From Diacronema lutheri (Eukaryota > Haptophyta > Pavlovophyceae > Pavlovales > Pavlovaceae), in NCBI GenBank assembly GCA_019448385.1, contig JAGTXO010000003.1, positions 124,001 through 188,000 of the forward strand: a stretch of DNA of 64,000 bases, in the 5' to 3' direction. The stretch's first letter is position 1. Every line of letters starts with the position of its first letter. Shown piece after piece: positions 1-64,000 of this stretch. The position numbers and the translations under genes are program-made. Below the pieces are notes generated by a model that did no database searches, had not been told where the DNA came from, and saw nothing but the letters and a program-made list of their open reading frames with translations.

Positions 1-2301
1 TGAAGCGTTCCATCGATGGTGACATGCCCCACGATGGCTGCACGATGGCGGCGGGCGACGAGCGGAGGCGGCGGCTGAGCTCGATCTTGTCCACCTTCGA
101 GCCGAGCGCCTCCTTGAGGAACGCGAGCGTCGGCTCGAGCTGCACCGCCGCTGCATCCGCCGCCGCGCGCTCCTCCTCCGACGACTCGCCCATGTCCGCG
201 TCGCGCTTCGCGGCGTCCACAACCTGCGCCCAGCGCGCGGCGCGGCGCGGCGTGGCGGCGGTGGCAACGGGGGAGGGGAGAAGAAAGGGGGGGGGGGGGG
301 GGGGGGGGGGGGGGCGGGGGGGGGATGAGCGGAATCGACCGCGCGGCGCGAGCGGCGGGCGAGGCGGCGAAGCGGGCCCGCGCCGCACGCACGGGCAGGT
401 CGTGAAACTTGCCAATGCCCTGGAGCGCAATCTCGTCGACCGAGTCGAGCGCGTACAGCACCTCCCACCCCTTGGCCGAGAGGCCCTCGAGGACGGGCGA
501 GCCCTCGAGCGCGGCGCGGCTGCTGCCCGAGATGTAGTAGATTTGCTTCTGGCCCTCCGCCATCCGCCCAACGTACGCGTCGAGCGACGTGAGCGCGTCG
601 GCCGGCACGTCGGCGCGCGGCGCGCCCGCGCGCGCCGCCTGCACGGCGGCCCTGCTCGACGAGAAGCGCGCGAGCTTGAGGACCTCGTCCTTGTTGTCGC
701 GGTCCTCGATCAGCCCCACCTTGATGTACTTGCCAAACTGCTCGTAGAAGGGCGCGTACGCAGCCTCGTCGGCGGCGAGCTCCTGCAGCAGGTCGAGGGC
801 CTTGCGCACGACGCGCTTGGCGACGATGGAGAGGACGCGCGACTTCTGCAGCAGCTCGCGCGAGACGTTGAGCGGCAGATCCTCCGAATCGATCAGCGTG
901 CGCATGAACGACAGCCAGCGCGGCAAGATCTTGTCCGAGAACTTGTCCGAGATGAAGACGCGCTTCACGTAGAGCCGCACCGCGCCCGCCTCCGCCTGCG
1001 AGAACATGTCCTGCGACAACTCGTACGGCAGCGAGGTGGGCACGAAGAGGAGGCAGCGGAACTCGACCTGCCCCTCCATCGAAAAGTGCGCAACCTTGAG
1101 CGGCTCGTCCCACGCCTTGAACGCCGCCTTGTAGAACTCGGCGTACTCGGCCTGCCCAACGTCGGCGGGCGCGCGCATCCAGATCGGCTTCGCCTTGTTG
1201 ACGCGCTCCCAATCGGCCGTCGTCTTGGGCACCGTCTTCATGCGCGGCAGGCCGCCTTCCGCGGGTGGCTCGGCGCTCTCATCGGGCACCTGCTCGTACT
1301 CGGTGCGCTCGGCCCACAGCTGCACGGGGAAGGAGATGAACTCGGAGTAGGTCTGCAGCAGCGAGCGCAGCTTGTACTCGTCCAGGTACTCGTCCGCCTC
1401 CTCCTTGAGGTGCAGGATCACGCGCGAGCCGGATGGGCCGGCGATGGGCTCGGACGAGTCCGGCTCGATCGTGTACGCGCCGCTCTTGTCATCCGACGAC
1501 TGCCAGCGCAGCTGCTCGCCGCCCGCCGCGCGCGTCACGAGCGCCACCTGGTCGGCGACGAGGAAGGCCGAGTAAAAGCCGACGCCAAACTGGCCAATCA
1601 GGTTGGACGAGCCATCCGACGGCTTCACCTTGAGCGCCTCGACAAACTTGCGCGTGCCCGACTGTGCGATCGTGCCCAGATTCTTCCGCAGCTCGTCGCG
1701 CGTCATCCCCACGCCCTGCGCGTCGCGGCGCGTCGCGTCGCGGCGCGTCGCGTCGCGGCGCGGCGCGGCGCGGCGTGGCGCGGCGCGGGGGAACGGCTCA
1801 GCGCGCCGCGCGCGTGGCGGCGCGCACGCGCGGCGTCGGCGCACGCACCTGGTCCTCAATCGTGATCGTGCGCGCCGCCTTGTCCACCTTGACGCGGATG
1901 CACATCTCCTCGCCGCCGCCCGCCGCCGCCTCGTCGGTCAGGCCAAGGAAGCGCCGCTTGTCGCATGCGTCCGACGCGTTCGAGATGAGCTCGCGGAGGA
2001 AGATGTCCTTGTTGGAGTAGAGCGAGTTGACGATGATGTCCATCACGCGCGACACCTCTGCCTCGAACTGGTACGTCTCTTTCTCCGCCGCCGGCGCCGA
2101 CGACATGCGCGCGCCGCCGCGGACGAACGCGGACGCGCGCACGCCGCGCCGCGCAGCGCCGTCGGCGAGGCGAGGCGCCGCGGCGGGGAGCGGGGTGGCG
2201 GGCAGCGCGCCGAGCGCAGCTGCGGCACTGCGACCCGGCGAAGCGAGGCGGCCCGCGCTGAACGCCGCGCCGAGCGAGAGGAGAAGCTGCACGATCTGCA
2301 T
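1..2301 (-). CDS. HSP90: HSP90-family chaperone, probably plastid-targeted (3' end cut by window edge)
   Basis: ATP-dependent HSP90 chaperone. Three exons fit: 2301-1849, 1715-393 and 223-1, with GT-AG introns and a continuous frame. The ATP-binding domain is clear (FLRELISNASDACDK, then TIEDQGVGMT across intron 1, then GQFGVGFYSAFLVAD), followed by the middle domain (FISFPVQLW, LPLNVSRELLQ) and the start of the C-terminal domain (SPSMERF). The N-terminus MQIVQLLLSLGAAFSAG is a signal peptide with an AFSAG motif, followed by an Ala/Arg-rich stretch before the conserved core begins near residue 75. This is the bipartite pre-sequence of secondary red plastids, so a plastid HSP90 is likeliest; an ER GRP94-type protein is the alternative, and the tail that would decide is outside the window. 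Intron 2 holds a long C-run (G on plus). It is divergent from the kinase at 2656. Confidence 0.93.
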
Positions 2302-2655
2302 CCCGCGCGCAGCGCCTCCGGCCACACACGTGGTGTACGCTCCAGACGGCGCCCCTTTTGAAAAGCGCGGAGAAGAAACTTGGCCAGCGACTGGCTGCGT
2401 CAGTCCAGCGCACTCTCCGCATGCCGCAGCGCGCACCCGTCGCGTGCAGCCGACGTACCAGCCGAGCCGCGCGCGTCCCGCCCCATCGCCTTCTGATCCT
2501 CGCGCCCACGGGCCGACGTCGCCCCCGTTGCCCACGTTGGTGTTTGCGTCTTCCTGTAGACCGAATGTGTACTCACACCATGGGTACAGACTACTCACTA
2601 CAGGCGCTATCCGGAGCACAGCGAGAGGGGCCCTAAAAGGACTCGGCCGCCCGAC
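2302..2655. promoter_or_regulatory. Divergent promoter region between HSP90 and CaMK-like kinase
   Basis: 354 bp between two start codons on opposite strands. It contains CCCTTTTGAAAAGCG at 2353-2367, about 50 bp upstream of the HSP90 start. The same core (CTTTTGAAAA or CTTCTCAAAA) recurs close to other start codons in this window, so it may be a core promoter element. No other gene is seen here. Confidence 0.4.
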
Positions 2656-3685
2656 ATGAGCCGGCCGGTGCCCGTGCCTGGCCGCGAGCAGATCATGGGC
2701 GCGGCGACGGGGCGCACGCTCGAGGAGCACTACGAGCTCCTCGAGGTCCTTGGCCGCGGCTCTTTTTCCGTCGTCCACCGCGCGCGCCACCGCCAGACGG
2801 GCGAGGTCTTCGCGTGCAAGGTGATCGACAAGTGGTCCATCCACAACCGGCAGCGGCTCGCCAACGAGGTGCGGCGCGGCGCGGCGCGGCGCGGCGCAAC
2901 GCGGCGCGGCGCGTGCAAAGCGCAGCAGGCCGCACGCCGCGCGCGCGCGCGCGCGCACGCGCGCGCGCGCTGCGGCAGGCTGCGCGCGCGCGCGCGCGCC
3001 GAGCGGCCGGCGGAGCGCGCTGCGCAGGCCACGGCGCGCGCGTGGCCACGCGCGCCGCCCGTGCGCTGCGCCGCGCGTGCTCGCGCGCCGCGCGCGCGCG
3101 CCGTCTGACGCCGCTGGCCGCGCCGCACGCCCGGCGCCCGCCCGCGCGCAGATCGAGGTGCTGCAGCGCGTGAGCCACCCGTCGGTGATCAGGCTGCACG
3201 ACATTTTTGAGACGGACCGCGTGCTCGCGCTCGTCACCGACATCGCGGCGGGCGGCGAGCTCTTCGACAAGATTGTGGACAAGGGTGCGCGCGCGCGCAC
3301 CGCTGCGTGCCGCGCCGGCAGCTCGAGCGTCCGCCGCGCAACGCGCGGGCGCTGCGCGCGCACGGCGTGCCCCGCGCCGAGTACCCGCCCGCCCCCCGTC
3401 CGCTGGGGCCCCCCATCGATCCATGCGACTGCGCCGCGCTCCGTTCCGACTCGGCCTGTTTGGGCCGTGTGCGCATCCGCCGCGCCTGGCCGGGTACGGG
3501 CGTGCGCCCCCTCCACCCATCCCCCCTCCACCCATCCCCCCTCCTGCCCCTGCCCCTCTCACCACCCACCGCCGGCCGGCCGCGCGCCCCCCTGCGCTTC
3601 GCCTCGGCGCGCAGGCCACTACTCGGAGAAGGAGGCGTCGGAGGTGGTGCGCTGTCTGCTCTCCGCCATTGGCCACCTGCACTCG

Positions 3686-3716
<31 letters not shown>

Positions 3717-5524
3717 AGAACATCCTGCTCGCGCGCCCCGGCTCCGACGTGGACGTGAAGCTCTCCGACTTTGGCCTCGCCAAGATCTTCTCGGGCGACG
3801 AGGCGGGCACGCCCGGCGCGCTCGGCGCGTCGGCGGACGACGGCGCGCTCGGCGCGGCCGCGGGCAGCTGCGGCGGCAACGCGGCTGCCTTTGGCGGCGG
3901 CGCGTACGGCCGGGCGCGCGCCTTTACCGTGTGCGGTACCGACTACTACGTGGCGCCTGAGGTGCTGCGCCAGGCGGGCTACACGCACGCCTGCGACCTG
4001 TGGAGCCTCGGTGCGCGCGGCTTGCAGCGCGGCGCGCGCCCCCGCCTCGCCCATCGCTGCGGCCACCGCTTCGGCCATCGCTTCGGCCACCGCTTCGGCC
4101 GCTCATCGCCGCGCGCGTGGTGTGCCCCCCCCCCCCCCCCCCCCCCCCTCAGGCGTGGTGCTGTACATCTTGCTCTCGGGCTGCCCCCCCTTTTACGAGG
4201 GCAATGAGGAGGGGATCTCGGTGCAGCGCAAGATTGTGAGCGGCTCGTACTCGTTCCCTGACCGGTACTGGTCCGAGGTCTCGGCTGAGGCAAAGGTGAC
4301 GCGCGCGCGCTCTCAGACCCCCCCCCCCCCCCCTTCCTTTCCCCTCCCCCACCCCTCTCCCTGGCCCGGCCTGGCTTTGCTCCGGTGGGGACGGCCCGCT
4401 GGTGCGGAGGGCCCCCTGTGGCCGCTGCTCACCCCCCCCCCCCCCTTTATTTCCTTTCCCCCCCTCCCCCTCCCCTCCACGCAGGACCTCGTCTCGCGGC
4501 TGCTGCAGGTCGACCCGGCGCAGCGCTACACGGTGCAGCAGAGCCTGGCGCACCCGTGGGTGACGCGGCAGGGCGTCAGCTCGGGCTCGCTGCCTCGGCA
4601 GAATGCGGAGCTCTTCCGCACCTTCAACAACAAGTGCGTACCGCACCCCCCCCCTTCCTCCTCCCCCCCGAGCGCCCCGCGCGAAACCGGCGCGCGCCGG
4701 CCGCCCTCTGAAGCCCCGCCCCCCCCCCTGCCCCCCTGCCCCCCCCCCTCCCCCCCCCTTCCCCCGCGGCGGGGGATTGGCTGTTGCGCAGGCGAAAGAA
4801 TTCGGTCGCTGGCTCGCCCCTCGTTGGTTCCTACTCACTCTTCGGCAGCCTCCAGTCGCCCGCTGATTCGTCCTTCCACATGCCGGGCAAGCACAAGCGG
4901 ATTGCGCCGGGGCCGCCCGCCGCGCAGCTGCCCGCACACGCCGCCGTCGGCCTGCCGCCCCAGCCCGCGCACACGGCGGCGGGCGCGCCGGGCGGCGGCT
5001 GCGCGTGCGGTAACGGCGGCTGGTGCGGCTGCGCGTGCGGCAACGGCGGCTGGTGCGGCTGCGCGGACGGCGCGGCCGCCGGTGGCAAGGCGTGCGGCGG
5101 TGGGGGCGGCGGCCTCGCGGCCGGCGGCCTGAGCGCAGCTGCCGCGCGACCGCCGCCCCCACCGCCGCACGCGCGCGACGACCCCGGCGCGGCGCACGCG
5201 GCCTCGGCGTGCGAGGGCGGCCGCGCGGGCGGTGGTCACGCGCGCGACGTGGCGCCCTTCTCCGCCACCGCCACCGTCGGCGGCGGCGTGCCCATCCCCG
5301 GCAGCGGCAGCGGCGGCGGCGGCGGCGGCGCGCGTGGTGTGCCGATTCCGCACGCCGCGCATTGCGGCAACCCCCATCTCGGCGGCCACCCCCATCTCAA
5401 CTCGCTGTGCGCGCATGGCGCAGCCGACCTGAGCGGCGCGGGCTCACTCTCCGCGTCGCCGCCCGTCGGCCTCCTGTCGGCGAGTCCAAACCCGGGCGGC
5501 GCCGCTTTTCTGATGGAGATTTGA
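2656..5524 (+). CDS. CaMK-type serine/threonine protein kinase
   Basis: Ser/Thr kinase of the calcium/calmodulin-dependent group. Six exons: 2656-2868, 3152-3284, 3615-4010, 4153-4295, 4485-4633 and 4792-5524; all introns GT-AG, total 1767 bp, 588 aa. Visible are the glycine loop LGRGSFSVV (32-40), the ATP lysine FACK (Lys55), HRDIKPEN (Asp146), DFG (Asp167), a long Gly/Ala-rich insertion in the activation loop, CGTDYYVAPEVL and WSLGVVLYILLSG. The end of the kinase domain (AHPWVT) is followed by NAELFRTFNNK and a low-complexity tail with two near-identical repeats of GNGGWCGCACG type and His/Gly-rich segments. No EF-hands are seen, so it is not a CDPK. Introns carry C-runs and a 12-bp repeat (4040-4100). 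A second Met at codon 14 is an alternative start. Confidence 0.9.
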
Positions 5525-5820
5525 ACGAGACGGCGCGCTGCCGGCGGTTGGCACAATCGGGTCGGGTCGGGTCGGATCGGATCGGCCGCATGGCCCTGCC
5601 CGTGCGCACGCGTGCCCTGCGTATGCTGGCGCAAGTTGCCGAGCGGCCGTGCGTCCCCCGCCACTCGTGCAATGTGGCGGCCAACACAAGGCCGCGCTGA
5701 ACTGCGGTACACGTGATTGGTCTGCATGTGCCTGCGCACGAATACAAAGCCGCGTGAGTACAGAGCCACGTCCCCCGGCGCCCCTCACCCCGCCGCACCG
5801 GCAGTGGCAGTCAAGCGCCC

Positions 5821-7542
5821 TCACGCGAGGTCCTCCGCGTCAAACTCCTCGCGGTCGTACCACACCATGAACTCCTCGAGCGTCACCGTCCCGTCACGGT
5901 TCGTATCGAGTGACACATAGAGCGCGTCGACCTGCAGCTCCGACATCTGCGGGTGCAGCCGCTTCACCAGCTGAGGGGCGCGCGCGCGCCGGGCGCGGGG
6001 CGGACGCGGGGCGCGCAGGCGGGCGCGAGCGGCACGCGTGGGCGCGCTGCGCGCGCGCCGCACTGCGGCCGCTCGCCACGCGCGGCGTGGCGCCACATCG
6101 CGGCGCCGTGCGCGTACGCCGAGGACTTCGTCCTTTGAGAGGCGGCCGTTACGGTCAATGTCGGCCTGCGTGAAGACAGCCTCCGCTCGCATCAGGTTGC
6201 CCTGCGTGTCGAGCTGACCACGGACGGACGCCTTGAGGCGGAAGATGTCTTGCGTCGTCAACAGGCCCACCATCGCAGACAAGGCGCCCGCTCCCATCAA
6301 GATGGCGCTGGGCGCACAGGGGGGAGGGGGGAGGGGGGGCAGGGCAGAGCAGAGCAGGGCACAGAGCAAGGGGGCGTTGAACGGTGTGCTGCGCGGGCGA
6401 GCGCTGCGGCCGCGCCGGCCGCGCGCCGCGCTGCGCTGTGCCGCTTGCAGCGCTCCGGTGGCGGTGCGGCGATCGGAGCATCTCGCCTCACCCGCAGACC
6501 TCGCCGAGGTAGGAGAAGTTCTCTTGCGCGTCGATGATGAGGATGGCGTGCGTGACGTAGACGAAGCCGCGCGCCGTCAGCCGCGAGAAGGCGCGCAGCC
6601 ACTTGTCCACGAAGAGCTTGAAGGCGAGGACAGCCTTGGTGCGCTCGACGATGGGCACCTCGAGGATGATGATGCCAGCGCCGAAGAGGAAGATGTAGAG
6701 CTGCGTGAGAAGGCCAAAGAGCCACGGCCCGCCGTTACTCAGGCCCGTCACGATCTGCACCGCGGCCACGCCCGCCGAGAAGCACACCAGTCCACCCGCG
6801 CCGAGCGAAACGTATCTGCGCGCACGCGACGCGCGGCGCGCCGAGCCGCGCGTGGGCTCGCGCGCGCGCGCGCGCACGGCAGCGGCGGCGGCGCGCGACG
6901 GCCGGCGGTGCGCGGCGCGCGATGCACACGCAGCCGCGCGGCAACGCGCCCAGCGCGCGCATGCGGCGTACTGGTTGATCAGGTGCGCCGTGCGCAGCAG
7001 CGCCTTGCCGGCCTCGTATGCGGTCGCCCCGCGCTCGAGGAGCAGAGCCTGAGCCGCGGTGGCGTGCGCGCGCAGCCGCTCCTGGTCGAACTCTGACGGG
7101 CTGGCGCGCGCGGCGAGCGCCGCGTACTGCTCGGGCCTGCGCGCGCCCACGCGCGCCGCGCGCGCGGCGCGACAAGCCGCCGGCGGCGGTGAGCCGCGCG
7201 GGCAAGGCCGGCGCGCGCGTGCCGGCCCGCCGCGCCGCGCGACGCGGCGGCGGCGCTGCGCGGCAAGCGCGCGAGCTGCGCGCACGTCAGGATGATGCGC
7301 GGCCCGGCCGGCGTTTGTGCGGGCGCGGGCGTCGCGGAGCCGCGGAGGCTCGGCTTGCGCGACGACGCCGCGGTCACATCGGCCAGCTGCGCGCCGCGCG
7401 CGCTCGGCTGGCGTGCCATCGCGTCGGACGGCGGCGGTGCGGCGCGCGTGGACGGTCGGCGTGCGGCTGCGGCGGCCGTCACAGAAGCCGCTTCCTCCCT
7501 CGGCTGCGGCGCCGGCCGCGCGCTGGTCATCCGCGCGAGCAT
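5821..7542 (-). CDS. TVP15/COPI-associated-like membrane protein with EF-hands
   Basis: Four-helix membrane protein of the COPI-associated/TVP15 type fused to EF-hands, probably in Golgi or endosomal membranes. Exons 7542-7286, 7136-6972, 6815-6492, 6307-6118 and 5970-5821 join in one frame (1086 bp, 361 aa), all GT-AG. After a disordered Ala/Arg-rich N-terminus come hydrophobic segments at YVSLGAGGLVCFSAGVAAVQ, PWLFGLLTQLYIFLFGAGII, RGFVYVTHAILIID and AILMGAGALSAMVGLL. The C-terminus has two calcium loops, DIDRNGRLSKDE and DTNRDGTVTLEE. TVP15-like proteins act in vesicle traffic; the EF-hands suggest calcium control, which is inference. It is divergent from meckelin, with 79 bp between start codons. 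Confidence 0.75.
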
Positions 7543-7621
7543 CGTTGCACTGCACGCTTCGGTGCTTGCTTAAACACGAGCCCCTTCTCAAAAGTCGGCG
7601 CAAAAGGAACGGCCGGCAGCC
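7543..7621. promoter_or_regulatory. Short divergent promoter, TVP15-like gene and meckelin
   Basis: 79 bp between opposite start codons. CCTTCTCAAAAGTCGG at 7583-7598 lies midway, about 40 bp from each start, matching the CTTNTSAAAA motif seen before other genes here. Confidence 0.35.
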
Positions 7622-10600
7622 ATGCCGGCGACCAACGGCCGCCCGCGGCTGTCAATCGCGCTCCTCGCGCTGTGCGCGCGGCGCGGCGCGGGCGTGGATC
7701 CGATCGTGACGGCGAAGTGCGGCGCGAGCCAGTACTTTGACATCGACTCGCTCCTGTGCACCGGTTGCCCGTCCGGCCAGCGTCCACACCCGTCGGGCTT
7801 TGCGTGCGAATGCACGGCCGACTCGGTCGCCGCGTCGGCTGAGGCCGTATACGACGCGGGCACGGACACGGACGCGCATTGCGTCGCGTGCGCTGCGGGC
7901 CTCGTGCCGGCGCGCGCGCTCGCCCACGCCGCGCTCGGCGGCTCGTGCCTGCCGTGCGGCGAGGACGTTGAGCCGTTCGCCGACGTCGAGCTCGTCACCG
8001 TGAACGGCAGCGCCGCGCTCGGGCCCATCACGATCACGTGCCCGAACGCAACGGTGAGCGAGCCGACGCTTGGCGCGTGCACGGCGTTGGACACGCCCGA
8101 CGAGCGCTGCCCTGCCGCCACCAGCGACGACTTTGCTCAGTGCGCCTGCCCGGCGGGGTGAGAGGCGCGCGCGCGGCCGCGAGCGCGCGCACGCGCCGGC
8201 AGCGCTGCGCTGCCGCACGCGCGGCGCGGCGGCGCGGCGGCGACGTGGCGGCAGATTGGCGGGTGCAGGTCACATCAATCGTCGGCCCGGCGCTGCGCTG
8301 CCCCTCCTGCCGCGGGCCCCCCGGTCTGTGCCGCGCTGGCCGGCAGCGCTGACGCCCCTGCTCCCGCCCTCCGCCCCTGCCCCCGCCCCCGCCCTCCGCC
8401 CCTGCCCCCGCCCCTGCCTCTGCTCCCGCCCCCCGCCCCTGCCCCCGCCCCCGCCCTCCGGCCCTGCCCCCGCCCCTGCCTCTGCTCCCGCCCCCCGCCC
8501 CTGCCCCCGCCCCTGCCCCTGCTCCCGCCCCCGCCCCTACCCCTGCTCCCGCCCCCCGCCCCTGCCCCCCGCCCCTGCCCCTGCCCCCGCTACCGCTGCC
8601 CTCTGCGCGCAGCTACGTCGTCTCCGAGACCTTCTCGACTGGCGCGCTCCTTTCCGCCAAGCGCTGCGTGCCGTGCGCACCCAACGCCGCACCGTCGCCG
8701 ACCGACCCGTCGCGCTGCGAGCCGTGCGACGACGAGCGGATGATTTTTGACGTGAGCGCTTTCCCGCCCACAGCCCGCAGCCCGCAGCCCGCAGCCCGCA
8801 GCCTGCAGCCTGCAGCCTGCAGCCCAAAGCCCGCAGCCCACAGCCCGCAGCCCGCAGCCCGCAGATCGCAGATCGCAGCCCACAGCCCGCAGCACACAGC
8901 CCCCAGCCCCCAGCCCCCAGCCCCCAGCCCCCAGCCCGCGCCTCGTCACGCTCAGCACGTGCCCGCGCACGCCGCATGCTGTCCGCCCGCCTCCGCCCCG
9001 CCCGCCGCTTTGGCCTTCCTCCGCCCCGCCCGCCGCGCCGTCCCCGCACCGCCGCTCTGACTCCTCGTGACGTCACGTCGCGTCGCGTCACATTGCGTCA
9101 CGTCACGTCACGTGACGTTACGTTGCTCTTACCCGCCGCCGCGCTCGCAGGGCGTCGAGTGCGCATGCCCGGCCGGCTGGGCGCGCGAGTCGCACGACTC
9201 GCCCGTGCTGTGGGGCAGGCGGGCGAGTTGCGTCCTCTCAGCAGCGCGCGACAAGGCGCGCGACTCCGCCGATGCTTCCGTCGCCTCGCGCATCACGTGC
9301 GACGCGCTCTGCACGCCGCCCAGCGCCCAAGCCGCTGCTGCACGCCGCCGAGCGTCCGCGCGCGCTCGCCGCGCTCAGACGCCCCCCCCCCCCCCCCCGC
9401 CCATATTCAAATGTGCGCAGCTACACGGCGCTGGTCGCAGGCACCTTGCCGCCCGGCTCGGCAGCGACGGAGACAGTTGACTCTGCATCACTCGCGCAGA
9501 TCTTCCTGCCAGCGGCAGCCGCGTGCATCGCCGCCGTGACGAGCGGCAGGCCCGACCCGGCGGACGGCGGCCGCTCGCCGTGTCAGGCGGTGCGCGCGCG
9601 CCTCCGCCGCGCGGGGCGAAGGCGCCCGTCGCGCCGCTACCGCCGCCGCGTCCGCCGCTCCGACCCGCGCGCCCCCACCGACGCCTTTCCGACGCCTTTC
9701 CGCCCCTTTCCCTCCCGCCCCTTCCCCCTTCCCCCTTCCCCCTTTCCTTTCCCTCCCGCCCCTTCCCCCTTCCCCCTTCCCTTTCCCTCCCGCCCCTTCC
9801 CCCTTCCCTTTCCCTTTCCCTCCCGCCCCTTCCCCCTTCCCCCTTCCCTTTCCCTCCCGCCCCTTCCCCCTTCCCCCTTCCCTTTCCCTCCCGCCCCTTC
9901 CCCCTTCCCCCTTCCCTTTCCCTCCCGCCCCTTCCCCCTTCCCCCTTCCCTTTCCCTCCGGCCCCTTCCCCCTTCCCCCCTACCCCGCCCGCGCCGCCCG
10001 CGGCCGAATGCAGGTGGCCAACTTGTGTGTGTTGCACGACTACGCGCAGTCGTCGCCCGCCTGCGCGCTCTACCGCGCGGCGCAGGAACTCGCGCCGTCG
10101 GGCGGGCTGCATGGCGAGGGGGAGTGGCGTGCGCGTCTGCCGTGGCTCTACTACGCCGAGGCGCGCACGGCGCTGACGGACCGGTCGCTTGACTTGCGCG
10201 TCGCCGTCGCGACGGGCACGGCGAGCGCCTCTCGGCTGCCATCGTCGATTCGCCTTGTACTCAACTCGTACTCACTCAACGGCACGTGGCTCGGCCTGAC
10301 CAACGTGACGACTGAGCTGCAGATCTGCGCCGGCTCGGCGGCTGAGCTCGCGAGGTGCGTCGTCGCGAGCTGCGGCCTGCGCGCCGTCCAACGCCCAGCC
10401 GCCGAGCCGCGCCCCCGCCCGCTGGGACGCACGTGGGTCCGCCCGCTCTCACCCCTCCAACGGCAACCCCCCCCCCCCCCCCCCCCCCCCCACCGCCGCG
10501 CAGCTACCAGCGCGTGGGCACCTCCCTCCGCTCGTCATGCGAGCTGGATATTGCGCGCGACCTTGCAGCGCTCGCGCCCCTCCTCGGCAGCGGCAGGGCG

Positions 10601-13600
10601 GAGGGCGCGCCCTCCTCGGGGGCAGAGCTGCCGCCCGCTGCTGCCGCCGCCTCCGCCGCCGCCCAGCTGCGCGGCGCCTTCCACGAGCTGTACATCCGCG
10701 ACGCGGCTGGTGCGTGCTCTGTCCGCTCTGCTCCGCGCCTTTTCGTGCAGCGCGGGGGGCGCGCGCGAGTCGCCGCCGCCGTCACTCTCCCTTCCCCCCA
10801 CCCCCCCCCCCCCCCCTCTTTCCCCCTCTTTCCCCTCCTTTTCCCCTTTCCCCCCTTTCCCTTCTTTTGTGCGCAGGCGCCCTTTTCCCCGTGCCCGTGC
10901 GCGTCATCAACTACCCCGGCGGCGTGAACGACAACGCGGCGCAGTCGCGTCGCACCGCGCTGCAGCTGCCGTCCGTCCTCGACCCGTCCACCGACGACGA
11001 CGTGCTCACGCGCCGCTTCTTCCTCGTCGATGCGCTCTCGGGCATCCGCGCGACCTCGTCCGCGGGCAGCCTGCCCGCCATCGTGCGCTTCGCTGCGCGT
11101 GTCTCCCTGCAGCTGCGTGTCTCGGAGACCGACCCGTCGCAGATGCTGCCGCCCGTGCTCACCGTCGCCTACGCCGACGCGCGCGTCGGCGGCGACGGCT
11201 CGGCGGTGGAGACGGTGTCCGCCTCCTTCGAAGTGGCATACAGCATGGAGCTCGCACAGTATTGGAATGCGGTGACGATCCTCATCGTCAGCGCGCACGC
11301 CGCGTGCAGCGCAGCACGCACCGCCGTGCCGCACGCGCCGCCGCCGCCGCCGCCGCCGCCGCCTGCCTCGCGCGCCCCTCGCCGCCGCCGCTCGTCGCAT
11401 CGCGCGCACCGCCACGCGGCGCGCACCGCCCTCCCTGTCCCTCTCGCTGCGGTCTCCACCCCGCGCACCGCCCTCCCTGTCCCTCTCGCTGCGGTCTCCA
11501 CCCCGCGCTACCGCCACGCGGCGCGCACCGCCCTCCCTGTCCCTCTCGCTGCGGTCTCCACCCCGCGCACCGCCCTCCCTGTCCCTCTCGCTGCGGTCTC
11601 CACCCCGCGCACCGCCCTCCCTGTCCCTCTCGCTGCGGTCTCCACCCCGCGCTACCGCCACGCGGCGCGCACCGCCCTCCCTGTCCCTCTCGCTGCGGTC
11701 TCCACCCCGCGCTACCGCTACGCGGCGCGCACCGCCCTCCCTGTCCCTCTCGCTGCGGTCTCCACCCCGCGCTACCGCCACGCGGCGCGCGCACCGCCCA
11801 CCCGCCCGCGGCTGGGCGCAGGTCTTTGCGTGCGTGCTCACGTTGGTCGGCTGGCTCATCGCCTCGTTTGCGTGGATGCGGCGCAACCAGCGCGCGGTAC
11901 TCGACGGTGAGTTTGCGATCAACGCGCTGGTGCATGCAGTCAACATGTACGCGGACATCTTCTTCTGGCTCATCGTCGCCCTGTGCGCACACTGGTGTGC
12001 GCGCACGCCCAGCACGGCTGCTGCCTGCCCTCAGCGCAGCGCCTTGGCTCGCCCACGCGCCCTGTCTGCTGATTGTGCCTGCGCTGACTGTGACTGCATT
12101 GATTGTGCCTGCCCTCAGCGCAGCGCCTTGGCTCGCCCACGCGCCCTGTCTGCTGATTGTGCCTGCGCTGACTGTGACTGCATTGATTGTGCCTGCCCTC
12201 AGCGCAGCGCCTTGGCTCGCCCACGCGCCCTGTCTGCTGATTGTGCCTGCGCTGACTGTGACTACATTGATTGTGCCTGCGCTGACTGTGACTGCGGGAC
12301 TGCGATCACAATTGCGCGCATGCAGGTACGTCTTCTTCAAGGGGCAGACGGACGCCTTCCTGATGCTGCCAGACGAGGCGACGCTCGGCCCGATCAGCCT
12401 GATGCTCGCGCTTGCGCTCATGGGCAAAGCGGTCGGCGTGCTCGCGCTCGTGGTCAAGCAGAGCCGCGCGGACATCTTCTTAATCGACTGGGAGACGGCG
12501 CACGGCACGCTGGTCGGCAAGGCCGGCGAGGCTGCGGAGGAGGCGCCCATCTCGATCTGGCGCTCTATCCTCGTCGCGAACGAGCTCAACGAGCTGCAGA
12601 CCATGCGCCTCACCCGCCCTTCCCTCTCCATCATCCTCGTGCTCGCCTGCATGGTCGGTCTCGATTTTGAAAGGTCGGCGCGCCCGCCATCGCCCGCTCC
12701 CGCCCGCCCACGCCCGCTCCACCCCGCCACCGCCCGCTCCACCTCACGCCGCAGCTCTCGGCGCGCACGCGTTGCGCGGCCCCGGAGCGAGCGCGGCAAG
12801 GCAGAAAGGGGGCTGCGGTGCATGGCACGTGGGGCGGCAAGGCAGAGAGGGGGCTGCGGTGCATGGCACGTGGGGCGGCAAGGCAGAAAGGGGGCTGCGG
12901 TGCATGGCACGTGGGGCGGCAAGGCAGAGAGGGGGCTGCGGTGCATGGCACGTGGGGCGGCAAGGCAGAAAGGGGGCTGCGGTGCATGGCACGTGGGGCG
13001 GCAAGGCAGAGAGGGGGCTGCGGTGCATGGCACGTGGGGCGGCAAGGCAGAAGGGGGGCTGCGGTGCATGGCACGTGGGGCGGCAAGGCAGAGAGGGGGC
13101 TGCGGTGTGTGGCACGTGGGGCGGCAAGGCAGAAAGGGGGCTGCGGTGCATGGCACGTGGGGCGGCAAGGCAGAGAGGGGGCTGCGGTGCATGGCACGTG
13201 GGGCGGCAAGGCAGAAAGGGGGCTGCGGTGCATGGCACGTGGGGCGGCAAGGCAGAGTGGGGGCTGCGGTGTGTGGCACGTGGGGCGGCAAGGCAGAAAG
13301 GGGGCTGCGGTGCATGGCACGTGGGGCGGCAAGGCAGAAAGGGGGCTGCGGTGTGTGGCACGTGGGGCGGCAAGGCAGAAAGGGGGCTGCGGTGCATGGC
13401 ACGTGGGGCGGCAAGGCAGAAAGGGGGCTGCGGTGCATGGCACGTGGGGCGGCAAGGCAGAAAGGGGGCTGCGGTGCATGGCACGTGGGGCGGCAAGGCA
13501 GAAAGGGGGCTGCGGTGTGTGGCACGTGGGGCGGCAAGGCAGAAAGGGGGCTGCGGTGTGTGGCACGTGGGGCGGCAAGGCAGAAAGGGGGCTGCGGTGC

Positions 13601-15931
13601 ATGGCACGTGGGGCGGCAAGGCAGAAAGGGGGCTGCGGTGCATGGCACGTGGGGCGGCAAGGCAGAGAGGGGGCTGCGGTGCATGGCACGTGGGGCGGCA
13701 AGGCAGAAAGGGGGCTGCGGTGCATGGCACGTGGGGCGGCAAGGCAGAAAGGGGGCTGCGGTGCATGGCACGTGGGGCGGCAAGGCAGAAGGGGGGCTGC
13801 GGTGTGTGGCACGTGGGGCGGCAAGGCAGAAAGGGGGCTGCGGTGCATGGCACGTGGGGCGGCAAGGCAGAAAGGGGGCTGCGGTGCATGGCACGTGGGG
13901 CGGCAAGGCAGAGACGGGGCTGCGGTGTGTGGCACGTGGGGCGGCAAGGCAGAAAGGGGGCTGCGGTGCATGGCACGTGGGGCGGCAAGGCAGAAAGGGG
14001 GCTGCGGTGCATGGCACGTGGGGCGGCGCACTGCTGTGCACGCGACGCACAGTGCACGCAGCGCACAGGGGCTGGTGCTGCACATGGGCCGCTCCTTGCG
14101 CCCGGCTCGCGCCGCGCGCGAGCGGCGGCGCGTTGCGCTCGCCTGAGCGCGCACGCACCCGCGCCGCGTCCGCCTCGTCGCCACCCCTTGCGCCGTTTCA
14201 GGTTTGGCAAGGCGGTGCCGGGCGATGCGTCGGGGGACGTGAGCCGGGTGCAGACGCACACGCTGCTTCGCTTCGCCGTCGCCACATTTGTGTGGGCGGT
14301 CGTTATGTGCGGGCAGGCTGCTCTGCTCAAGCTCATCTACATCCCGTACGTCGAGGACAAGGTGACGCGCCGCGCGGCGGTCGCGCCCGCAGCCGCACGC
14401 GTCGCCCTCGCACGCATCGCCACCGCCACGGCCAACGCCACGGCCGCAGCTACGGCCACCGCCACGGCCAAAGCCACGGCCAACGCCACGGCCAACGCCA
14501 CGGCCGCAGCGCGCAGCCACTGCGCGAAAGGGCGTGCCAGCGCGCAGCGCCGCCGCGCGGACGGCGTGGGTCGGCAGCGCTGCGCCGGCGCTCGCCCCGC
14601 CCTCGTCGCCACCCGCCGTCCCCTCACCGCCCGCCCCGCCCTCGCCGCCACCCGCCGTCCCCTCACCGCCCGCTCCGCCCTCGCCGCCACCCGCCGTCCC
14701 CTCACCGCCCGCCCCGCCCTCGCCGCCACCCGCCGTCCCCTCACCGCCCGCTCCGCCCTCGCCGCCACCCGCCGTCCCCTCACCGCTCGCCCCGCCCTCG
14801 CCGCCACCCGCCGCCCGCCGCCGCACGGCGTGGGTGCGCGCAGGTGGGCCAGCTCGTCGACCTGCTCTCCGTGGCGAATATCTCTGTCCTGATGCTGCCA
14901 GAGCCCATGTGCGGTTACTACCTGCACGGCCGCTCAGTGCACGCGCACGCGGACACAGACATGCTCGAGCTCAACAGGCAGCTGCGCGCAGAGGAGGATG
15001 GCCTCTCCAGCCAGCGCGGCCTCTCAGCCGCGAGTGACGTGCAGACATTTCAGGTGAGACGCGCGCCAGTTGCGCTGCGGCATGAGCGACGGCGTGCGCT
15101 CGCCCGCGGGGCCGTTCGCGCCCCGTTCTCACCGCCCACGCGCGCGCCGCTTCCCTCGCCCCCTCCCCCGCCACCGCCCTCGCCTCCCCACCCCGCCTGC
15201 CAGGTGCACCTCACGCCGCGCATGCGCGAGCTCTACGACCACAAGTTCCTCTACGCCGCCCTCGCGCAGGCCGCGCCAAACGTGCGCGCTCGCGCACGCG
15301 CACGCGCGGCGCGGCGCGGCGTGCGCGCGCACACTGCCACGCGCGCCGCGCGCTCGGCCCGCGCGTGCCGCGCTCACGCACCGCACCGCGACGCGGCGCG
15401 CGTGCGCGCGCGCAGGCGAACGGCCCGGACGCGCCCGTGCGCCGGCGCATGCGCGGCGCGAGCGGCGCGGCGAACGTGCCACTGACCGGCATCTCGATCG
15501 AGCGCGCGCGCCGCGCGGGCGATGGCTTCCGCTCCAACCCCGAGGGCGCCGTCGCGCGGTACGTCGAGATGAACAGCCTGCTGCGCGAGTTTATCGACGG
15601 CACGCTCGCGGGCCACGAGTTCTCAATCCGCGAGAAGACATACTTCGAGAGGCTTCTGAGGCTGCCGCCCGATATGAGCTTTGCGCGCGACTCAATCTTC
15701 CTCTTCGACTCGAGCGGCGCGTGGACGCGCGCGATGCTCTACGGCCACGAGTACGACCTGGTGCTGCTCGAGGTGCTCGTGTACACCGTCGTGGACTGGT
15801 CGCTCCGCTCGTCCTTCCTCGCGGGCGCGATCGCCTACCTGACGTGGCTGGCGGTCGAGCGGCTGCGCGCATACCTCGGCCAGAGCAATCTCGCCAAGAA
15901 GACGCTCATAGATGACCGCTTCCTCATCTGA
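7622..15931 (+). CDS. TMEM67: Meckelin (TMEM67/MKS3), ciliary transition-zone receptor-like protein
   Basis: Meckelin sits in the transition zone of cilia and flagella and gates protein entry. Thirteen exons fit: 7622-8157, 8613-8751, 9151-9296, 9421-9589, 10014-10354, 10504-10709, 10877-11286, 11822-11994, 12326-12673, 14202-14361, 14844-15053, 15204-15281 and 15416-15931. They total 3432 bp in one frame, 1143 aa (human about 995). Seen: an N-terminal signal peptide; a Cys-rich ectodomain (CTGCPSGQRPHPSGFACEC, CACPAG repeats); membrane helices near TILIV, FACVLTLVGWLIASFAW and later; the family motifs DIFLIDWE and YYLHGRSVHAHADT; and a C-terminus ending NLAKKTLIDDRFLI, like the vertebrate protein. 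The 9296/9421 junction is the least certain. Many introns hold a private minisatellite. The gene shows that the organism builds a flagellum. Confidence 0.94.
8340..8605. repeat. C-rich minisatellite in meckelin intron 1
   Basis: Imperfect repeats of CCCCTGCCCCCGCC type, with CTGCTCCCGCC variants, fill most of the intron up to its acceptor at 8612. Confidence 0.85.
8765..9125. repeat. Short tandem repeats in meckelin intron 2
   Basis: A CCCGCAG/CCTGCAG 7-mer array covers about 8768-8940. A CGTCACGT-type array (TCACGTCACGTCACGTGACG) lies at about 9064-9122, just before the acceptor. Confidence 0.85.
9690..9985. repeat. Pyrimidine minisatellite in meckelin intron 4
   Basis: Repeats of CTTTCCCTCCCGCCCCTTCC with variable CCCTT padding, about eight copies, fill the intron between 9590 and 10013. 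Confidence 0.9.
11411..11795. repeat. 42/57-bp minisatellite in meckelin intron 7
   Basis: Seven copies of a 42-bp unit containing CTCCCTGTCCCTCTCGCTGC. Some are lengthened to about 57-60 bp by a GCTACCGCCACGCG spacer. The array lies wholly in the intron 11287-11821. Confidence 0.92.
12028..12290. repeat. 84-bp tandem repeat in meckelin intron 8
   Basis: Three near-identical 84-bp units, starting at about 12028, 12112 and 12196, each with GCGCAGCGCCTTGGCTCGCC; the last is partial. The unit is a multiple of three, so the array stays open in frame, but it lies inside the intron 11995-12325. Confidence 0.92.
12796..14025. repeat. 41-bp minisatellite, 30 copies, in meckelin intron 9
   Basis: Thirty head-to-tail copies of a 41-bp unit that begins GCAAGGCAGAAAGGGGGCTG and ends ATGGCACGTGGGGCG (1230 bp, exactly 30 x 41). 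Variation is nearly confined to two places: AAA/AGA in the purine run and GCATGG/GTGTGG later. 41 is not a multiple of three, so every frame cycles through all phases without a stop and large false open frames appear on both strands. Confidence 0.97.
14595..14815. repeat. 39-bp minisatellite in meckelin intron 10
   Basis: About five copies of a 39-bp unit with GCCACCCGCCGTCCCCTCAC in the intron 14362-14843. It is preceded at 14400-14510 by GCCACGGCCAAC-type 6- to 12-bp repeats. Confidence 0.9.
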
Positions 15932-16044
15932 GCCTGCGTGACGATCTCACGGTCAACAGTCTCGCCCGACTGCACGAGTGACGACTGACGAGACCCTCCT
16001 GACTTGACGAGAGAGCCTGACTGACGTCGCCATTTCGCGGCGCG

Positions 16045-17295
16045 ATGTGGAAACGTCACGCGGGAATTGTGCTCCTCCTCGCGAGCGCGGCCTCGGGGCG
16101 CGCGGCGCCGCGCGCGGCCGCACCGCGCGTCGTGCGCGCCCGCCACGTGCCGCGCCGCGCGCTGCAAGGCCGATGCGACGCCCGCCTCGCCGCTCCACCG
16201 GACGGCGTGCGCGCCATCCCGCCGGTCGGCTCGGCGGCGCGGCTGCGCGGCCGCGCGGCGCTGCTCACGTCGGCGTTCCTCTTCGGCTCGAACACGCCAG
16301 TGGTCAAGGCCGTGTACATGCGCCCGGGCGCGCCCAGCGCCGCCGCGTTCGCCGCCGCGCGCGGCGTGCTCATCGCGCTGCCGCTGCTGCCCGCGCTGCT
16401 CGCCGCGCGCACGCCGGCCGGCGCGCGCGGGCTCACGCGGCCGTGCCTCCTCGCGGCGGCGGAGCTGGCGGTGTACGCGTTCGCGCTGAACGCGCTCGTC
16501 TTTATCGGCCTCGCCGACGGCGGCTCTGCCACCAAGGCCGCCTTCCTCCTCCAGGCCGCCGTCGTCTTCACGCCGTGCATCCTCGCGCTCACGGCGCAGC
16601 CCGTGCGGCCGCGCGTGTGGCTCGGCTCGGTGATCGCGTTGTTCGGTGTGCTGCTGCTCGCGACGGACGTGTCGGCGGGCGGCGCCGACGGCGCCAGCAG
16701 CGCCGCCGCCGGCCTCGCCGGCGCGGGTGGCGCGCTGACCGACGCCGCTGGCGCGATCGAGGCGCTCGGCGCGCTCGGCGTGTGCCCAGCGGACACGCTC
16801 TTCCTCGGTGCCGCGCTGGCGTGGTCGCTCACCATCTGCCGGCAGGGCTCGTTCGCGACGAGCGCCGAGCTCTCGTCGCGCGTTGTCGAGATCCAGGCCG
16901 CGAAGAACGTGGCGCTCGCCGCGCTGCTCTTCTGCTGGTTTGGCGCCGAGGCCGGCACGGCGAGCGGCAGCATCGCGGCGCAGTGGCCGGGGCTGGCGGA
17001 CGACCAGGGCGCGTGGCTACTTGTCGGCTGCTCGGCGCTCGGCTGCGAGCTGCTCGGTGACCTGCTGCAGGCGCTCGGCGCCAAGGGCATGCCCGCGACC
17101 GAGGCGAACGTGCTCCTCAGCTCCGAGCCGCTCTGGGCCGCACTTCTCACCTCCGCCATGCTGCACGAGCGGCTGACGGCGACGGAATGGGCGGGCGGCG
17201 CTGTGCTCGTGCTCGCCGGCGTGATCGCGACGACGGGCGGCGCGAGCGGCGCGGGCGGCGGGCGGGACGGAAACGGCGACGCGGGCGTGAGGTAG
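16045..17295 (+). CDS. EamA/DMT-superfamily transporter, possibly plastid-targeted
   Basis: Intronless, 416 aa. Drug/metabolite transporter fold with about ten hydrophobic helices in two EamA halves. The first half starts at LLTSAFLFGSNTPVVKAVY (near residue 73) and the second at ADTLFLGAALAWSLTICRQ; the end is WAGGAVLVLAGVIATTG. The first 70 residues are a hydrophobic leader (HAGIVLLLASAASG) followed by an Ala/Arg-rich stretch without acidic residues, compatible with a signal plus transit peptide. The substrate cannot be read from the sequence; plastid members of this superfamily move sugar phosphates or amino acids, but no triose-phosphate-translocator signature is seen. Confidence 0.75.
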   Translation: MWKRHAGIVLLLASAASGRAAPRAAAPRVVRARHVPRRALQGRCDARLAAPPDGVRAIPPVGSAARLRGRAALLTSAFLFGSNTPVVKAVYMRPGAPSAAAFAAARGVLIALPLLPALLAARTPAGARGLTRPCLLAAAELAVYAFALNALVFIGLADGGSATKAAFLLQAAVVFTPCILALTAQPVRPRVWLGSVIALFGVLLLATDVSAGGADGASSAAAGLAGAGGALTDAAGAIEALGALGVCPADTLFLGAALAWSLTICRQGSFATSAELSSRVVEIQAAKNVALAALLFCWFGAEAGTASGSIAAQWPGLADDQGAWLLVGCSALGCELLGDLLQALGAKGMPATEANVLLSSEPLWAALLTSAMLHERLTATEWAGGAVLVLAGVIATTGGASGAGGGRDGNGDAGVR

Positions 17296-17502
17296 CGCCG
17301 TAGGAGGCACCGAGGGTACGTCGTGCAGCTGCGTGCGCAGCCCGCCGGCCCTCACGCTCGAGCGCGCTCCAGCCTCCAAGGCACGCGGGTGCGGCAAACT
17401 GGGGTACCACTACCCCGCTGTCCTACCCGTTAGTACTATGGGAGTGGTTCAGCTGCACAGTGTCGACGCCCAACAAATTAAAATCGGCGAGCAGCGCGCA
17501 TC

Positions 17503-20500
17503 ATGTCCGCCGGTCCGCCCGGCGCGGTGGACGCGCCGAAAGGAGGCGACGGCGCGATGGCTGCGGCGCTCATCGGCACAGAGCGTGCGCAGGCCTACGT
17601 GCATCGCCACACCTTTGCCCCGCCCAAGCCGCCGAGCCCGAGCCGCATTCCGCCCGCGTGCGACGGCGCGCGCGCGGCCGCCGCCGCTGGCCTGCGCATG
17701 CCGCCGCCGCCGCAGCTCGTGTGGCACGACGAGGGCCACGGCGGCCACGCGGCGCACGGCGGCGAGGAGTGCATCGCGTCGGATCCGCGCGCGCTCGGCA
17801 GCGCTTGCGGCGACTGGGCAGCCGATGCCGGCGTCGCCATGCCGCCGTGCGCGCACACAGCGCGGCAGCTTTGGGCGGCGCCGCCCGGCGGCCTTGCACG
17901 TGGCGCGGCGCCGTCCCACCCGGCGGGTGGTGCTGCGTTGCTACGCGAGACGGACGTGACGACGGCGGCGGCATCGCACATCGCGTTGGCAGCGGTCGCA
18001 TCGCGCGCCGTCGTCTCCCGCCCGGCGTACCCGCAGCGCCTCCCGCCGCACGCCGCCGCCACGCCGCCGGCGCACGGCGCGCCGCCGGCCGGCGGCAGCA
18101 GCAGCCGCGCCGATGAGAGCGCCGGTGGGCTCGATGGGCTCCGCAGGCAGTGGGGGCCGCTGCCAAGCGCAACGCCGCCCTTGTCGCCTCCTCCACCTCT
18201 GGCGACGGGCAAGCGGCGGGCGCCGCCGCCATCGCACGAGCCCCAACGGTCGGCGCCGGGCGAGGGCAAGAAGCACAAGGGGGCGCACGGCGTGGCAGCT
18301 CGGACGGGCGCGCCGCCGCATGCGCGGCATGCTGCGCCGACCGGCGCGCAACCGCAACCGCCGCCGCCCGACGCGCTGTCGCTGCATGGGATCGTAGCCT
18401 CACAGCCGCCACCCACAGCGCCACCCCGCGGCACAGTCGCTCTTGCCGACGCAGCGCGCGTACGCTCCTTCCCGACGGGCGCTCCCATCGGCGCGCCGTA
18501 CCACCTGCCGTCATCCGGCATCTTCGCCGAGTACGCCATCCCGGACCTGCCGCAAACACATTTGAAGACTTTCCGACCGCACCAGAGCCCGCGTCCGTTC
18601 TACTCGCTCGGCGGCGTCAGGTGCGTCGTGCACCTTGAATCGCTCGACGAGCTCGAGCGCGCCGTGCGCGATTTGCTCGCGATGCGTGCGCGCAAGCTCT
18701 CCGCCGACGGTCAGGCGGCCGGCGACGCCGGCGTGAGCGGCGGTGTGGACGGGTGCGCGGGCGTGGGCGGCGGCGCGTGCGGTGGCGCGCGCGCCGCGGG
18801 CGCCGCCAAGGCGTGCGAGCTGGCGGTGCTGCAGCTGCTCGACGAGTTGCGGCCGATCACCTTGTTCGAGTCGAGCGCCGCCAAGAGCGTGCGCAACGCG
18901 GCGCACGGCGAGCGCGGCTTCTGCGCCCTCACCCTTCTCGCGTCGTCGCAGCCGGCGCAGCAGGAGCTCAAGGAGCGCGTGCACCACGAGTTCATCCTCG
19001 CGATGCTCCTCTCGCTGCGCAGCCCGGAGAACGGCCTCGCGGTGAGCATTCGGCTGAGAGACATCACCGGCGCGAGCAATTCGACACGCAACGCCTTCGC
19101 CTGGCACGTGCGCGCGTCGACGCGCAAGCAGTTGCGCGCGCCTGACGAGTTCCGCGCGAGCCGTGTCGCGCAAGCGGCACACATGACGATTGCGCTGCAC
19201 GCGGCGGAGGCCAAGCGCAAGCGGCACGCGCGCATTGAGAGCGGTGAGGCCTTGAGCAAGAGCAGGCGCGCGGCCGCCGCTACCGCCGCTGCCGCCGCCG
19301 CCGCCGCTGCCGCCGCCGCCAACGCCACCGCCGCAGGCGTAGCGATTACTGCCACCGCCGCGCTGGCCTCGGCGGTGGTGGCTGCGCCAGCCGCAGCCTC
19401 GGCGGCCGTTGCGACCACGCATGCCGCCGCCGCACAGCGCGGCGCACCGACCACGCCGCCATGCGCATCGAGGGCGCAAGGCAAGGCCGGGTGCTCCGTT
19501 GCCGCCACGTGCGCGCCGGCCGCACGTGCGGCGGCGCCATGGCCGCCGCGCGGAGCCAAGTGCGCGGACGGCGATGGCCCCGCGGCGGCTGCGCCGACGG
19601 CGGCTGCGGCGGCTGCGCGCGCAAAGGCGAGCGGCGGCGAGGCCGCACGAGGGGTCGTACGAGGGTTCACACGAGCACGCACGGACGGCAGCGGATGCGC
19701 CGACGACGGCGCTCCGCCCTCGCCTCCGCAGTTCGACCAGCTTGGCGCCGCGGCTCGCCCGCCGCCGCCATTGCCGGGCGCGCCGACGCCGCCATGGCCT
19801 CCGCTCGCACCACCGCCGGCGACGCCGCCGTCGTCGCCGCGCTCGCCCCCGTTCGACGCGCCGCCGCGCGCGCGCGCGCCCGGCGACATGGGCTTGGCTG
19901 ACGCGGCGACGCCTCCGCCCACACGCGCCGAGCTCGCCGAGCTGCGCGCGTTCGGAGCGCCGTGTGCGCCCGACCCTTTCCAGCTGCGCGCGATGCGGCT
20001 GCTGCGACGCGGCGCGTCCGCCGTCCTCGTCTGCGCACCCACGTCCGCGGGCAAGTCGCTCGTCGGCGAGTACGCGCTGTGGCGTGCGCTGCGCTCAGGC
20101 GGGCGTGCAGTGTACACGTCTCCGATCAAGGCCCTCTCCAACCAAAAGCGCGCGCCGCGCCGCCGCGCGCCACGCGCCCGCCAGCGACGCGGCGCGTCTC
20201 AAGTCGGCGCGCACGCCGCACCTCGCGCCTCGCGCGCACACAGGTACCGCGAGCTGCACGAGCGGTTTGGCGCGGGCAAGGTCGGCCTCGTGACGGGTGA
20301 GACGGCGCTCAACCCGGCCGCGCCCATCCTCGTCGCGACGGCGGAGGTGTTGCGCCTCGCGCTCGTCGCGCCCGCTCCCGAGCTGGCGAGCAGCCTTGTC
20401 GCTGTCGTGCTCGACGAGGCGCACTACCTCGCCGACCGCGCGCGCGGCTACGTGTGGGAGGAGACAGTCCGGCTGCTGTCCGGTAGCACGCAGCTTGTGC

Positions 20501-23500
20501 TCCTCTCTGCGACCGTCGGCGATGCGCACACACTTGGCGCGTGGGTGAGTCACGCGCATGGCGGCTGGAGTGCCGACGTTGCGCTCGCCGCCGCCGCCGA
20601 GGCCGCCGCGGGTGGCGCCGAGGCCGCCGAGGCCGCCGAGGCCGCCGAGGCCGCCGAGGTCGCCGAGGTCGCGCCGGACGCGCCGGACGCGCCGGACGCC
20701 GGCGCGCCCGGCTGCGCCGCGGCGCGCGGCGTGCGCGCCGGCCAGTGCTACGTCGTGCGCTGCACGCGCCGGCCCGTGCCGCTGCGGCACTACGTGGCGC
20801 CCGCGTCGGCTGACGGCCTCTTCCTCGCGCGCGACGGCGACGCGCCCGTCCGAATGCCCACGCTGCGCGCCGCGCTCGCGCTCGCCGCCGCCGACGCGGG
20901 CGCACGCCGGCACGGCGCCGGCGCGGCGGCCGCTCGTGCGACGCGGCTGCGTAGCTGCCTGGAGGTGGTGGAGGGACTGCGCGTGCACGCGCTTCTCCCC
21001 GCCATCTGCTTCTTCGGCTCGCGCCAAGAGGCGGACGACGCCGCGGTGGAGGCGGCGGCGCGCTACGGCGCGCGCGCCGGCGGCGGTGGCGGCGTGGGCG
21101 GCGACGGCGGCGACGCCGCCGGCTGCGGCTGCGGCAGCGGCGGCGGCGCGGCGGTCGGGCTCGTGAGCGCCGCCGACGCGGTGACGATTGGCGCCATCTT
21201 TGACGCGGCGGTTGCGCAGCTGTGCGACGAGGACGCGGAGCTGCCCCAGCTGCGCGACGCGCGCGCTGCGCTGTGCGCGGGCGTCGGCGCGCATCACGGC
21301 GGCACGCTGCCCGTGCTGCGCGAGCTGAGCGAGCTGCTCTTTGGCGCGGGGCTGCTCAAGCTGCTCTGCGCGACGGAAACGCTCGCGCTCGGCGTCAACC
21401 TGCCCGCCCGTTCTGTCGTGCTCACGTGCGCGACCAAGTACGATGGTGGCTGCGTGCGTCTGCTCAAGCCCGCCGAGTACGCGCAGATGGCGGGCAGGGC
21501 GGGGCGGCGCGGCGCCGACACGGCGGGCACAGCCGTGCTCCTCCTCGACGGCAACGCGGTGAGCGAGGGCCAAGGCCCGCCCGACGCGGACGCGATCGCC
21601 GCGCTGCTCGCCCTCGCGCCCGCGCCGTTCGAGCCGAGCGATGAGGCGGCGTGGCCCGCCATCCTCGCGGCGCTGCGCGCGCCACCCGGCGCAGCCGACG
21701 CCGCCACGCCTCGACCTGCGGTCGCGCCGCGTGCCGTGTCGTTTGCAGACTGGCTCGTTGCGGCGCGCGTGCGCGCCGCGCGCTTAGACGAGAGCGCGCT
21801 GCTGCGCCGCATCGACGCGGTGCGCGGCGCGCGGCGCGCGGCGCGCGCGCCGTCGCCTGTCGCCGCCGTCGCGGCCGGCGTCGGCGAGCCGCGCGCGACG
21901 CACGGCGCGTGCGCGGACTTGGACGCGGGCGCGGACGCGGACGCGGACGCGGCGTTCCGCACGCGCCGCGCGCTGTGGGGCCTCTCGCTGCGCCTCGAGG
22001 CGGCAATGCGCGCGCACGCCGGCCCGTTCCTGCAAGTCGGGCGCCTCGTGCGCGTGCGCATCGCCGCGCCCGGCGGCTTGGCAGCGCGCGCGCGCGCCGG
22101 CGCGCGAGGCGCCACGCGCGTGCACAATGTCTCCGAGGAGTGGGGCGTGCTTGTCAGGGTGGGCAAGGCGGCCACGGCGACCGGCGCGGCGACGAGGCTT
22201 GCGGCCGGCGCGAGCGCCACAAGCGAGCTCGCCGCACGCCACGTGCTCGCCGCCGCGCGCGCGGCCGCGCGCGCGCACGCCGGCGACGGCGGCGAAGGCG
22301 AAGGCGAGCGCGAACGCGAAGGTGGCGGCGACGGTTGGCTGCCCGTGCCGGATGACACGGACGACGGCACGGCGGGCAGCGTCTTCCTCGACGGCACGGC
22401 GGGCAGCGTCTTCCTCGACGTGGCGCTGCTTCCGCCGGACGGCGTGGCCGACGACTCCCCCGATGCGGACGCCGGGCGCGCCGGCGCGCGCTCGGCTGGC
22501 GACGGCGGCGACGAGCGACGAGCCCGCACTGCACCGTGCGCGCAGATGGCGCGCGTGCCGTGGAGCGCTCTTGTCGCACTCTCGGCTGCGCGGCTGTGGG
22601 TGCCGCCCAACCTCGCGGTGCGCGCCGGCCGCGCGGCGCTCGGCTCGGCGCTGCGCGCGGCGTGCGCGCGCTTCGGCGGATCGCCGCCGCCGCTCGATCT
22701 GATCGCCACCACCATCGGTGCGCACTTGGACGCGCCGGCACGCGACGGCTCGACGCTCAGCCTCCGCGCGCTGCTCGGCCGCGCGGAGGCGCTCGAGGCG
22801 CAGCTCCTCGCAGCCCCGCCGTACGCAGCCGCGCATCGGCCCTGCGCTGTCGTTTGCCCGCCGCTGGACGGCCGCGCGCCGCCGGCCGGCGGCGGGTCGG
22901 CGCCTCTCGCGCGCGCGAGCGGCGCGGCCGACGCGAAGGCGGGCGCCGAGGCGGAGTTGGAGGCGGACGCGAAGGCGGACGCCGAGGCGCGATTTGAGGC
23001 GGCGCGGCTGCGCGCGCAACTTGCGGTCGCGCGCGCGCGCTCGGCCGCGGCGCGCGCGGCCGCCGACGGGCCGCACGATCGCACCGCGGACAAGGCGGCG
23101 ATGGTGCGTGTGCTCCGCGCTCTCGGCCTTGTCGACACCGCGCACCGCGCCGACGGCGACGGCGCGCTTGGCGTGCACCGGGCTGGCGGCGCGGGCGGCG
23201 CGGGCGAGCGGCTGAGCGTTAAGGGTCGCGTCGCAGCCTCCTTTCATTCTGGCGATGGCCTGCTCTGCGCGGAATTGCTCCTCGGCGCCGCCTTCTCCTC
23301 CGCGCCGGCATTTGCGCTGGGCGCGCCGCTTTGCGCGGGCGATGGGCGCGCGGCGTGCGGCACCGGCGCCTCGGCAGCGCACGGCGGCGGCGCGCACGGC
23401 GGCGGCGCGCACGGCGGCGGCGCGCACGGCGGCGGCGCGCGCGGCGGCGGCGCGCATCGCGCTGTGTGCGAACAGGCGGACGGCAGTGCACGCCATCTCA

Positions 23501-24096
23501 GCCCAACCGCCGCGCCGTCGCTGCTCGGCGTGGGCGAGGCGTGTGCGATGCTCGCCGCGCTCGCACACGCCGAGGGGCCGCGCCCATGCCGCCACGCGGA
23601 GGGCGGCGACGGCGGCAGCGGCGGCGGCGGCGGCGCGGGCAGCGTGGCGCACGCGGCCGCGCACCGGGCGGCGGCGGCGCGCGAGGCGGCAGCCGCGCTG
23701 CCCGCGCCGCTGCGCGCGCTGCACGAGCGCCTCCTTGCCGCTGCGCGCGTCGTTCTCTGCGCGTGTGAGGCGAGCGGCTTCGCGTGCGACGCGGAGACGT
23801 ACTTTGCTGGCCTTGCGCCCGGCACGATGGCTGCGGCAGCCGCGTGGGCGGAGGATGCGTCCTTCGCCGAGGCGGCCGCGCTGTGCGACGAGATGGCGGG
23901 CGTGCTGCTGCGCACACTCCGCGCGGCGGTCGAGCTCGCGCGCGAGTTTGAGGCCGGCGCGGCCGAGCTCGGCGATCGGGCGCTCGGTGTGCTCTTCGCG
24001 CGGTGCGGCGTGGCGATGGCACGCGGGCTCGTGTGCGCACCTTCGCTCTACGTGCCGGCCGATGCGGACACCGAGCCCGCGCCAGAGTGGCCGTGA
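17503..24096 (+). CDS. Ski2-like DExH RNA helicase with very long extensions
   Basis: Superfamily 2 RNA helicase of the Ski2/Mtr4/HelY group. A disordered Ala/Pro/His-rich N-terminus of about 800 residues is broken by a conserved stretch (SSGIFAEYAIPDLPQTHLKT to RASRVAQAAHMTIAL). The helicase core follows: Walker A PTSAGKSLVGEY (near 847), SPIKALSNQK, DEAHYLADRARG, LLSATVGD, ALGVNLPARSVV and QMAGRAGRRG. The C-terminal third is Ala-rich with a helical end, roughly where Ski2 proteins have a DSHCT-like domain. A GC-AG intron of 96 bp at 20148-20243 restores the family sequence NQK-YRELHERFGAGK. A second in-frame intron, 20545-20745 (GTGAGT...CCAG), is likely because it removes a 9-bp repeat and joins WV... 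to RPVPL. Both lack stops, so a simple ORF of 2197 codons is too long. Length is about twice the usual. Confidence 0.85.
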   Translation: MSAGPPGAVDAPKGGDGAMAAALIGTERAQAYVHRHTFAPPKPPSPSRIPPACDGARAAAAAGLRMPPPPQLVWHDEGHGGHAAHGGEECIASDPRALGSACGDWAADAGVAMPPCAHTARQLWAAPPGGLARGAAPSHPAGGAALLRETDVTTAAASHIALAAVASRAVVSRPAYPQRLPPHAAATPPAHGAPPAGGSSSRADESAGGLDGLRRQWGPLPSATPPLSPPPPLATGKRRAPPPSHEPQRSAPGEGKKHKGAHGVAARTGAPPHARHAAPTGAQPQPPPPDALSLHGIVASQPPPTAPPRGTVALADAARVRSFPTGAPIGAPYHLPSSGIFAEYAIPDLPQTHLKTFRPHQSPRPFYSLGGVRCVVHLESLDELERAVRDLLAMRARKLSADGQAAGDAGVSGGVDGCAGVGGGACGGARAAGAAKACELAVLQLLDELRPITLFESSAAKSVRNAAHGERGFCALTLLASSQPAQQELKERVHHEFILAMLLSLRSPENGLAVSIRLRDITGASNSTRNAFAWHVRASTRKQLRAPDEFRASRVAQAAHMTIALHAAEAKRKRHARIESGEALSKSRRAAAATAAAAAAAAAAAANATAAGVAITATAALASAVVAAPAAASAAVATTHAAAAQRGAPTTPPCASRAQGKAGCSVAATCAPAARAAAPWPPRGAKCADGDGPAAAAPTAAAAAARAKASGGEAARGVVRGFTRARTDGSGCADDGAPPSPPQFDQLGAAARPPPPLPGAPTPPWPPLAPPPATPPSSPRSPPFDAPPRARAPGDMGLADAATPPPTRAELAELRAFGAPCAPDPFQLRAMRLLRRGASAVLVCAPTSAGKSLVGEYALWRALRSGGRAVYTSPIKALSNQKRAPRRRAPRARQRRGASQVGAHAAPRASRAHRYRELHERFGAGKVGLVTGETALNPAAPILVATAEVLRLALVAPAPELASSLVAVVLDEAHYLADRARGYVWEETVRLLSGSTQLVLLSATVGDAHTLGAWVSHAHGGWSADVALAAAAEAAAGGAEAAEAAEAAEAAEVAEVAPDAPDAPDAGAPGCAAARGVRAGQCYVVRCTRRPVPLRHYVAPASADGLFLARDGDAPVRMPTLRAALALAAADAGARRHGAGAAAARATRLRSCLEVVEGLRVHALLPAICFFGSRQEADDAAVEAAARYGARAGGGGGVGGDGGDAAGCGCGSGGGAAVGLVSAADAVTIGAIFDAAVAQLCDEDAELPQLRDARAALCAGVGAHHGGTLPVLRELSELLFGAGLLKLLCATETLALGVNLPARSVVLTCATKYDGGCVRLLKPAEYAQMAGRAGRRGADTAGTAVLLLDGNAVSEGQGPPDADAIAALLALAPAPFEPSDEAAWPAILAALRAPPGAADAATPRPAVAPRAVSFADWLVAARVRAARLDESALLRRIDAVRGARRAARAPSPVAAVAAGVGEPRATHGACADLDAGADADADAAFRTRRALWGLSLRLEAAMRAHAGPFLQVGRLVRVRIAAPGGLAARARAGARGATRVHNVSEEWGVLVRVGKAATATGAATRLAAGASATSELAARHVLAAARAAARAHAGDGGEGEGEREREGGGDGWLPVPDDTDDGTAGSVFLDGTAGSVFLDVALLPPDGVADDSPDADAGRAGARSAGDGGDERRARTAPCAQMARVPWSALVALSAARLWVPPNLAVRAGRAALGSALRAACARFGGSPPPLDLIATTIGAHLDAPARDGSTLSLRALLGRAEALEAQLLAAPPYAAAHRPCAVVCPPLDGRAPPAGGGSAPLARASGAADAKAGAEAELEADAKADAEARFEAARLRAQLAVARARSAAARAAADGPHDRTADKAAMVRVLRALGLVDTAHRADGDGALGVHRAGGAGGAGERLSVKGRVAASFHSGDGLLCAELLLGAAFSSAPAFALGAPLCAGDGRAACGTGASAAHGGGAHGGGAHGGGAHGGGARGGGAHRAVCEQADGSARHLSPTAAPSLLGVGEACAMLAALAHAEGPRPCRHAEGGDGGSGGGGGAGSVAHAAAHRAAAAREAAAALPAPLRALHERLLAAARVVLCACEASGFACDAETYFAGLAPGTMAAAAAWAEDASFAEAAALCDEMAGVLLRTLRAAVELAREFEAGAAELGDRALGVLFARCGVAMARGLVCAPSLYVPADADTEPAPEWP

Positions 24097-24413
24097 GTGG
24101 CCAGAGTGGCCAGAGTGGCCAGGGTGGCCGTGATTGGCCAGAGTGGCCAGAGTGGCCGTCACGGGCAGAGCGTTCGCCTGTGCTGCTGTGCAGCACCCAA
24201 TGTGAGGGCCGCTCCGCTCGATACGCATCGGCAGCGCGCCTCACGCCGCGCGCCTGCGCTCGACGTCTCCTCCGTGCGCTCGCTCGAGATGGCGCTCGCT
24301 GCACATGGGCCCGACGTGCGCGCGGCCATCGTGCCGAAACGGCGCTCACGTCAAGGGCGGCCCTACAGTATGGGTAATAAGTATGGAGGCGCGGGTGAAA
24401 AGTTTCTCATGAC
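24095..24413. repeat. Intergenic region with 9-bp tandem repeat
   Basis: Starting in the last codons of the helicase, GAGTGGCCA repeats about eight times (24087-24160, with variants). The remaining 250 bp to the next gene hold no recognisable feature apart from a short AT-richer stretch at 24368-24410 that may be promoter sequence or a missed first exon of the next gene. Confidence 0.6.
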
Positions 24414-25412
24414 GTGCTTTCTCAACTGCTGCGCCTCGCGCTCGTCGTCCTTGCGAGCGTCTCCGTGTGCCACCGGCTCCTGGTGTTCCACAGCTCGCAC
24501 GAGGGTAGCCACGCGCTTGCCCTCGCCATCAGCGGCGAGAGCGGCGCGTTCGACCTCGGTGAGAGCCTCGACGTGCGCTACGTGCGCGCCGAGCGCACGC
24601 CGAGCGTGTGGAACGCCGCCATCTGCGACGGCGCGCTCGAGGCGCTGTACGCGCAGGGCGATGCAGAGTGGGGCTTGCCTTTGATCGCCTGGGACCACCC
24701 TCGCTCTATGTTTGATCGCCTGCGCTCGATTCGCTGCGACGACCCATCGAACGTGCAAGCGGCGGTCACGCTGCTCGTGCGTGGCATCCACTTGCTCACG
24801 CTCACCGCGTGCGTGCGGCAGACGCCCCTCGCGCCGCGACTCAAGTTCGTGGATGTATTCGTCCTCGTGCGCAGGGATCTGATGCGCTGGAGCCTCGCGG
24901 CGTACGGGCGGCACGACCCCAACTCGCGACTCAGCCTTTACCCGCAATTTGAGCCCGAGCCGACGCCCGGCGCGCCAACGCGGTGCCTCGTGTACAATCT
25001 CACGGCGCTTCACCTCACCGCCGTGGATGCCGTCAAAGCCTGGCAGCACAAGGCCGCCACCGTGTGCAGGCTGCTCGCCGCAGGGTTCTCCGCGCGCAAC
25101 GTGCATTTCGTCTCGTACGAGGCGTTTGCGCGCAATCCGCGCGCGGTCGCGCGGCTCGTCGCGGCATTGCTGAACGGCACGCGGCTCACGTACCGCGAGC
25201 GGGCGCCATTTGAGCGGACGCGCAAGGTGCACGCGCACGACATCTCGACCTTCGCTGCCAACGCCGACGACGTGCGCCAACTGTTCTCGCCCGGTGGGCG
25301 CCCGGCGTTCCCGACCTTTGAGGACGTCGTGCGCAGCGTCGGCGCGCGCCAGCGCGCGGCCTGCCCGCAGCTCTGGCCAACGTCTTCGCCGTTCGGCTCG
25401 GCGGCATGGTGA
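24414..25412 (+). CDS. Sulfotransferase-like type II membrane protein (start unresolved)
   Basis: About 332 aa. A hydrophobic N-terminal anchor (LLRLALVVLASVSVCHRLLVF) precedes HSSHEGSHAL, in the place of the 5'-phosphosulfate loop of PAPS-dependent sulfotransferases. FVLVRRDLMRWSLAAYG then resembles the 3'-phosphate-binding region (Arg...Ser spacing). The end has RTRKVHAHDIS. The fold assignment rests on these two motifs only and is tentative; Golgi location is inferred from the anchor. No in-frame ATG exists near the start (GTG at 24414, the next Met about 95 codons in), so a short upstream exon is likely; ATGs at 24370 and 24410 are in another frame. Confidence 0.45.
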   Translation: MLSQLLRLALVVLASVSVCHRLLVFHSSHEGSHALALAISGESGAFDLGESLDVRYVRAERTPSVWNAAICDGALEALYAQGDAEWGLPLIAWDHPRSMFDRLRSIRCDDPSNVQAAVTLLVRGIHLLTLTACVRQTPLAPRLKFVDVFVLVRRDLMRWSLAAYGRHDPNSRLSLYPQFEPEPTPGAPTRCLVYNLTALHLTAVDAVKAWQHKAATVCRLLAAGFSARNVHFVSYEAFARNPRAVARLVAALLNGTRLTYRERAPFERTRKVHAHDISTFAANADDVRQLFSPGGRPAFPTFEDVVRSVGARQRAACPQLWPTSSPFGSAAW

Positions 25413-25439
25413 CTTGGCTGTGCATTGCCGCGGACATCT

Positions 25440-27006
25440 TCAATCGTGCACCTTGGCGGCGCGTGCCTTCGCCTGCTCCTCCCGGGCCTCCGCGACCTCG
25501 CGCTTGAGGTCGGCGGCGCTCATCGTCGTTGGCCGTCTGCGCCCGTCGGCCGACTCAACCGTCGCGCCGAGTGCCGCGCTGGTCTGCAGCGCGCTGATCT
25601 CCTCGGACATCTCGCCGAGCGTGAACGACGCCTTGATCCCGCCCCCCTCCTCAACGGACGCCGCGGGCGCATGCATCCGCAGCCATTCGTGCGATTCGAC
25701 CTCGTCGGCGGACGGACGCACCGCCGGGTCGACGGCGAGCATCGCGCGGATGAGCGCCGTCAGCTGTGGCGAGAGGCTCGTCGGGAGCGCGTAATCGCCG
25801 CCGACGATCTTCTTGAGGATTGCGGGCAGCGTCTCGCCCTCGAAGGGCAGCTTGCGGCAGACAAGGGCGTACAGCACGACTGTGACTCGCCAGCGGAGGG
25901 CGGGGGGCGACGGAGAGGCGGCGGTCGCGCGGCTCGGCGCGGCTCGGCGAGGAGGCGAGTGCGCGCCACGCGACACGGCGGCTGCCGCGCGTGTGCGCCG
26001 CGCGCCCCGTTGCTGCGCTGTGCAGGGCCGTGCGCGCCCTCACCCCCGAGAGACCACACGTCCACCTTGGTCGCATCGTACGCCTCCTGGTTGCGCAGCA
26101 GCTCGGGCGCGGCGTAGAGCGGCGAGCCGCAGTGCGTCTCCATGAAGGAGGAGCCCGCGATCGTTGGGGGCGGTGCGTAGTTTGCCAGCCCAAAGTCGGC
26201 AATTTTGACCGTGCCGTCGCACAGGAGAAGATTCTCCAACTGCGGGGCACGAGGCCGCACGCGGGCGCGGCGCGCGTGGTGCGCACGGCGGGGCGTGCGG
26301 CGCGCGGCGACGATGAGCGCCGCGCAGCGCAGCGCAGCGTGGGCGGGCGGGTAGGAGGGCGGGCAAGCGGGCGGGCGAGCGGACGGGCGATGCGCGCCGT
26401 CGCAGCCCGCGCGCGCGCCTTCAGGTCGCGATGGCAGACGCCGAGCTTGTGGCAAAAGTTGACGCCCGCGACGACCTGCCCGAAGAGCGCGGCCGCCTCG
26501 GGCTCGGTCAGCTGCTTGCGCGAGTTGACAAAGGCGAGCATGTCGCCGCCGTCGGCGTACTCCATCGCTAGGTACACCTTGGTCCGCGCGACCACCACGT
26601 CGTAGAGTCTCACGACGTTCTCGTGCCGCAGGAGCTTCATCATCTTGATCTCACGCTCCATGTTGCCGACCGCGCCCGGCCCGACGAGCTTGGCCTTGGG
26701 GATGATCTTGATCGCGACGCGGTCCTTGGTTTTGACGTGCACGCCCAGCTTCACCTGCCCGAACGCCCCCTGCCCGAGCGTCCGCCCGAGCGTGAACGGC
26801 AAATCGACGGGCTCGGCGCGCGCGCGCGCGGCCTGGTCGAGGTAGTCGGGCTTGACGGCTTCCGAGAGATTGCCATTCGCCTTGCCGGAGGTGGGTGTTG
26901 AAGTGAGCGCCGGCTCGTCGCCCTCATCGGGCAAGTCGTCGGCCAGTGCCGTGATCAGGCCGCCTTTCGTCGCGTCCTCGATCTCTCGCGCCTGCGTGTT
27001 GCCCAT
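25440..27006 (-). CDS. SNF1/AMPK-like protein kinase with N-myristoylation motif
   Basis: Energy-sensing SNF1/AMPK-type kinase by similarity. Exons 27006-26419, 26239-26044 and 25885-25440 total 1230 bp, 409 aa. The first intron is GC-AG (CTGAAG then GCGCGC), the second GT-AG. It begins MGNTQAR, a good N-myristoylation site, then an acidic linker. Kinase: [11 protein letters not shown] (78-88), VAIK (Lys100), CHRDLK (Asp194), ADFGLA (Asp211), a T-loop [16 protein letters not shown] typical of SNF1, and [21 protein letters not shown]. After SHEWLR the tail is short (about 75 aa) with a predicted helix at the end; a UBA or KA1 domain is not obvious. It could instead be a CIPK or related CAMKL kinase. 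Confidence 0.85.
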
Positions 27007-27074
27007 GGCGACCAGCGGGGGGCGCGCGGAGGCTGGCCGTCACACGGCCCACCCAAGCGTGCGAACTCGCTTTG

Positions 27075-27095
27075 TGCCTCTTTTGAAAATACTCT
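27075..27095 (-). promoter_or_regulatory. Possible core promoter motif of the SNF1-like gene
   Basis: CCTCTTTTGAAAATAC at 27078-27093 lies about 75 bp upstream of the start codon at 27006. It matches the CTTTTGAAAA motif before HSP90. The rest of the 277-bp gap to 27284 shows no gene. Confidence 0.3.
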
Positions 27096-27283
27096 GACGT
27101 CTAAGACTGTGACAGTGTGACTGATGGCATCGGAACGACGGCTGCCTCGCGACACTGCGCCTTCGCGCCCCTGCCCATCGACTGTGCCAGCAACACGAAA
27201 CGCTGCTAATTGCTTGCGTGCTGTAAGGATGCGTGGAGACACGGGGCTTTCCTGAGCCGGCACTCCAACGTGTCGACGACAGG

Positions 27284-28314
27284 TCAGAACGCCTTGGCCT
27301 CGTTGGCGAGCTTGTCGAAGAGCTCGTCGACGCTCGTCACCTTGACGCCCGCCTTGCGCTTGGGCGGCTCCTCCACGAGCAGCTGCTTGACACGCGGCGC
27401 GAGGTCAACACCGAGGTCGGCGGGCGTCAGCTTGTCCACCTGCGCCCGGACGACAGCGTGCGCGCCCGCGCGCCATGTGAGCCGCGGCGGGCCGCGCCCC
27501 GGCGCACGGCGCTGCGCGTGCCGCCCGCCGCGCGGCGGCGTCCTGCGAAGGCGGGCGCGCGCGCGCCTTCTTCTTCTTCGCCTTCATGATGTTTGGCAGC
27601 GTCGCGTACCGCGGCTCGTTGAGGCGCAGGTCGGTCGTGACCACCGCCGGCAGCCGCAGCCCGACCGTCTCGAGGCCGCCGTCGACCTCGCGCACGACCT
27701 CGGCCTTGGCGCCGCCATCGGCAACGGTCATCTTGGAGGCGAAGGTGGCCTGCGGCCAGCCGAGCAGCGCCGAGAGCATCTGCCCCGTCTGGTTGCAGTC
27801 GCCGTCGATCGCCTGCTTGCCGAGGATGATAAGGCCCGGCGACTCCTTCTGCGCAACGGCCACCAGAAGCTTCGCGACCTGGAGCGGGACCATGCCCTCG
27901 GTCTCGGCGAGCACGTGGACGGCGCGGTCCGCTCCCATCGCCATCGCGTGCCGCAGCGTGTCCACTGCCTTCTCCGGCCCGATCGACACGGCGACGACCT
28001 CCGCCGCGTGCCCGCCCTCCTTGAGGCGCATCGCCTCTTCCATCGCAATCTCGCAGAACGGGTTGATGGACATCTTGACGTTCTCCATCTCGACGCCCGA
28101 TTTGTCCGCGCGCACGCGCACCTTGACGCCGTAGTCGATGACGCGCTTCACGCCCACGAGGATCCTGCGGCGCGGCCCGCGCGCGCCGGCGGCGCGGCGG
28201 CGCGTGCGCGAGCGGGCTCGGAGGCGGTGCGGCCGAACGAGCGGCGCACGCGCGCGCGGCGCACGAGCGCAAACGGCACCGGCGCGCGTGCGCGCCGCAC
28301 CGCATCTTGCTCAT
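27284..28314 (-). CDS. ETFB: Electron transfer flavoprotein subunit beta
   Basis: Mitochondrial ETF beta, which with ETF alpha passes electrons from acyl-CoA dehydrogenases to ETF-ubiquinone oxidoreductase. Exons 28314-28301 (14 bp), 28164-27567 and 27439-27284 total 768 bp, giving 255 aa, the length of the human subunit. Start [20 protein letters not shown]; conserved [36 protein letters not shown] (AMP and ETF-alpha contact region), [11 protein letters not shown] then DLGVD, and the end [15 protein letters not shown]. Intron 1 is GT-AG; intron 2 is GC-AG (AAG then GCGCGC). No mitochondrial presequence is visible, as in other ETF beta. Divergent from adenylate kinase. Confidence 0.95.
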
Positions 28315-28421
28315 CGCCGTCGAGCGCGCGTCGAGGAGTAGGCGCGCAGGACGGCCGACGCAAATCGCGCGTCAAAGCCGGCCGACCTCGGTTTTTGCGG
28401 GCCCTTCGCCCCTCTCCCACG
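28315..28421. promoter_or_regulatory. Divergent promoter, ETFB and adenylate kinase
   Basis: 107 bp between opposite start codons, the only space for both promoters. It has a T-run (GGTTTTTGCGG at 28390-28400) but no clear TATA box and no clear copy of the CTTTTGAAAA motif. Confidence 0.4.
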
Positions 28422-29213
28422 ATGCCCACGCCGCTCCGCCGCGTGATCCTGCTGGGCGCGCCGGGGGTGGGCAAGGGGACGTACGCGCGTCGGCTCGCGC
28501 CGCTCTTCGGCCTGACGCACGTCGTCGTTGGCGATCTGGTCCGCGCCCAGATCCGCGCCGGCACCGAGCTCGGCCGCGCGATCGCCGAGACGACGCACCG
28601 GGGCGACCTCGTCGACGACGACGTGATCCTGCGCCTGCTGACCGAGCACCTGCGCGCGGCGGGGCTCGATGGGCCGGAGGGCGGGTTCATGCTCGACGGC
28701 GTGCCGCGCACGCTCGGCCAGGCGCGCGCCGTCGACGCGCTCCTCCGCCCGACGCTCGCGCTGCACCTGACGATGGACGAGGGCGTGATGCTGCACAAGA
28801 TGGCTGCGCGCCGGCTCGGGCGTGACGAGCGCGTGTACAACGTGGCGTACATCCGACGAGGCGGGTGGGACATGCCGCCGCTCCTGCCTGAGCCCACTGT
28901 CTGGGACGCCGACACGTCCACGCTCCGCTGCGCGCACGGCGTCGCGCTCGCGCCCAACGAGCACGTCGGCTGCGCGCGCTGCACGGCCGGGCTGCGCACG
29001 CGCGAGGACGACACGGTCGACGTGTGCCGGCACCGGCTCGCGACATACGCGACCGAGACGCGCCCGCTCGTGCAGCAATACGCGCCCATCCGCCTCGACT
29101 TTGAGATCGACGGCGGCGTCGAGCAGTGCCTCCCTCGGCTCCTCGCGCTGCTGCGCGCGCGCGACGCCGAGCCGCGCGGCGGTGCGCCTGCCGCACCCGG
29201 CGCGCGGCTGTGA
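28422..29213 (+). CDS. Adenylate kinase
   Basis: Intronless, 263 aa. Nucleoside monophosphate kinase that interconverts ATP + AMP and 2 ADP. P-loop GAPGVGKGT (12-20), AMP site motifs GDLVRAQIRAGTELG and GGFMLDGVPRTLGQA, and LID start RRLGRDERVYNVAYI. The LID is long and has RCAHGVALA...GCARCTAGL, a Cys/His set like the zinc-binding LIDs of some adenylate kinases, then RTREDD and RLATYATETRPLVQQY. No presequence is evident, so cytosol or intermembrane space is likely. A conserved long-LID enzyme; paralogue identity is not assigned. Confidence 0.9.
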   Translation: MPTPLRRVILLGAPGVGKGTYARRLAPLFGLTHVVVGDLVRAQIRAGTELGRAIAETTHRGDLVDDDVILRLLTEHLRAAGLDGPEGGFMLDGVPRTLGQARAVDALLRPTLALHLTMDEGVMLHKMAARRLGRDERVYNVAYIRRGGWDMPPLLPEPTVWDADTSTLRCAHGVALAPNEHVGCARCTAGLRTREDDTVDVCRHRLATYATETRPLVQQYAPIRLDFEIDGGVEQCLPRLLALLRARDAEPRGGAPAAPGARL

Positions 29214-29268
29214 CTGCGCACGCACGCGCGCGTCACGATGCGCACGTTTGACGATGTGCACACAACTC

Positions 29269-30420
29269 TCAAGCGTCACGCGCGCGCGCGGCCACGCCAA
29301 TGGCCGTCGCGCCCATGAGCAGCGCTTCTAGCTCTGCCCGCGCACCGTCCGCGACGCTCCAGCGCGCGCAGATGGCGGCCAGCGATTCGCCGAGCTGAGC
29401 GGCCGCGCGCGCCCTGCCGTCCGCCGCACTCGACGCGTCGGGCGCTGCGGCCGCCTCGTCGCCCGCCGGCGGCGCGTCGCCGCGCTCGTGCGCGCTCTGC
29501 TCCTCAACGGCTGCAACGCCCGACGCGTCGAGTGCGGCGGCGCGCGCAGGCGGCAGTTCGCCCGCCGGCGCGCCGGCCGGCGCGGGGGCAGCCGGCGCGG
29601 GGGCAGCCGGCGGCGCGTCGCCCGCCGGTGCGCCCTCCGCCGGCTCGCGCGCCGCGGCTACAGCGCACGCGCGCGCCTCGTCGACGGCGGCCTGCGCGGC
29701 CCCGACCGCCTCGCGGAGCCACGGGTGGGCGAGCATCGCGCTCATCCGGAGCCGCGCCTCGGGCTGCGCGACGAGCAGCGCGCGCACGAGTCCGCGCGCG
29801 TCTTCTGACACGTGCGCCCACGGCTCGGCGGCCATGCTGAATGAGGCGGACGAAACCGCCGCCACAAGCTCCTCTTCCGAGTCGCCAGTGAAGGGCAGCG
29901 TGCCACTCAGCACGACGAAGAGCAGCACGCCTGCCACGCAGGCGGCGCGCGGCGGGCCGCACGGCGCGCGGCTCTCAGCGCGGCGCACGGCGCGCGATGC
30001 GGCCGGCCGCTCGGCGCGCGCCGCGCTGCGAGCCGCGCGCACCGAGGCTCCACAGGTCCGACGCCGTGTCGTACGGCAGCCCGTCAGCCGTCTCGTCGTA
30101 CCACGTGAGCACCTCCGGTGCAACATAGTCCGGCGTGCCGCACAGCCCTGCGCGTGCAGCCGCGTGCAAACGTGGCGCGGGCGCGCGCGTCACCTCAGCG
30201 CAACTGCCGCCGCGCAACTGCCGCCGCGCAACTGCCGCCGCGCAACTGCCGCCGCGCAACTGCCGCCGCGCACGCGCAGCCCGCGCGCGGCGGCACACCG
30301 ACGAGCGGCGTGCGCGGCGGGTCGCAGGGCTGCGCGTAGCCAAAATCGATCAGCTTCGCGCAGGTGCGGCCCTCGTCGGCAAACATGATGTTCTCCGGCT
30401 TGAGGTCGCGGTGGTATATA
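29269..30420 (-). CDS. CaMK-like kinase, 3' half (gene split by the 23.5-kb insertion)
   Basis: C-terminal half of a kinase gene whose 5' half is at 54859-54052. Exon parts here are 30414-30299 (after the TATATA copy), 30147-30043 and 29930-29269, with GT-AG introns. They encode YHRDLKPENIMFADEG, LIDFGYAQ, LCGTPDYVAPEVLTWYDE, SDLWSLGVLLFVVLSG, the kinase end HPWLREAV and an Ala/Pro-rich tail. The glycine loop and ATP lysine are missing on this side: upstream of the tyrosine codon the sequence is not kinase but the inserted element. With the other half and one TATATA copy removed the exons sum to 1311 bp (436 aa) in frame. Unless excised or spliced around, this allele cannot make a kinase. Confidence 0.88.
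30188..30275. repeat. 12-bp tandem repeat in kinase intron
   Basis: GCAACTGCCGCC repeats about seven times in the intron 30148-30298, another example of intron-confined minisatellites in this genome. Confidence 0.9.
30415..30420. repeat. Left target-site duplication TATATA of the large element
   Basis: TATATA here and at 53873-53878 (copied again at 54052-54057 with a later small insertion) flank the inserted DNA. One copy belongs to the kinase codons Ile-Tyr. Confidence 0.8.
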
Positions 30421-30426
30421 CGACCC

Positions 30427-30832
30427 TTACGGGGCGTGCGAAGCCGCAAGCGGCTCGTGCTGAGGCTGAAGATCGCCATGAAGCGTTGTTCTCAGCAGGG
30501 TGTGGCAGGCGCGCTTCGTCGCGCCACCGGCTGCGCCGCCGCGCGGCGCCGCCACGCGCGGCGCCGCGTGCGCGCGCGCGCGCACGGCGGCGGCCGCGTC
30601 CTGTGCGCCACTGCGGCTCGCCCGTGCCCGCTTCGGGCCCGGGGGCGTGGCGCGCGTGCTCGGGCTGGCCGAGCCGCCCCGCCGCAAGGTCGCCGCCGAC
30701 CGGCGAGGGGCTGCGCCGTTCGCGGCTGCCGTGCTGACGCGACGCTGGCGCTTCGCCTCCGGCGCCGCGTCGCGTGCGGACGCGAGCGAACCTCGCGAGT
30801 TGCCGCCGGTCGTGCCGGTGCCGGCAGCGGCA

Positions 30833-30865
<33 letters not shown>

Positions 30866-32805
30866 TGTGCGGCAGCGGCTGCGGCACCGTCGGCGGCGCC
30901 GGCGGCACCAGCACCGTTGCCGCGGCCGCGGCCGCGGCCGCGGCCGCGGCCGCCGCTGCGTCCGCCGCCGCGTCCGCCGCCGCGTCCGCCGCCGAGGACG
31001 CCAACGCCGCTGCCGCTGGCGCCGGCGCCGGCGCCGGCGCCGGCGCCGCCGCCGCCGCCGCGGCTGCCGGCACCGCCGCCGCCGGCATCGCCGCCGCGGC
31101 TGCCGGCACCGCCGCCGCCACCGCCGCCGCCGGAACCGCCGCCGCCGCCGCCGCCGCCGCCGCCCGCCTCGTCTTCGTCCACCTGCAGCACGCCCTCGTC
31201 GTGCTCTCTCTCGCGACCGAGGGCGCGCTGCCAAAAGGCCTTGACGCGCTTGAAGCGGCCGGGCTCGGACGTGATGCGCTCATGCCTGCCGAGGTGGTCG
31301 GCGACCATGTCGAGCACATCGTGGTAGATGCAGCGCGCCGCCGTCCAGTCGCGGTGGTAGATGATGCCGCACGCGTCGCACCGCGTCGCCCGCCACGCGC
31401 CGCGGCCGCTCGGCGAGCTGCGCGCGTACGGGTGCAGCGTGCCTCCGCATCGCTGCAGCGGCGGCGGCTGCCCCGCCGCCTCGTCCGCCGTCGTCGGCGC
31501 GCCGTCGTCGGCGGGAGCGCCTGCGCCGGCGTTGGCGGCCGGCGCCGCGCTCGCAGCGGGCGCGCCCGGCACCTCGCGCAGCTGCGAGCAGCACTTGGAG
31601 CTGAGCGGCTCGGGCACGAGCGTCGCCGCGACGCCGCGCCGGCGCAGCGCGCACAGCACGCCGACGCCGAGCGCCGGCGGCTTGCCGCGCACGAAGCCGC
31701 CGCCGCGCGACCGGTGGAGCCAATCGCCAAAGAGCACGAGCAGCTGGTCTGGCCGCAGCCCTCGGTCGGTCGCGTGCGCGCGCACGATCCGCGCCGCCGC
31801 GCGCGCGCACTCGCGCCGGCTCGCGCCGCCGCGCCGCTTGCGCGCGCGCAGCCGCGCGCGCGCGCCGTACACGGGCAGCGTAGCCCGTCGCACGCGCTCG
31901 TGCGCGCGCGCGTAGGCGGCCTGGTCGTTCGCGCCGAGCGCGGTGCGCCCGCCGTGCGCCGCGCCGAGCTCCGCCTCGAGCGCGGCCGCCGTCGGCGGAG
32001 CACGCGGCGCGCGCGGCCGCGCGCCGCCCGGCCCCGACGGGCCGGCGCGCGCGCCCGGCTCGACGAGCGGCCGTTGCCGCGCGCCCTCGAGCTTGCTGCG
32101 CTCGCGCGCGTGCCCCGCGCGCGCGGCGCGCTCGCGCTGCGTGAGGCGAACCGAGGTGGGCTCGAGCCCGTGGCCGTTCGGCGCGTACGTCACGAAGCCG
32201 TCGGAGCCGGGGTCCACCGTGGCCGTCTTGAGGCCGTGCACCTCGATCGCCTCGGCCAGCTGCTCGGGCGTCGCCTCGTCGAACGTGCCGTTGGGATCGC
32301 GCCAATCGTCGAGGAAGGACTTGCTGCCGCCGGGCGGCGGCGGCTTGAACACCGGCACGACCACCTGCCAGGCGTGGCCGTTGTGGCGCAGGTACACCGC
32401 CGGCTGCGGTCCGGCGGACGCGGTCGCGGGTGGGACGGCGGTGCCGACATACGTGGGCCGCTGCTCCGCCGTCACGTCGCTGCCGGGCAGCTGCTGGCCC
32501 GTCCACCGCATCGCCCGCTCGTCGAGGCTGACGAAGTGGGAGAAGATCATGTCCCTGACGCGCGGGTCGCTGGTCGCGCTGTGCGGGTCGTCGTGCGGCA
32601 CGCCGTCGGCCGTCGGCAGCTTGCGCGCCCACTCGCGGACGAAGGCCTTGTCGTCCTCGTCGAGCAGGAGGTACAGGTCCTGCGCGGACAGGTCGACAAA
32701 GCGCTTCTGCATGCTCCCGCGCCGGGGGCAGAGCGCGTACGGCGGCGGCTCGCCGGTGACGTGCGTGTAGAGCATCGCGAGGCGCGCGAGCAGCGACGCG
32801 CCCAT
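30427..32805 (-). CDS. Fanzor-like RNA-guided nuclease (eukaryotic TnpB/OrfB relative)
   Basis: Open frame of 792 codons. It shows the RuvC and zinc-ribbon pattern of Fanzor/TnpB proteins. RuvC-I TATVDPGSDGFVTYAPNGHG has Asp198; then a basic region (RARKRRGGASRRECARAAARI); QLLVLFGDWLHRSRGGGFVR; VPEPLSSKCCSQL with Glu399 as the likely second acidic residue; and a ribbon with Cys405/406, Cys453, Cys476 and Cys479, ending in IIYHRDWTAARCIYHD with Asp486 (RuvC-III). The tail (550-792) is Gly/Ala-rich and then basic. Fanzors are known RNA-guided DNA endonucleases in eukaryotic mobile elements and large viruses. The stop codon ends 6 bp from the left element edge, as expected if the guide RNA runs off the end into host DNA. 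The frame may extend upstream through an intron containing the G-run at 32855. Confidence 0.78.
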
Positions 32806-32851
32806 CGCCGCCTTATCCGGCTGCGCGGCGCACGCAAGGGAAGGAAGGGGG

Positions 32852-32854
<3 letters not shown>

Positions 32855-32934
<80 letters not shown>
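32855..32934. repeat. 80-bp poly-G run (poly-C on minus)
   Basis: An uninterrupted run of 80 G. On the minus strand it is the pyrimidine tract of a probable intron just upstream of the Fanzor-like frame. Such long C-tracts before acceptors recur in this window (for example near 300, 4130 and 42725). Confidence 0.95.
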
Positions 32935-32935
<1 letters not shown>

Positions 32936-33205
32936 GGAGGTCGGGGAGCACGCCATCAGCGCCGTCGAGCGCTTCGCGCGCCGTGGCCCTGCTGCGCGCG
33001 CGCGCGGCACGTCGTCCGCGCGGCGCGCGCCCGTCCATACCCGGCCGCGGCGCCGCGCCGCGGAGCGCGCGCGCGCGGGGCGCGCCGCGGCACGCGCGCG
33101 CGCCGCGCGGACGGCGCGGCCACCGTCGCGCGGCCGGCCCGTGCGTAGCCCCCTCCGTCCCCGCGCGCGCCGCGCGGCGCGCGCGCGCGCGCGCGCGCGC
33201 GCACC

Positions 33206-35056
33206 GTCAGGAAGTAGTTGGTCGTGTGCCTGACCTTGGGGTCATCCGTGCTGTAGTCGCATGGGAGCACGAGCCAGTCGGCGTGCTGCGCGAGCGCGGG
33301 CGGCAGCCGCGGCGCCGCGCCGGCCGTGTCGCCGGACCACAGCAGCTTGAGCAGCGTCGCGACGTCCGCGTCGCGCTGCTCATTCGACGTGCGCGCGCCG
33401 CGCGGCTTGGCGGCCTCGCCCGCGTCGATCGCCGCGCGCAGCAGCTTGCGCAGCAGCTTGTACGCGACGCGGCGCGGGTGCATCTTGTACGCGGTGAAGA
33501 TCTTCTCCGCCTCGGCGTCGACGCAGCCTTTTAGCGAAGGGTGCGAGCGCGCCGTCGGCGCGTCGCCCTGCGACAGCCGGTCAATGTGCCGCTGGTTGCG
33601 CGCCCGCTGCGCCGCGTTGGCCTCGCCGAGCGGATGGCCGCACTTCTGGTCGGGCGGCAGCTCGATCTGGCGGATCAGGTTCTCCACGTCGTCCTCGCCC
33701 TTGGGGTAGCCCTTCAGCTCGTCGTCTGGGCGCTGCAGCTCGTCGCCGGGCGAGCACTGCCCGGCGTTCGGCAGCGATGTGTGCGCGCGGTCGTTGAGCA
33801 CGTTGTACGTCATGCGCGTGCTGGCGTTCGCCTCGTCCACGACGTGCATCAGCTTGACGCCGTACTTTGCCCGCCCGCGAAAGGCGCCGTCGCTGAGCTC
33901 CAGGGTCCGGTACTCCGTGTGCCAGCCCTTCGGCTTCTGCAGGCAAGCGATGCGCTTGCCCGTCGCGTCCGGCGGCTCGGCCGGCGGCTCGGCGCTCGCG
34001 CAGCACGCGCAGGCGGACGCGTTGGCCGCGCCGGCCGCCGGCGCGGCCGTCCGCGCGGCGCGGCGCGGCGTCGCGGCCGGCTCCGCGCACTCGCCGCACG
34101 CGAGCACGTCCCCGCCGACCGCGCCGCCCGCGCGCGGCCGCGCCGCCGCCGCGCCGCGCCCGGACGCCGGCGCGGTGCTCACCGGCGACTTGCGGAGAGC
34201 GGCCTCGCGCTTGGCCTCCGCGCGCAGCCACGCCTCGAGCAGCCAGCCGGCCGCCTGCGCGTCGCGCTCGCGCGGCCACACGCGCCCGGCGTTGCCCAGC
34301 AGGCCGCCGCGCTCCACGCGCAGCACGCACAGCGCGAGCGCGAGCGCCCACACGCCCGCGCGGCCGGCGGGCGGCACGTACGCACGCGAGCGCTCCGACC
34401 GGCGCAGCTGCTCGAGCGTCGCGTCGCCGCCGAACAAACGCGCGACGAGCCCGCCCGCCCAGCTTGTCGCCGCCGCGCCCGCCGCGCCATCGCGCGGCTC
34501 GCGCTCGAGCAGGAGGAACCGGCGCCAGCGGCCGCTCGGACCTGCGCCGTGCTCGTCGGCGGCGAGCAGGAGGAGGAGCTGCGGGTCGGCGCCGTCGCTC
34601 GGCGAGTGGACGAGCAGCAGCGCGTCGCAGTCGGTACCGTCGAGACGCTCGCGCAGCCGCTCTTGCGCGGCCTCGTGCCGTGCGTCGCGCGCGTCGAGCA
34701 GCGCGCGCGTCTCGCCCGGGCCGAAGAAGGCGCGGAACCCGCGCGCCGGGTCGCGCACCTGGGCGAGCACGCCGTCAATGGCGGCGGGCGTCACGACCGC
34801 ATGCTTGCCGCCCGATGCCTTGAGCTCGTTCAGGCACCGCGCACGAGCCTCCCCCGGCGTCGGCGCCGCCGACGCCGGCGCGGACGCGACCGGCTGCTGC
34901 GTCACCGCCGCGTCGCGCGCTCGCAGCTGCGCTGCCGTCTCGCGCAGGATGAGCGCAAACACCGCCGCGCGGTACTCGGCGAGCTGCGCCGTCGCGTGCA
35001 CGTTGAGCGCAAGCACGCTCGCCGCGGCAGCGAGCGCGCTCTGGTCGCCGCCGCCA

Positions 35057-35089
<33 letters not shown>

Positions 35090-35860
35090 ACGTCGGCGGC
35101 GGCGTCACGCGCGCCGAGCGCGAGCCAGGACATGACCACGACGCAGGCGGCGCGCGAATCCGCCTTGCGCTCGACGCGCCAGCGGCCGCCGACCACGCGC
35201 CCGTGCGCCGTCGGCTGCGCCGACCGCGCGGTCGCCGGCGCAGCGCCGTCGACGGGCGGAAGCGCGCGCAGGCGGAGCGCGCGCGCGAGCCCGCGGACGA
35301 GCTGCTCCGCCTGGCGCTCGATCTCCTTGGCGCGCTCGCGCACGGCGATCGGCTTGGCCCCCGTAGTGCGCTCCGGCGCGGCGGTCGGGTTGTAGTGCTG
35401 CACCCAGCCGCCCTCGCCGTCGCGCACGACGACCACGACGGCCGCGCCGACCCGCCGATTGGTGCTGGCGAAGAGCAGCGCGAGGTGCGTGCACTCGCCG
35501 AGGCCGTGCTCGTCCAGCGCGGCCTGCGCGCGATCGGGCTCGCCGCCGCCGTCGGCGACGGCGGCGAGCAGCGCGCGCGCGACGGCCGGTCCGGCCGTCC
35601 TCCACGGCCGGCCGGCTTTGTCCGCGGCGCGGTTGATCGCGCCGAGCTCGGCCTCGACGACGATCGAAGGCACCTCGGTGTACTTGCCCTGGAGCGCGCG
35701 CACGTCGTGCGTCGACAGCGGCCGCCCGCCACACGTGTACGTGAGCGGCGGACCGCCGGGTCGCGCCGCCGCGTCGACGCGCGCGGTGTCGGCCGCGAGC
35801 CGCGCGCGCGCCTCGGCATCGCGTCGCGCTTGCGCGGCAGCGGCGGCAGGTGCGGCGCGA
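33206..35860 (-). CDS. Element-borne coding segment with a second Ulp1-like module and repeated modules
   Basis: Long open minus-strand segment directly upstream of the Fanzor-like frame and perhaps part of the same transcript. It starts with STHDVRALQGKYTEVPSIVVEAE, later CTHLALLFASTN and GGWVQHYNP, then KADSRAACVVVMSWLALG, which resembles the Gln/Asp-Ser...Cys end of Ulp1-type (C48) proteases in degenerate form. Further modules of the same flavour follow (DALLLVHSPSDGADPQLLLL). A Cys-rich stretch with CGEC and CACC leads to a conserved-looking region (KGWHTEYRTLELSDGAFRGR, YPKGEDDVENLIRQIELPPD). The last 100 residues (KIFTAYKMHPRRVAYKLLRK) look like the N-terminal part of a nuclease. I recognise no confident whole-protein family. 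Confidence 0.45.
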
Positions 35861-35869
35861 CGCGGCGGC

Positions 35870-37590
35870 CGCGCGACTCGCCGGCCGGCTCCGCGCTCGG
35901 CGCGCCGGGCGCGCCGGCCGGCGCGCCCGCCGCGCGCGCGCTCGCGCCGCCGCCGCGCGCGCGCGCGCCGTCCGGCTCGGCCGCGTACACGAGCAGCAGC
36001 GCGCGGCCCTCGAGCGCGACCCTCGCGGTGCACGCGCGCCTGCTCGCGGCGGCAACGCGCATCCAGTCGCGATCGCCGGGCGCGAGGGCAGCGCAGGCGA
36101 CGAGCCGCTCCTTGTCGTCGCACGCGTCGCGCAGCACGACGGCGACCAGCCTGAGCACGGCGGCGGGCTCGGCGTCGGCGTCGGCGTCGGCCCCGTCCGC
36201 GGTCGGCTCGGCCGGCTCGGCGCCGCGCGCGACGCGCAGCGCGAGCCGCTCGGGCATCTCGAGCAGCGACTCGGTCGCGTCCGCGACGTGCACGACGACG
36301 AGCCGCGGCGGGTTGCGCACCCCGTGCGCGCCGAGCGCGCGCGACACGGCGGCGCTGGCGCTCGCGCCGCGCGCGTCGGCGGCGCGCAGCGCGACGAGCG
36401 GCCACGCGGCCGACGCGCCGCGCGCCGAGGGCGCGCCCGGCGCCGGCGGCTCGCCGCCGCGCAGCGCGCGCTCGAGCTCGTCGCTCGCGCCGCACGCGCG
36501 CAGCACGTCGAGCAGCGCGCGCAGCGCGCCGTCGGCCGACAAGCCGCGCGCCGTGCCCGCCGGCCAGCCCGCCGACTGCTCGAGCGCGGCGGCGAGCGGC
36601 GCGACGCGCGCCGACTCGGGCGCGCTCTCGTCATCGGGCTCGAGCGCGTTGTGCAGGCGCGCGAGCGCGCGCGCGACGGCCGCGGCGCCACTGTCGGGGG
36701 CGCGGCTCGCCGCGCGCACCGCGCGCCGCCAGGCCGGCACGAACATGAGCGCCGACACGAGCGCCGCGAGCGCGCGCGCCTCGCGCGCGTCGCTCGCGCC
36801 GAGGCGCGGCGGCACGCGCGCGGCGCCGCGCGGCGCGGTGCCTCGGAAGCGTGGGCTTAGCGTGTAGGCGAGGTGCTGCGGCACGCCGCGCGCCTCCGCG
36901 AGCGCGCGTCCGTCCTCGACCTCGCGCCACGCCTCCTCGATCGCCGGCGTGGCGCGCGCGAGCCAGTCGGGGTCGGCGGGCAGGTGGATCACGACGAGAA
37001 TCGGCGCCCAGTCCAGCCGCGGGTTCTTGTGACGGTCGGGCACGACCCACACGAGCAGCACCGTGCCCTCCGCGCCGCACGCCGCCTCGTAGATCCTGGG
37101 CTGCGAGCGCCAATCGGGCTTGACGCGCAGCGCCCACGCGTGTTCGATGGCAGCGGCGCGGTCGCCATCGAAGTGAACCGTCTTCACCTCGCCGATAACG
37201 GACCGGCCGGACCGCCAGCAGAACACCGCGTCCGCCGACCCGCCGGCGATGGCCGCGAGCGGTTCGGGCGCGGCGAGCCGCGGCAAGCCCTCGAAGACGG
37301 CAAAGTCCTCGTGCGCATTGTACACGCCGCCCCAGCCGTCGAGCGCGTACGCGCGCGCGGCCGCTCGTACCGCGTGCAACTGGTTCTCCACGCCCGACGT
37401 CATGTGCCATGTCGTCCCCGCGAAGCCGGGCTCGCCCAGCTTGGCCAGCACGACGTTACCGTACCCCGCGCCCTGCGTCGGGGCGGCGAGGCGGTGCATC
37501 TCCGCGCCGGTCATGACCTCCGGGCGCTGCTGCGTGACGATCGTGCCCGTCGCGTGCGCGTCGAGCGTGCCGACCACGGCGGGCGCGCGC
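35870..37590 (-). CDS. Element-borne segment with PD-(D/E)XK-like nuclease domain
   Basis: Open minus-strand segment of about 570 codons. The first part reads QQRPEVMTGAEMHRLAAPTQ, TTWHMTSGVENQLHAVRAA, then GSADAVFCWRSGRSVIGEVK followed by TVHFDGDRAA and VLLVWVVPDR. The acidic residue of SADAVF followed about ten residues later by GEVK is the D...(D/E)XK arrangement of restriction-endonuclease-like nucleases. This is family pattern-matching, not proof. The rest (LVALRAADARGAS, RLVAVVLRDACDDKERLV) looks like repeats of the modules in the neighbouring segments. It may belong to one very large gene with its neighbours; I do not attempt to join frames. Confidence 0.45.
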
Positions 37591-40500
37591 CCGCTGTGTC
37601 GTACACGCGCGCGTCCGCGTCGCCCTGTCCAAGCGCAGTGTAGACGCAGCGGCGTTCGCGTTCGAGCGGCGCCGAGCCACCGCCGTCCGCCGCCGCCGGC
37701 GAGGTTGGCGCCGCGCCCTCCGCCACCGCTCTCGTCGCCGCCGTGCCCGTCACCACCACCGCCGCAGCCGCCGCGCCCGCGCGTGGCGCGCACGGCGCCC
37801 TCGGTGCCGCGACGGCCGCCGCCGCCGCCACGACGAGCGCGCCCGCCGCCGCGTTCGCCGCCACGTGCGCCACCGGCGCGCCGAGCGGCGCCGAGCCACT
37901 GCCGCCCGCCGCCGCCGGCGGGGTTGGCGCCGCGGCCGTGGACGCGGCGGCGGAGGGCGCCGCGAGCGGCACGTCCCACCGCCAGCGATGCGCCGCAACG
38001 GCCACGGCCGCACGCTCGACACCGTCGCGCGCGTCGGGCAGGCCGGCGATGCGCGCGTTCGCACTGCGGCACATCTCGTCTGCGCTCGTGCAGCGCGCCC
38101 ACGCGTCGCCGAGGTCGTGGCACACGACCGCACGCGCGAGCAGCGCGAGCTCGAGCGCAAGGACGTGCGGCTTCGCGCGCGCGACGCCGCCGATCGCGAC
38201 GTGCGTCGGCTCCGTGCTGAGCAGCTCCGCGCTGCGCAGCTGGCCGACGTGCGCGCGCGCGATGCGCCAGTCGTCGTCGCCGCCGACGCGCGGCGCGACG
38301 AGCAGCGGCCTCGCGGGGGCGCCCGCCGCGCGCGGCGGCAGCACGACGAGCAGCGCCACGACCCGTCCGCCTGTGCCATCGCGCAGCGCGACGACGAGCC
38401 TGGGGCGGAGTGACGGCGTCGACCGGCGCGTGCGTTTGCGGACGCCGTCGGCGTCGGCCGCGCTGCGCGCCTCCGCGAGCACAGCGTCGCCGTCGATCGC
38501 CGCCCACGCGCCGTCGACGTGCGCGCGCGCGAAGAGCGGCGCGAGCTCGGCGGCGGCGAGCGCGGCGCACGCCGACGGCGCGTCCGCCCCGACGCGCAGC
38601 ACGTCGAGCGCGTCGCGGAGCGGCGGCGCCGTGTCCGTCGCCCACCGCCACACCTGCTCGCCGTGCGCGTCGAGCGCGCGCGCGACGGCGCACAGGCGCG
38701 CCTCGTCGGCCGCGCCGACCACTCGGCGCGCCGGCGCGTGCGGCTCGACGCGCTCGTACAGCGCGACCACGGCGAGCTCGCGGGCCTCGGCCGCCGCGCT
38801 GCCAGCGTTGTCTCGCTGCTTGCCGCCGCCGTCGACGCGCCACCAGCCGCCGTCGGGCGCGGGCGCGAGCACGGCGCAGGCGTCGCGCTTGCGGCCGCGG
38901 CGCTGGACGAGCACGCTCGCCAGCGCGAACGTCGCGTCGGGGCCGCCGACGGTGCCGAGCACGAGCGCGCCGCCACCGCCGCCGCCCGGCCCGCCGAGCT
39001 CGACCGGCTCCTTGTCGGCCGACGGGCGGTCGATCGCGACCAGCAGCGCACGCGGCGCGCTCGAGAGCCGCACTCCGCCGAGCAGCTGGGCGACGTCGCG
39101 CACGCCCGGCGCGCCGCGCTGCTTCGGCCGCGGCGCGACGCGCAGCATCGTGAACGGCGCGTCGGCCGAGCCGTCTTCGGCGGCGCAGACGCCGGAGAAG
39201 AGCTGCCAGTCGGGCAGGGCCACGTGCAGCTCGGCGACGAGCCGCTCGGCGACGCGGCGCGCGTCGCGCAGCTCGTCCGTGCGCCGCCGCGAGCGCTTGG
39301 CAGCGCAACGCGGATCGCGCAGCGCGAGCAGCAGCTGGCGGAGGCGCAGCCGCGCGCGCACGTCCGATAGCCGCGCGACGCGCACCAGCAGCGAGCGCAG
39401 CACCTCAAAGGGCGCGCGCTTCGCGTCCAGCGCGTCGCCGCGCGCGCCGCCGGACGGCGCAAAGGCGAGCGCCAGCTGCTCGCGCACAGTCGCGGCGGCC
39501 GCGAGCAGCTCGAGCACCGCCTCGGGGCTGGCCAGCGCGAAGTCCTCTGGGGCTGCCGACGGCGAGCCTTGGCCGCCGCCGCCGCCGCCGCCGTCGCCTC
39601 CGTCGCCGCCGCCGCCGCCGTCGCCGTCGCCGCCGTCGGCGGAGTCGTCGTCGGTGTCGTGACCCGCATCGTCGTTGGAGAGGTCGTCGTCCCCGTCCTC
39701 CGCGTCCTCCCCGTCGTCAGCGGTGGTGGCGTCGCCATCGCCCCCGTCGCCCTCGCCCACGCCGAGGCTGCTGAATGGTCGGTGCCCCCACGCCGAGGCG
39801 GCGCGCCGCTGCGGCGCACGCGGCGGTGGCGCTCGCGACGGCGGCCTTGACGCCGCCGCGCCGCGCGGCCTGGCCGCCGTCGACAGCGCGCGGCCTGCAG
39901 CGCCCGTGAGCGCGTCGAGCGCGGCCGTGCGTGCGATGCGGTCGGCGGGCGCGCACAGCGCCGCCTCGACGGCCCGCAGCAGCCCGCCGGGCGCGGATCC
40001 GCCGACACTTGCACCGCACGCCTCGGCGAGCCGCGCGGCCTCGGCGAGCCACGCGGCCTCGTCGGTGAACGCGCCGCAGCGCCTGGCGCCGTCGTCGAGC
40101 AGAGCGCCGACGGCGGCGTGGAGCGTGCGCGCGCGGGTCTCCTCGTACGCGGCCGTCGTGAGTCGCGTTAGGCGCGCGTTCAAAGCCTTCTTGATCCCGA
40201 CAAGGACATTCGCGCGGCGGCCCGCCGTCGGCGCTGCGCTCGCCGCGACCTCGGCCGCGAGTGTTGCCGCGGCGAAGCAACACTCGTTCCCACTCTGCGC
40301 GGGCGCCTTCAAGGCATCGATGGGCGGCGCTGGGATGCCGATGCGCTGGGCGAGCGTCGTGATGAGCTTGCCGGCTGCCGTGGCGTGCGCCGACTCGCCA
40401 TTGCCCAAGCTGAGCGAATCGGCGTGCAGGGCGAGCGCGGCGCCGTGCGGCGCGCCGCGCTGCGCGGGCGGCGCGAGGAGCAGGTACGCCGCCGTCCAGT

Positions 40501-40813
40501 GATCGAGGCCGCTGGACGCGCGGAGGCAGAGCGGTAGCACGACCACGAGCACCTGCCCAAGCCGGTCCGCATCCGCGCATGCTTTGCCCAGGTTGCGCAG
40601 CGCCACCTTGAGCGCATGCTTCGAGCACGCCTTGAACTCCACCTTGACCACGCTCGGGCCGAGACTCTCGCCATGCAGCAGGGCGAGGACGCACTCGGGT
40701 GGGACCACGTGGGGGTGGCGCACACCGTTCGCCACGGTGGTGCTGAGGGCCAGCGAGAAACTGTCCGAGCTGCCCAGCCCGCCGCGCAAGGCGTCCTTCA
40801 CGGAGTCCTCCAT
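37590..40813 (-). CDS. Element-borne large protein with N-terminal Ulp1-like (C48) cysteine protease
   Basis: Starts at ATG 40813 and stays open for over 1000 codons. Residues 105-179 carry HW (His105), HADSL (Asp132), Gln173 and CCF (Cys178/179) in the order and spacing of the Ulp1 catalytic set (His...Asp, about 41 residues to Gln, 6 to Cys). Before it, VVKVEFKACSKHALKVAL could be a separate nuclease-like strand-helix. The middle is an Asp/Gly-rich linker (DDDSADGGDGDGGGGGD), followed by Ala-rich modules (GGWWRVDGGGKQRDNAG; DDWRIARAHVGQLRSAEL). Ulp1-type proteases occur in several DNA transposon and virus groups, where they may process proteins or strip SUMO. Function here is unknown. Confidence 0.5.
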
Positions 40814-41850
40814 CTGCAGACTGTGGACACGTCAGTGTCCGGATGGCGGCCCGGATGATACTTGGGAGAATTTACATGATGCGCTGGAGAATGCCCCGCT
40901 CTCCCACAACCAGGACCCGCCAGCGCGCCGAGCCTACTCGTTTGCCCGCGCCGCCTCTCTTTGCGCGCCCGAGCGCGGCCTCCGAGCGCGGCCGACGTCC
41001 TCCGGGGGCGTGCATGTGGCTGCTCGGAGGGGCTGCGACGCGGCGAAAGCTCGCTGCGCGGCCGCAACGTGAGCGCGCGCGCGCGGCCGCGCGCCGGCCT
41101 GCGCTGCTCTGCACGGCCGCGCGCCGGCCTGCGCAGCCTCGTCGCGCAACGTGAGCGCGAGCGCGCGCGCGGTGAGCTCGGCAGATGGGTGCGCGGCGGC
41201 GTTGGCGGCGGGTGCGGCGGCGGGCTGGGCGGCGGGTTCGGACGGAGAGTGTCGGGGAAGAACGGGGCGCATCCTGGTTGGGAGTCGGACGGCGCCCACC
41301 ACGCGCTGGCGGATCCTGGTTGCCACCACTAAACCCCCCCCCCCCCCCCCCCCGGAGACGAGGACCAGGGGCATGGCCGACTCGCTGCGCCGCACAGCGC
41401 GCGGCGCGCGGCATGCCGCGCGACCTCGAGCACATCCAGCCGCGCTCCGCCCACGCAACGCGCGCAATGCCGCGTTGCACTGCGGGTGTGCACGTGCGGC
41501 TCTCACGCGCACTGCGTTGCACGAACGGCATCACGCCACCCAGCTGCGTCCGGACCACGCGCCGCGCGCAGGCGACGCACACAGGGGCGCGCCGCGCCGC
41601 GCGTGCGCGCCCTCGCAACCGTTGCAGCACGCTCTGCCTTGCACTGCGCCGAGCCGCCGCGCGCTGTGCGCGTGCGTGCAGGGCGCACGCGTGCGACGAA
41701 GCGCGCGCGCGGCGAGGCGCGCGGGCGGCTCGCTGCGCGGGCGGCAACGCGCCCAGCTGCGCCCAGGCCAGGCGCGCGCCCGCGAGTGCCACCGGGACGC
41801 ACTGCCCCCGCCGGGGTCGCCGCGCGCTCTATGTGTGCGCTCGCGCGCTG
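40814..41850. other. GC-rich spacer inside the element, no gene recognised
   Basis: Upstream side of the Ulp1-like gene. An imperfect inverted repeat is visible: CAACCAGGACCCGCCAGCGC near 40907 and GCGCTGGCGGATCCTGGTTG near 41303. A C-run is at 41334-41353. Arg/Ala-rich open frames here have no recognisable domain and look like composition artefacts. Confidence 0.5.
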
Positions 41851-42199
41851 CGAGCGCGGCGGAACGTTCGTGCATGGCGCGAAGAGCGCGGCACCCGAAG
41901 ACGGCTGCCCCGAGCCCGCGCCGGGTGGCAGCGAGCGGCGGCACCTCCTCGGCGAGCCCGCCCCGCGCCTTCCCCTCCACGCGGCGTTTTGAGGCAGACG
42001 GACACGCGCCCACACTGCGACTGGGCACGCTGCTCGAGGCAGACACGCACCCAACGCGCGCGCACCACGCGCCCGCGTCGGCGGGCCGGTGTGAACGAGC
42101 GAGAGCTCGGTGTCGCCAACGGGGGCACGGGCGCGAGTTCGGTCCGCCTCTCGACGGACGCAGGCGACGCTGCCGGGAACTTCCCCGACGCCTGCACAT

Positions 42200-42722
42200 C
42201 CAGGGCTTCGAGGCACAGAGCTGGGCAACAGTGCCGCTCGTCACCGATGAGGCGGCCAAGCTCGCTATCCTTGCTGCCCTCAGCTCCACCAAACAGCCGG
42301 GCGACCCAACGGTTCGTGATCGCCTGGCCGCCAGGTGCGAACCGCGCCCATGCAAGCGCTTCACCCGCATTCTCCGCCCCGCTGCGGACGTCCGCCTGCC
42401 GGCCGCGAACACGGCCGGTGCGCGCTGCCGCCTGGCCCAACACGAAAACCCGCCCGCCCCCGAGGCCGCAGGTCCTACCTGCCCAAGCGCAGCCCGACGG
42501 CACGCAGACAGCCCGCCTTGGCAACCGACTCGTGCGCGAGCTCTCCGCCCTCCACAAGAGCCTGCCCCACGCCACCGCCGACGCGGAGCCAGCGCAGCCG
42601 ACGCCCCTCCGCGACGCTCGCGCCGCAAGGCGCAAGGGCCCCGGCGAGACGGCGTCAACCAAGCCCGCCGCTGGCACAGCGCCGGCACCCGGAGCCCACC
42701 CCAAGCCCCCGCGCACGCCTCG

Positions 42723-42759
<37 letters not shown>

Positions 42760-43550
42760 ATCGGCGGACCGATTGCGTTTTGGTGCGCCAGGCTCAATGC
42801 GCCATCGCAGTGGCGGGCCCGCAGACGCAGACGCTGACATGCCCAACGCTGGGCACTGAGGCCGCAGGCCGGCCCTCCTGGATCTGGCGGGCAGCGGGCC
42901 ACGCGAGCCTCGCACTGACCGTGGCGGTCGCTGCCACCGTGATAGCTGCGGGTGTGGCGGCCTTGGCCCCAACCCCATCATCCGTCTTCATCCCCGCCCT
43001 GCTCGCGCTCGCGGCAACGTCAGCAATCCCTGCACCGGGATCCGCCCCGCGAAGTCCACACAAGACTTATCCGCGCTGCACGCCAGCCGCGCGCGCCGAC
43101 GCGCGCCGCTCCCACACGCTCACCTCAGTTTCCGCGGGCGGCCCAACGCCCCCCCCCCCCCCCCCCCCCCCCCGGCAGGCGGCCATCGAGCCGCATTAGC
43201 ACACCCGCCCGGGGCCTCCCGCCGCACCCGCAGCGGCTCGGCGCCTTGAATCCTCCCGTCCCCCGGGGTGAGGCCTCCAACCCGGGCCCAGCGCGCTCCG
43301 ACTGCCTCACGCTCGCCAGCGCCAACCTCGGCGGCATGGTAGGCCCCGAGCGAAAAGCCGCACTTCTCGCCGTCCTCGTCAGGCGCAAGTACGATGTCCT
43401 GCTCCTACTGCCGACGCGGCTCTCGCGCGCGCGGACTACCGCGCCGGGCAGATCGCCGCAGACGCTCGTGAGTGCACACGTGCGGACAAGGCGCACACGC
43501 TCGACGTCCAGCCAGCGCACGTGCACGTGCACGCCACTGGTCACATTTAA
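42200..43550 (+). mobile_element. Non-LTR retrotransposon (LINE) 5' fragment with start of endonuclease domain
   Basis: On the plus strand, after hydrophobic segments (ALTVAVAATVIAAGVAALAP) and a C-run, the frame reads VPRGEASNPGPARSDCLTLA followed by SANLGGMVGPERKAALLAVL and RRKYDVLLLL. The NPGP motif followed by a strand, an Asn and Lys-rich helix, then D-(I/V)-L-L-L, is the usual beginning of the AP-endonuclease domain of LINE ORF2 proteins. The rest of the endonuclease and all of the reverse transcriptase are missing, so this is a short fragment. The left limit is uncertain; 42200-42800 is assigned by weak continuity only. Confidence 0.5.
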
Positions 43551-43620
43551 GCGTCCGTGCTCGCCCACGCGAGGTGCGAAAGGAGGAAGAAGGTAGGGAG
43601 AGTGGTGTGTGTGTGTGTGT

Positions 43621-43655
<35 letters not shown>

Positions 43656-43959
43656 CGGGGGGGGAGGGCACAGCGGCCGCCGGAGACGAGGACGCACTCA
43701 CCGCTGTTGGCAATGCGCGCGTCACGGAGACAACTTGGCGGGCCTCGCACGCAGCTGGGCCGATCGCCGCCGTAGAGATGTCTGCAGCCGTCTCCGCGAT
43801 GCCGATCGTCGCATCTGTTGGCACCGCTGCCATCTGCCGCACCCGCGGCCAGGCTGCCGGCAAGGTCGGCGCGTCGGGCTCCGAGCTCGGCCACGCAGGC
43901 GATGCGGCCGACGGCGGTGACGCTGAGCCCAGCGCCGGGTCCAACGGCTCCACGTCGAG

Positions 43960-45070
43960 CCGGCTGTAAAAGAGCATGCTCGCACCACTTGCCCACGCCA
44001 GCGCGTCGGACTCAGGCACGTTGTAGATCTGCGCGGGCAACGCGCGTGCGTGCGGCAGGTGCGCGCGCGAGCTTTCAGGCCACGCGCGCGTGCCGCGCGG
44101 GAGGACGGGGCGGTTGCGGCTGCGCTCGACCGCCGGTCGCGGCACCGAGCGACTGTGCGCGCCGCCGCACGTTGTAGTCGTCGCACGGAAGCCAAGCCTC
44201 GTTGCGGAGCACGATGGCGACAAGGTGCCCGCTCATCGGCCCCTCGCCCGCGTGCACCAGGCCGGCGACGAGGAGGTGGTCGCGCCCGCCGAGTAGCAGC
44301 AGCGGCGCGCACACGAGCGCGCGGTTGTTCTTGCACTGCGGGCCATTGCCGCGCGTCGTGCGTGGCGCCTCGACAGCAATGCTGGCTGGCGTGAGCACGC
44401 CCGGGTGGCACGCGTTCGTGTTGCCATCCCGCGGCGGCCCAGCGGCGCCCCCCAGAGCGTGTGCAAGCGCGCGCGCCGCATCGCCGCCGATGCTGACGAG
44501 TACGGCGATGCCCTCGCCGGACTCTGAAGGCACGGCGATCTGCTCGAGCACTGGCCCGACGCGTGTGTCGGCTTCGAAGGCCGCAGCGAGCCCGGGCACT
44601 CGGCCGAGCAGCAACCGGAAGAACTCAGCGGCATCCTGCGGCGTCCTTCGCGCGCCACGGCCCGAGATGACGTCAATGACGGACACAAGACACAGCTGTG
44701 TCGGCGCCCTGGTGTCCTCGATCAGCGTGCCAAAGTCCCGAAAACGCGCCCTCTCGACGCTGTTGGCACGGCGCGAAGCGGAGCGAAGCATCGCACGGAG
44801 CACGTTCAGGGCGAAGAGCGATTGCATAAGGACGGTCGTGTAGCACGCGTTGCCCTCGTTTTTCGCGCCTGCGCCGCGCCGCGCAGCGCCGGGTGTGCGG
44901 GGAGCGCGCGCACGGTTTGCGGCGGGGTGGAGGGAGGCTGGCTGGGCGCGCGCCGAGCCCGGCAAGCCGTGCAGGCGCTCACCACGCGGCACGCCGGGCT
45001 TTCTCACCGGCCACATCGGGCCGTCAAACGCGTCTTCCACAGGCTGCCGACCGACGACGTAAAACTTGCT
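43960..45070 (-). CDS. USP-type ubiquitin carboxyl-terminal hydrolase in the element
   Basis: Peptidase C19-like core. Main exon about 44868-44171: the Cys box NEGNACYTTVLMQSLF, the helix motif TPQDAAEFFRLLLGRVPG (QDA-EF of USPs) and the His box SGHLVAIVLRNEAWLPCDDY. A further exon from about 44028 gives SDALAWASGASMLFYSRL, the family's closing strand (YmLfY). An upstream part at about 45060-44960 (KFYVVGRQPVEDAFDGPMWP) may be the first exon. USPs remove ubiquitin. The core is about 290 residues, near the minimum for the family. It may be cargo of the element that acts on host ubiquitin signalling; a captured host gene is the alternative. Confidence 0.7.
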
Positions 45071-46332
45071 CAAGGCGCTGCGCCGTGCACGCGCCATGCG
45101 CGCGCTGTTGCGGGCTGCGCAGCAGGGACGACGGGGGAATTGGCGAGCGACGGTTGGGCGCAGATCAGCGTGGTGGCGCGGCAAGACGAGCGCGCGCCGG
45201 GCGCCTGGCGCGGAGGCGCCCCGCGCGAGGACGCGAGCCGCTTCTCGCACCGGACGGGCGCCCACGCGCAAGCCGGCTTTCGAGGGCTGGTGGATGGTGG
45301 CAGATGCCGAAACGGACACATGGAATGATGCGTCGGCGGCGCGAGCGCGGGACGATCTTGCCCGGGCAATTGTGCGCACGCTGCCAGCGCGCGTATGCGT
45401 GCGCATGGAGCGGGCGGCGCGCGCGTTGCGCGTGACGGGGCGCCGAGCGGCACACCGGCGGGGACGCGCTCGCCGCTGCCGTGGCATCGTACGCTGCCTG
45501 CGTGCTGGCCCGCACGCACGTTGCCGGCGCGAGGGGACGGCGAGTGCGCCTCGGCCGAACAGGCGCGAACGTTACGCCCGAGCGCGTGGCCGGGCCCCGC
45601 CGACTGCACGCAGCGCCGGCCCAGGCGCGCATCCGCCCGACGCGGATTTGGACGGCGCATCGACCGGCACGCCAAGCGTCTGCGCCCGCCTCGCGGCCGG
45701 TCGCGCCGGCCCCTCTTCGGCTCGAGGCCGCACGTCCGCCGCGCGCCGCTTCGGCACTCGGCGCGGCGCTCCCGGAACGCGCATGGCACACGCGCGGTGC
45801 GCGGGCACGCCCGCAACGCGCCATTCCAGCGCGAGCAGTTCGGCAAGCTTGCAGCGCGCGAGCAGCCGGGCATGTGCCGCGGACACACAGTTCGCTGTGT
45901 GCGCCGGCCGCGGCGACACGGCGTAGCGGCGCGAGGCTGGCCGCCGGGGCCACGGGCGTACTGCCGTGGCGCGACGCCATGGTATGAGCATTAAATTCAT
46001 CGGGGGGGGGGGGGGGGGGCGTTGTGCGCACTTGGCGCGCGAGTAGTGCGAGTGGCGGGCGAGCCTCGTCGCCCACGGAGCCCGCCCCCGGCTCGGCGGT
46101 GCGCCGCCTGCTCGCCGGGTCGCGCACCGCCGTCGCCGCCGCTGCGCACTTGCCCAGCTTGCCGGCAGGCGGCAGGCGGCGGCGACGGCGGCGGCGGCGG
46201 CTGCGGCGCGAGCGCGACGCCGGGCGGCGGCAGCGCCGACGGCACGCGCGCAGCGGCGACCCACGCGGCGGCGGGCGGCGCGCCGGCTTGAGGCCCCTGC
46301 ACGCCGGCCGCATTGGCGCCGCCCTGCGCGCC
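45071..46332. other. GC-rich spacer in the element, no gene recognised
   Basis: Both strands have only Arg/Ala/Pro-rich open frames without domain motifs. A G-run is at 46001-46019. I see no supported gene. Confidence 0.5.
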
Positions 46333-49000
46333 CTAGAAGGGCGCGCAGGTACGCGGGCCGGTCGCGCGGCGCGCGGTGCTGGCGAGCACCCGCCGGCTGC
46401 GCGTCGGCGCGAGCGGGGCGGCGGGCGTCGCGCCGGCGGGTGCTGGCCAGCACCGCGCGCCGGCGGCGCGCCCGCCGCCAGCGCGCCGCCCGCCGCCGGC
46501 GCCGCGCGCGCCGTCCGCGCCGCGCCCGCCGCGCTCGCCGCCACCGCGCGCCGCCGCCGCGCATTCGCGCGCGGCGGCGACGGCGGCCGCGGCGAGCGCC
46601 GCCGCCGCCGCCTCGCCACCGCTGACCGCGCGGAGCACCTCTTTGAAGACGACGGTGCGCGTCACGAGGTCCGGGCCGAGCGCAAAGCGGACGCGCGACG
46701 TGTGCCCGACGCGCGAAGCGGCCACGTAGAGCTGGCTGTGCGTGAAGCACGGCTCGGCGAGCCACACGCCCGCGCACCCGAGCGCTTGCCCCTGCGCCTC
46801 GTTACGCCGGCCGCACCGGGAAACTGGCGGCGCATCCGCACAAGCGCGAACGTGCCGTCGTCGGGCGAGTGGTGGTCGACACGCGCGACGAGCACGGTGC
46901 TGTCGCGCCCGGTGGCCGCGCCGGGGCGTGCGCACCCGAGCAGCCGGCCGCCGGCGCGCACGCCGCGCACGATCAGCCCCGTGCCGCCGCACAGCCCCTC
47001 GCCGGGCGAGAGGTTGCGCAGCAGCATCACCACCATCCCGGGCTTCAGGTCGAGGACGCGGTGCGGCATCTGCGCGTGCTCGAGCGAGTCGAGGAATTCG
47101 ACCGACGCCAGCGCAATCTGCTTGCCCGCCCCGTCGTCGCGCCAGCTCGTCCGCCGACGCGCACCTCGCCGCCGCGCCCGGGAAGCGGCCGATCGCCAGC
47201 CAGTTGATCCGCGCCACGTCCGTCTGCTTGGCGCAGAGCACCGCGCGGTCGCACAGCGAGCCGTCGTCGGTCCAACACGTCGCGCCGTGGACAAAGTCGT
47301 CACGAGCTCCGTCGGGTAGGCCGAGCCGACGCGGATGGGGACGCCGCCGACGGCCTCGGGCAGCTGCACGGGATCGAGCGGGAATGCGCCGGGCATGGCC
47401 CCGGCCGCCGGCACCGCCGCGGGAAAGGCGCCGTCGCCGGGGCTGCGCAGCAGCTCCGCCCACTCGCCCGCGCCGAGCGCGTCGCCCGTGTCGCGCGCCG
47501 CGCTCGAGGCGCGAAAGTTCTCGACCAAGGCGTGCTGCCGATCGTGCTGCCACGGCGCCGAGTACTCGAGGCAGGAGCGCACGATCTGCGCGCGCGAGCC
47601 GCGCCGCACCACCGGCAAGCACTGGCGAAAGTCGCCGGCGAGCAGCAACGTCTTGCCGCCGAAGCGCTCGTCGACGCCCGTCACGTCGCGCAAACACCGA
47701 TCAGGCGAGTCGAGGTGGCACCGCTTCTGCATCGGCGCCGCGCCTCGTCCCACACGACCAGCCGCCGCGGCGGCCACGGAGCGCCCGCGCTCGGAGCGAG
47801 GCACGACATAAAAGGGCTTGCCCGTCCGAGTCGGCGCCGACGGGCACCTGGAAGGTCGAGTGGAAGGTGCGGCCGTCGGGCAGCAGCGTGGCGGCGACGC
47901 CCGAGGACGCGCACACGACGACCGCGTGCCCATCCGCGCGCACGGCGGCGATGATGGCGCGCTCGACGAACGTCTTGCCCGTGCCACCCGGCGCGTCGCC
48001 AAAGTGCAGCCGGTCGCCCACGCCGCGCAGCGCCGATTCGACGACCGCGCCGTGGAGCGCGCGCTGCTGGCCGGTCTCGGCCATCGCCGCGCGCGCCGCC
48101 GCCGCGCTCGCAGCCCGCTCGGCGCGATCGTAGCCCGGCGCGCGCGCGAGCTCGCGCCCGCCCGGCCCGGCCGGCGCGCGCGCCGTGCGCAGACCGGCCA
48201 CCACCGCGAGCGCCGCCGCGCGCTCGCGCTCGTCGGGCACGTACAGCCCCGTGGAGTCGAACGTGTCGGCCCAGGCGGGCACGCCGTACGAGGCGAAGGC
48301 GTCCGAGCCGGGCTGCGGCCGCTGCTCGGCGCGCTTCAGGAGCATGACCTCGCACACGTTCCACTTGGTGCCAAACATCGAGCCCGTGAGCCCCGTGTAG
48401 ACGCAGTCGAGCTGCGTGGCGATGGCGCAGACGTCCTCGTGCCGGATCTCGTCGACCGGTTTGCGCCGCGCGTTGACGAGCGGCACGACGCGCTCGGAGC
48501 CCGCCCACGTGAACGTGCGCGTCGACATGTTGTGCCGCGTGTGCGCGAGCGTGCCGTCCTTGATATTTGGGCTTGACGGTGGGCGAGAGCTTGCCGCGCA
48601 CCTCCTCCTTCGAGAGGCCGCGCGTGTCGAGCAGCTCCTTCTGGCGCGCGTGCACCGTCTCGACGCGCTGATCGTCGATGGCGCGCAGGGCGCCAAAGTA
48701 GGCGTCCATCTGCGCGAGCGGCGCGCCTTCGATCGGCAGCTCCTTGTCGGGCACGCCGACCGTGTACGCCGCCTTGTCGACGTCCGTCGGCCCGTACATG
48801 GTGCCAAAGTTGCCGTCGCCCGTGAGCTCGGGCCAGTCGACGACGCAGGGCGGCGTGACGAAGGCGAGCGCGCGGCAAGACGGCCAGTAGCTCAGCTTGA
48901 CGACCGTGCGCGCCTGCTCGCTCGGCTTGACCGGCCGCATGCTCACGATCTCGCAGTTGACGAGCGCCGCGTCGAAGGCGCGCAGGTCGATGGCGGCCAT
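46333..49000 (-). CDS. Pif1-family DNA helicase with an unrecognised N-terminal domain
   Basis: Starts at ATG 49000. The first 150 residues (VNCEIVSMRPVKPSEQ, FVTPPCVVDWPELTGDGNFG, TMYGPTDVDKAAYTVGVPDK) have no family I can name and could be a DNA-binding domain. The Pif1 helicase motifs follow: Walker A DAPGGTGKTFVERAI (near 47980), CASSGVAATLLPDGRTFHST, GGKTLLLAGDFRQCLPVVRR, KPGMVVMLLRNLSPGEGLCG and CFTHSQLYVAASRVGHTSRV at the C-terminal end. Pif1 helicases unwind DNA 5' to 3' and occur in Helitrons and in large DNA viruses and their relatives. The motifs are spread over more than one reading frame; splicing or decay could explain it. No Rep/HUH domain is seen. Confidence 0.75.
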
Positions 49001-49199
49001 GGTCGTTTTGCGCGGGAGATCACGCTGCAGGCGGCTCCACAGTGGGTTCGAGAAAAAAAAAACTTAAAAAAGCTGGGCCAACGGTCAGTCGAGCGCCACA
49101 AGCAACCCTCGGGAGCCGGTGGCCCAACCCAACCCAACGATCTTCGTCGCCACCCTTCGCGCGTTTTCCGTTCGCGCCCAAGCAGACAATGAGACCACA

Positions 49200-49484
49200 A
49201 TGTCGGTGCTGCTCGGCGCGATGATGGGCCTCAGCGGCTCGGTGGCGATCGTGCTCTACGTGCGCGCGCGACGTCGCGAGGTGCAGCACGGGCGCGTGGC
49301 GACGCCGCGCATCATCCAGCGCCAGCTCGAGCTGCAGCAGCCGTGGGGCCGGCCGGACGAGGCATCCGTCGCCTCGCGTGCCGAAACGCCGGGCGTCGAG
49401 GCCGCGTCGCGCTCGGTGCGCGACGCGGCGCCCGAGCCGGACCCGGACGAGGGCTACGTGCGCGTGGCGAGCGCGGCGTTCTGA
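49200..49484 (+). CDS. Small single-span membrane protein, unknown
   Basis: 94 aa from ATG 49200. One hydrophobic helix (VLLGAMMGLSGSVAIVLYV) is followed by a basic stop-transfer stretch RARRRE, then an acidic, disordered tail ending DEGYVRVASAAF. It lies 199 bp from the divergent helicase start, so the two could share a promoter (AAAAAAAAAACTTAAAAAAG near 49053). No family recognised; a one-exon gene this short could be spurious. Confidence 0.4.
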   Translation: MSVLLGAMMGLSGSVAIVLYVRARRREVQHGRVATPRIIQRQLELQQPWGRPDEASVASRAETPGVEAASRSVRDAAPEPDPDEGYVRVASAAF

Positions 49485-49566
49485 GGCGCGCACGACGTCG
49501 CCCAGCCAGAGCAGCCCGGGGCGGGGCGAGTCCGGCTGCGCGGAGGTCCGGCTCGAGCGGGCGGGC

Positions 49567-49914
49567 GCCATGCTCTGAGGCGCCGCCGCTTTTCAAAAGG
49601 GTGTAGGGTGTAGGGTGTAGGATGCAAAACAAGCCCTCCCTACATTTGGGCCCGACGTCATTCCTTCTTCGAAGCCGTGACGTTACTCACATACGAGTAC
49701 TTTTACTTAGTGTAGGATGTATCTTTTCTCTAAGTATTTACATGGTGTAGGGTGTAGGATAAGTACGGTTATGAAAGTCCCATAGGGGGAGAAGGAATGA
49801 CGCTGTGACGAAAGAAGGAGTGACGTCGGGCCCAAATGTGGGGAGGGCTTGTTTTGCATCCTACACCCTACACCCTACACCCTTTTAGAAAGCGGCGGCG
49901 CCTCAGAGCATGGC
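49567..49914 (+). mobile_element. Palindromic repeat element (MITE-like), copy 1
   Basis: About 348 bp with terminal inverted repeats of about 100 bp. The left end reads GCCATGCTCTGAGGCGCCGC, then CTTTTCAAAAGGGTGTAGGG, and the right end is its reverse complement with few differences. The middle is AT-richer. Three copies of the 7-mer GGGTGTA sit in each arm. A second, inverted copy lies at 50325-50718. Confidence 0.7.
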
Positions 49915-50324
49915 GGCTCGACAGCATGGCGCCTCGACAGCATGGCGTCGTCCAGCGTGGCGTCCAGGATGGCGACTGCGCCCGGGCCGTGACGCCGCGA
50001 CGTCGTTCAGCTGCGTCACGGAGGAGCGCCATCCGTGCGCCACGGAGGAGCGGCAGGACCACGACGCGGCGTGACGCTGGACGACGCCATGCTGTCGAGG
50101 CGCCATGCTGTCGAGCCGCCATGCTCCTCAGCATGGCGTCGTCCAGCGTGGCGTCCAGGATGGCGACTGCGCCCGGGCCGTGACGCCGCGACGTCGTTCG
50201 GCTGCGTCACGGAGGAGCGCCATCCGTGCGCCACGGAGGAGCGGCAGGACCACGACGCGGCGTGACGCTGGACGACGCCATGCTGTCGAGGCGCCATGCT
50301 GTCGAGGCGCCATGCTGTCGAGCC
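49915..50324. repeat. 191-bp tandem duplication between the two palindromic elements
   Basis: Two copies with a period of 191 bp (CATGGCGTCGTCCAGCGTGG at 49941 and 50132). Each unit is itself nearly palindromic: it opens CAGCATGGCGTCGTCCAGCG and closes CGCTGGACGACGCCATGCTG. AGCATGGCG/CGCCATGCT 9-mers are scattered through it. Confidence 0.75.
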
Positions 50325-50718
50325 GCCATGCTCTGAGGCGCCGCTGCTTTCTAAAAGGGTGTAGGGTGTAGGGTGTAGGATGCAAAACAAGCCCTCCCAC
50401 ATTTGGGCCCGACGTCACTCCTTCTTTCGTCACAGCGTCATTCCTTCTCTCCCTATGGGACTTTCATAACCGTACTTATCCTACACCCTACACTATGTAA
50501 ATATTTTGTTGCGTGCGCCCTTTCGCTCGCTCCGTTTGTCCAGCCTCGGCCCCGTGCGCGCCCCTCCTGCTGACCCGCCTGTAAGCGTCGTTAGTATGTA
50601 AATATTTAGAGAATAGATACATCCTACACTAAGTAAAAGTACTCGTATGTGAGTAACGTCACGGCTTCGAAGAAGGAATGACGTCGGGCCCAAATGTAGG
50701 GAGGGCATGTTTTGCAGC
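50325..50718 (-). mobile_element. Palindromic repeat element (MITE-like), copy 2, inverted
   Basis: Reverse-complement copy of the element at 49567-49914, beginning GCCATGCTCTGAGGCGCC. Its right arm stops before the GGGTGTA repeats, so that end is incomplete. It is interrupted by an 88-bp insert at 50507-50594. Copy 1 shows the uninterrupted site (CATGTAAATAC in the same place). Confidence 0.7.
50507..50594 (+). mobile_element. 88-bp insert with 13-bp target duplication
   Basis: TATGTAAATATTT occurs at 50494-50506 and again at 50595-50607, bracketing 88 bp that copy 1 of the host repeat lacks. The insert ends GTAAGCGTCGTTAG. The insert at 53886-54051 ends in almost the same 14 bases. Long duplications and a fixed 3' end with variable length suggest a short retroposed element, truncated at its 5' side. 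Confidence 0.65.
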
Positions 50719-50833
50719 GTTCTCCAGTCACTAAAATCTTCGCGACGATCTTCGCTGCTCGCGTCAAGTGACGGTCGCGACTGCCCGTCACAGCGTGAGA
50801 CAGTGACGGTGGCGACGACGACGATTTCGTCAC

Positions 50834-51193
50834 TTGCAGCGCGACGGTCGCGACGAAGTCGCGACGAAAGCGACGATGCGCGCTCACCTCATCGGGCGGG
50901 CCGCAGCGCCGGCAGCGGCGGCGGCGGCGACGGCGGCGGCGGCGACAGCGCCGGCGGCAGCGGCGGATGCGCCGCTGCCCAAGCGCAATGGTCCACCCGT
51001 CCCATCGCTCTACGTCCATGCGCCGCCGCCGGGCGTCAAATCCAAGGTGTGGGACGACGTCAACGTGCTCGCCGACGATGCGCCGAAGTCGTGGCACAAC
51101 GTGGGCAATTGCATTTGCAACGTGGTCGTCGGGCTCGACAAGAGGTGCAACACAATCGTGCGCAGGGTACGAGTGAAAATTTCACTAGTGTAA
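50834..51193 (+). CDS. Possible BED zinc-finger fragment of a transposase
   Basis: 119 codons from ATG 50834. An Ala-rich start precedes VKSKVWDDVNVLADDAPKSW then HNVGNCICNV. The VW-D ... C-x-C pattern weakly recalls BED fingers at the N-terminus of hAT transposases. It lies next to a hAT remnant but on the opposite strand, so the link is uncertain. Confidence 0.25.
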   Translation: MQRDGRDEVATKATMRAHLIGRAAAPAAAAAATAAAATAPAAAADAPLPKRNGPPVPSLYVHAPPPGVKSKVWDDVNVLADDAPKSWHNVGNCICNVVVGLDKRCNTIVRRVRVKISLV

Positions 51194-51950
51194 ATTTTCA
51201 GTGAAAATTTCACTAGTGTAAATTTTCACGTGAAAATTTCAGTGAAAGTGAAAATGTCTCCAGAAGAGCGGAAATTTTCACGTGAAAATTTTCAGTCCGG
51301 GACTGGCAGTCCGGGAGTGGCAGGCCCAGTTTGTCACTGAATGCCGGCGACGACCAAGTGGCCGCCTTGGCCGGAGCCAGGGTGCTCGTCAGCCGCCTGA
51401 CGAGGGAAGCCCTGCAGCTCCATGCCTGGCGGCAGTGAGGGTTAAGTCGGCCGATCGCCTTGCGCAGCCACGTAGAGGCGAGGGCACGGAACGGGAGGCC
51501 CTCCGCGTAGCAAAAGCGCGCCAGGTCCTCGTCGACTTGCGCCACCTCCGTTTGGCTGAGGTTGCGGTGCAGGTAGCTGTCCATGCCCCCCTTGCGCGGC
51601 GGCGGCGGCGGCCGCAGCAGGTGCACGGACTGCGAGGGTGCGAGCGATTTCGAGCTGGCTGTCGCGGCAGGGGTGGTGCAAGCGAAGGGAAAGGGCCGCG
51701 AGAGCGGCACCACGCGGAGCGCACCCACTGCCCCCTCCTGCGCGGCCTCCTCCACCGTGCGCGAGACGTCCTCCTGACGTTTGGCGCTCATTCTCGCGCG
51801 CAGCGGCATCGTTGCGATACACTCGTCGCGGTGCGGGTGGTCGTCGGCGCAACCCCAGCCGATGTGCTATTTTTCACCATTTTCAGTGAAAATTTCAGGT
51901 GAAAATTTTCAAGTGAAAACGTCAAAAAACATTTTCACTGAAAATCTCGA
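51170..51950 (-). mobile_element. hAT-type DNA transposon remnant
   Basis: Minus-strand open frame 51809-51213 includes QTEVAQVDEDLARFCYAEGL then PFRALASTWLRKAIGRLNP, the segment that hAT transposases have just after the BED finger (LARFxYxxGLPFxxxxxxxxxxMLxxLxP). The GC-rich core is bracketed by AT-rich palindromic repeats built from GTGAAAATTTTCAC at 51172-51295 and 51868-51945, which may be the remains of its ends. Only a small part of a transposase is present, and it is surely not autonomous. Confidence 0.5.
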
Positions 51951-51971
51951 ACCCTGATCGTGCGTTGCTCG

Positions 51972-52020
51972 ATTGTTTTGCATCCTACACCCTACACCCT
52001 ACACCCTTTTGAAAAGCGGC
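51972..52020. repeat. Single arm of the palindromic repeat element
   Basis: TTTTGCATCCTACACCCTAC continuing to CCCTTTTGAAAAGCGGCG equals one arm of the elements at 49567 and 50325. It contains the same 15 bases CCCTTTTGAAAAGCG as the HSP90 promoter region (2353-2367). Confidence 0.7.
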
Positions 52021-52438
52021 GCCGAAGGTGGGAGGAAGCCACCGTATGCGCGCGTTTGAACGTGCGCGGACGGCCGTTGGCTTCGCGCCCTTTCGCCCAC
52101 GGTTTGCGCGCCAACGGACCAGTCCTCCGCAGGCGCCGCGCATCGTCTCAGAGGCGGTCGGTGTGGTACGCCGCGCGCATCGTCAGCGCCGCGGCGTCGA
52201 GCTCGGCGGGCGAGGGCGCGTACGTGACGCCGCTCAGCACCTCGTTTGCGCCCGCCCTCGTCGCGCTCGCCGCCTCCGCAGTGCACGCAGGCGGCTTCGT
52301 GACGGCACGCGAGGCCACGCCGCGCGCTGCAGGTGCCTTCGCGCGCTGCATCGTCTGTCTGCCGGTCCGACGCGCTCTGCTCAGAACGAACGGACGGCAC
52401 GCCCGACGAGATCTCGTCGCGTGCACGCTCGCACAACA

Positions 52439-53400
52439 TGTACCCCCAAAACGTCTCCGAGCTGCTGCCCGACGAGATCTTCGGCGACGAGCTGCTCGTC
52501 GACCGGCACTACCGCGTGCGCATCCTGCGGCGCGTCGCCCGCCGCCGCGATGCGGCCGAGGCCAACTTTTGGCTCGACGGCGGGCCCGCCGACTCGGTCG
52601 TCGGCGCGTGCATGTGCGGCCGAATCTACGCGCTCAAGTGCATGGGCCGGCTCGTCCGCGGCGCCCGGATCCTCGCGCTGCTACGCAAGAACGTCGCGCT
52701 CGCCACGTGCCGCGCGCACCTCATGGGCCACATGCTCCAGCGCATCGTCGGCGACAGCGGCGTCGCGCGGCTGCTGCAGCTGGTTGCAGCTCGTTCGCGT
52801 GGATCACGACACGCTCAACGCCGAGCACCAGGCCTTGGAAGCACAGCATGACACCGGCCAAATCATGCGACGGCATGTGCGCGCGCGCCGACGCGCTCTC
52901 CAAGGACCTCGCACGGGCGCACGAGCACGCTCACAAGCTCGATGGCTATCTGGTGTGGTGCAGCGAGCGCCTCTGTGGGAGTGACTCTTTCAACGGAGCG
53001 CTCAAGAACCTGATCACGCGGTGCAGCATGAGATGTGCTGGCTCCACGCCGAGATGTCGTCGCTCGTTGCGAGTTCGCCCGAGGCTTACGCGAACGACAG
53101 CGAGGCCACCGACTTCGAGGACCACGGCGTGTGCGTCGAGTTCGATGTCTTCAACCGCGACGGGGTCGAGGGCGCGCCCGTGCCCGCAATCGCGCCCACG
53201 AAGGCAGAGCCGGGCATCGAGTCCGAGTGCATCGCGCCCGCACAGGCAGAGCCGGGCAGCGAGTCCGAAGCGTCGCGCCCGCGCCCGCGCACGCGCCCGC
53301 GCCGGCAGAGCCGCGCACCGAGCCCAAGTGAGCCAACATGCTGTCGAGGCGCTGGTTCCGGCCACCGGCGCATAGAGGCGCTGGCTGCGCAACACGGCCG
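52439..53400 (+). CDS. Unrecognised coding-like segment of the element
   Basis: Coding-like stretches on the plus strand: YPQNVSELLPDEIFGDELLV, ALLRKNVALATCRAHLMGHM, then ADALSKDLARAHEHAHKLDG (possible coiled coil) and SSLVASSPEAYANDSEATDF, ending in repeats of AEPGIESE/AEPGSESE. They are not all in one frame. No family recognised. The amino-acid mix, with real acidic and hydrophobic periodicity, differs from the Arg/Ala noise around it. Confidence 0.3.
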
Positions 53401-53814
53401 TGCGCAACACCCGCAGCTCGGCCAACGGCAAGTAGCGCGCCGGCGCAGCGCACGGTATGCCGCGGCTAGCTCCGTAGCGAAGGTGTCCGACTGGCCGCGC
53501 CCTCCACGGGGTGCACGCGCACTCGGCGCGGTCCGGTCAGTCGGAGGGCCTCAGCTTGCGCGATGCCAGTTGCGATCCCCCCCGGAATCCGCCATTCTAT
53601 TCTACTGGGCGTCAATCATCCAAGCCCTTCTGGTCGCCCGCATTCCGGGGTCGGACCCTCCGTCGGCCCGGCTCGGGCCCTCCGTCCGCCGCGCCCGCTC
53701 GACCCCGAATTCTACTCAAAATCGGCCGGTCGGAGGGGGGTCTCGGTCCTAGGCTCGTCCTAAGCCTCGCTCCGACCCCTCGAGCGCTCATTGCCTGGCT
53801 TTTAACCCTGGATT

Positions 53815-53832
53815 GTACGACCCGGGTCGTAC
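53815..53832. repeat. 18-bp perfect palindrome near the right element edge
   Basis: GTACGACCCGGGTCGTAC, 40 bp inside the right edge. Its half TACGACCC also occurs across the left edge (TATATACGACCC at 30415), so it may be a terminal recognition site. Confidence 0.6.
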
Positions 53833-53885
53833 TCTCAGCCTTACACTGGTCGGACCAGCCCGGACCGCGCCCTATATAGCTGGGG

Positions 53886-54051
53886 GGTGCCGGCGGTGCG
53901 TGGCGGCTAGGCGCGGGCGGGCCTCTGGGCCCGCACCGCCTCGCTGCCCGCTCGCTGGTGACCGGGATGCGCGGGGATCGACGACATTGGTGGCTACTCG
54001 ATTCCCCCGCAGCTGGTGTTGACCCCGCTGTCCTGACGTAAGCGCCGTTAG
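53886..54051 (+). mobile_element. 166-bp insert with 13-14 bp target duplication at the right element junction
   Basis: TATATAGCTGGGG lies at 53873-53885 and again at 54052-54064, bracketing about 166 bp. The insert ends GTAAGCGCCGTTAG, like the 88-bp insert at 50507. It has a hairpin (GCGGGCC...GGCCCGC near 53917-53935) and TACTCGATTCCC near 53996, which is distantly like an RNA polymerase III B box. It inserted after the large element, because it copied that element's TATATA. Confidence 0.6.
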
Positions 54052-54074
54052 TATATAGCTGGGGGAAGGGTCCA

Positions 54075-54108
<34 letters not shown>

Positions 54109-54859
54109 GCCGTGTAGGCGAGAGGTGGCGAGGCGGGTGGGTGGCAAAGAGGGGGGCCCGGGCGGGGCGTGCTATCTGTGCGTACGTACCCTGCGCGTGC
54201 AGGGAGGCGGTTGCGAGCGCGACCTGCGCAAAGAGGCGCTTTGCCCTCAGCTCGTCGAGCGGGCCCTCCTCGAGCACCTGCGTGAAGAGCTCGCCGCCAC
54301 GCATCAGCTCAATGAGCAGATAGCTGAGCAAAAGGGAAGAGGGGGGGGGGGGGGAGAGAGAGGGGCGCTTGGCCACGCCGGGCGAGCGAGCGCGGCGCGG
54401 CGCGCGCAAAAGCGGTCGCACAAGCCAGGGCACGCTTCTGCAGTGCGCGCTGGCGAGCTGGGGACCGGATGCCAGGCGTGCAAACCGCCGCCATCGACGG
54501 CATCCGCGGCGCCGGCGCGGCGCGCGCGGAGGCGTGCGCTGACGGCGTGTGCGGGCGCGCGCGCACGTGCACGGCGAGCTCTGCGCGGTAACGACCTCGG
54601 CGAGCCGGACGACGTGCGGGTGGTCGACGGCGCGCAGGATGCTCACCTCCGCCTCGAACGCGTCGACCGTCTCCTCCTCGGCGAACGCGTCGTTGTCGAC
54701 GGCCTTGGCGGCGAAGCGCGCGCCGGTGGCGCGGTGCGTCGCGACAACGACCGTCGAGAACCTCCCCTGCCCGAGCTCCGCGCCGAGCTCATACCGCTCG
54801 TCCATCGACGAGAGGCGCGCGTCACACAGCGCGAGAACGCGCGGCGGGACTTCCCCCAT
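54052..54859 (-). CDS. CaMK-like kinase, 5' half (gene split by the 23.5-kb insertion)
   Basis: N-terminal half of the gene whose remainder is at 30420-29269. Exons 54859-54573 and 54323-54190, then seven bases of the next exon (54058-54052, CTATATA) before the break. All splice sites are GT-AG. It encodes MGEVPPRVLALCDARL, glycine loop ELGQGRFSTVVVATH, FAAK (Lys52), then YLLIELMRGGELFTQVLEEG and VALATASLHAQ, ending exactly where HRDLK should follow. MGEV at the start could be myristoylated, but that is weak. The start at 54859 is 461 bp from the first in-frame Met of the OTU gene. The intron 54189-54059 holds a G-run (C on minus) of about 30. Confidence 0.88.
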
Positions 54860-55320
54860 GCTGCTGTGCAAAGTCCGGCGTGACGGGTCGGCGGTTCCGG
54901 GTCCGTGTCCTCTTGTTCTCTCTTCAACACGCGAGGGAGGGGTGCAGCCACTCACCAGGCGCACCCACCCCGAGCGGAGAGCGAGGACGAGCACGCGGCG
55001 CAGAGAGCGAGCCCACCGCCAGCTCGGCCTCGCGCACACACAGCAGCCTCTCAGCCCTCCTACCCGGTGGCCAATTGCCTGCTCCGCCCGTCGCGCGGGC
55101 GCCCGAGCCCGGCCGAGCCCGCGCGCGCGTCCCGTCGACCATTCCGCGCACGCGCGCACCCACGGCGTCCGCCGAGCCCGGCGGTGGCGGCGCACGCGGC
55201 GCCAAGCGCCGCGCTCCGCCGACCATCGATGCCGCCGGCCGCGCGTCCGCCGCTGCCGCCGGTGGCGGTGGCGCGCACACCGGCGCGCCCGCCGTTGCGC
55301 CGGCATCGCTGACGAACGAC

Positions 55321-58300
55321 ATGCTCATGAGCCGACCGTCGGCGGTGCGCGCCCGGCTTGGCAACGACCCGCTCGTATCGGTGCGATACACTGAGGCGTC
55401 GGGCGACTGCTTCTACGAGGCCGCCGTCTGCGCGCTCAAAGAGCTGGGGTGCGGCGCTCGCGCCGCGCGACCGTGCGCCCGTGCGCCACGTGGGTGCGGC
55501 GGCGTGTCGCCCCGCGCGGCCGCCTCCCTTCTGAGTGAGTCCTCGCTCGTTTGGAACAGGGCGCTTTCCTGTCTCCCGCCGCGTGGGTCCCACGCCTGTT
55601 CCATGTCCGCCCTCGCACGTGCTCACCGCGCGAGGCGAAGCCGCCGCACCCCCGAAACCCTGGGCCAAGCCTAGTGACCCGAAACCCTGGGCCAAGCCTA
55701 GTGACCCGGCCACGCTCTCCCGCGCCGCCCCACGGCGCGCCCTTCTCGCGCTCAGCCCATTCCCCCTTCCTCCCCTCCCCTCCCCTCCCCTCCCCTCCAT
55801 TGCAGTTACTTTTACGCCTCCGTTGAGGTGCTGCGCGAGGTGGTGGCCGAGGCGACCAACATTGAAACCTTTCAGGTCTACCGGCTGCTCTGGGCGCAGG
55901 CTGCGGAGGGCTTCCAGTTCATGCAGGGCGTGGGCACGCTCGAGGCATTGCGCGCGCGCATCCGCCTGCTTGGCCGCAAGGTGCGCCCGCCCGCCTGCCC
56001 GCCGGCCTGCGCGAATGCCGCGCGCCGCTCGTGGCGCGCGGCGCGCCTCGGCCCGCGCCGCGCGCGCACGCGGCGAGCACACGCGCGGCTGAGGCACGGC
56101 GCGCGGCGCCGTGTGCGCTGCACTCCGCCCGCTTACGCCGCGTTTCCATTTTTCCTCCCTCCCCCTACCCCCTACCCCTTCACCCTTCTCCCCTCCCCTC
56201 CCCTCCCCTCCCCTCCCCTCCCCTCCCCTCCTCTCCCCTCCCCTCCCCTCCCCTCCCCTCCCCTCCCCTCCCCTCCCCTCCCCTCCCCTCCCCTCCCCTC
56301 CCCTCCCCTCCCCTCCCCTCCCCTCCCCTCCCCTACCCTACCCTACCCTCCCCTCCCCTCCCCTACCCTACCCTACCCTACCCTACCCTACCCTACCCTA
56401 CCCTACCCTACCCTACCCTACCCTACCCTACCCTACCCTACCCTACCCTACCCTACCCTACCCTACCCTACCCTACCCTACCCTACCCTACCCTACCCTA
56501 CCCCTCCCCTACCCTACCCTTCCCCTTTCCCCTCCCGTCTTTTGCCGCTCGCGCCAGGTGGGCGGGCGCAATTGCGTGTGGGCGGACGGCTTTGCGATGG
56601 AGACGATCGCGACGCACTTCCGCCTCTGCCTGCTCGTCGTCGATGAGCGGATGCCCTCGTCGCAGCGCTTTTTGCGTATTATGCCCAAGAAGGTGAACAC
56701 ACGACACGACATGCCATGCCATGCCATGCCATGCCATGCCATGCCATGCCATGCTATGCGCCGCCGCGTGCGTGCGGGTGCACACGCAGAGGCGCACAGC
56801 CGCCGCTTGCCGCCGCCCGCTCATTGCGCCACGCCACGCTACCCTCTGCCCGCTTCCCCGCCCCGCCCTCCCTTTTGCTCCCCTCCCCTCCCCTCCCCTT
56901 TCCTCCCCTCCCCTGCGCAGGTGGAACCCACCTCGCCCTCAGCACCGGCTGCGCATGCCGCCGCCCGGGCCAACATTGTCGCCCTCGAGGAGACGGCCGC
57001 GCTCGCAGCCAAGGCGGCGAGCGCGCTCGCCGAGCGGACGGCCAATGGCGGCGGGCCCGTGCTGCTCGCAGGCGCTGACGCGACGCACGTGCGCGGCACG
57101 GCCGGCGCGCGGCAGCGGCGCGCGGCCGGGTCGCCGCAGCTCGCGACGGGCGGCGGTGGCGGTGGCGGTGGCGGCGCAGGCGGCGATGCGACGACGGGCG
57201 GCGGCGGCAGGGGCACGGCGGCGCAGAGCGCAGCTGCGAGTGGGAGCGGCGTGTCAAGTTGCGCGGGCTGGTCAGCGGAGTACGATTCGCTGGTCGCTGT
57301 GATGCTCCACGCCTCGTGCCGTGAGCACATGAACCTTGTGCTCTACGACGGCAGGGTCTGCCATGCCCTCGGTGAAAGGCTCTGCCCCTGCCCCCTGCCC
57401 CCCCCCCCCCCCCCCCCCCCCCCGCTGCCTTGCCTTTCGCAGCTGCCTTCCTGCTGCCCCTCCCCCCTCCCCCGCCCCCTCCCTGCCCTCTCCTTGCCCA
57501 GTCACACACTGGGACAGACAACGCGCTGCAACCGCCCGCTCCGGACCCGCCCTCTCACCCCCCTCCCTATCCCTTTCCCCCGCCCGCCATCGCAGACTCG
57601 CTCCCACCATCGCTGCTCGCCTTTTGGGGCCTCGCGCCTTCTGCGCCCAGGCCGCCAGCAGCAGACACCACCACCGCCGCCGCCGCCACCGCCACCACCG
57701 CGGCCGTCACCGTCGCCACGGCCAAGCGCGCGCGCTCGGACGACGGCACAGGGCACGGCGGTTCCGAGCCGACGTCCGGCCCGGCGTCGGACAAGGTGTC
57801 GGACAAGGCATCGGACGTGGCGGATGAAACGCCGACGGCCGGCGCGGCCGTCGAGACGTCAGCCATCTCTCGCGGCGCGGGCGGCAGCACGGGCGCAGAC
57901 GGCACGGACGGTGGTGTGCACGATGGTGTGCACGATGGTGTGCACGCGCACCACCCCGTTGGCGTGAGCGCTGCTGCGCCGATGGGCGGGCGGGGCGGAC
58001 GCGGCGCGCGCGGCGTCGGTGGCCGGTCTGGCAGCGACCGCCCCGTTGCGGCCGCTGCGCAGCAGCGCGCCGCCGCGCGCCAGGCGACGGCAAGGGCGCC
58101 TCGACCGAGCGCGCGGCCGGCGCGCTCGCGGCGCGGTGTGGCCGAGGCGGCGGAGGCGGGCGGGGCGAATGGCACCGACGACTGCGCGCAGCGTACGCGC
58201 TCCATCCGTGCCTTCTTGTCCCGTGCTTTCCGTGTGCTCCTCCTCCGCCCTGCCCCGCCCCGCCCCGCCCTGCCCTGCCCCGCCCCGCCCCGCGCGTCCG

Positions 58301-58344
58301 CCGCTGTGCACGCTGCGACCGCGCGCTGTGCCGGCGCGCGCTGA
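55321..58344 (+). CDS. OTU-family cysteine protease (deubiquitinase)
   Basis: Likely ubiquitin-removing OTU protease. Exons 55321(or earlier)-55448, 55806-55980, 56558-56692, 56921-57370 and 57596-58344, GT-AG and in phase. Seen: EASGDCFYEAAVCALKELG with the Asp-x-x-Cys of the catalytic site, then YFYASVEVLREVV, then GGRNCVWADGFAMETIATHF and LCLLVVDE (the W-G/A-D and central strand of OTU), and later REHMNLVLYDGRVCHAL with the probable catalytic His. Between them is an Ala/Gly-rich linker. The C-terminal 250 residues are low complexity with GGVHDGVHDGVHAHH repeats. The start is uncertain: the frame stays open upstream to about 54880 but without ATG, so a further exon is possible. Introns carry (CCCTC)n, (CCCTA)n and (ATGCC)n arrays. 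Confidence 0.75.
56185..56520. repeat. (CCCTC)n and (CCCTA)n microsatellites in OTU intron
   Basis: A CCCTC pentamer array from about 56188 to 56335, then CCCTA pentamers to about 56505, with a short return to CCCTC near 56350. This is a pentamer, not the telomeric CCCTAAA. It lies entirely in the intron 55981-56557. Confidence 0.95.
56710..56757. repeat. (ATGCC)n microsatellite in OTU intron
   Basis: Nine to ten copies of ATGCC just inside the intron that begins at 56693. Confidence 0.95.
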
Positions 58345-58619
58345 CGCGCACGTCGCCCCCGCCGGCCCGCCGGCCGCCACATGCGCCGCCGCGTGCCGCG
58401 TAGCCGACGCGCTGCCAAGCTAGCATGGATTCGATTTTGCCGTTCCAACTTGGCCATCAAAGTCGAATCGACCACGGAAGTAAGAAGGTGCCCGAAACGG
58501 CGAAAGATTGTTCCTGCCTGTTCGCTGATGCGACACGTCGCTGTAGGAATCGAAGGGAAAATAGAAAATTCAAAATCATCCTTCCCCATTATTGACTGCT
58601 GGGGAGGGGACTGCGGGGA
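58345..58619. promoter_or_regulatory. Upstream region of the PPCDC gene, AT-richer
   Basis: 275 bp, clearly less GC-rich than its surroundings (GGAAAATAGAAAATTCAAAA at 58556-58575). No gene seen. The AT-rich stretch lies about 45 bp before the start codon at 58620 and probably includes the promoter. Confidence 0.35.
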
Positions 58620-61447
58620 ATGGACGCGTCCGTGCGAGCGCGACTGCAGCGCCGGGCGCTCGGCAGCGGCGCGGGCGGCGGCGGTCCGCGCGTGTGCCTT
58701 TGCGCGTGCGGGTCGGTTGCTGCGGTCAAGGTGCCCGCACTCGCCGCCGCGCTCCTCGCCGCCGGCTGCGGCGTCGATGTCGTGCTGACGGCGGCCGCTC
58801 GCCACTTCGTTGAGAACGTCGAGTGCGCGCGCGCGCGCGTCGTTGGGCGCACGCCGACCAGCGGGCGACGCGCAGCAGCGCACGCACGCGCCGCGCGCCT
58901 TGCCCGGGCACGCCACCCGCGCGCCGCGCCATTCGCTCACGGTTGCCAGCCCCCCCCCCCCCCCCCCCCTCCCCTTCCGCCCGCTGCGGCGCGTGGGGAC
59001 CGCACGGTCGATCGCACGTCGCGCCGCGCGCCTGCTTCGTCGCGCTGTGTGGCGCCGCGTCTCCGTGCGCGCGTGCGCCGCTCCCCGTGCGCAGGTACGG
59101 CGGGCGGAGGGGCGGCGCGGTGCTGCGCGCGCTGCAGGAGGTGCACGCCGAGCGCATCGACGTGTGGCTCGACGAGGACGAGTGGCGCGGGTACGCGTCG
59201 GTCGGGGTGGACGCCGTGCTGCACGTCGAGCTCGCCGCCTCGTGCGACGCGCTGCTCTTCGCGCCGCTCGACGCGAACACGCTCGCAAAGGCCGCGCTCG
59301 GCCTCGCGGACAACCTCGCGACATGCGTGCTGCGCGCGTGGCCCTACGACCTGCTGCCCGACGACGTGGACGGCGCGCGCGCGCTCAAGCCGGTCGTCGC
59401 TGCGCCCGCGATGAACACCGTCATGTGGCGCCAGCGCATCACGCGCGAGCACGTCGACACGCTCTGCTCGCGCGGCGCCGCCATCGTGCCGCCGGTTGCC
59501 AAGAAGCTTGCATGCGGGGCGACGGGGCACGGCGCGATGGCTGCCCCGGAGGACATCGTTACGGCCGTGCTCACCGCGCTCGCCGAGCGCGGCACGCGCG
59601 TGTGCGCGGATGTCGGCGCGAGCGCCATTGGTGGCGGCGGTGACGGCGGCGGCGACGACGGCGACGACGGCGGCGGCGACGGCGGCGCGCACGGCGCGCG
59701 CGCACGTGGCGGCGGGCGCTCCGCTCGTGGCTCGGGCGGCGCGCGCGCCGGCGCCGGCGCGCGCGGTGCCGACGGTGCGTCCGCGGCGGAGAGCGACAGC
59801 GCGGACGCCACCGAGCCCATCGCATCGGGAACGCACGCGCTGCTGCTCGCGCGCGCGTGCGCGGCGTACCCCACGCCGCCTCGACGCACGCGCTCGCGCG
59901 CTGGCGCCTCGGTGCCGCGCGGCGGCCCTGGCAGCGGCGACGCGATGGCGGGCGCGAGCGAAGACGGCGACGGTGAGTTCGCGCCGGTCGCGGCTGGCCT
60001 GCGCGCCTGCCGCACCACCGCCGCCGCGGCCACCGCCGCTGCGCCCGCCGCCGGTCGGGGCGCGGCGCACGTGGGCGACGGCGGCACGGGCGACGGCGGC
60101 GGTGGTGGCGGCGTTGGCGGCGGCTCGCCTCCGAGCCGCAAGCGCGGCCGCGTGGGCGAGACGGTGGTGGCCGACGCCGTCGCGCTGCTCGCCATGCGCA
60201 ACGCGTTGCCGCCGCGCTCGCCGCGGCCGTCGCGCGGACGGTCGCCGCCGCCCACACCGCCCACGCCGCCCACGCCGCGCGCGCCGACCGTTTCATCGGC
60301 GTGTGCGTCCGCAGCCATCGGCGTCACGACGCGGCTCGTCAACGACGCGTGGGCGAGCACGGGCCTGAGTCTGCCGCCCGGACTGCTCGTGCCGCCGCTC
60401 CGCCAGCCCGCGCCGGGCTGCGCCTGCCCGTCGTACGCGCAGCAGATCGTCGACGCCTTCGAGCGCGCCGTCATGATCGACGGGCGCGCGTACGCGCCGC
60501 TGCGCGAGTGGACAGCACTGCGCAAGCGCGCGGTGGGCAAGCTGAGCAAGGAAGAGGCGAGCCAGTCAAAGCCGCAGCTGCTCTACCGTTGCCAGCAGTA
60601 CATCTACCTGTGCCACGCCTTTGGCGCCACGCCCTTCTGCGCGTCGCGCCTTGCCCAGCTGGCGACCGGCCCGACGCAAATGGCTCGACACGCGCACGCC
60701 CTCGGCGCGGCGGTCAAGCGCGCGCACGAGTCGTGGTTCGACGCGGCGGTGCGCGCATTCAACGAGCGGCGCGAGCTCGGCATCGATGGCGGCAGCGGCG
60801 GCGGCACGCCTCGGCCGCCGAGCGCGCCACAGTCGCCGCGGCTGTGCCCGGCCGCTGCGCCGCCGCTCGTCGTGGCGGGCGCGGGCGCGGGCACGGGCGT
60901 GGGCGTGGGCGCGTGGCGAAGCGTTGATTGCGGTGCGAGCGGCGGGTCGGAGCAGCATGGCGGTGGGTGCGCCGTGCCCTCGCCGCGCTGGGGTGCCGCA
61001 CGCCACCGCCAGCAAGCGCCGCCGCCTCTCTACGCCACCGCCTCGCTCCAGCCCGACGCGCCATGCGCCCTGCCGCCGCCGACCCTCCTCTGGGGCGCGC
61101 GCGTGCCGCGCGGCGCCGGCATGGCGGCGGGCACCGTGCCGCTTGCCTTACGCACATGCACGGTCATCCCGTGGTGCGGCATGGGCGGCGGCGGCGGCGG
61201 CGGCTACGCGGGCAGCTGCTGCGGCAGTTACGACGGTGGCCGCACGCCGCCCGCCTTGGCCGTCGGCTTTGGAGCGCACCGCGCCCCCGCCGCTCGCGCC
61301 GATTGCGCCGACGGCGCCGACGGTGCCGACGGCGTCAACGGCGCGCGCGGCGTCTCCGCCCGAGGCGGCGCCAGCGGCTCGATGCTGGGCGCCGCCATCG
61401 GGGCGGCCAGGCCCGCGACGTTGCCTCGGCCGCCCGCGCCGACGTGA
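58620..61447 (+). CDS. Phosphopantothenoylcysteine decarboxylase (HAL3/PPCDC-like) with long C-terminal extension
   Basis: Flavoprotein that decarboxylates 4'-phosphopantothenoylcysteine in coenzyme A synthesis. Exons 58620-58822 and 59095-61447, GT-AG, 851 aa. The HFCD domain fills about the first 235 residues: CLCACGSVAAVKVPALAAAL (FMN phosphate site), TAAARHFV, WLDEDEW, HVELAASCDALLFAPLDANT, LADNLATCVLRAW, the family's PAMNTVMW and KKLACGATGHGAMA with the active-site Cys. PPCDC normally stops here (about 200 aa). The frame continues 600 codons: disordered Gly/Ala, then a conserved-looking helical block (CPSYAQQIVDAFERAVMIDG, EWTALRKRAVGKLSKEEA, LLYRCQQYIYLCHAFGATPF) that I do not recognise. 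A fused second function or a missed gene boundary is possible. Confidence 0.88.
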
Positions 61448-61717
61448 GGGGAAGGTAATGTTGCTGTGGTTGCGACAGAGCGCTGTGCCGCAAGAACGGC
61501 AAGTTTGTCCGGGCAGCTCTGGTCAGGAATCGGCATCCCGGGTTTGGCTGGACGGGTCGCGTCTTTTGCAATTCTCACTGGCACGATGTTTACGACGAGA
61601 CTGGGGGGCATGCAACTCCGCGCACGCCACGCGCCGCGGCGCGCTGGCGGCGCGCGGCGCAGGCTCGGACGGGGCGCGGGCGCGCGTCGCGCGCCGCGCT
61701 ACGGGCTGTCGGCCCGG

Positions 61718-63457
61718 TCAAAGCTCCGTCGCCGGGTCGTTGACCATGGCCTCCTGAAACATGACGTTGAGTGAGCGCGCCGCCTTCATCCAAACGACAA
61801 TTGTGACGACCAGGATGGCGGCGAGGTAGGGCGTCGACGCGGCGAGCGAGCCAAAGCCAAAGATGAGGGCCTGCTGGATGAGCGAGCCGCCCGACTTGCC
61901 GAGCGGGTTGCCGATCACATCGACCGCCGCCTTGCCCTTGGTCTTGGACTCGGCGTCGAGCGGGATGTAGGCCATCTCCTTGCACGGGTCGAAGAGCGAG
62001 TACTTGGCCGACTTTGAGAGGATGTTCTGCGCGGCGCCGCAGAGCACGGCGAGCATGAGCGGCGTCGTGCCGAGTGCGCGCACGATCCACGGCGCGAGCG
62101 CGTCGTTGAAGAGGATCAGCCCGAAGAAGGCGCCGCCCGTCGCGAGCAGGACGCTCGGCGTGACGAGGGCTGCCACGCCCCAGCCGAACACCTTGAAGAC
62201 GCGCTGGCCGATCAGCATCATCACGAGCGTCGCGGCGCCGGTGGCGCTGGAGAAGGAGCCCATGAACTCGGAGTAGTCGTTCGGGTTGGGGAAGGCCGCC
62301 TTGAGCTTCGACTTCCACGAGACCTCGACGATGTTGATCGACATGCCGTACGCGATCACGAGGAGCGCGAGGTTGCGGATGTACGCCGACTTGGCGAGGA
62401 ACGCGGCGCTCTCGCGGATGCCCATCTGCGTCTTCGTCTTCGCCTTCTTCGCCGCCGCGTTCCCCATGCACGCCGGGTCCGTCATCACGTTGAGCTGGAT
62501 GTGTCGGAAGAGCGCAAGAATCGCACAGCCCGACACGGCGACCGCGCCCATCAGGTACTTGAGCGACGCGCCCCACGGGTCGATGGCGGCCATCGCGGGC
62601 ATCGTCGCCCACGCCCTGCGCAGCCCGGACACGTACCGCACGTACTGCCCCGAGAAGATGAGCGCCACGTTTGCGCCCAAGCCGAAGAGGGGGTAGTACT
62701 TCTTGGCCTCCGAGACGGTCGTCACCTCGTTGGCAAAGCCCCAGAAGAGGAGCGACGCGACGACGGAGCCCCACAGCTCGGCCATCGTGTAGAAGACGGC
62801 GAAGGTCCAATTGCGCACGATCCCGATCGGCCCGGCGAAACCGGCGGGCAGCGCCGCGACGAGCACGTCGGCGAGCGCGTTCGGGTGGAGGAACGCCTGG
62901 TTGGGGTAGATCACCATCGCGAAGGCGGCGAAGAAGAGGAGGAAGGGGACGAGGCAGATGTAGAAGACGGTCTCGCGCTTGTACCGGTTGGTCAGCTTCG
63001 AGTAGAGCATCGTGAAGAGCACCGCGCCGGGCAGGTTGACGTACGTCTTGAGGAAGGGGATGATCTCGGCGCCCGAGCCGCGCGCCGTCACGACGAGCAC
63101 GTCCTTCGTGTCGCGCAAAATGGTGTAGTTGAAGAGGATGAAGAAGAACATGAGGCCGAGCGGCAGCACCTTTTTCAGCTCCGACGCCGGCGGCAGCGCG
63201 CCGCCCTGCTCGCCCTCACTCGGCGCCGCCGCGCCGGGCGGCGTCGACGCGAGCACGCGGCCGCGCGCGCCGCGCGCGCCAGGCGCGCGCGCGCCAAGCA
63301 AAGGCGCGGGCGCGGCGCCGTGCAGCGCGAGGTGCAGCGGGCGCGGCGACGCCGCCATGGCGCGCGCCGCGCCCCGCGCCCGAAGCGCCGACGCGCCCGC
63401 GCCCGCGCTGAACGCGCCGGCGGCGGGCAGAAGCGCGATGGCGAGAAGGGAGCGCAT
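61718..63457 (-). CDS. NTT: Plastid-type ATP/ADP translocase (nucleotide transporter, NTT)
   Basis: Exchanges ATP and ADP (or other nucleotides) across plastid envelope membranes; family of bacterial/plastid NTTs with about 12 helices. Intronless, 579 aa from ATG 63457. Leader MRSLLAIALLPAAGAFSAGA has the Phe of the AFxP-type plastid entry motif after a signal peptide, then a basic transit region to about residue 90. Mature domain: KKVLPLGLMFFFILFNYTIL, RDTKDVLVVTARGSGAEIIP, FLKTYVNLPGA, YKRETVFY, FTMLYSKL, AELWGSVVASLLFWGFANEV, KKYYPLFGLGANVALIFSGQ, a K-rich loop, KSAKYSLFDPCKEMAYIPLD and GKSGGSLIQQALIFGFGS. All are typical of NTTs. Divergent from the kinase at 63537. Confidence 0.95.
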   Translation of the reverse strand: MRSLLAIALLPAAGAFSAGAGASALRARGAARAMAASPRPLHLALHGAAPAPLLGARAPGARGARGRVLASTPPGAAAPSEGEQGGALPPASELKKVLPLGLMFFFILFNYTILRDTKDVLVVTARGSGAEIIPFLKTYVNLPGAVLFTMLYSKLTNRYKRETVFYICLVPFLLFFAAFAMVIYPNQAFLHPNALADVLVAALPAGFAGPIGIVRNWTFAVFYTMAELWGSVVASLLFWGFANEVTTVSEAKKYYPLFGLGANVALIFSGQYVRYVSGLRRAWATMPAMAAIDPWGASLKYLMGAVAVSGCAILALFRHIQLNVMTDPACMGNAAAKKAKTKTQMGIRESAAFLAKSAYIRNLALLVIAYGMSINIVEVSWKSKLKAAFPNPNDYSEFMGSFSSATGAATLVMMLIGQRVFKVFGWGVAALVTPSVLLATGGAFFGLILFNDALAPWIVRALGTTPLMLAVLCGAAQNILSKSAKYSLFDPCKEMAYIPLDAESKTKGKAAVDVIGNPLGKSGGSLIQQALIFGFGSLAASTPYLAAILVVTIVVWMKAARSLNVMFQEAMVNDPATEL

Positions 63458-63536
63458 GACGGGCGATCGACGACGCGCCTTCGATCGGCTTCTCAAATTT
63501 TGGGCCCACGCACGCGCGCGCGCGCGGGGCGTTCTC
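63458..63536. promoter_or_regulatory. Short divergent promoter, NTT and kinase
   Basis: 79 bp between opposite starts, with CTTCTCAAATTTTGGG at 63489-63504 about 32 bp from each. Same length and similar central motif as the 7543-7621 promoter. Confidence 0.4.
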
Positions 63537-64000
63537 ATGGTGTCGGTGGCGAACGTCGCGTACGCCGACCTCGAGCGCGTGCGCACGCTGCACGAGACGG
63601 GCGCGACGGAGGTGTTCACGGCGCGACGCGCCGCGTCAGCCGAGCTGCTCGTCGTCAAGCGCGCCAAGATCACCGAGGCGGCCGCGATCACGCGCTTCCG
63701 CGACGAGGCCGACCTGCTGCGCGCGGCCGGCGCCGGCGCGCGCGCGGCGGCGGCGGCAGTCGCGGCGGCGGTGGGCGGCGCCGCGCCGACACCGACGATC
63801 GTCGCGCTGCTCGGCGTGCTCGTCGAACCGCCGCGCTACGCGCTCCTCCTCCCGTACCACCGCCACGGCAACCTGTACGACGCGCTGCACGCGCCCGGCG
63901 CGGCCGAGCTGCCGCTGCGCGCGGCGCTCTCACTCGGCGCGGACGTGCTGCGCGCGCTCGAGGCGGTGCACGACGCGGGGGTGGTGCACCGTGACGTCAA
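63537..64000 (+). CDS. Protein kinase, N-terminal part (cut by window edge)
   Basis: Open from ATG 63537 to the end of the window, 154 codons. MVSVANVAYADLERVRTLHE, then GATEVFTARRA (glycine-loop region, degenerate), LLVVKRAKI (ATP lysine), RFRDEADLL (helix C Glu), an Ala-rich insert, LLGVLVEPPRYALLLPYHRH, GNLYDAL and VHDAGVVHRDVK at the edge (HRD). The hinge and GNLYDALH resemble tyrosine-kinase-like (TKL) kinases. The glycine loop lacks the full GxGxxG, so nucleotide binding may be altered. No intron in the visible part. Confidence 0.8.
   Translation, partial: MVSVANVAYADLERVRTLHETGATEVFTARRAASAELLVVKRAKITEAAAITRFRDEADLLRAAGAGARAAAAAVAAAVGGAAPTPTIVALLGVLVEPPRYALLLPYHRHGNLYDALHAPGAAELPLRAALSLGADVLRALEAVHDAGVVHRDV

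Follow-up and report, generated by a model that had tools for sequence, protein, structure and literature searches.

In the haptophyte Diacronema lutheri, a giant transposon that is present in many copies and lacks terminal inverted repeats (TIRs) carries, at its right end, the last exon of a Fanzor1-related nuclease gene; in the 64,000-nucleotide stretch of genomic DNA analysed here (the window, G000:C4:124001-188000), one copy splits a host kinase gene at a TATATA target site. We consider it rather probable that the right end of this element also supplies a guide RNA and that the nuclease cuts DNA at sites designated by TATATA.

Limits, target site, copies and cargo of the element

Homology between copies ends at about 30414/30415 and 53872/53873, delimiting an element with the ends GGGCG... 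and ...GGTCG (Table 1) that is flanked on both sides by TATATA, as had been read from the letters alone. This hexanucleotide occurs three times in the window against 0.03 expected, the third occurrence being at 54052-54057. Between the two ends, no inverted repeats were detected apart from short, chance-like matches. A left edge at 54051, initially favoured because the sequence there weakly resembles the right end in inverted orientation, was ruled out because the majority of left-end matches (40 scored) end near query position 480, that is, at about 53879. In the same region, CCCCCAGCTATATA at 54052-54065 has a twin at 53873-53886, with extra sequence between them that resembles a separate short repeat; the segment 53879-54057 (about 173 bp) resembles a short interspersed repeat (CTNACGGCGCTTACGTCAGGACAGCGG) that is also found beside the left ends in loci L053 and L061.

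Table 1. Features of the element and of the split host gene, in window positions
Feature	Position	Strand	Evidence or remark
Host kinase, catalytic loop and C-lobe (IYHRDLKPENIMF...)	29272..30420	-	sequence, gene model
TATATA at right edge, target-site repeat	30415..30420	.	TATATAC in 24/28 copies
Whole element, 23,452 bp; 5' (left) end 53872, 3' (right) end 30421	30421..53872	-	homology limits between copies
Terminal hairpin CGCCCCGTAAGGGTCG	30421..30436	-	fully paired form CGACCCGTAAGGGTCG in 6/28 copies
Right-end 82 nt, three predicted hairpins; candidate guide-RNA scaffold or DNA signal	30421..30502	-	14 distinct sequences, 28 copies
Fanzor1-related nuclease gene, last exon (RuvC, zinc ribbon, low-complexity tail)	30427..32820	-	frame, Pfam, A1, hhalign
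Intron, GT...AG, poly-C tract ahead of acceptor	32821..33204	-	GT/AG in 29/29 readable sequences
Upstream exon, open frame	33205..36630	-	5' limit not fixed; coding phase shifts near 35.85 kb
Further coding signal in two other frames, possibly same gene	35850..41000	-	phase GC
Ubiquitin carboxyl-terminal hydrolase-like frame	44078..45571	-	PF00443 9.9e-10
PIF1-type helicase pieces, two overlapping frames	46665..48891	-	PF05970 2.3e-18, 2.2e-19; PF21530 (2B domain) 2.7e-13
Small open frame near left end, coding composition	52303..52848	+	no family
Left-end palindrome GTACGACCCGGGTCGTAC	53815..53832	-	17/20 left ends
Left-end hairpin CTGGTCCGACCAG	53846..53858	-	CTGGTCCG[AG]CCAG in 19/20 left ends
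TATATA at left edge	53873..53878	.	20/20 fetched left ends; 179 exact CTATATANGGCGCGGTCCGG in genome
Host kinase, N-lobe side; last exon before insertion ends 54190 (donor GGGTACGT)	54190..55306	-	PF00069 7.2e-16

The TATATA that received the element is located at the start of the catalytic-loop exon of the kinase gene, the two parts of which now lie on either side of the insertion. When the flanks were joined with zero to four TA units at the assumed donor, the reading frame was kept with zero and three units only, and three units yield LHAQAIYHRDLKPENIMF / SLHAQAIYHRDLKPENIMF, the usual kinase spacing; to judge from this reconstruction, the host therefore most likely had a single TATATA, which is now present once on each side. 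A 4-bp duplication of TATA at this site was ruled out as it breaks the reading frame; it fits the right end of the major family (see below) better.

In the genome searched (43,492,796 bases, 103 contigs), a 521-bp probe gave 38 matches: 26 of them, counting that of the window itself, at 92-100%, a single one at 83%, six at 74-76% and five short ones. Right-end stretches were fetched for 36 of the 38; an anchor at the edge was obtained for 27 of them and for the window (n = 28), but not for the remaining nine. The 28 right flanks begin with TATATAC in 24 cases, TGTATAC in two, and CATATAC and TATAGAG in one each. A site related to that of L023 but without an insertion lies within the L020 flank (...GGCATAGAGC...), showing that ATAGAG on the right-hand side belongs to the host DNA. 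With a left-end probe, at least 45 matches were obtained (40 of 562 candidates scored); TATATA lies outside the end in all 20 left ends fetched and is preceded by C in 18. The 43.5-Mb genome contains 179 exact instances of the left-end pattern CTATATANGGCGCGGTCCGG (90 forward, 89 reverse; none for the backward control); if all these elements were full-length, they would correspond to about 9% of the genome, an upper estimate rather than a count. Variants of this pattern are a TGTATA form (twice) and an ATAGA form (once, not at the L023 copy), and searches for the right ends belonging to three deviant left ends found none. Among ten left and right ends paired by position, the two sides differ in one pair (TATATA/CATATA). 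Given the predominance of TATATAC and the single kinase among the 28 right flanks, the insertion target is (C)TATATA(C) and the guide, if there is one, would be different in each copy.

The D. lutheri relatives of the window nuclease comprise a subfamily at 74-76% (six matches; the 75% subfamily), the more distant L041-L044, the major family at 46-47%, and the L081 family. The right flanks of the major family start with TATAC in three of four cases and with TAACG in the fourth. One element of the 75% subfamily (L071, on contig C5) is about 6.8 kb long and retains the left 1.65 kb and the nuclease gene. Two left ends in opposite orientation, C46:327345 and C46:377447 (L047, L054), have the same flank and could represent an inverted duplication or an assembly palindrome; six contigs (C1, C6, C8, C12, C26 and C29) start, within their first 1.4 kb, inside a major-family nuclease gene, possibly reflecting assembly breaks or subtelomeric copies. 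The genome paper gives the repetitive fraction of the D. lutheri genome as 22.9%; the words transposon, transposable and Fanzor do not occur in the portion of that paper covered here (PMC8379373).

The cargo of the element includes PIF1-type helicase and ubiquitin hydrolase-like frames, and the major-family copy L065 has a chromodomain (7.9e-13) upstream of the nuclease. The frames between 36 and 41 kb contain motifs that, by eye, look like Ulp1 protease and a PD-(D/E)XK nuclease; Pfam returned no match in these frames. No transposase was identified in the element, and the element frames scanned encode no PolB, integrase or capsid protein. A less GC-rich part of the element (49566-50725) contains nested inverted and direct repeats with 95-100% identity.

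Element ends and the role of the nuclease

The observation that the nuclease gene ends 6 bp from the element edge, made in the sequence-only reading, holds for the window and extends to its relatives: the stop codon is at this distance in 16 of the 23 close copies for which the right edge was found (window included), and the exon length is a multiple of three in 18 of the 23, partly owing to slippage in triplet repeats. Three of the five anchored copies of the 75% subfamily (L035, L036, L039) have their stop codon 69 bp from the edge, and the other two have an earlier one. Together with the terminal hairpins and TATATA, which resembles a target-adjacent motif (TAM), this geometry makes RNA guidance from the right end plausible. 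The SpuFz1 RNA consists of a 75-nt right-end scaffold followed by 14-15 nt of flank (PMC10432273).

Under the mechanism that we propose, the terminal ~80 nt at the right end, in all likelihood continuing across TATATA, would form the scaffold of a guide RNA, and the next host bases would serve as the guide. Because the first seven bases of the flank are nearly constant, the scaffold is expected to extend across TATATA and the guide to begin with the following C, in a manner similar to the adjustment of the RNA boundary by IS607 TnpB (PMC10711439). The nuclease would recognize (C)TATATA as the TAM and cut the empty site on sister or homologous DNA, and repair of the cut would restore the element or copy it there. 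The guides of TnpB and Fanzor derive from each copy's own flank, so that a copy would target no empty site but its own and any guide would be private to that copy.

The signature of a structured RNA at the right end is faint. Two of the 22 predicted pairs are changed on both sides, both changes deriving from one subfamily split, and five of the 22 are broken in one or two of the 14 sequences. Folding compared with shuffled sequences yields z-scores of -1.1 for the window, -2.9 for L010 and -0.5 for L035, with -0.75 and 0.09 for the major family; the RNAalifold covariation term (0.33) is not favourable, and no Rfam family matches positions 30300-31300.

The hairpins could instead be DNA signals. 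It is possible, if doubtful, that no guide RNA is used, that the nuclease is a passenger or has some other role, such as opening the DNA at the ends, and that the element moves by a single-strand mechanism with its own PIF1 helicase, as Helitrons or IS200-like elements do. The presence of the helicase within the element and of hairpins at both ends, with no inverted repeat found between them, accords with this alternative, and so does the apparent exchange of the nuclease gene. By-eye pairing placed eight left ends 20.0-20.8 kb from major-family nuclease genes of matching orientation, and in one such copy (L066) a 3-kb left piece is, in pieces, 93.6-98.3% identical to parts of the 47.9-53.9 kb region of the window, up to where the PIF1 frame starts. 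At least this element thus has a left end in common with the window element and carries a different Fanzor-like gene, so that the nuclease looks exchangeable. However, no Rep domain (PF14214) was detected in the element, the sole match in the genome being on contig C63 (a diverged Rep is possible), flanking copies of TATATA do not conform to the Helitron pattern, and the catalytic triad and zinc-binding cysteines are kept in six aligned nuclease sequences.

The guide-RNA mechanism can be extended to a more speculative and, taken as a whole, unlikely proposal, namely that this element typifies a new class of giant TIR-less transposons with hairpin ends that combine PIF1 with protein-turnover and chromatin domains. 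The Fanzor, embedded in a large protein, would be directed by a right-end RNA, with the scaffold across TATATA and the guide starting from the host base that follows, to cut empty sites that bear TATATA, the elements having thereby been copied to well over a hundred, and the Fanzor half would be exchanged between elements with the same left half.

The nuclease gene, its relatives and the split kinase

The interval 30421-32805 of the sequence-only reading does contain the nuclease frame at the edge (792 amino acids at 30427-32805, minus strand) but covers no more than the final exon of a spliced gene that extends further upstream, within the 23,452-bp element. P0001 starts at an inner methionine (32805) within this exon, whereas the gene models P0002 and P0003 span the intron junction. 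A GT-AG intron of 260-401 nt was present in all 29 sequences in which both ends were found (28 fetched loci and the window); eight further loci, in which the donor pattern was not found, are outside this count. Upstream of the intron, the minus-strand coding phase continues to ~41 kb through three successive frames that may belong to one gene with the nuclease exon; the 35850-41000 part gave no Pfam match. The public gene model KFE25_007303 (P0002, 29272-45016), which maps onto the window in six pieces, is a chimera of the ubiquitin hydrolase, element exons and the kinase C-lobe.

The RuvC residues named in the sequence-only reading, D198, E399 and D486 of the frame, are indeed present, and correspond to D203, E404 and D491 in exon numbering. 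In an alignment of six sequences (A1: window, L035, L039, P0007, P0008 and L041, the other five being 34-64% identical to the window), this triad and cysteines 411, 458, 481 and 484 are invariant, and the triad remains so once L081 is added. Both the triad and the four cysteines are kept in 19 of 20 sequences with an exact exon start and an open frame longer than 515 amino acids (window included), the exception being L020, in which the frame changes. As for the TnpB-like zinc ribbon, the four conserved cysteines bear it out but the CxxC...CxxC form does not: the first knuckle has a single cysteine, followed by 'RC' about 46 residues later, and the strict pattern is matched by none of the five sequences tested, but is matched by L081. 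The published Fanzor motif, D-X(125,275)-[TS][TS]-XX-C ... RD, as given in part of PMC3627910, is found in the window frame, with 203 residues between D203 and S407, SS-KC-C411 and, five residues after C484, RD490-491.

The Fanzor-like character of the frame is supported by profile comparison with L081 (G000:C85:60000-64000), a canonical Fanzor1-like gene of the same genome that contains the strict Fanzor motif and scores 40.9 bits with PF07282: hhalign aligned A1 with L081 over 293 columns (98.3%, E = 1.3e-14). A profile including L081 (A4) retrieved Guillardia theta Fanzor1 from the PDB as the best match (E = 0.0076), followed by an unrelated dTale (0.015); the 16 rows besides the first are eight OrfB/IS605/TnpB-like/Cas12 entries, one annotated only as Transposase, and seven unrelated ones, dTale among them. 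A1 itself gave six PDB matches (E 0.29-0.64), five to OrfB/IS605 and one named Transposase only, and L081 matched the Spizellomyces Fanzor over 267 residues (E = 0.095) in the second row, behind a fucosidase (0.083). Searches of the PDB with single sequences were less telling, with no match up to E = 10 for the core, only low-complexity matches for the whole frame, thioredoxin-type entries (0.4) for a shortened core, and a fibrinolytic enzyme (0.11) ahead of Cas12f1 (0.19) for the major-family core. With PF07282, single sequences gave E = 0.003 for the window frame and 0.001 for its core (18.1-19.6 bits, below the 26.3 cut-off); L035, L041 and P0008 are likewise below it (22.9, 18.3 and 11.4 bits), and the major family is above it (27.2 bits, 4.3e-6). 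At least 20 genome matches to PF07282 score 40.0-44.5 bits (150 of 306 candidates scored) and probably belong to the L081 family. Three protein searches, each with about 8000 candidates scored, recovered only D. lutheri gene models in the first two (two and three proteins) and, in the third, P0007 (96% to the major family, source ena) and P0008 (46%, source lgn), from contigs that could be genome or transcript, along with P0009, a D. lutheri SAM-domain gene model. Among viral contigs searched with A1, 26 matched the pattern and none was confirmed. In view of the weak single-sequence scores, the supportive relatives and the unusual zinc knuckle, the nuclease is, on sequence criteria, a divergent Fanzor1-related enzyme and not a canonical Fanzor. 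AlphaFold models of it are too poor for a fold search (pLDDT 40.7 and 44.7 for two models).

It is very improbable that the open frame is degenerate or arose by chance in DNA of 80% GC and that its motif match is accidental. The low-complexity tail and the single-sequence PF07282 score could be read in that way, as could the dN/dS ratio, which for the window against the 75% subfamily is ~1.1, an unreliable value (GC3 is near saturation) that nonetheless shows no constraint; frame-keeping indels fall mostly within triplet repeats, where slippage preserves the frame regardless. However, the invariant triad and cysteines in sequences this divergent, the hhalign match, which strongly disfavours a chance frame, and the intron boundaries conserved in all readable sequences argue against it.

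The idea that the element homes by RNA guidance to kinase catalytic-loop exons, prompted by the IYHRDLKPEN motif that adjoins the window copy, is practically excluded and must be considered wrong, given that kinase HRDLK is encoded in only one of the 28 right flanks, the window's own (first 150 nt, three frames each), and that no second site combining TATATA with the kinase target exists within three mismatches (TATATACCACCGCGACCTCAAG matches the window site and three others, all with three mismatches and without TATATA). Thus, TATATA recurs at nearly all copies, but the sites are otherwise unrelated, and the kinase exon is a chance landing place of the window copy. In the L038 flank, the letters HRD appear, though not within a kinase motif. 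The right flank of L031 looks, by eye, like the N-lobe part of another kinase and encodes 18 residues similar to the N-lobe of the kinase at 25651-27039.

Comparison with known systems

The Pfam TNB cut-off is passed at no fewer than 148 places in the 43.5-Mb genome (148 of the 150 scored; 306 candidates), which fall into several families with near-identical copies; the species is therefore well suited to studies of how Fanzors contribute to transposons. The many copies that share one candidate scaffold next to different flanks are suited to showing whether guides come from flanks. With its variant zinc ribbon and long protein context, the nuclease also extends the diversity known among Fanzor-like enzymes.

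The element resembles Helitrons in encoding a PIF1-type helicase and in having a hairpin next to the 3' end. Helitrons, however, produce no target repeats and have 5' TC and 3' CTRR ends; in contrast, the D. lutheri element is flanked by TATATA repeats, ends in other bases and has no detected Rep domain. Capture of Fanzor genes by Helitrons is known (PMC3627910). Unlike Polintons, the element lacks long terminal inverted repeats. The terms Fanzor and PIF1 do not occur in the portion of the giant-transposon paper covered here (PMC6431247). Among the matches listed in searches of the open-licence literature, no title on Fanzor in haptophytes, algae or giant transposons names this family, and none on Diacronema or Pavlova contains the word Fanzor.

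In SpuFz1 and GtFz1, as described in part of Saito 2023 (PMC10432273), the guide RNA consists, as proposed for the D. lutheri element, of a right-end scaffold followed by flank and may overlap the gene end, and the TAMs are short, e.g., CATA and TTAAN; guide RNA and cutting have been demonstrated for these proteins, whereas they are hypothetical in D. lutheri. With the Fanzor1 proteins of eukaryotic transposons (Bao and Jurka 2013, PMC3627910, in part), the D. lutheri nuclease shares the RuvC D...E...D core, [TS][TS]xxC, the RD motif and the location of the gene inside a transposon, but it lacks the CxxC of the first knuckle, is encoded by a spliced gene, apparently as part of a much larger protein, and has a low-complexity tail that runs to the edge. 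The closest described relatives of the element are MCi-5 and MCi-2 of Mucor, unclassified TIR-less Fanzor elements found at 5 and 11 loci, respectively, which also have short AT-rich direct repeats (the 6-bp ATTTAT in MCi-5) and, in the case of MCi-2, modules exchanged between elements (PMC3627910, in part). Compared with these, the D. lutheri element has a length of 23 kb, TATATA as the repeat, PIF1, a ubiquitin hydrolase and, in the major family, a chromodomain, and its left end is present in 179 exact copies. It is new with respect to described Fanzor elements in its size, copy number, cargo and altered zinc ribbon.
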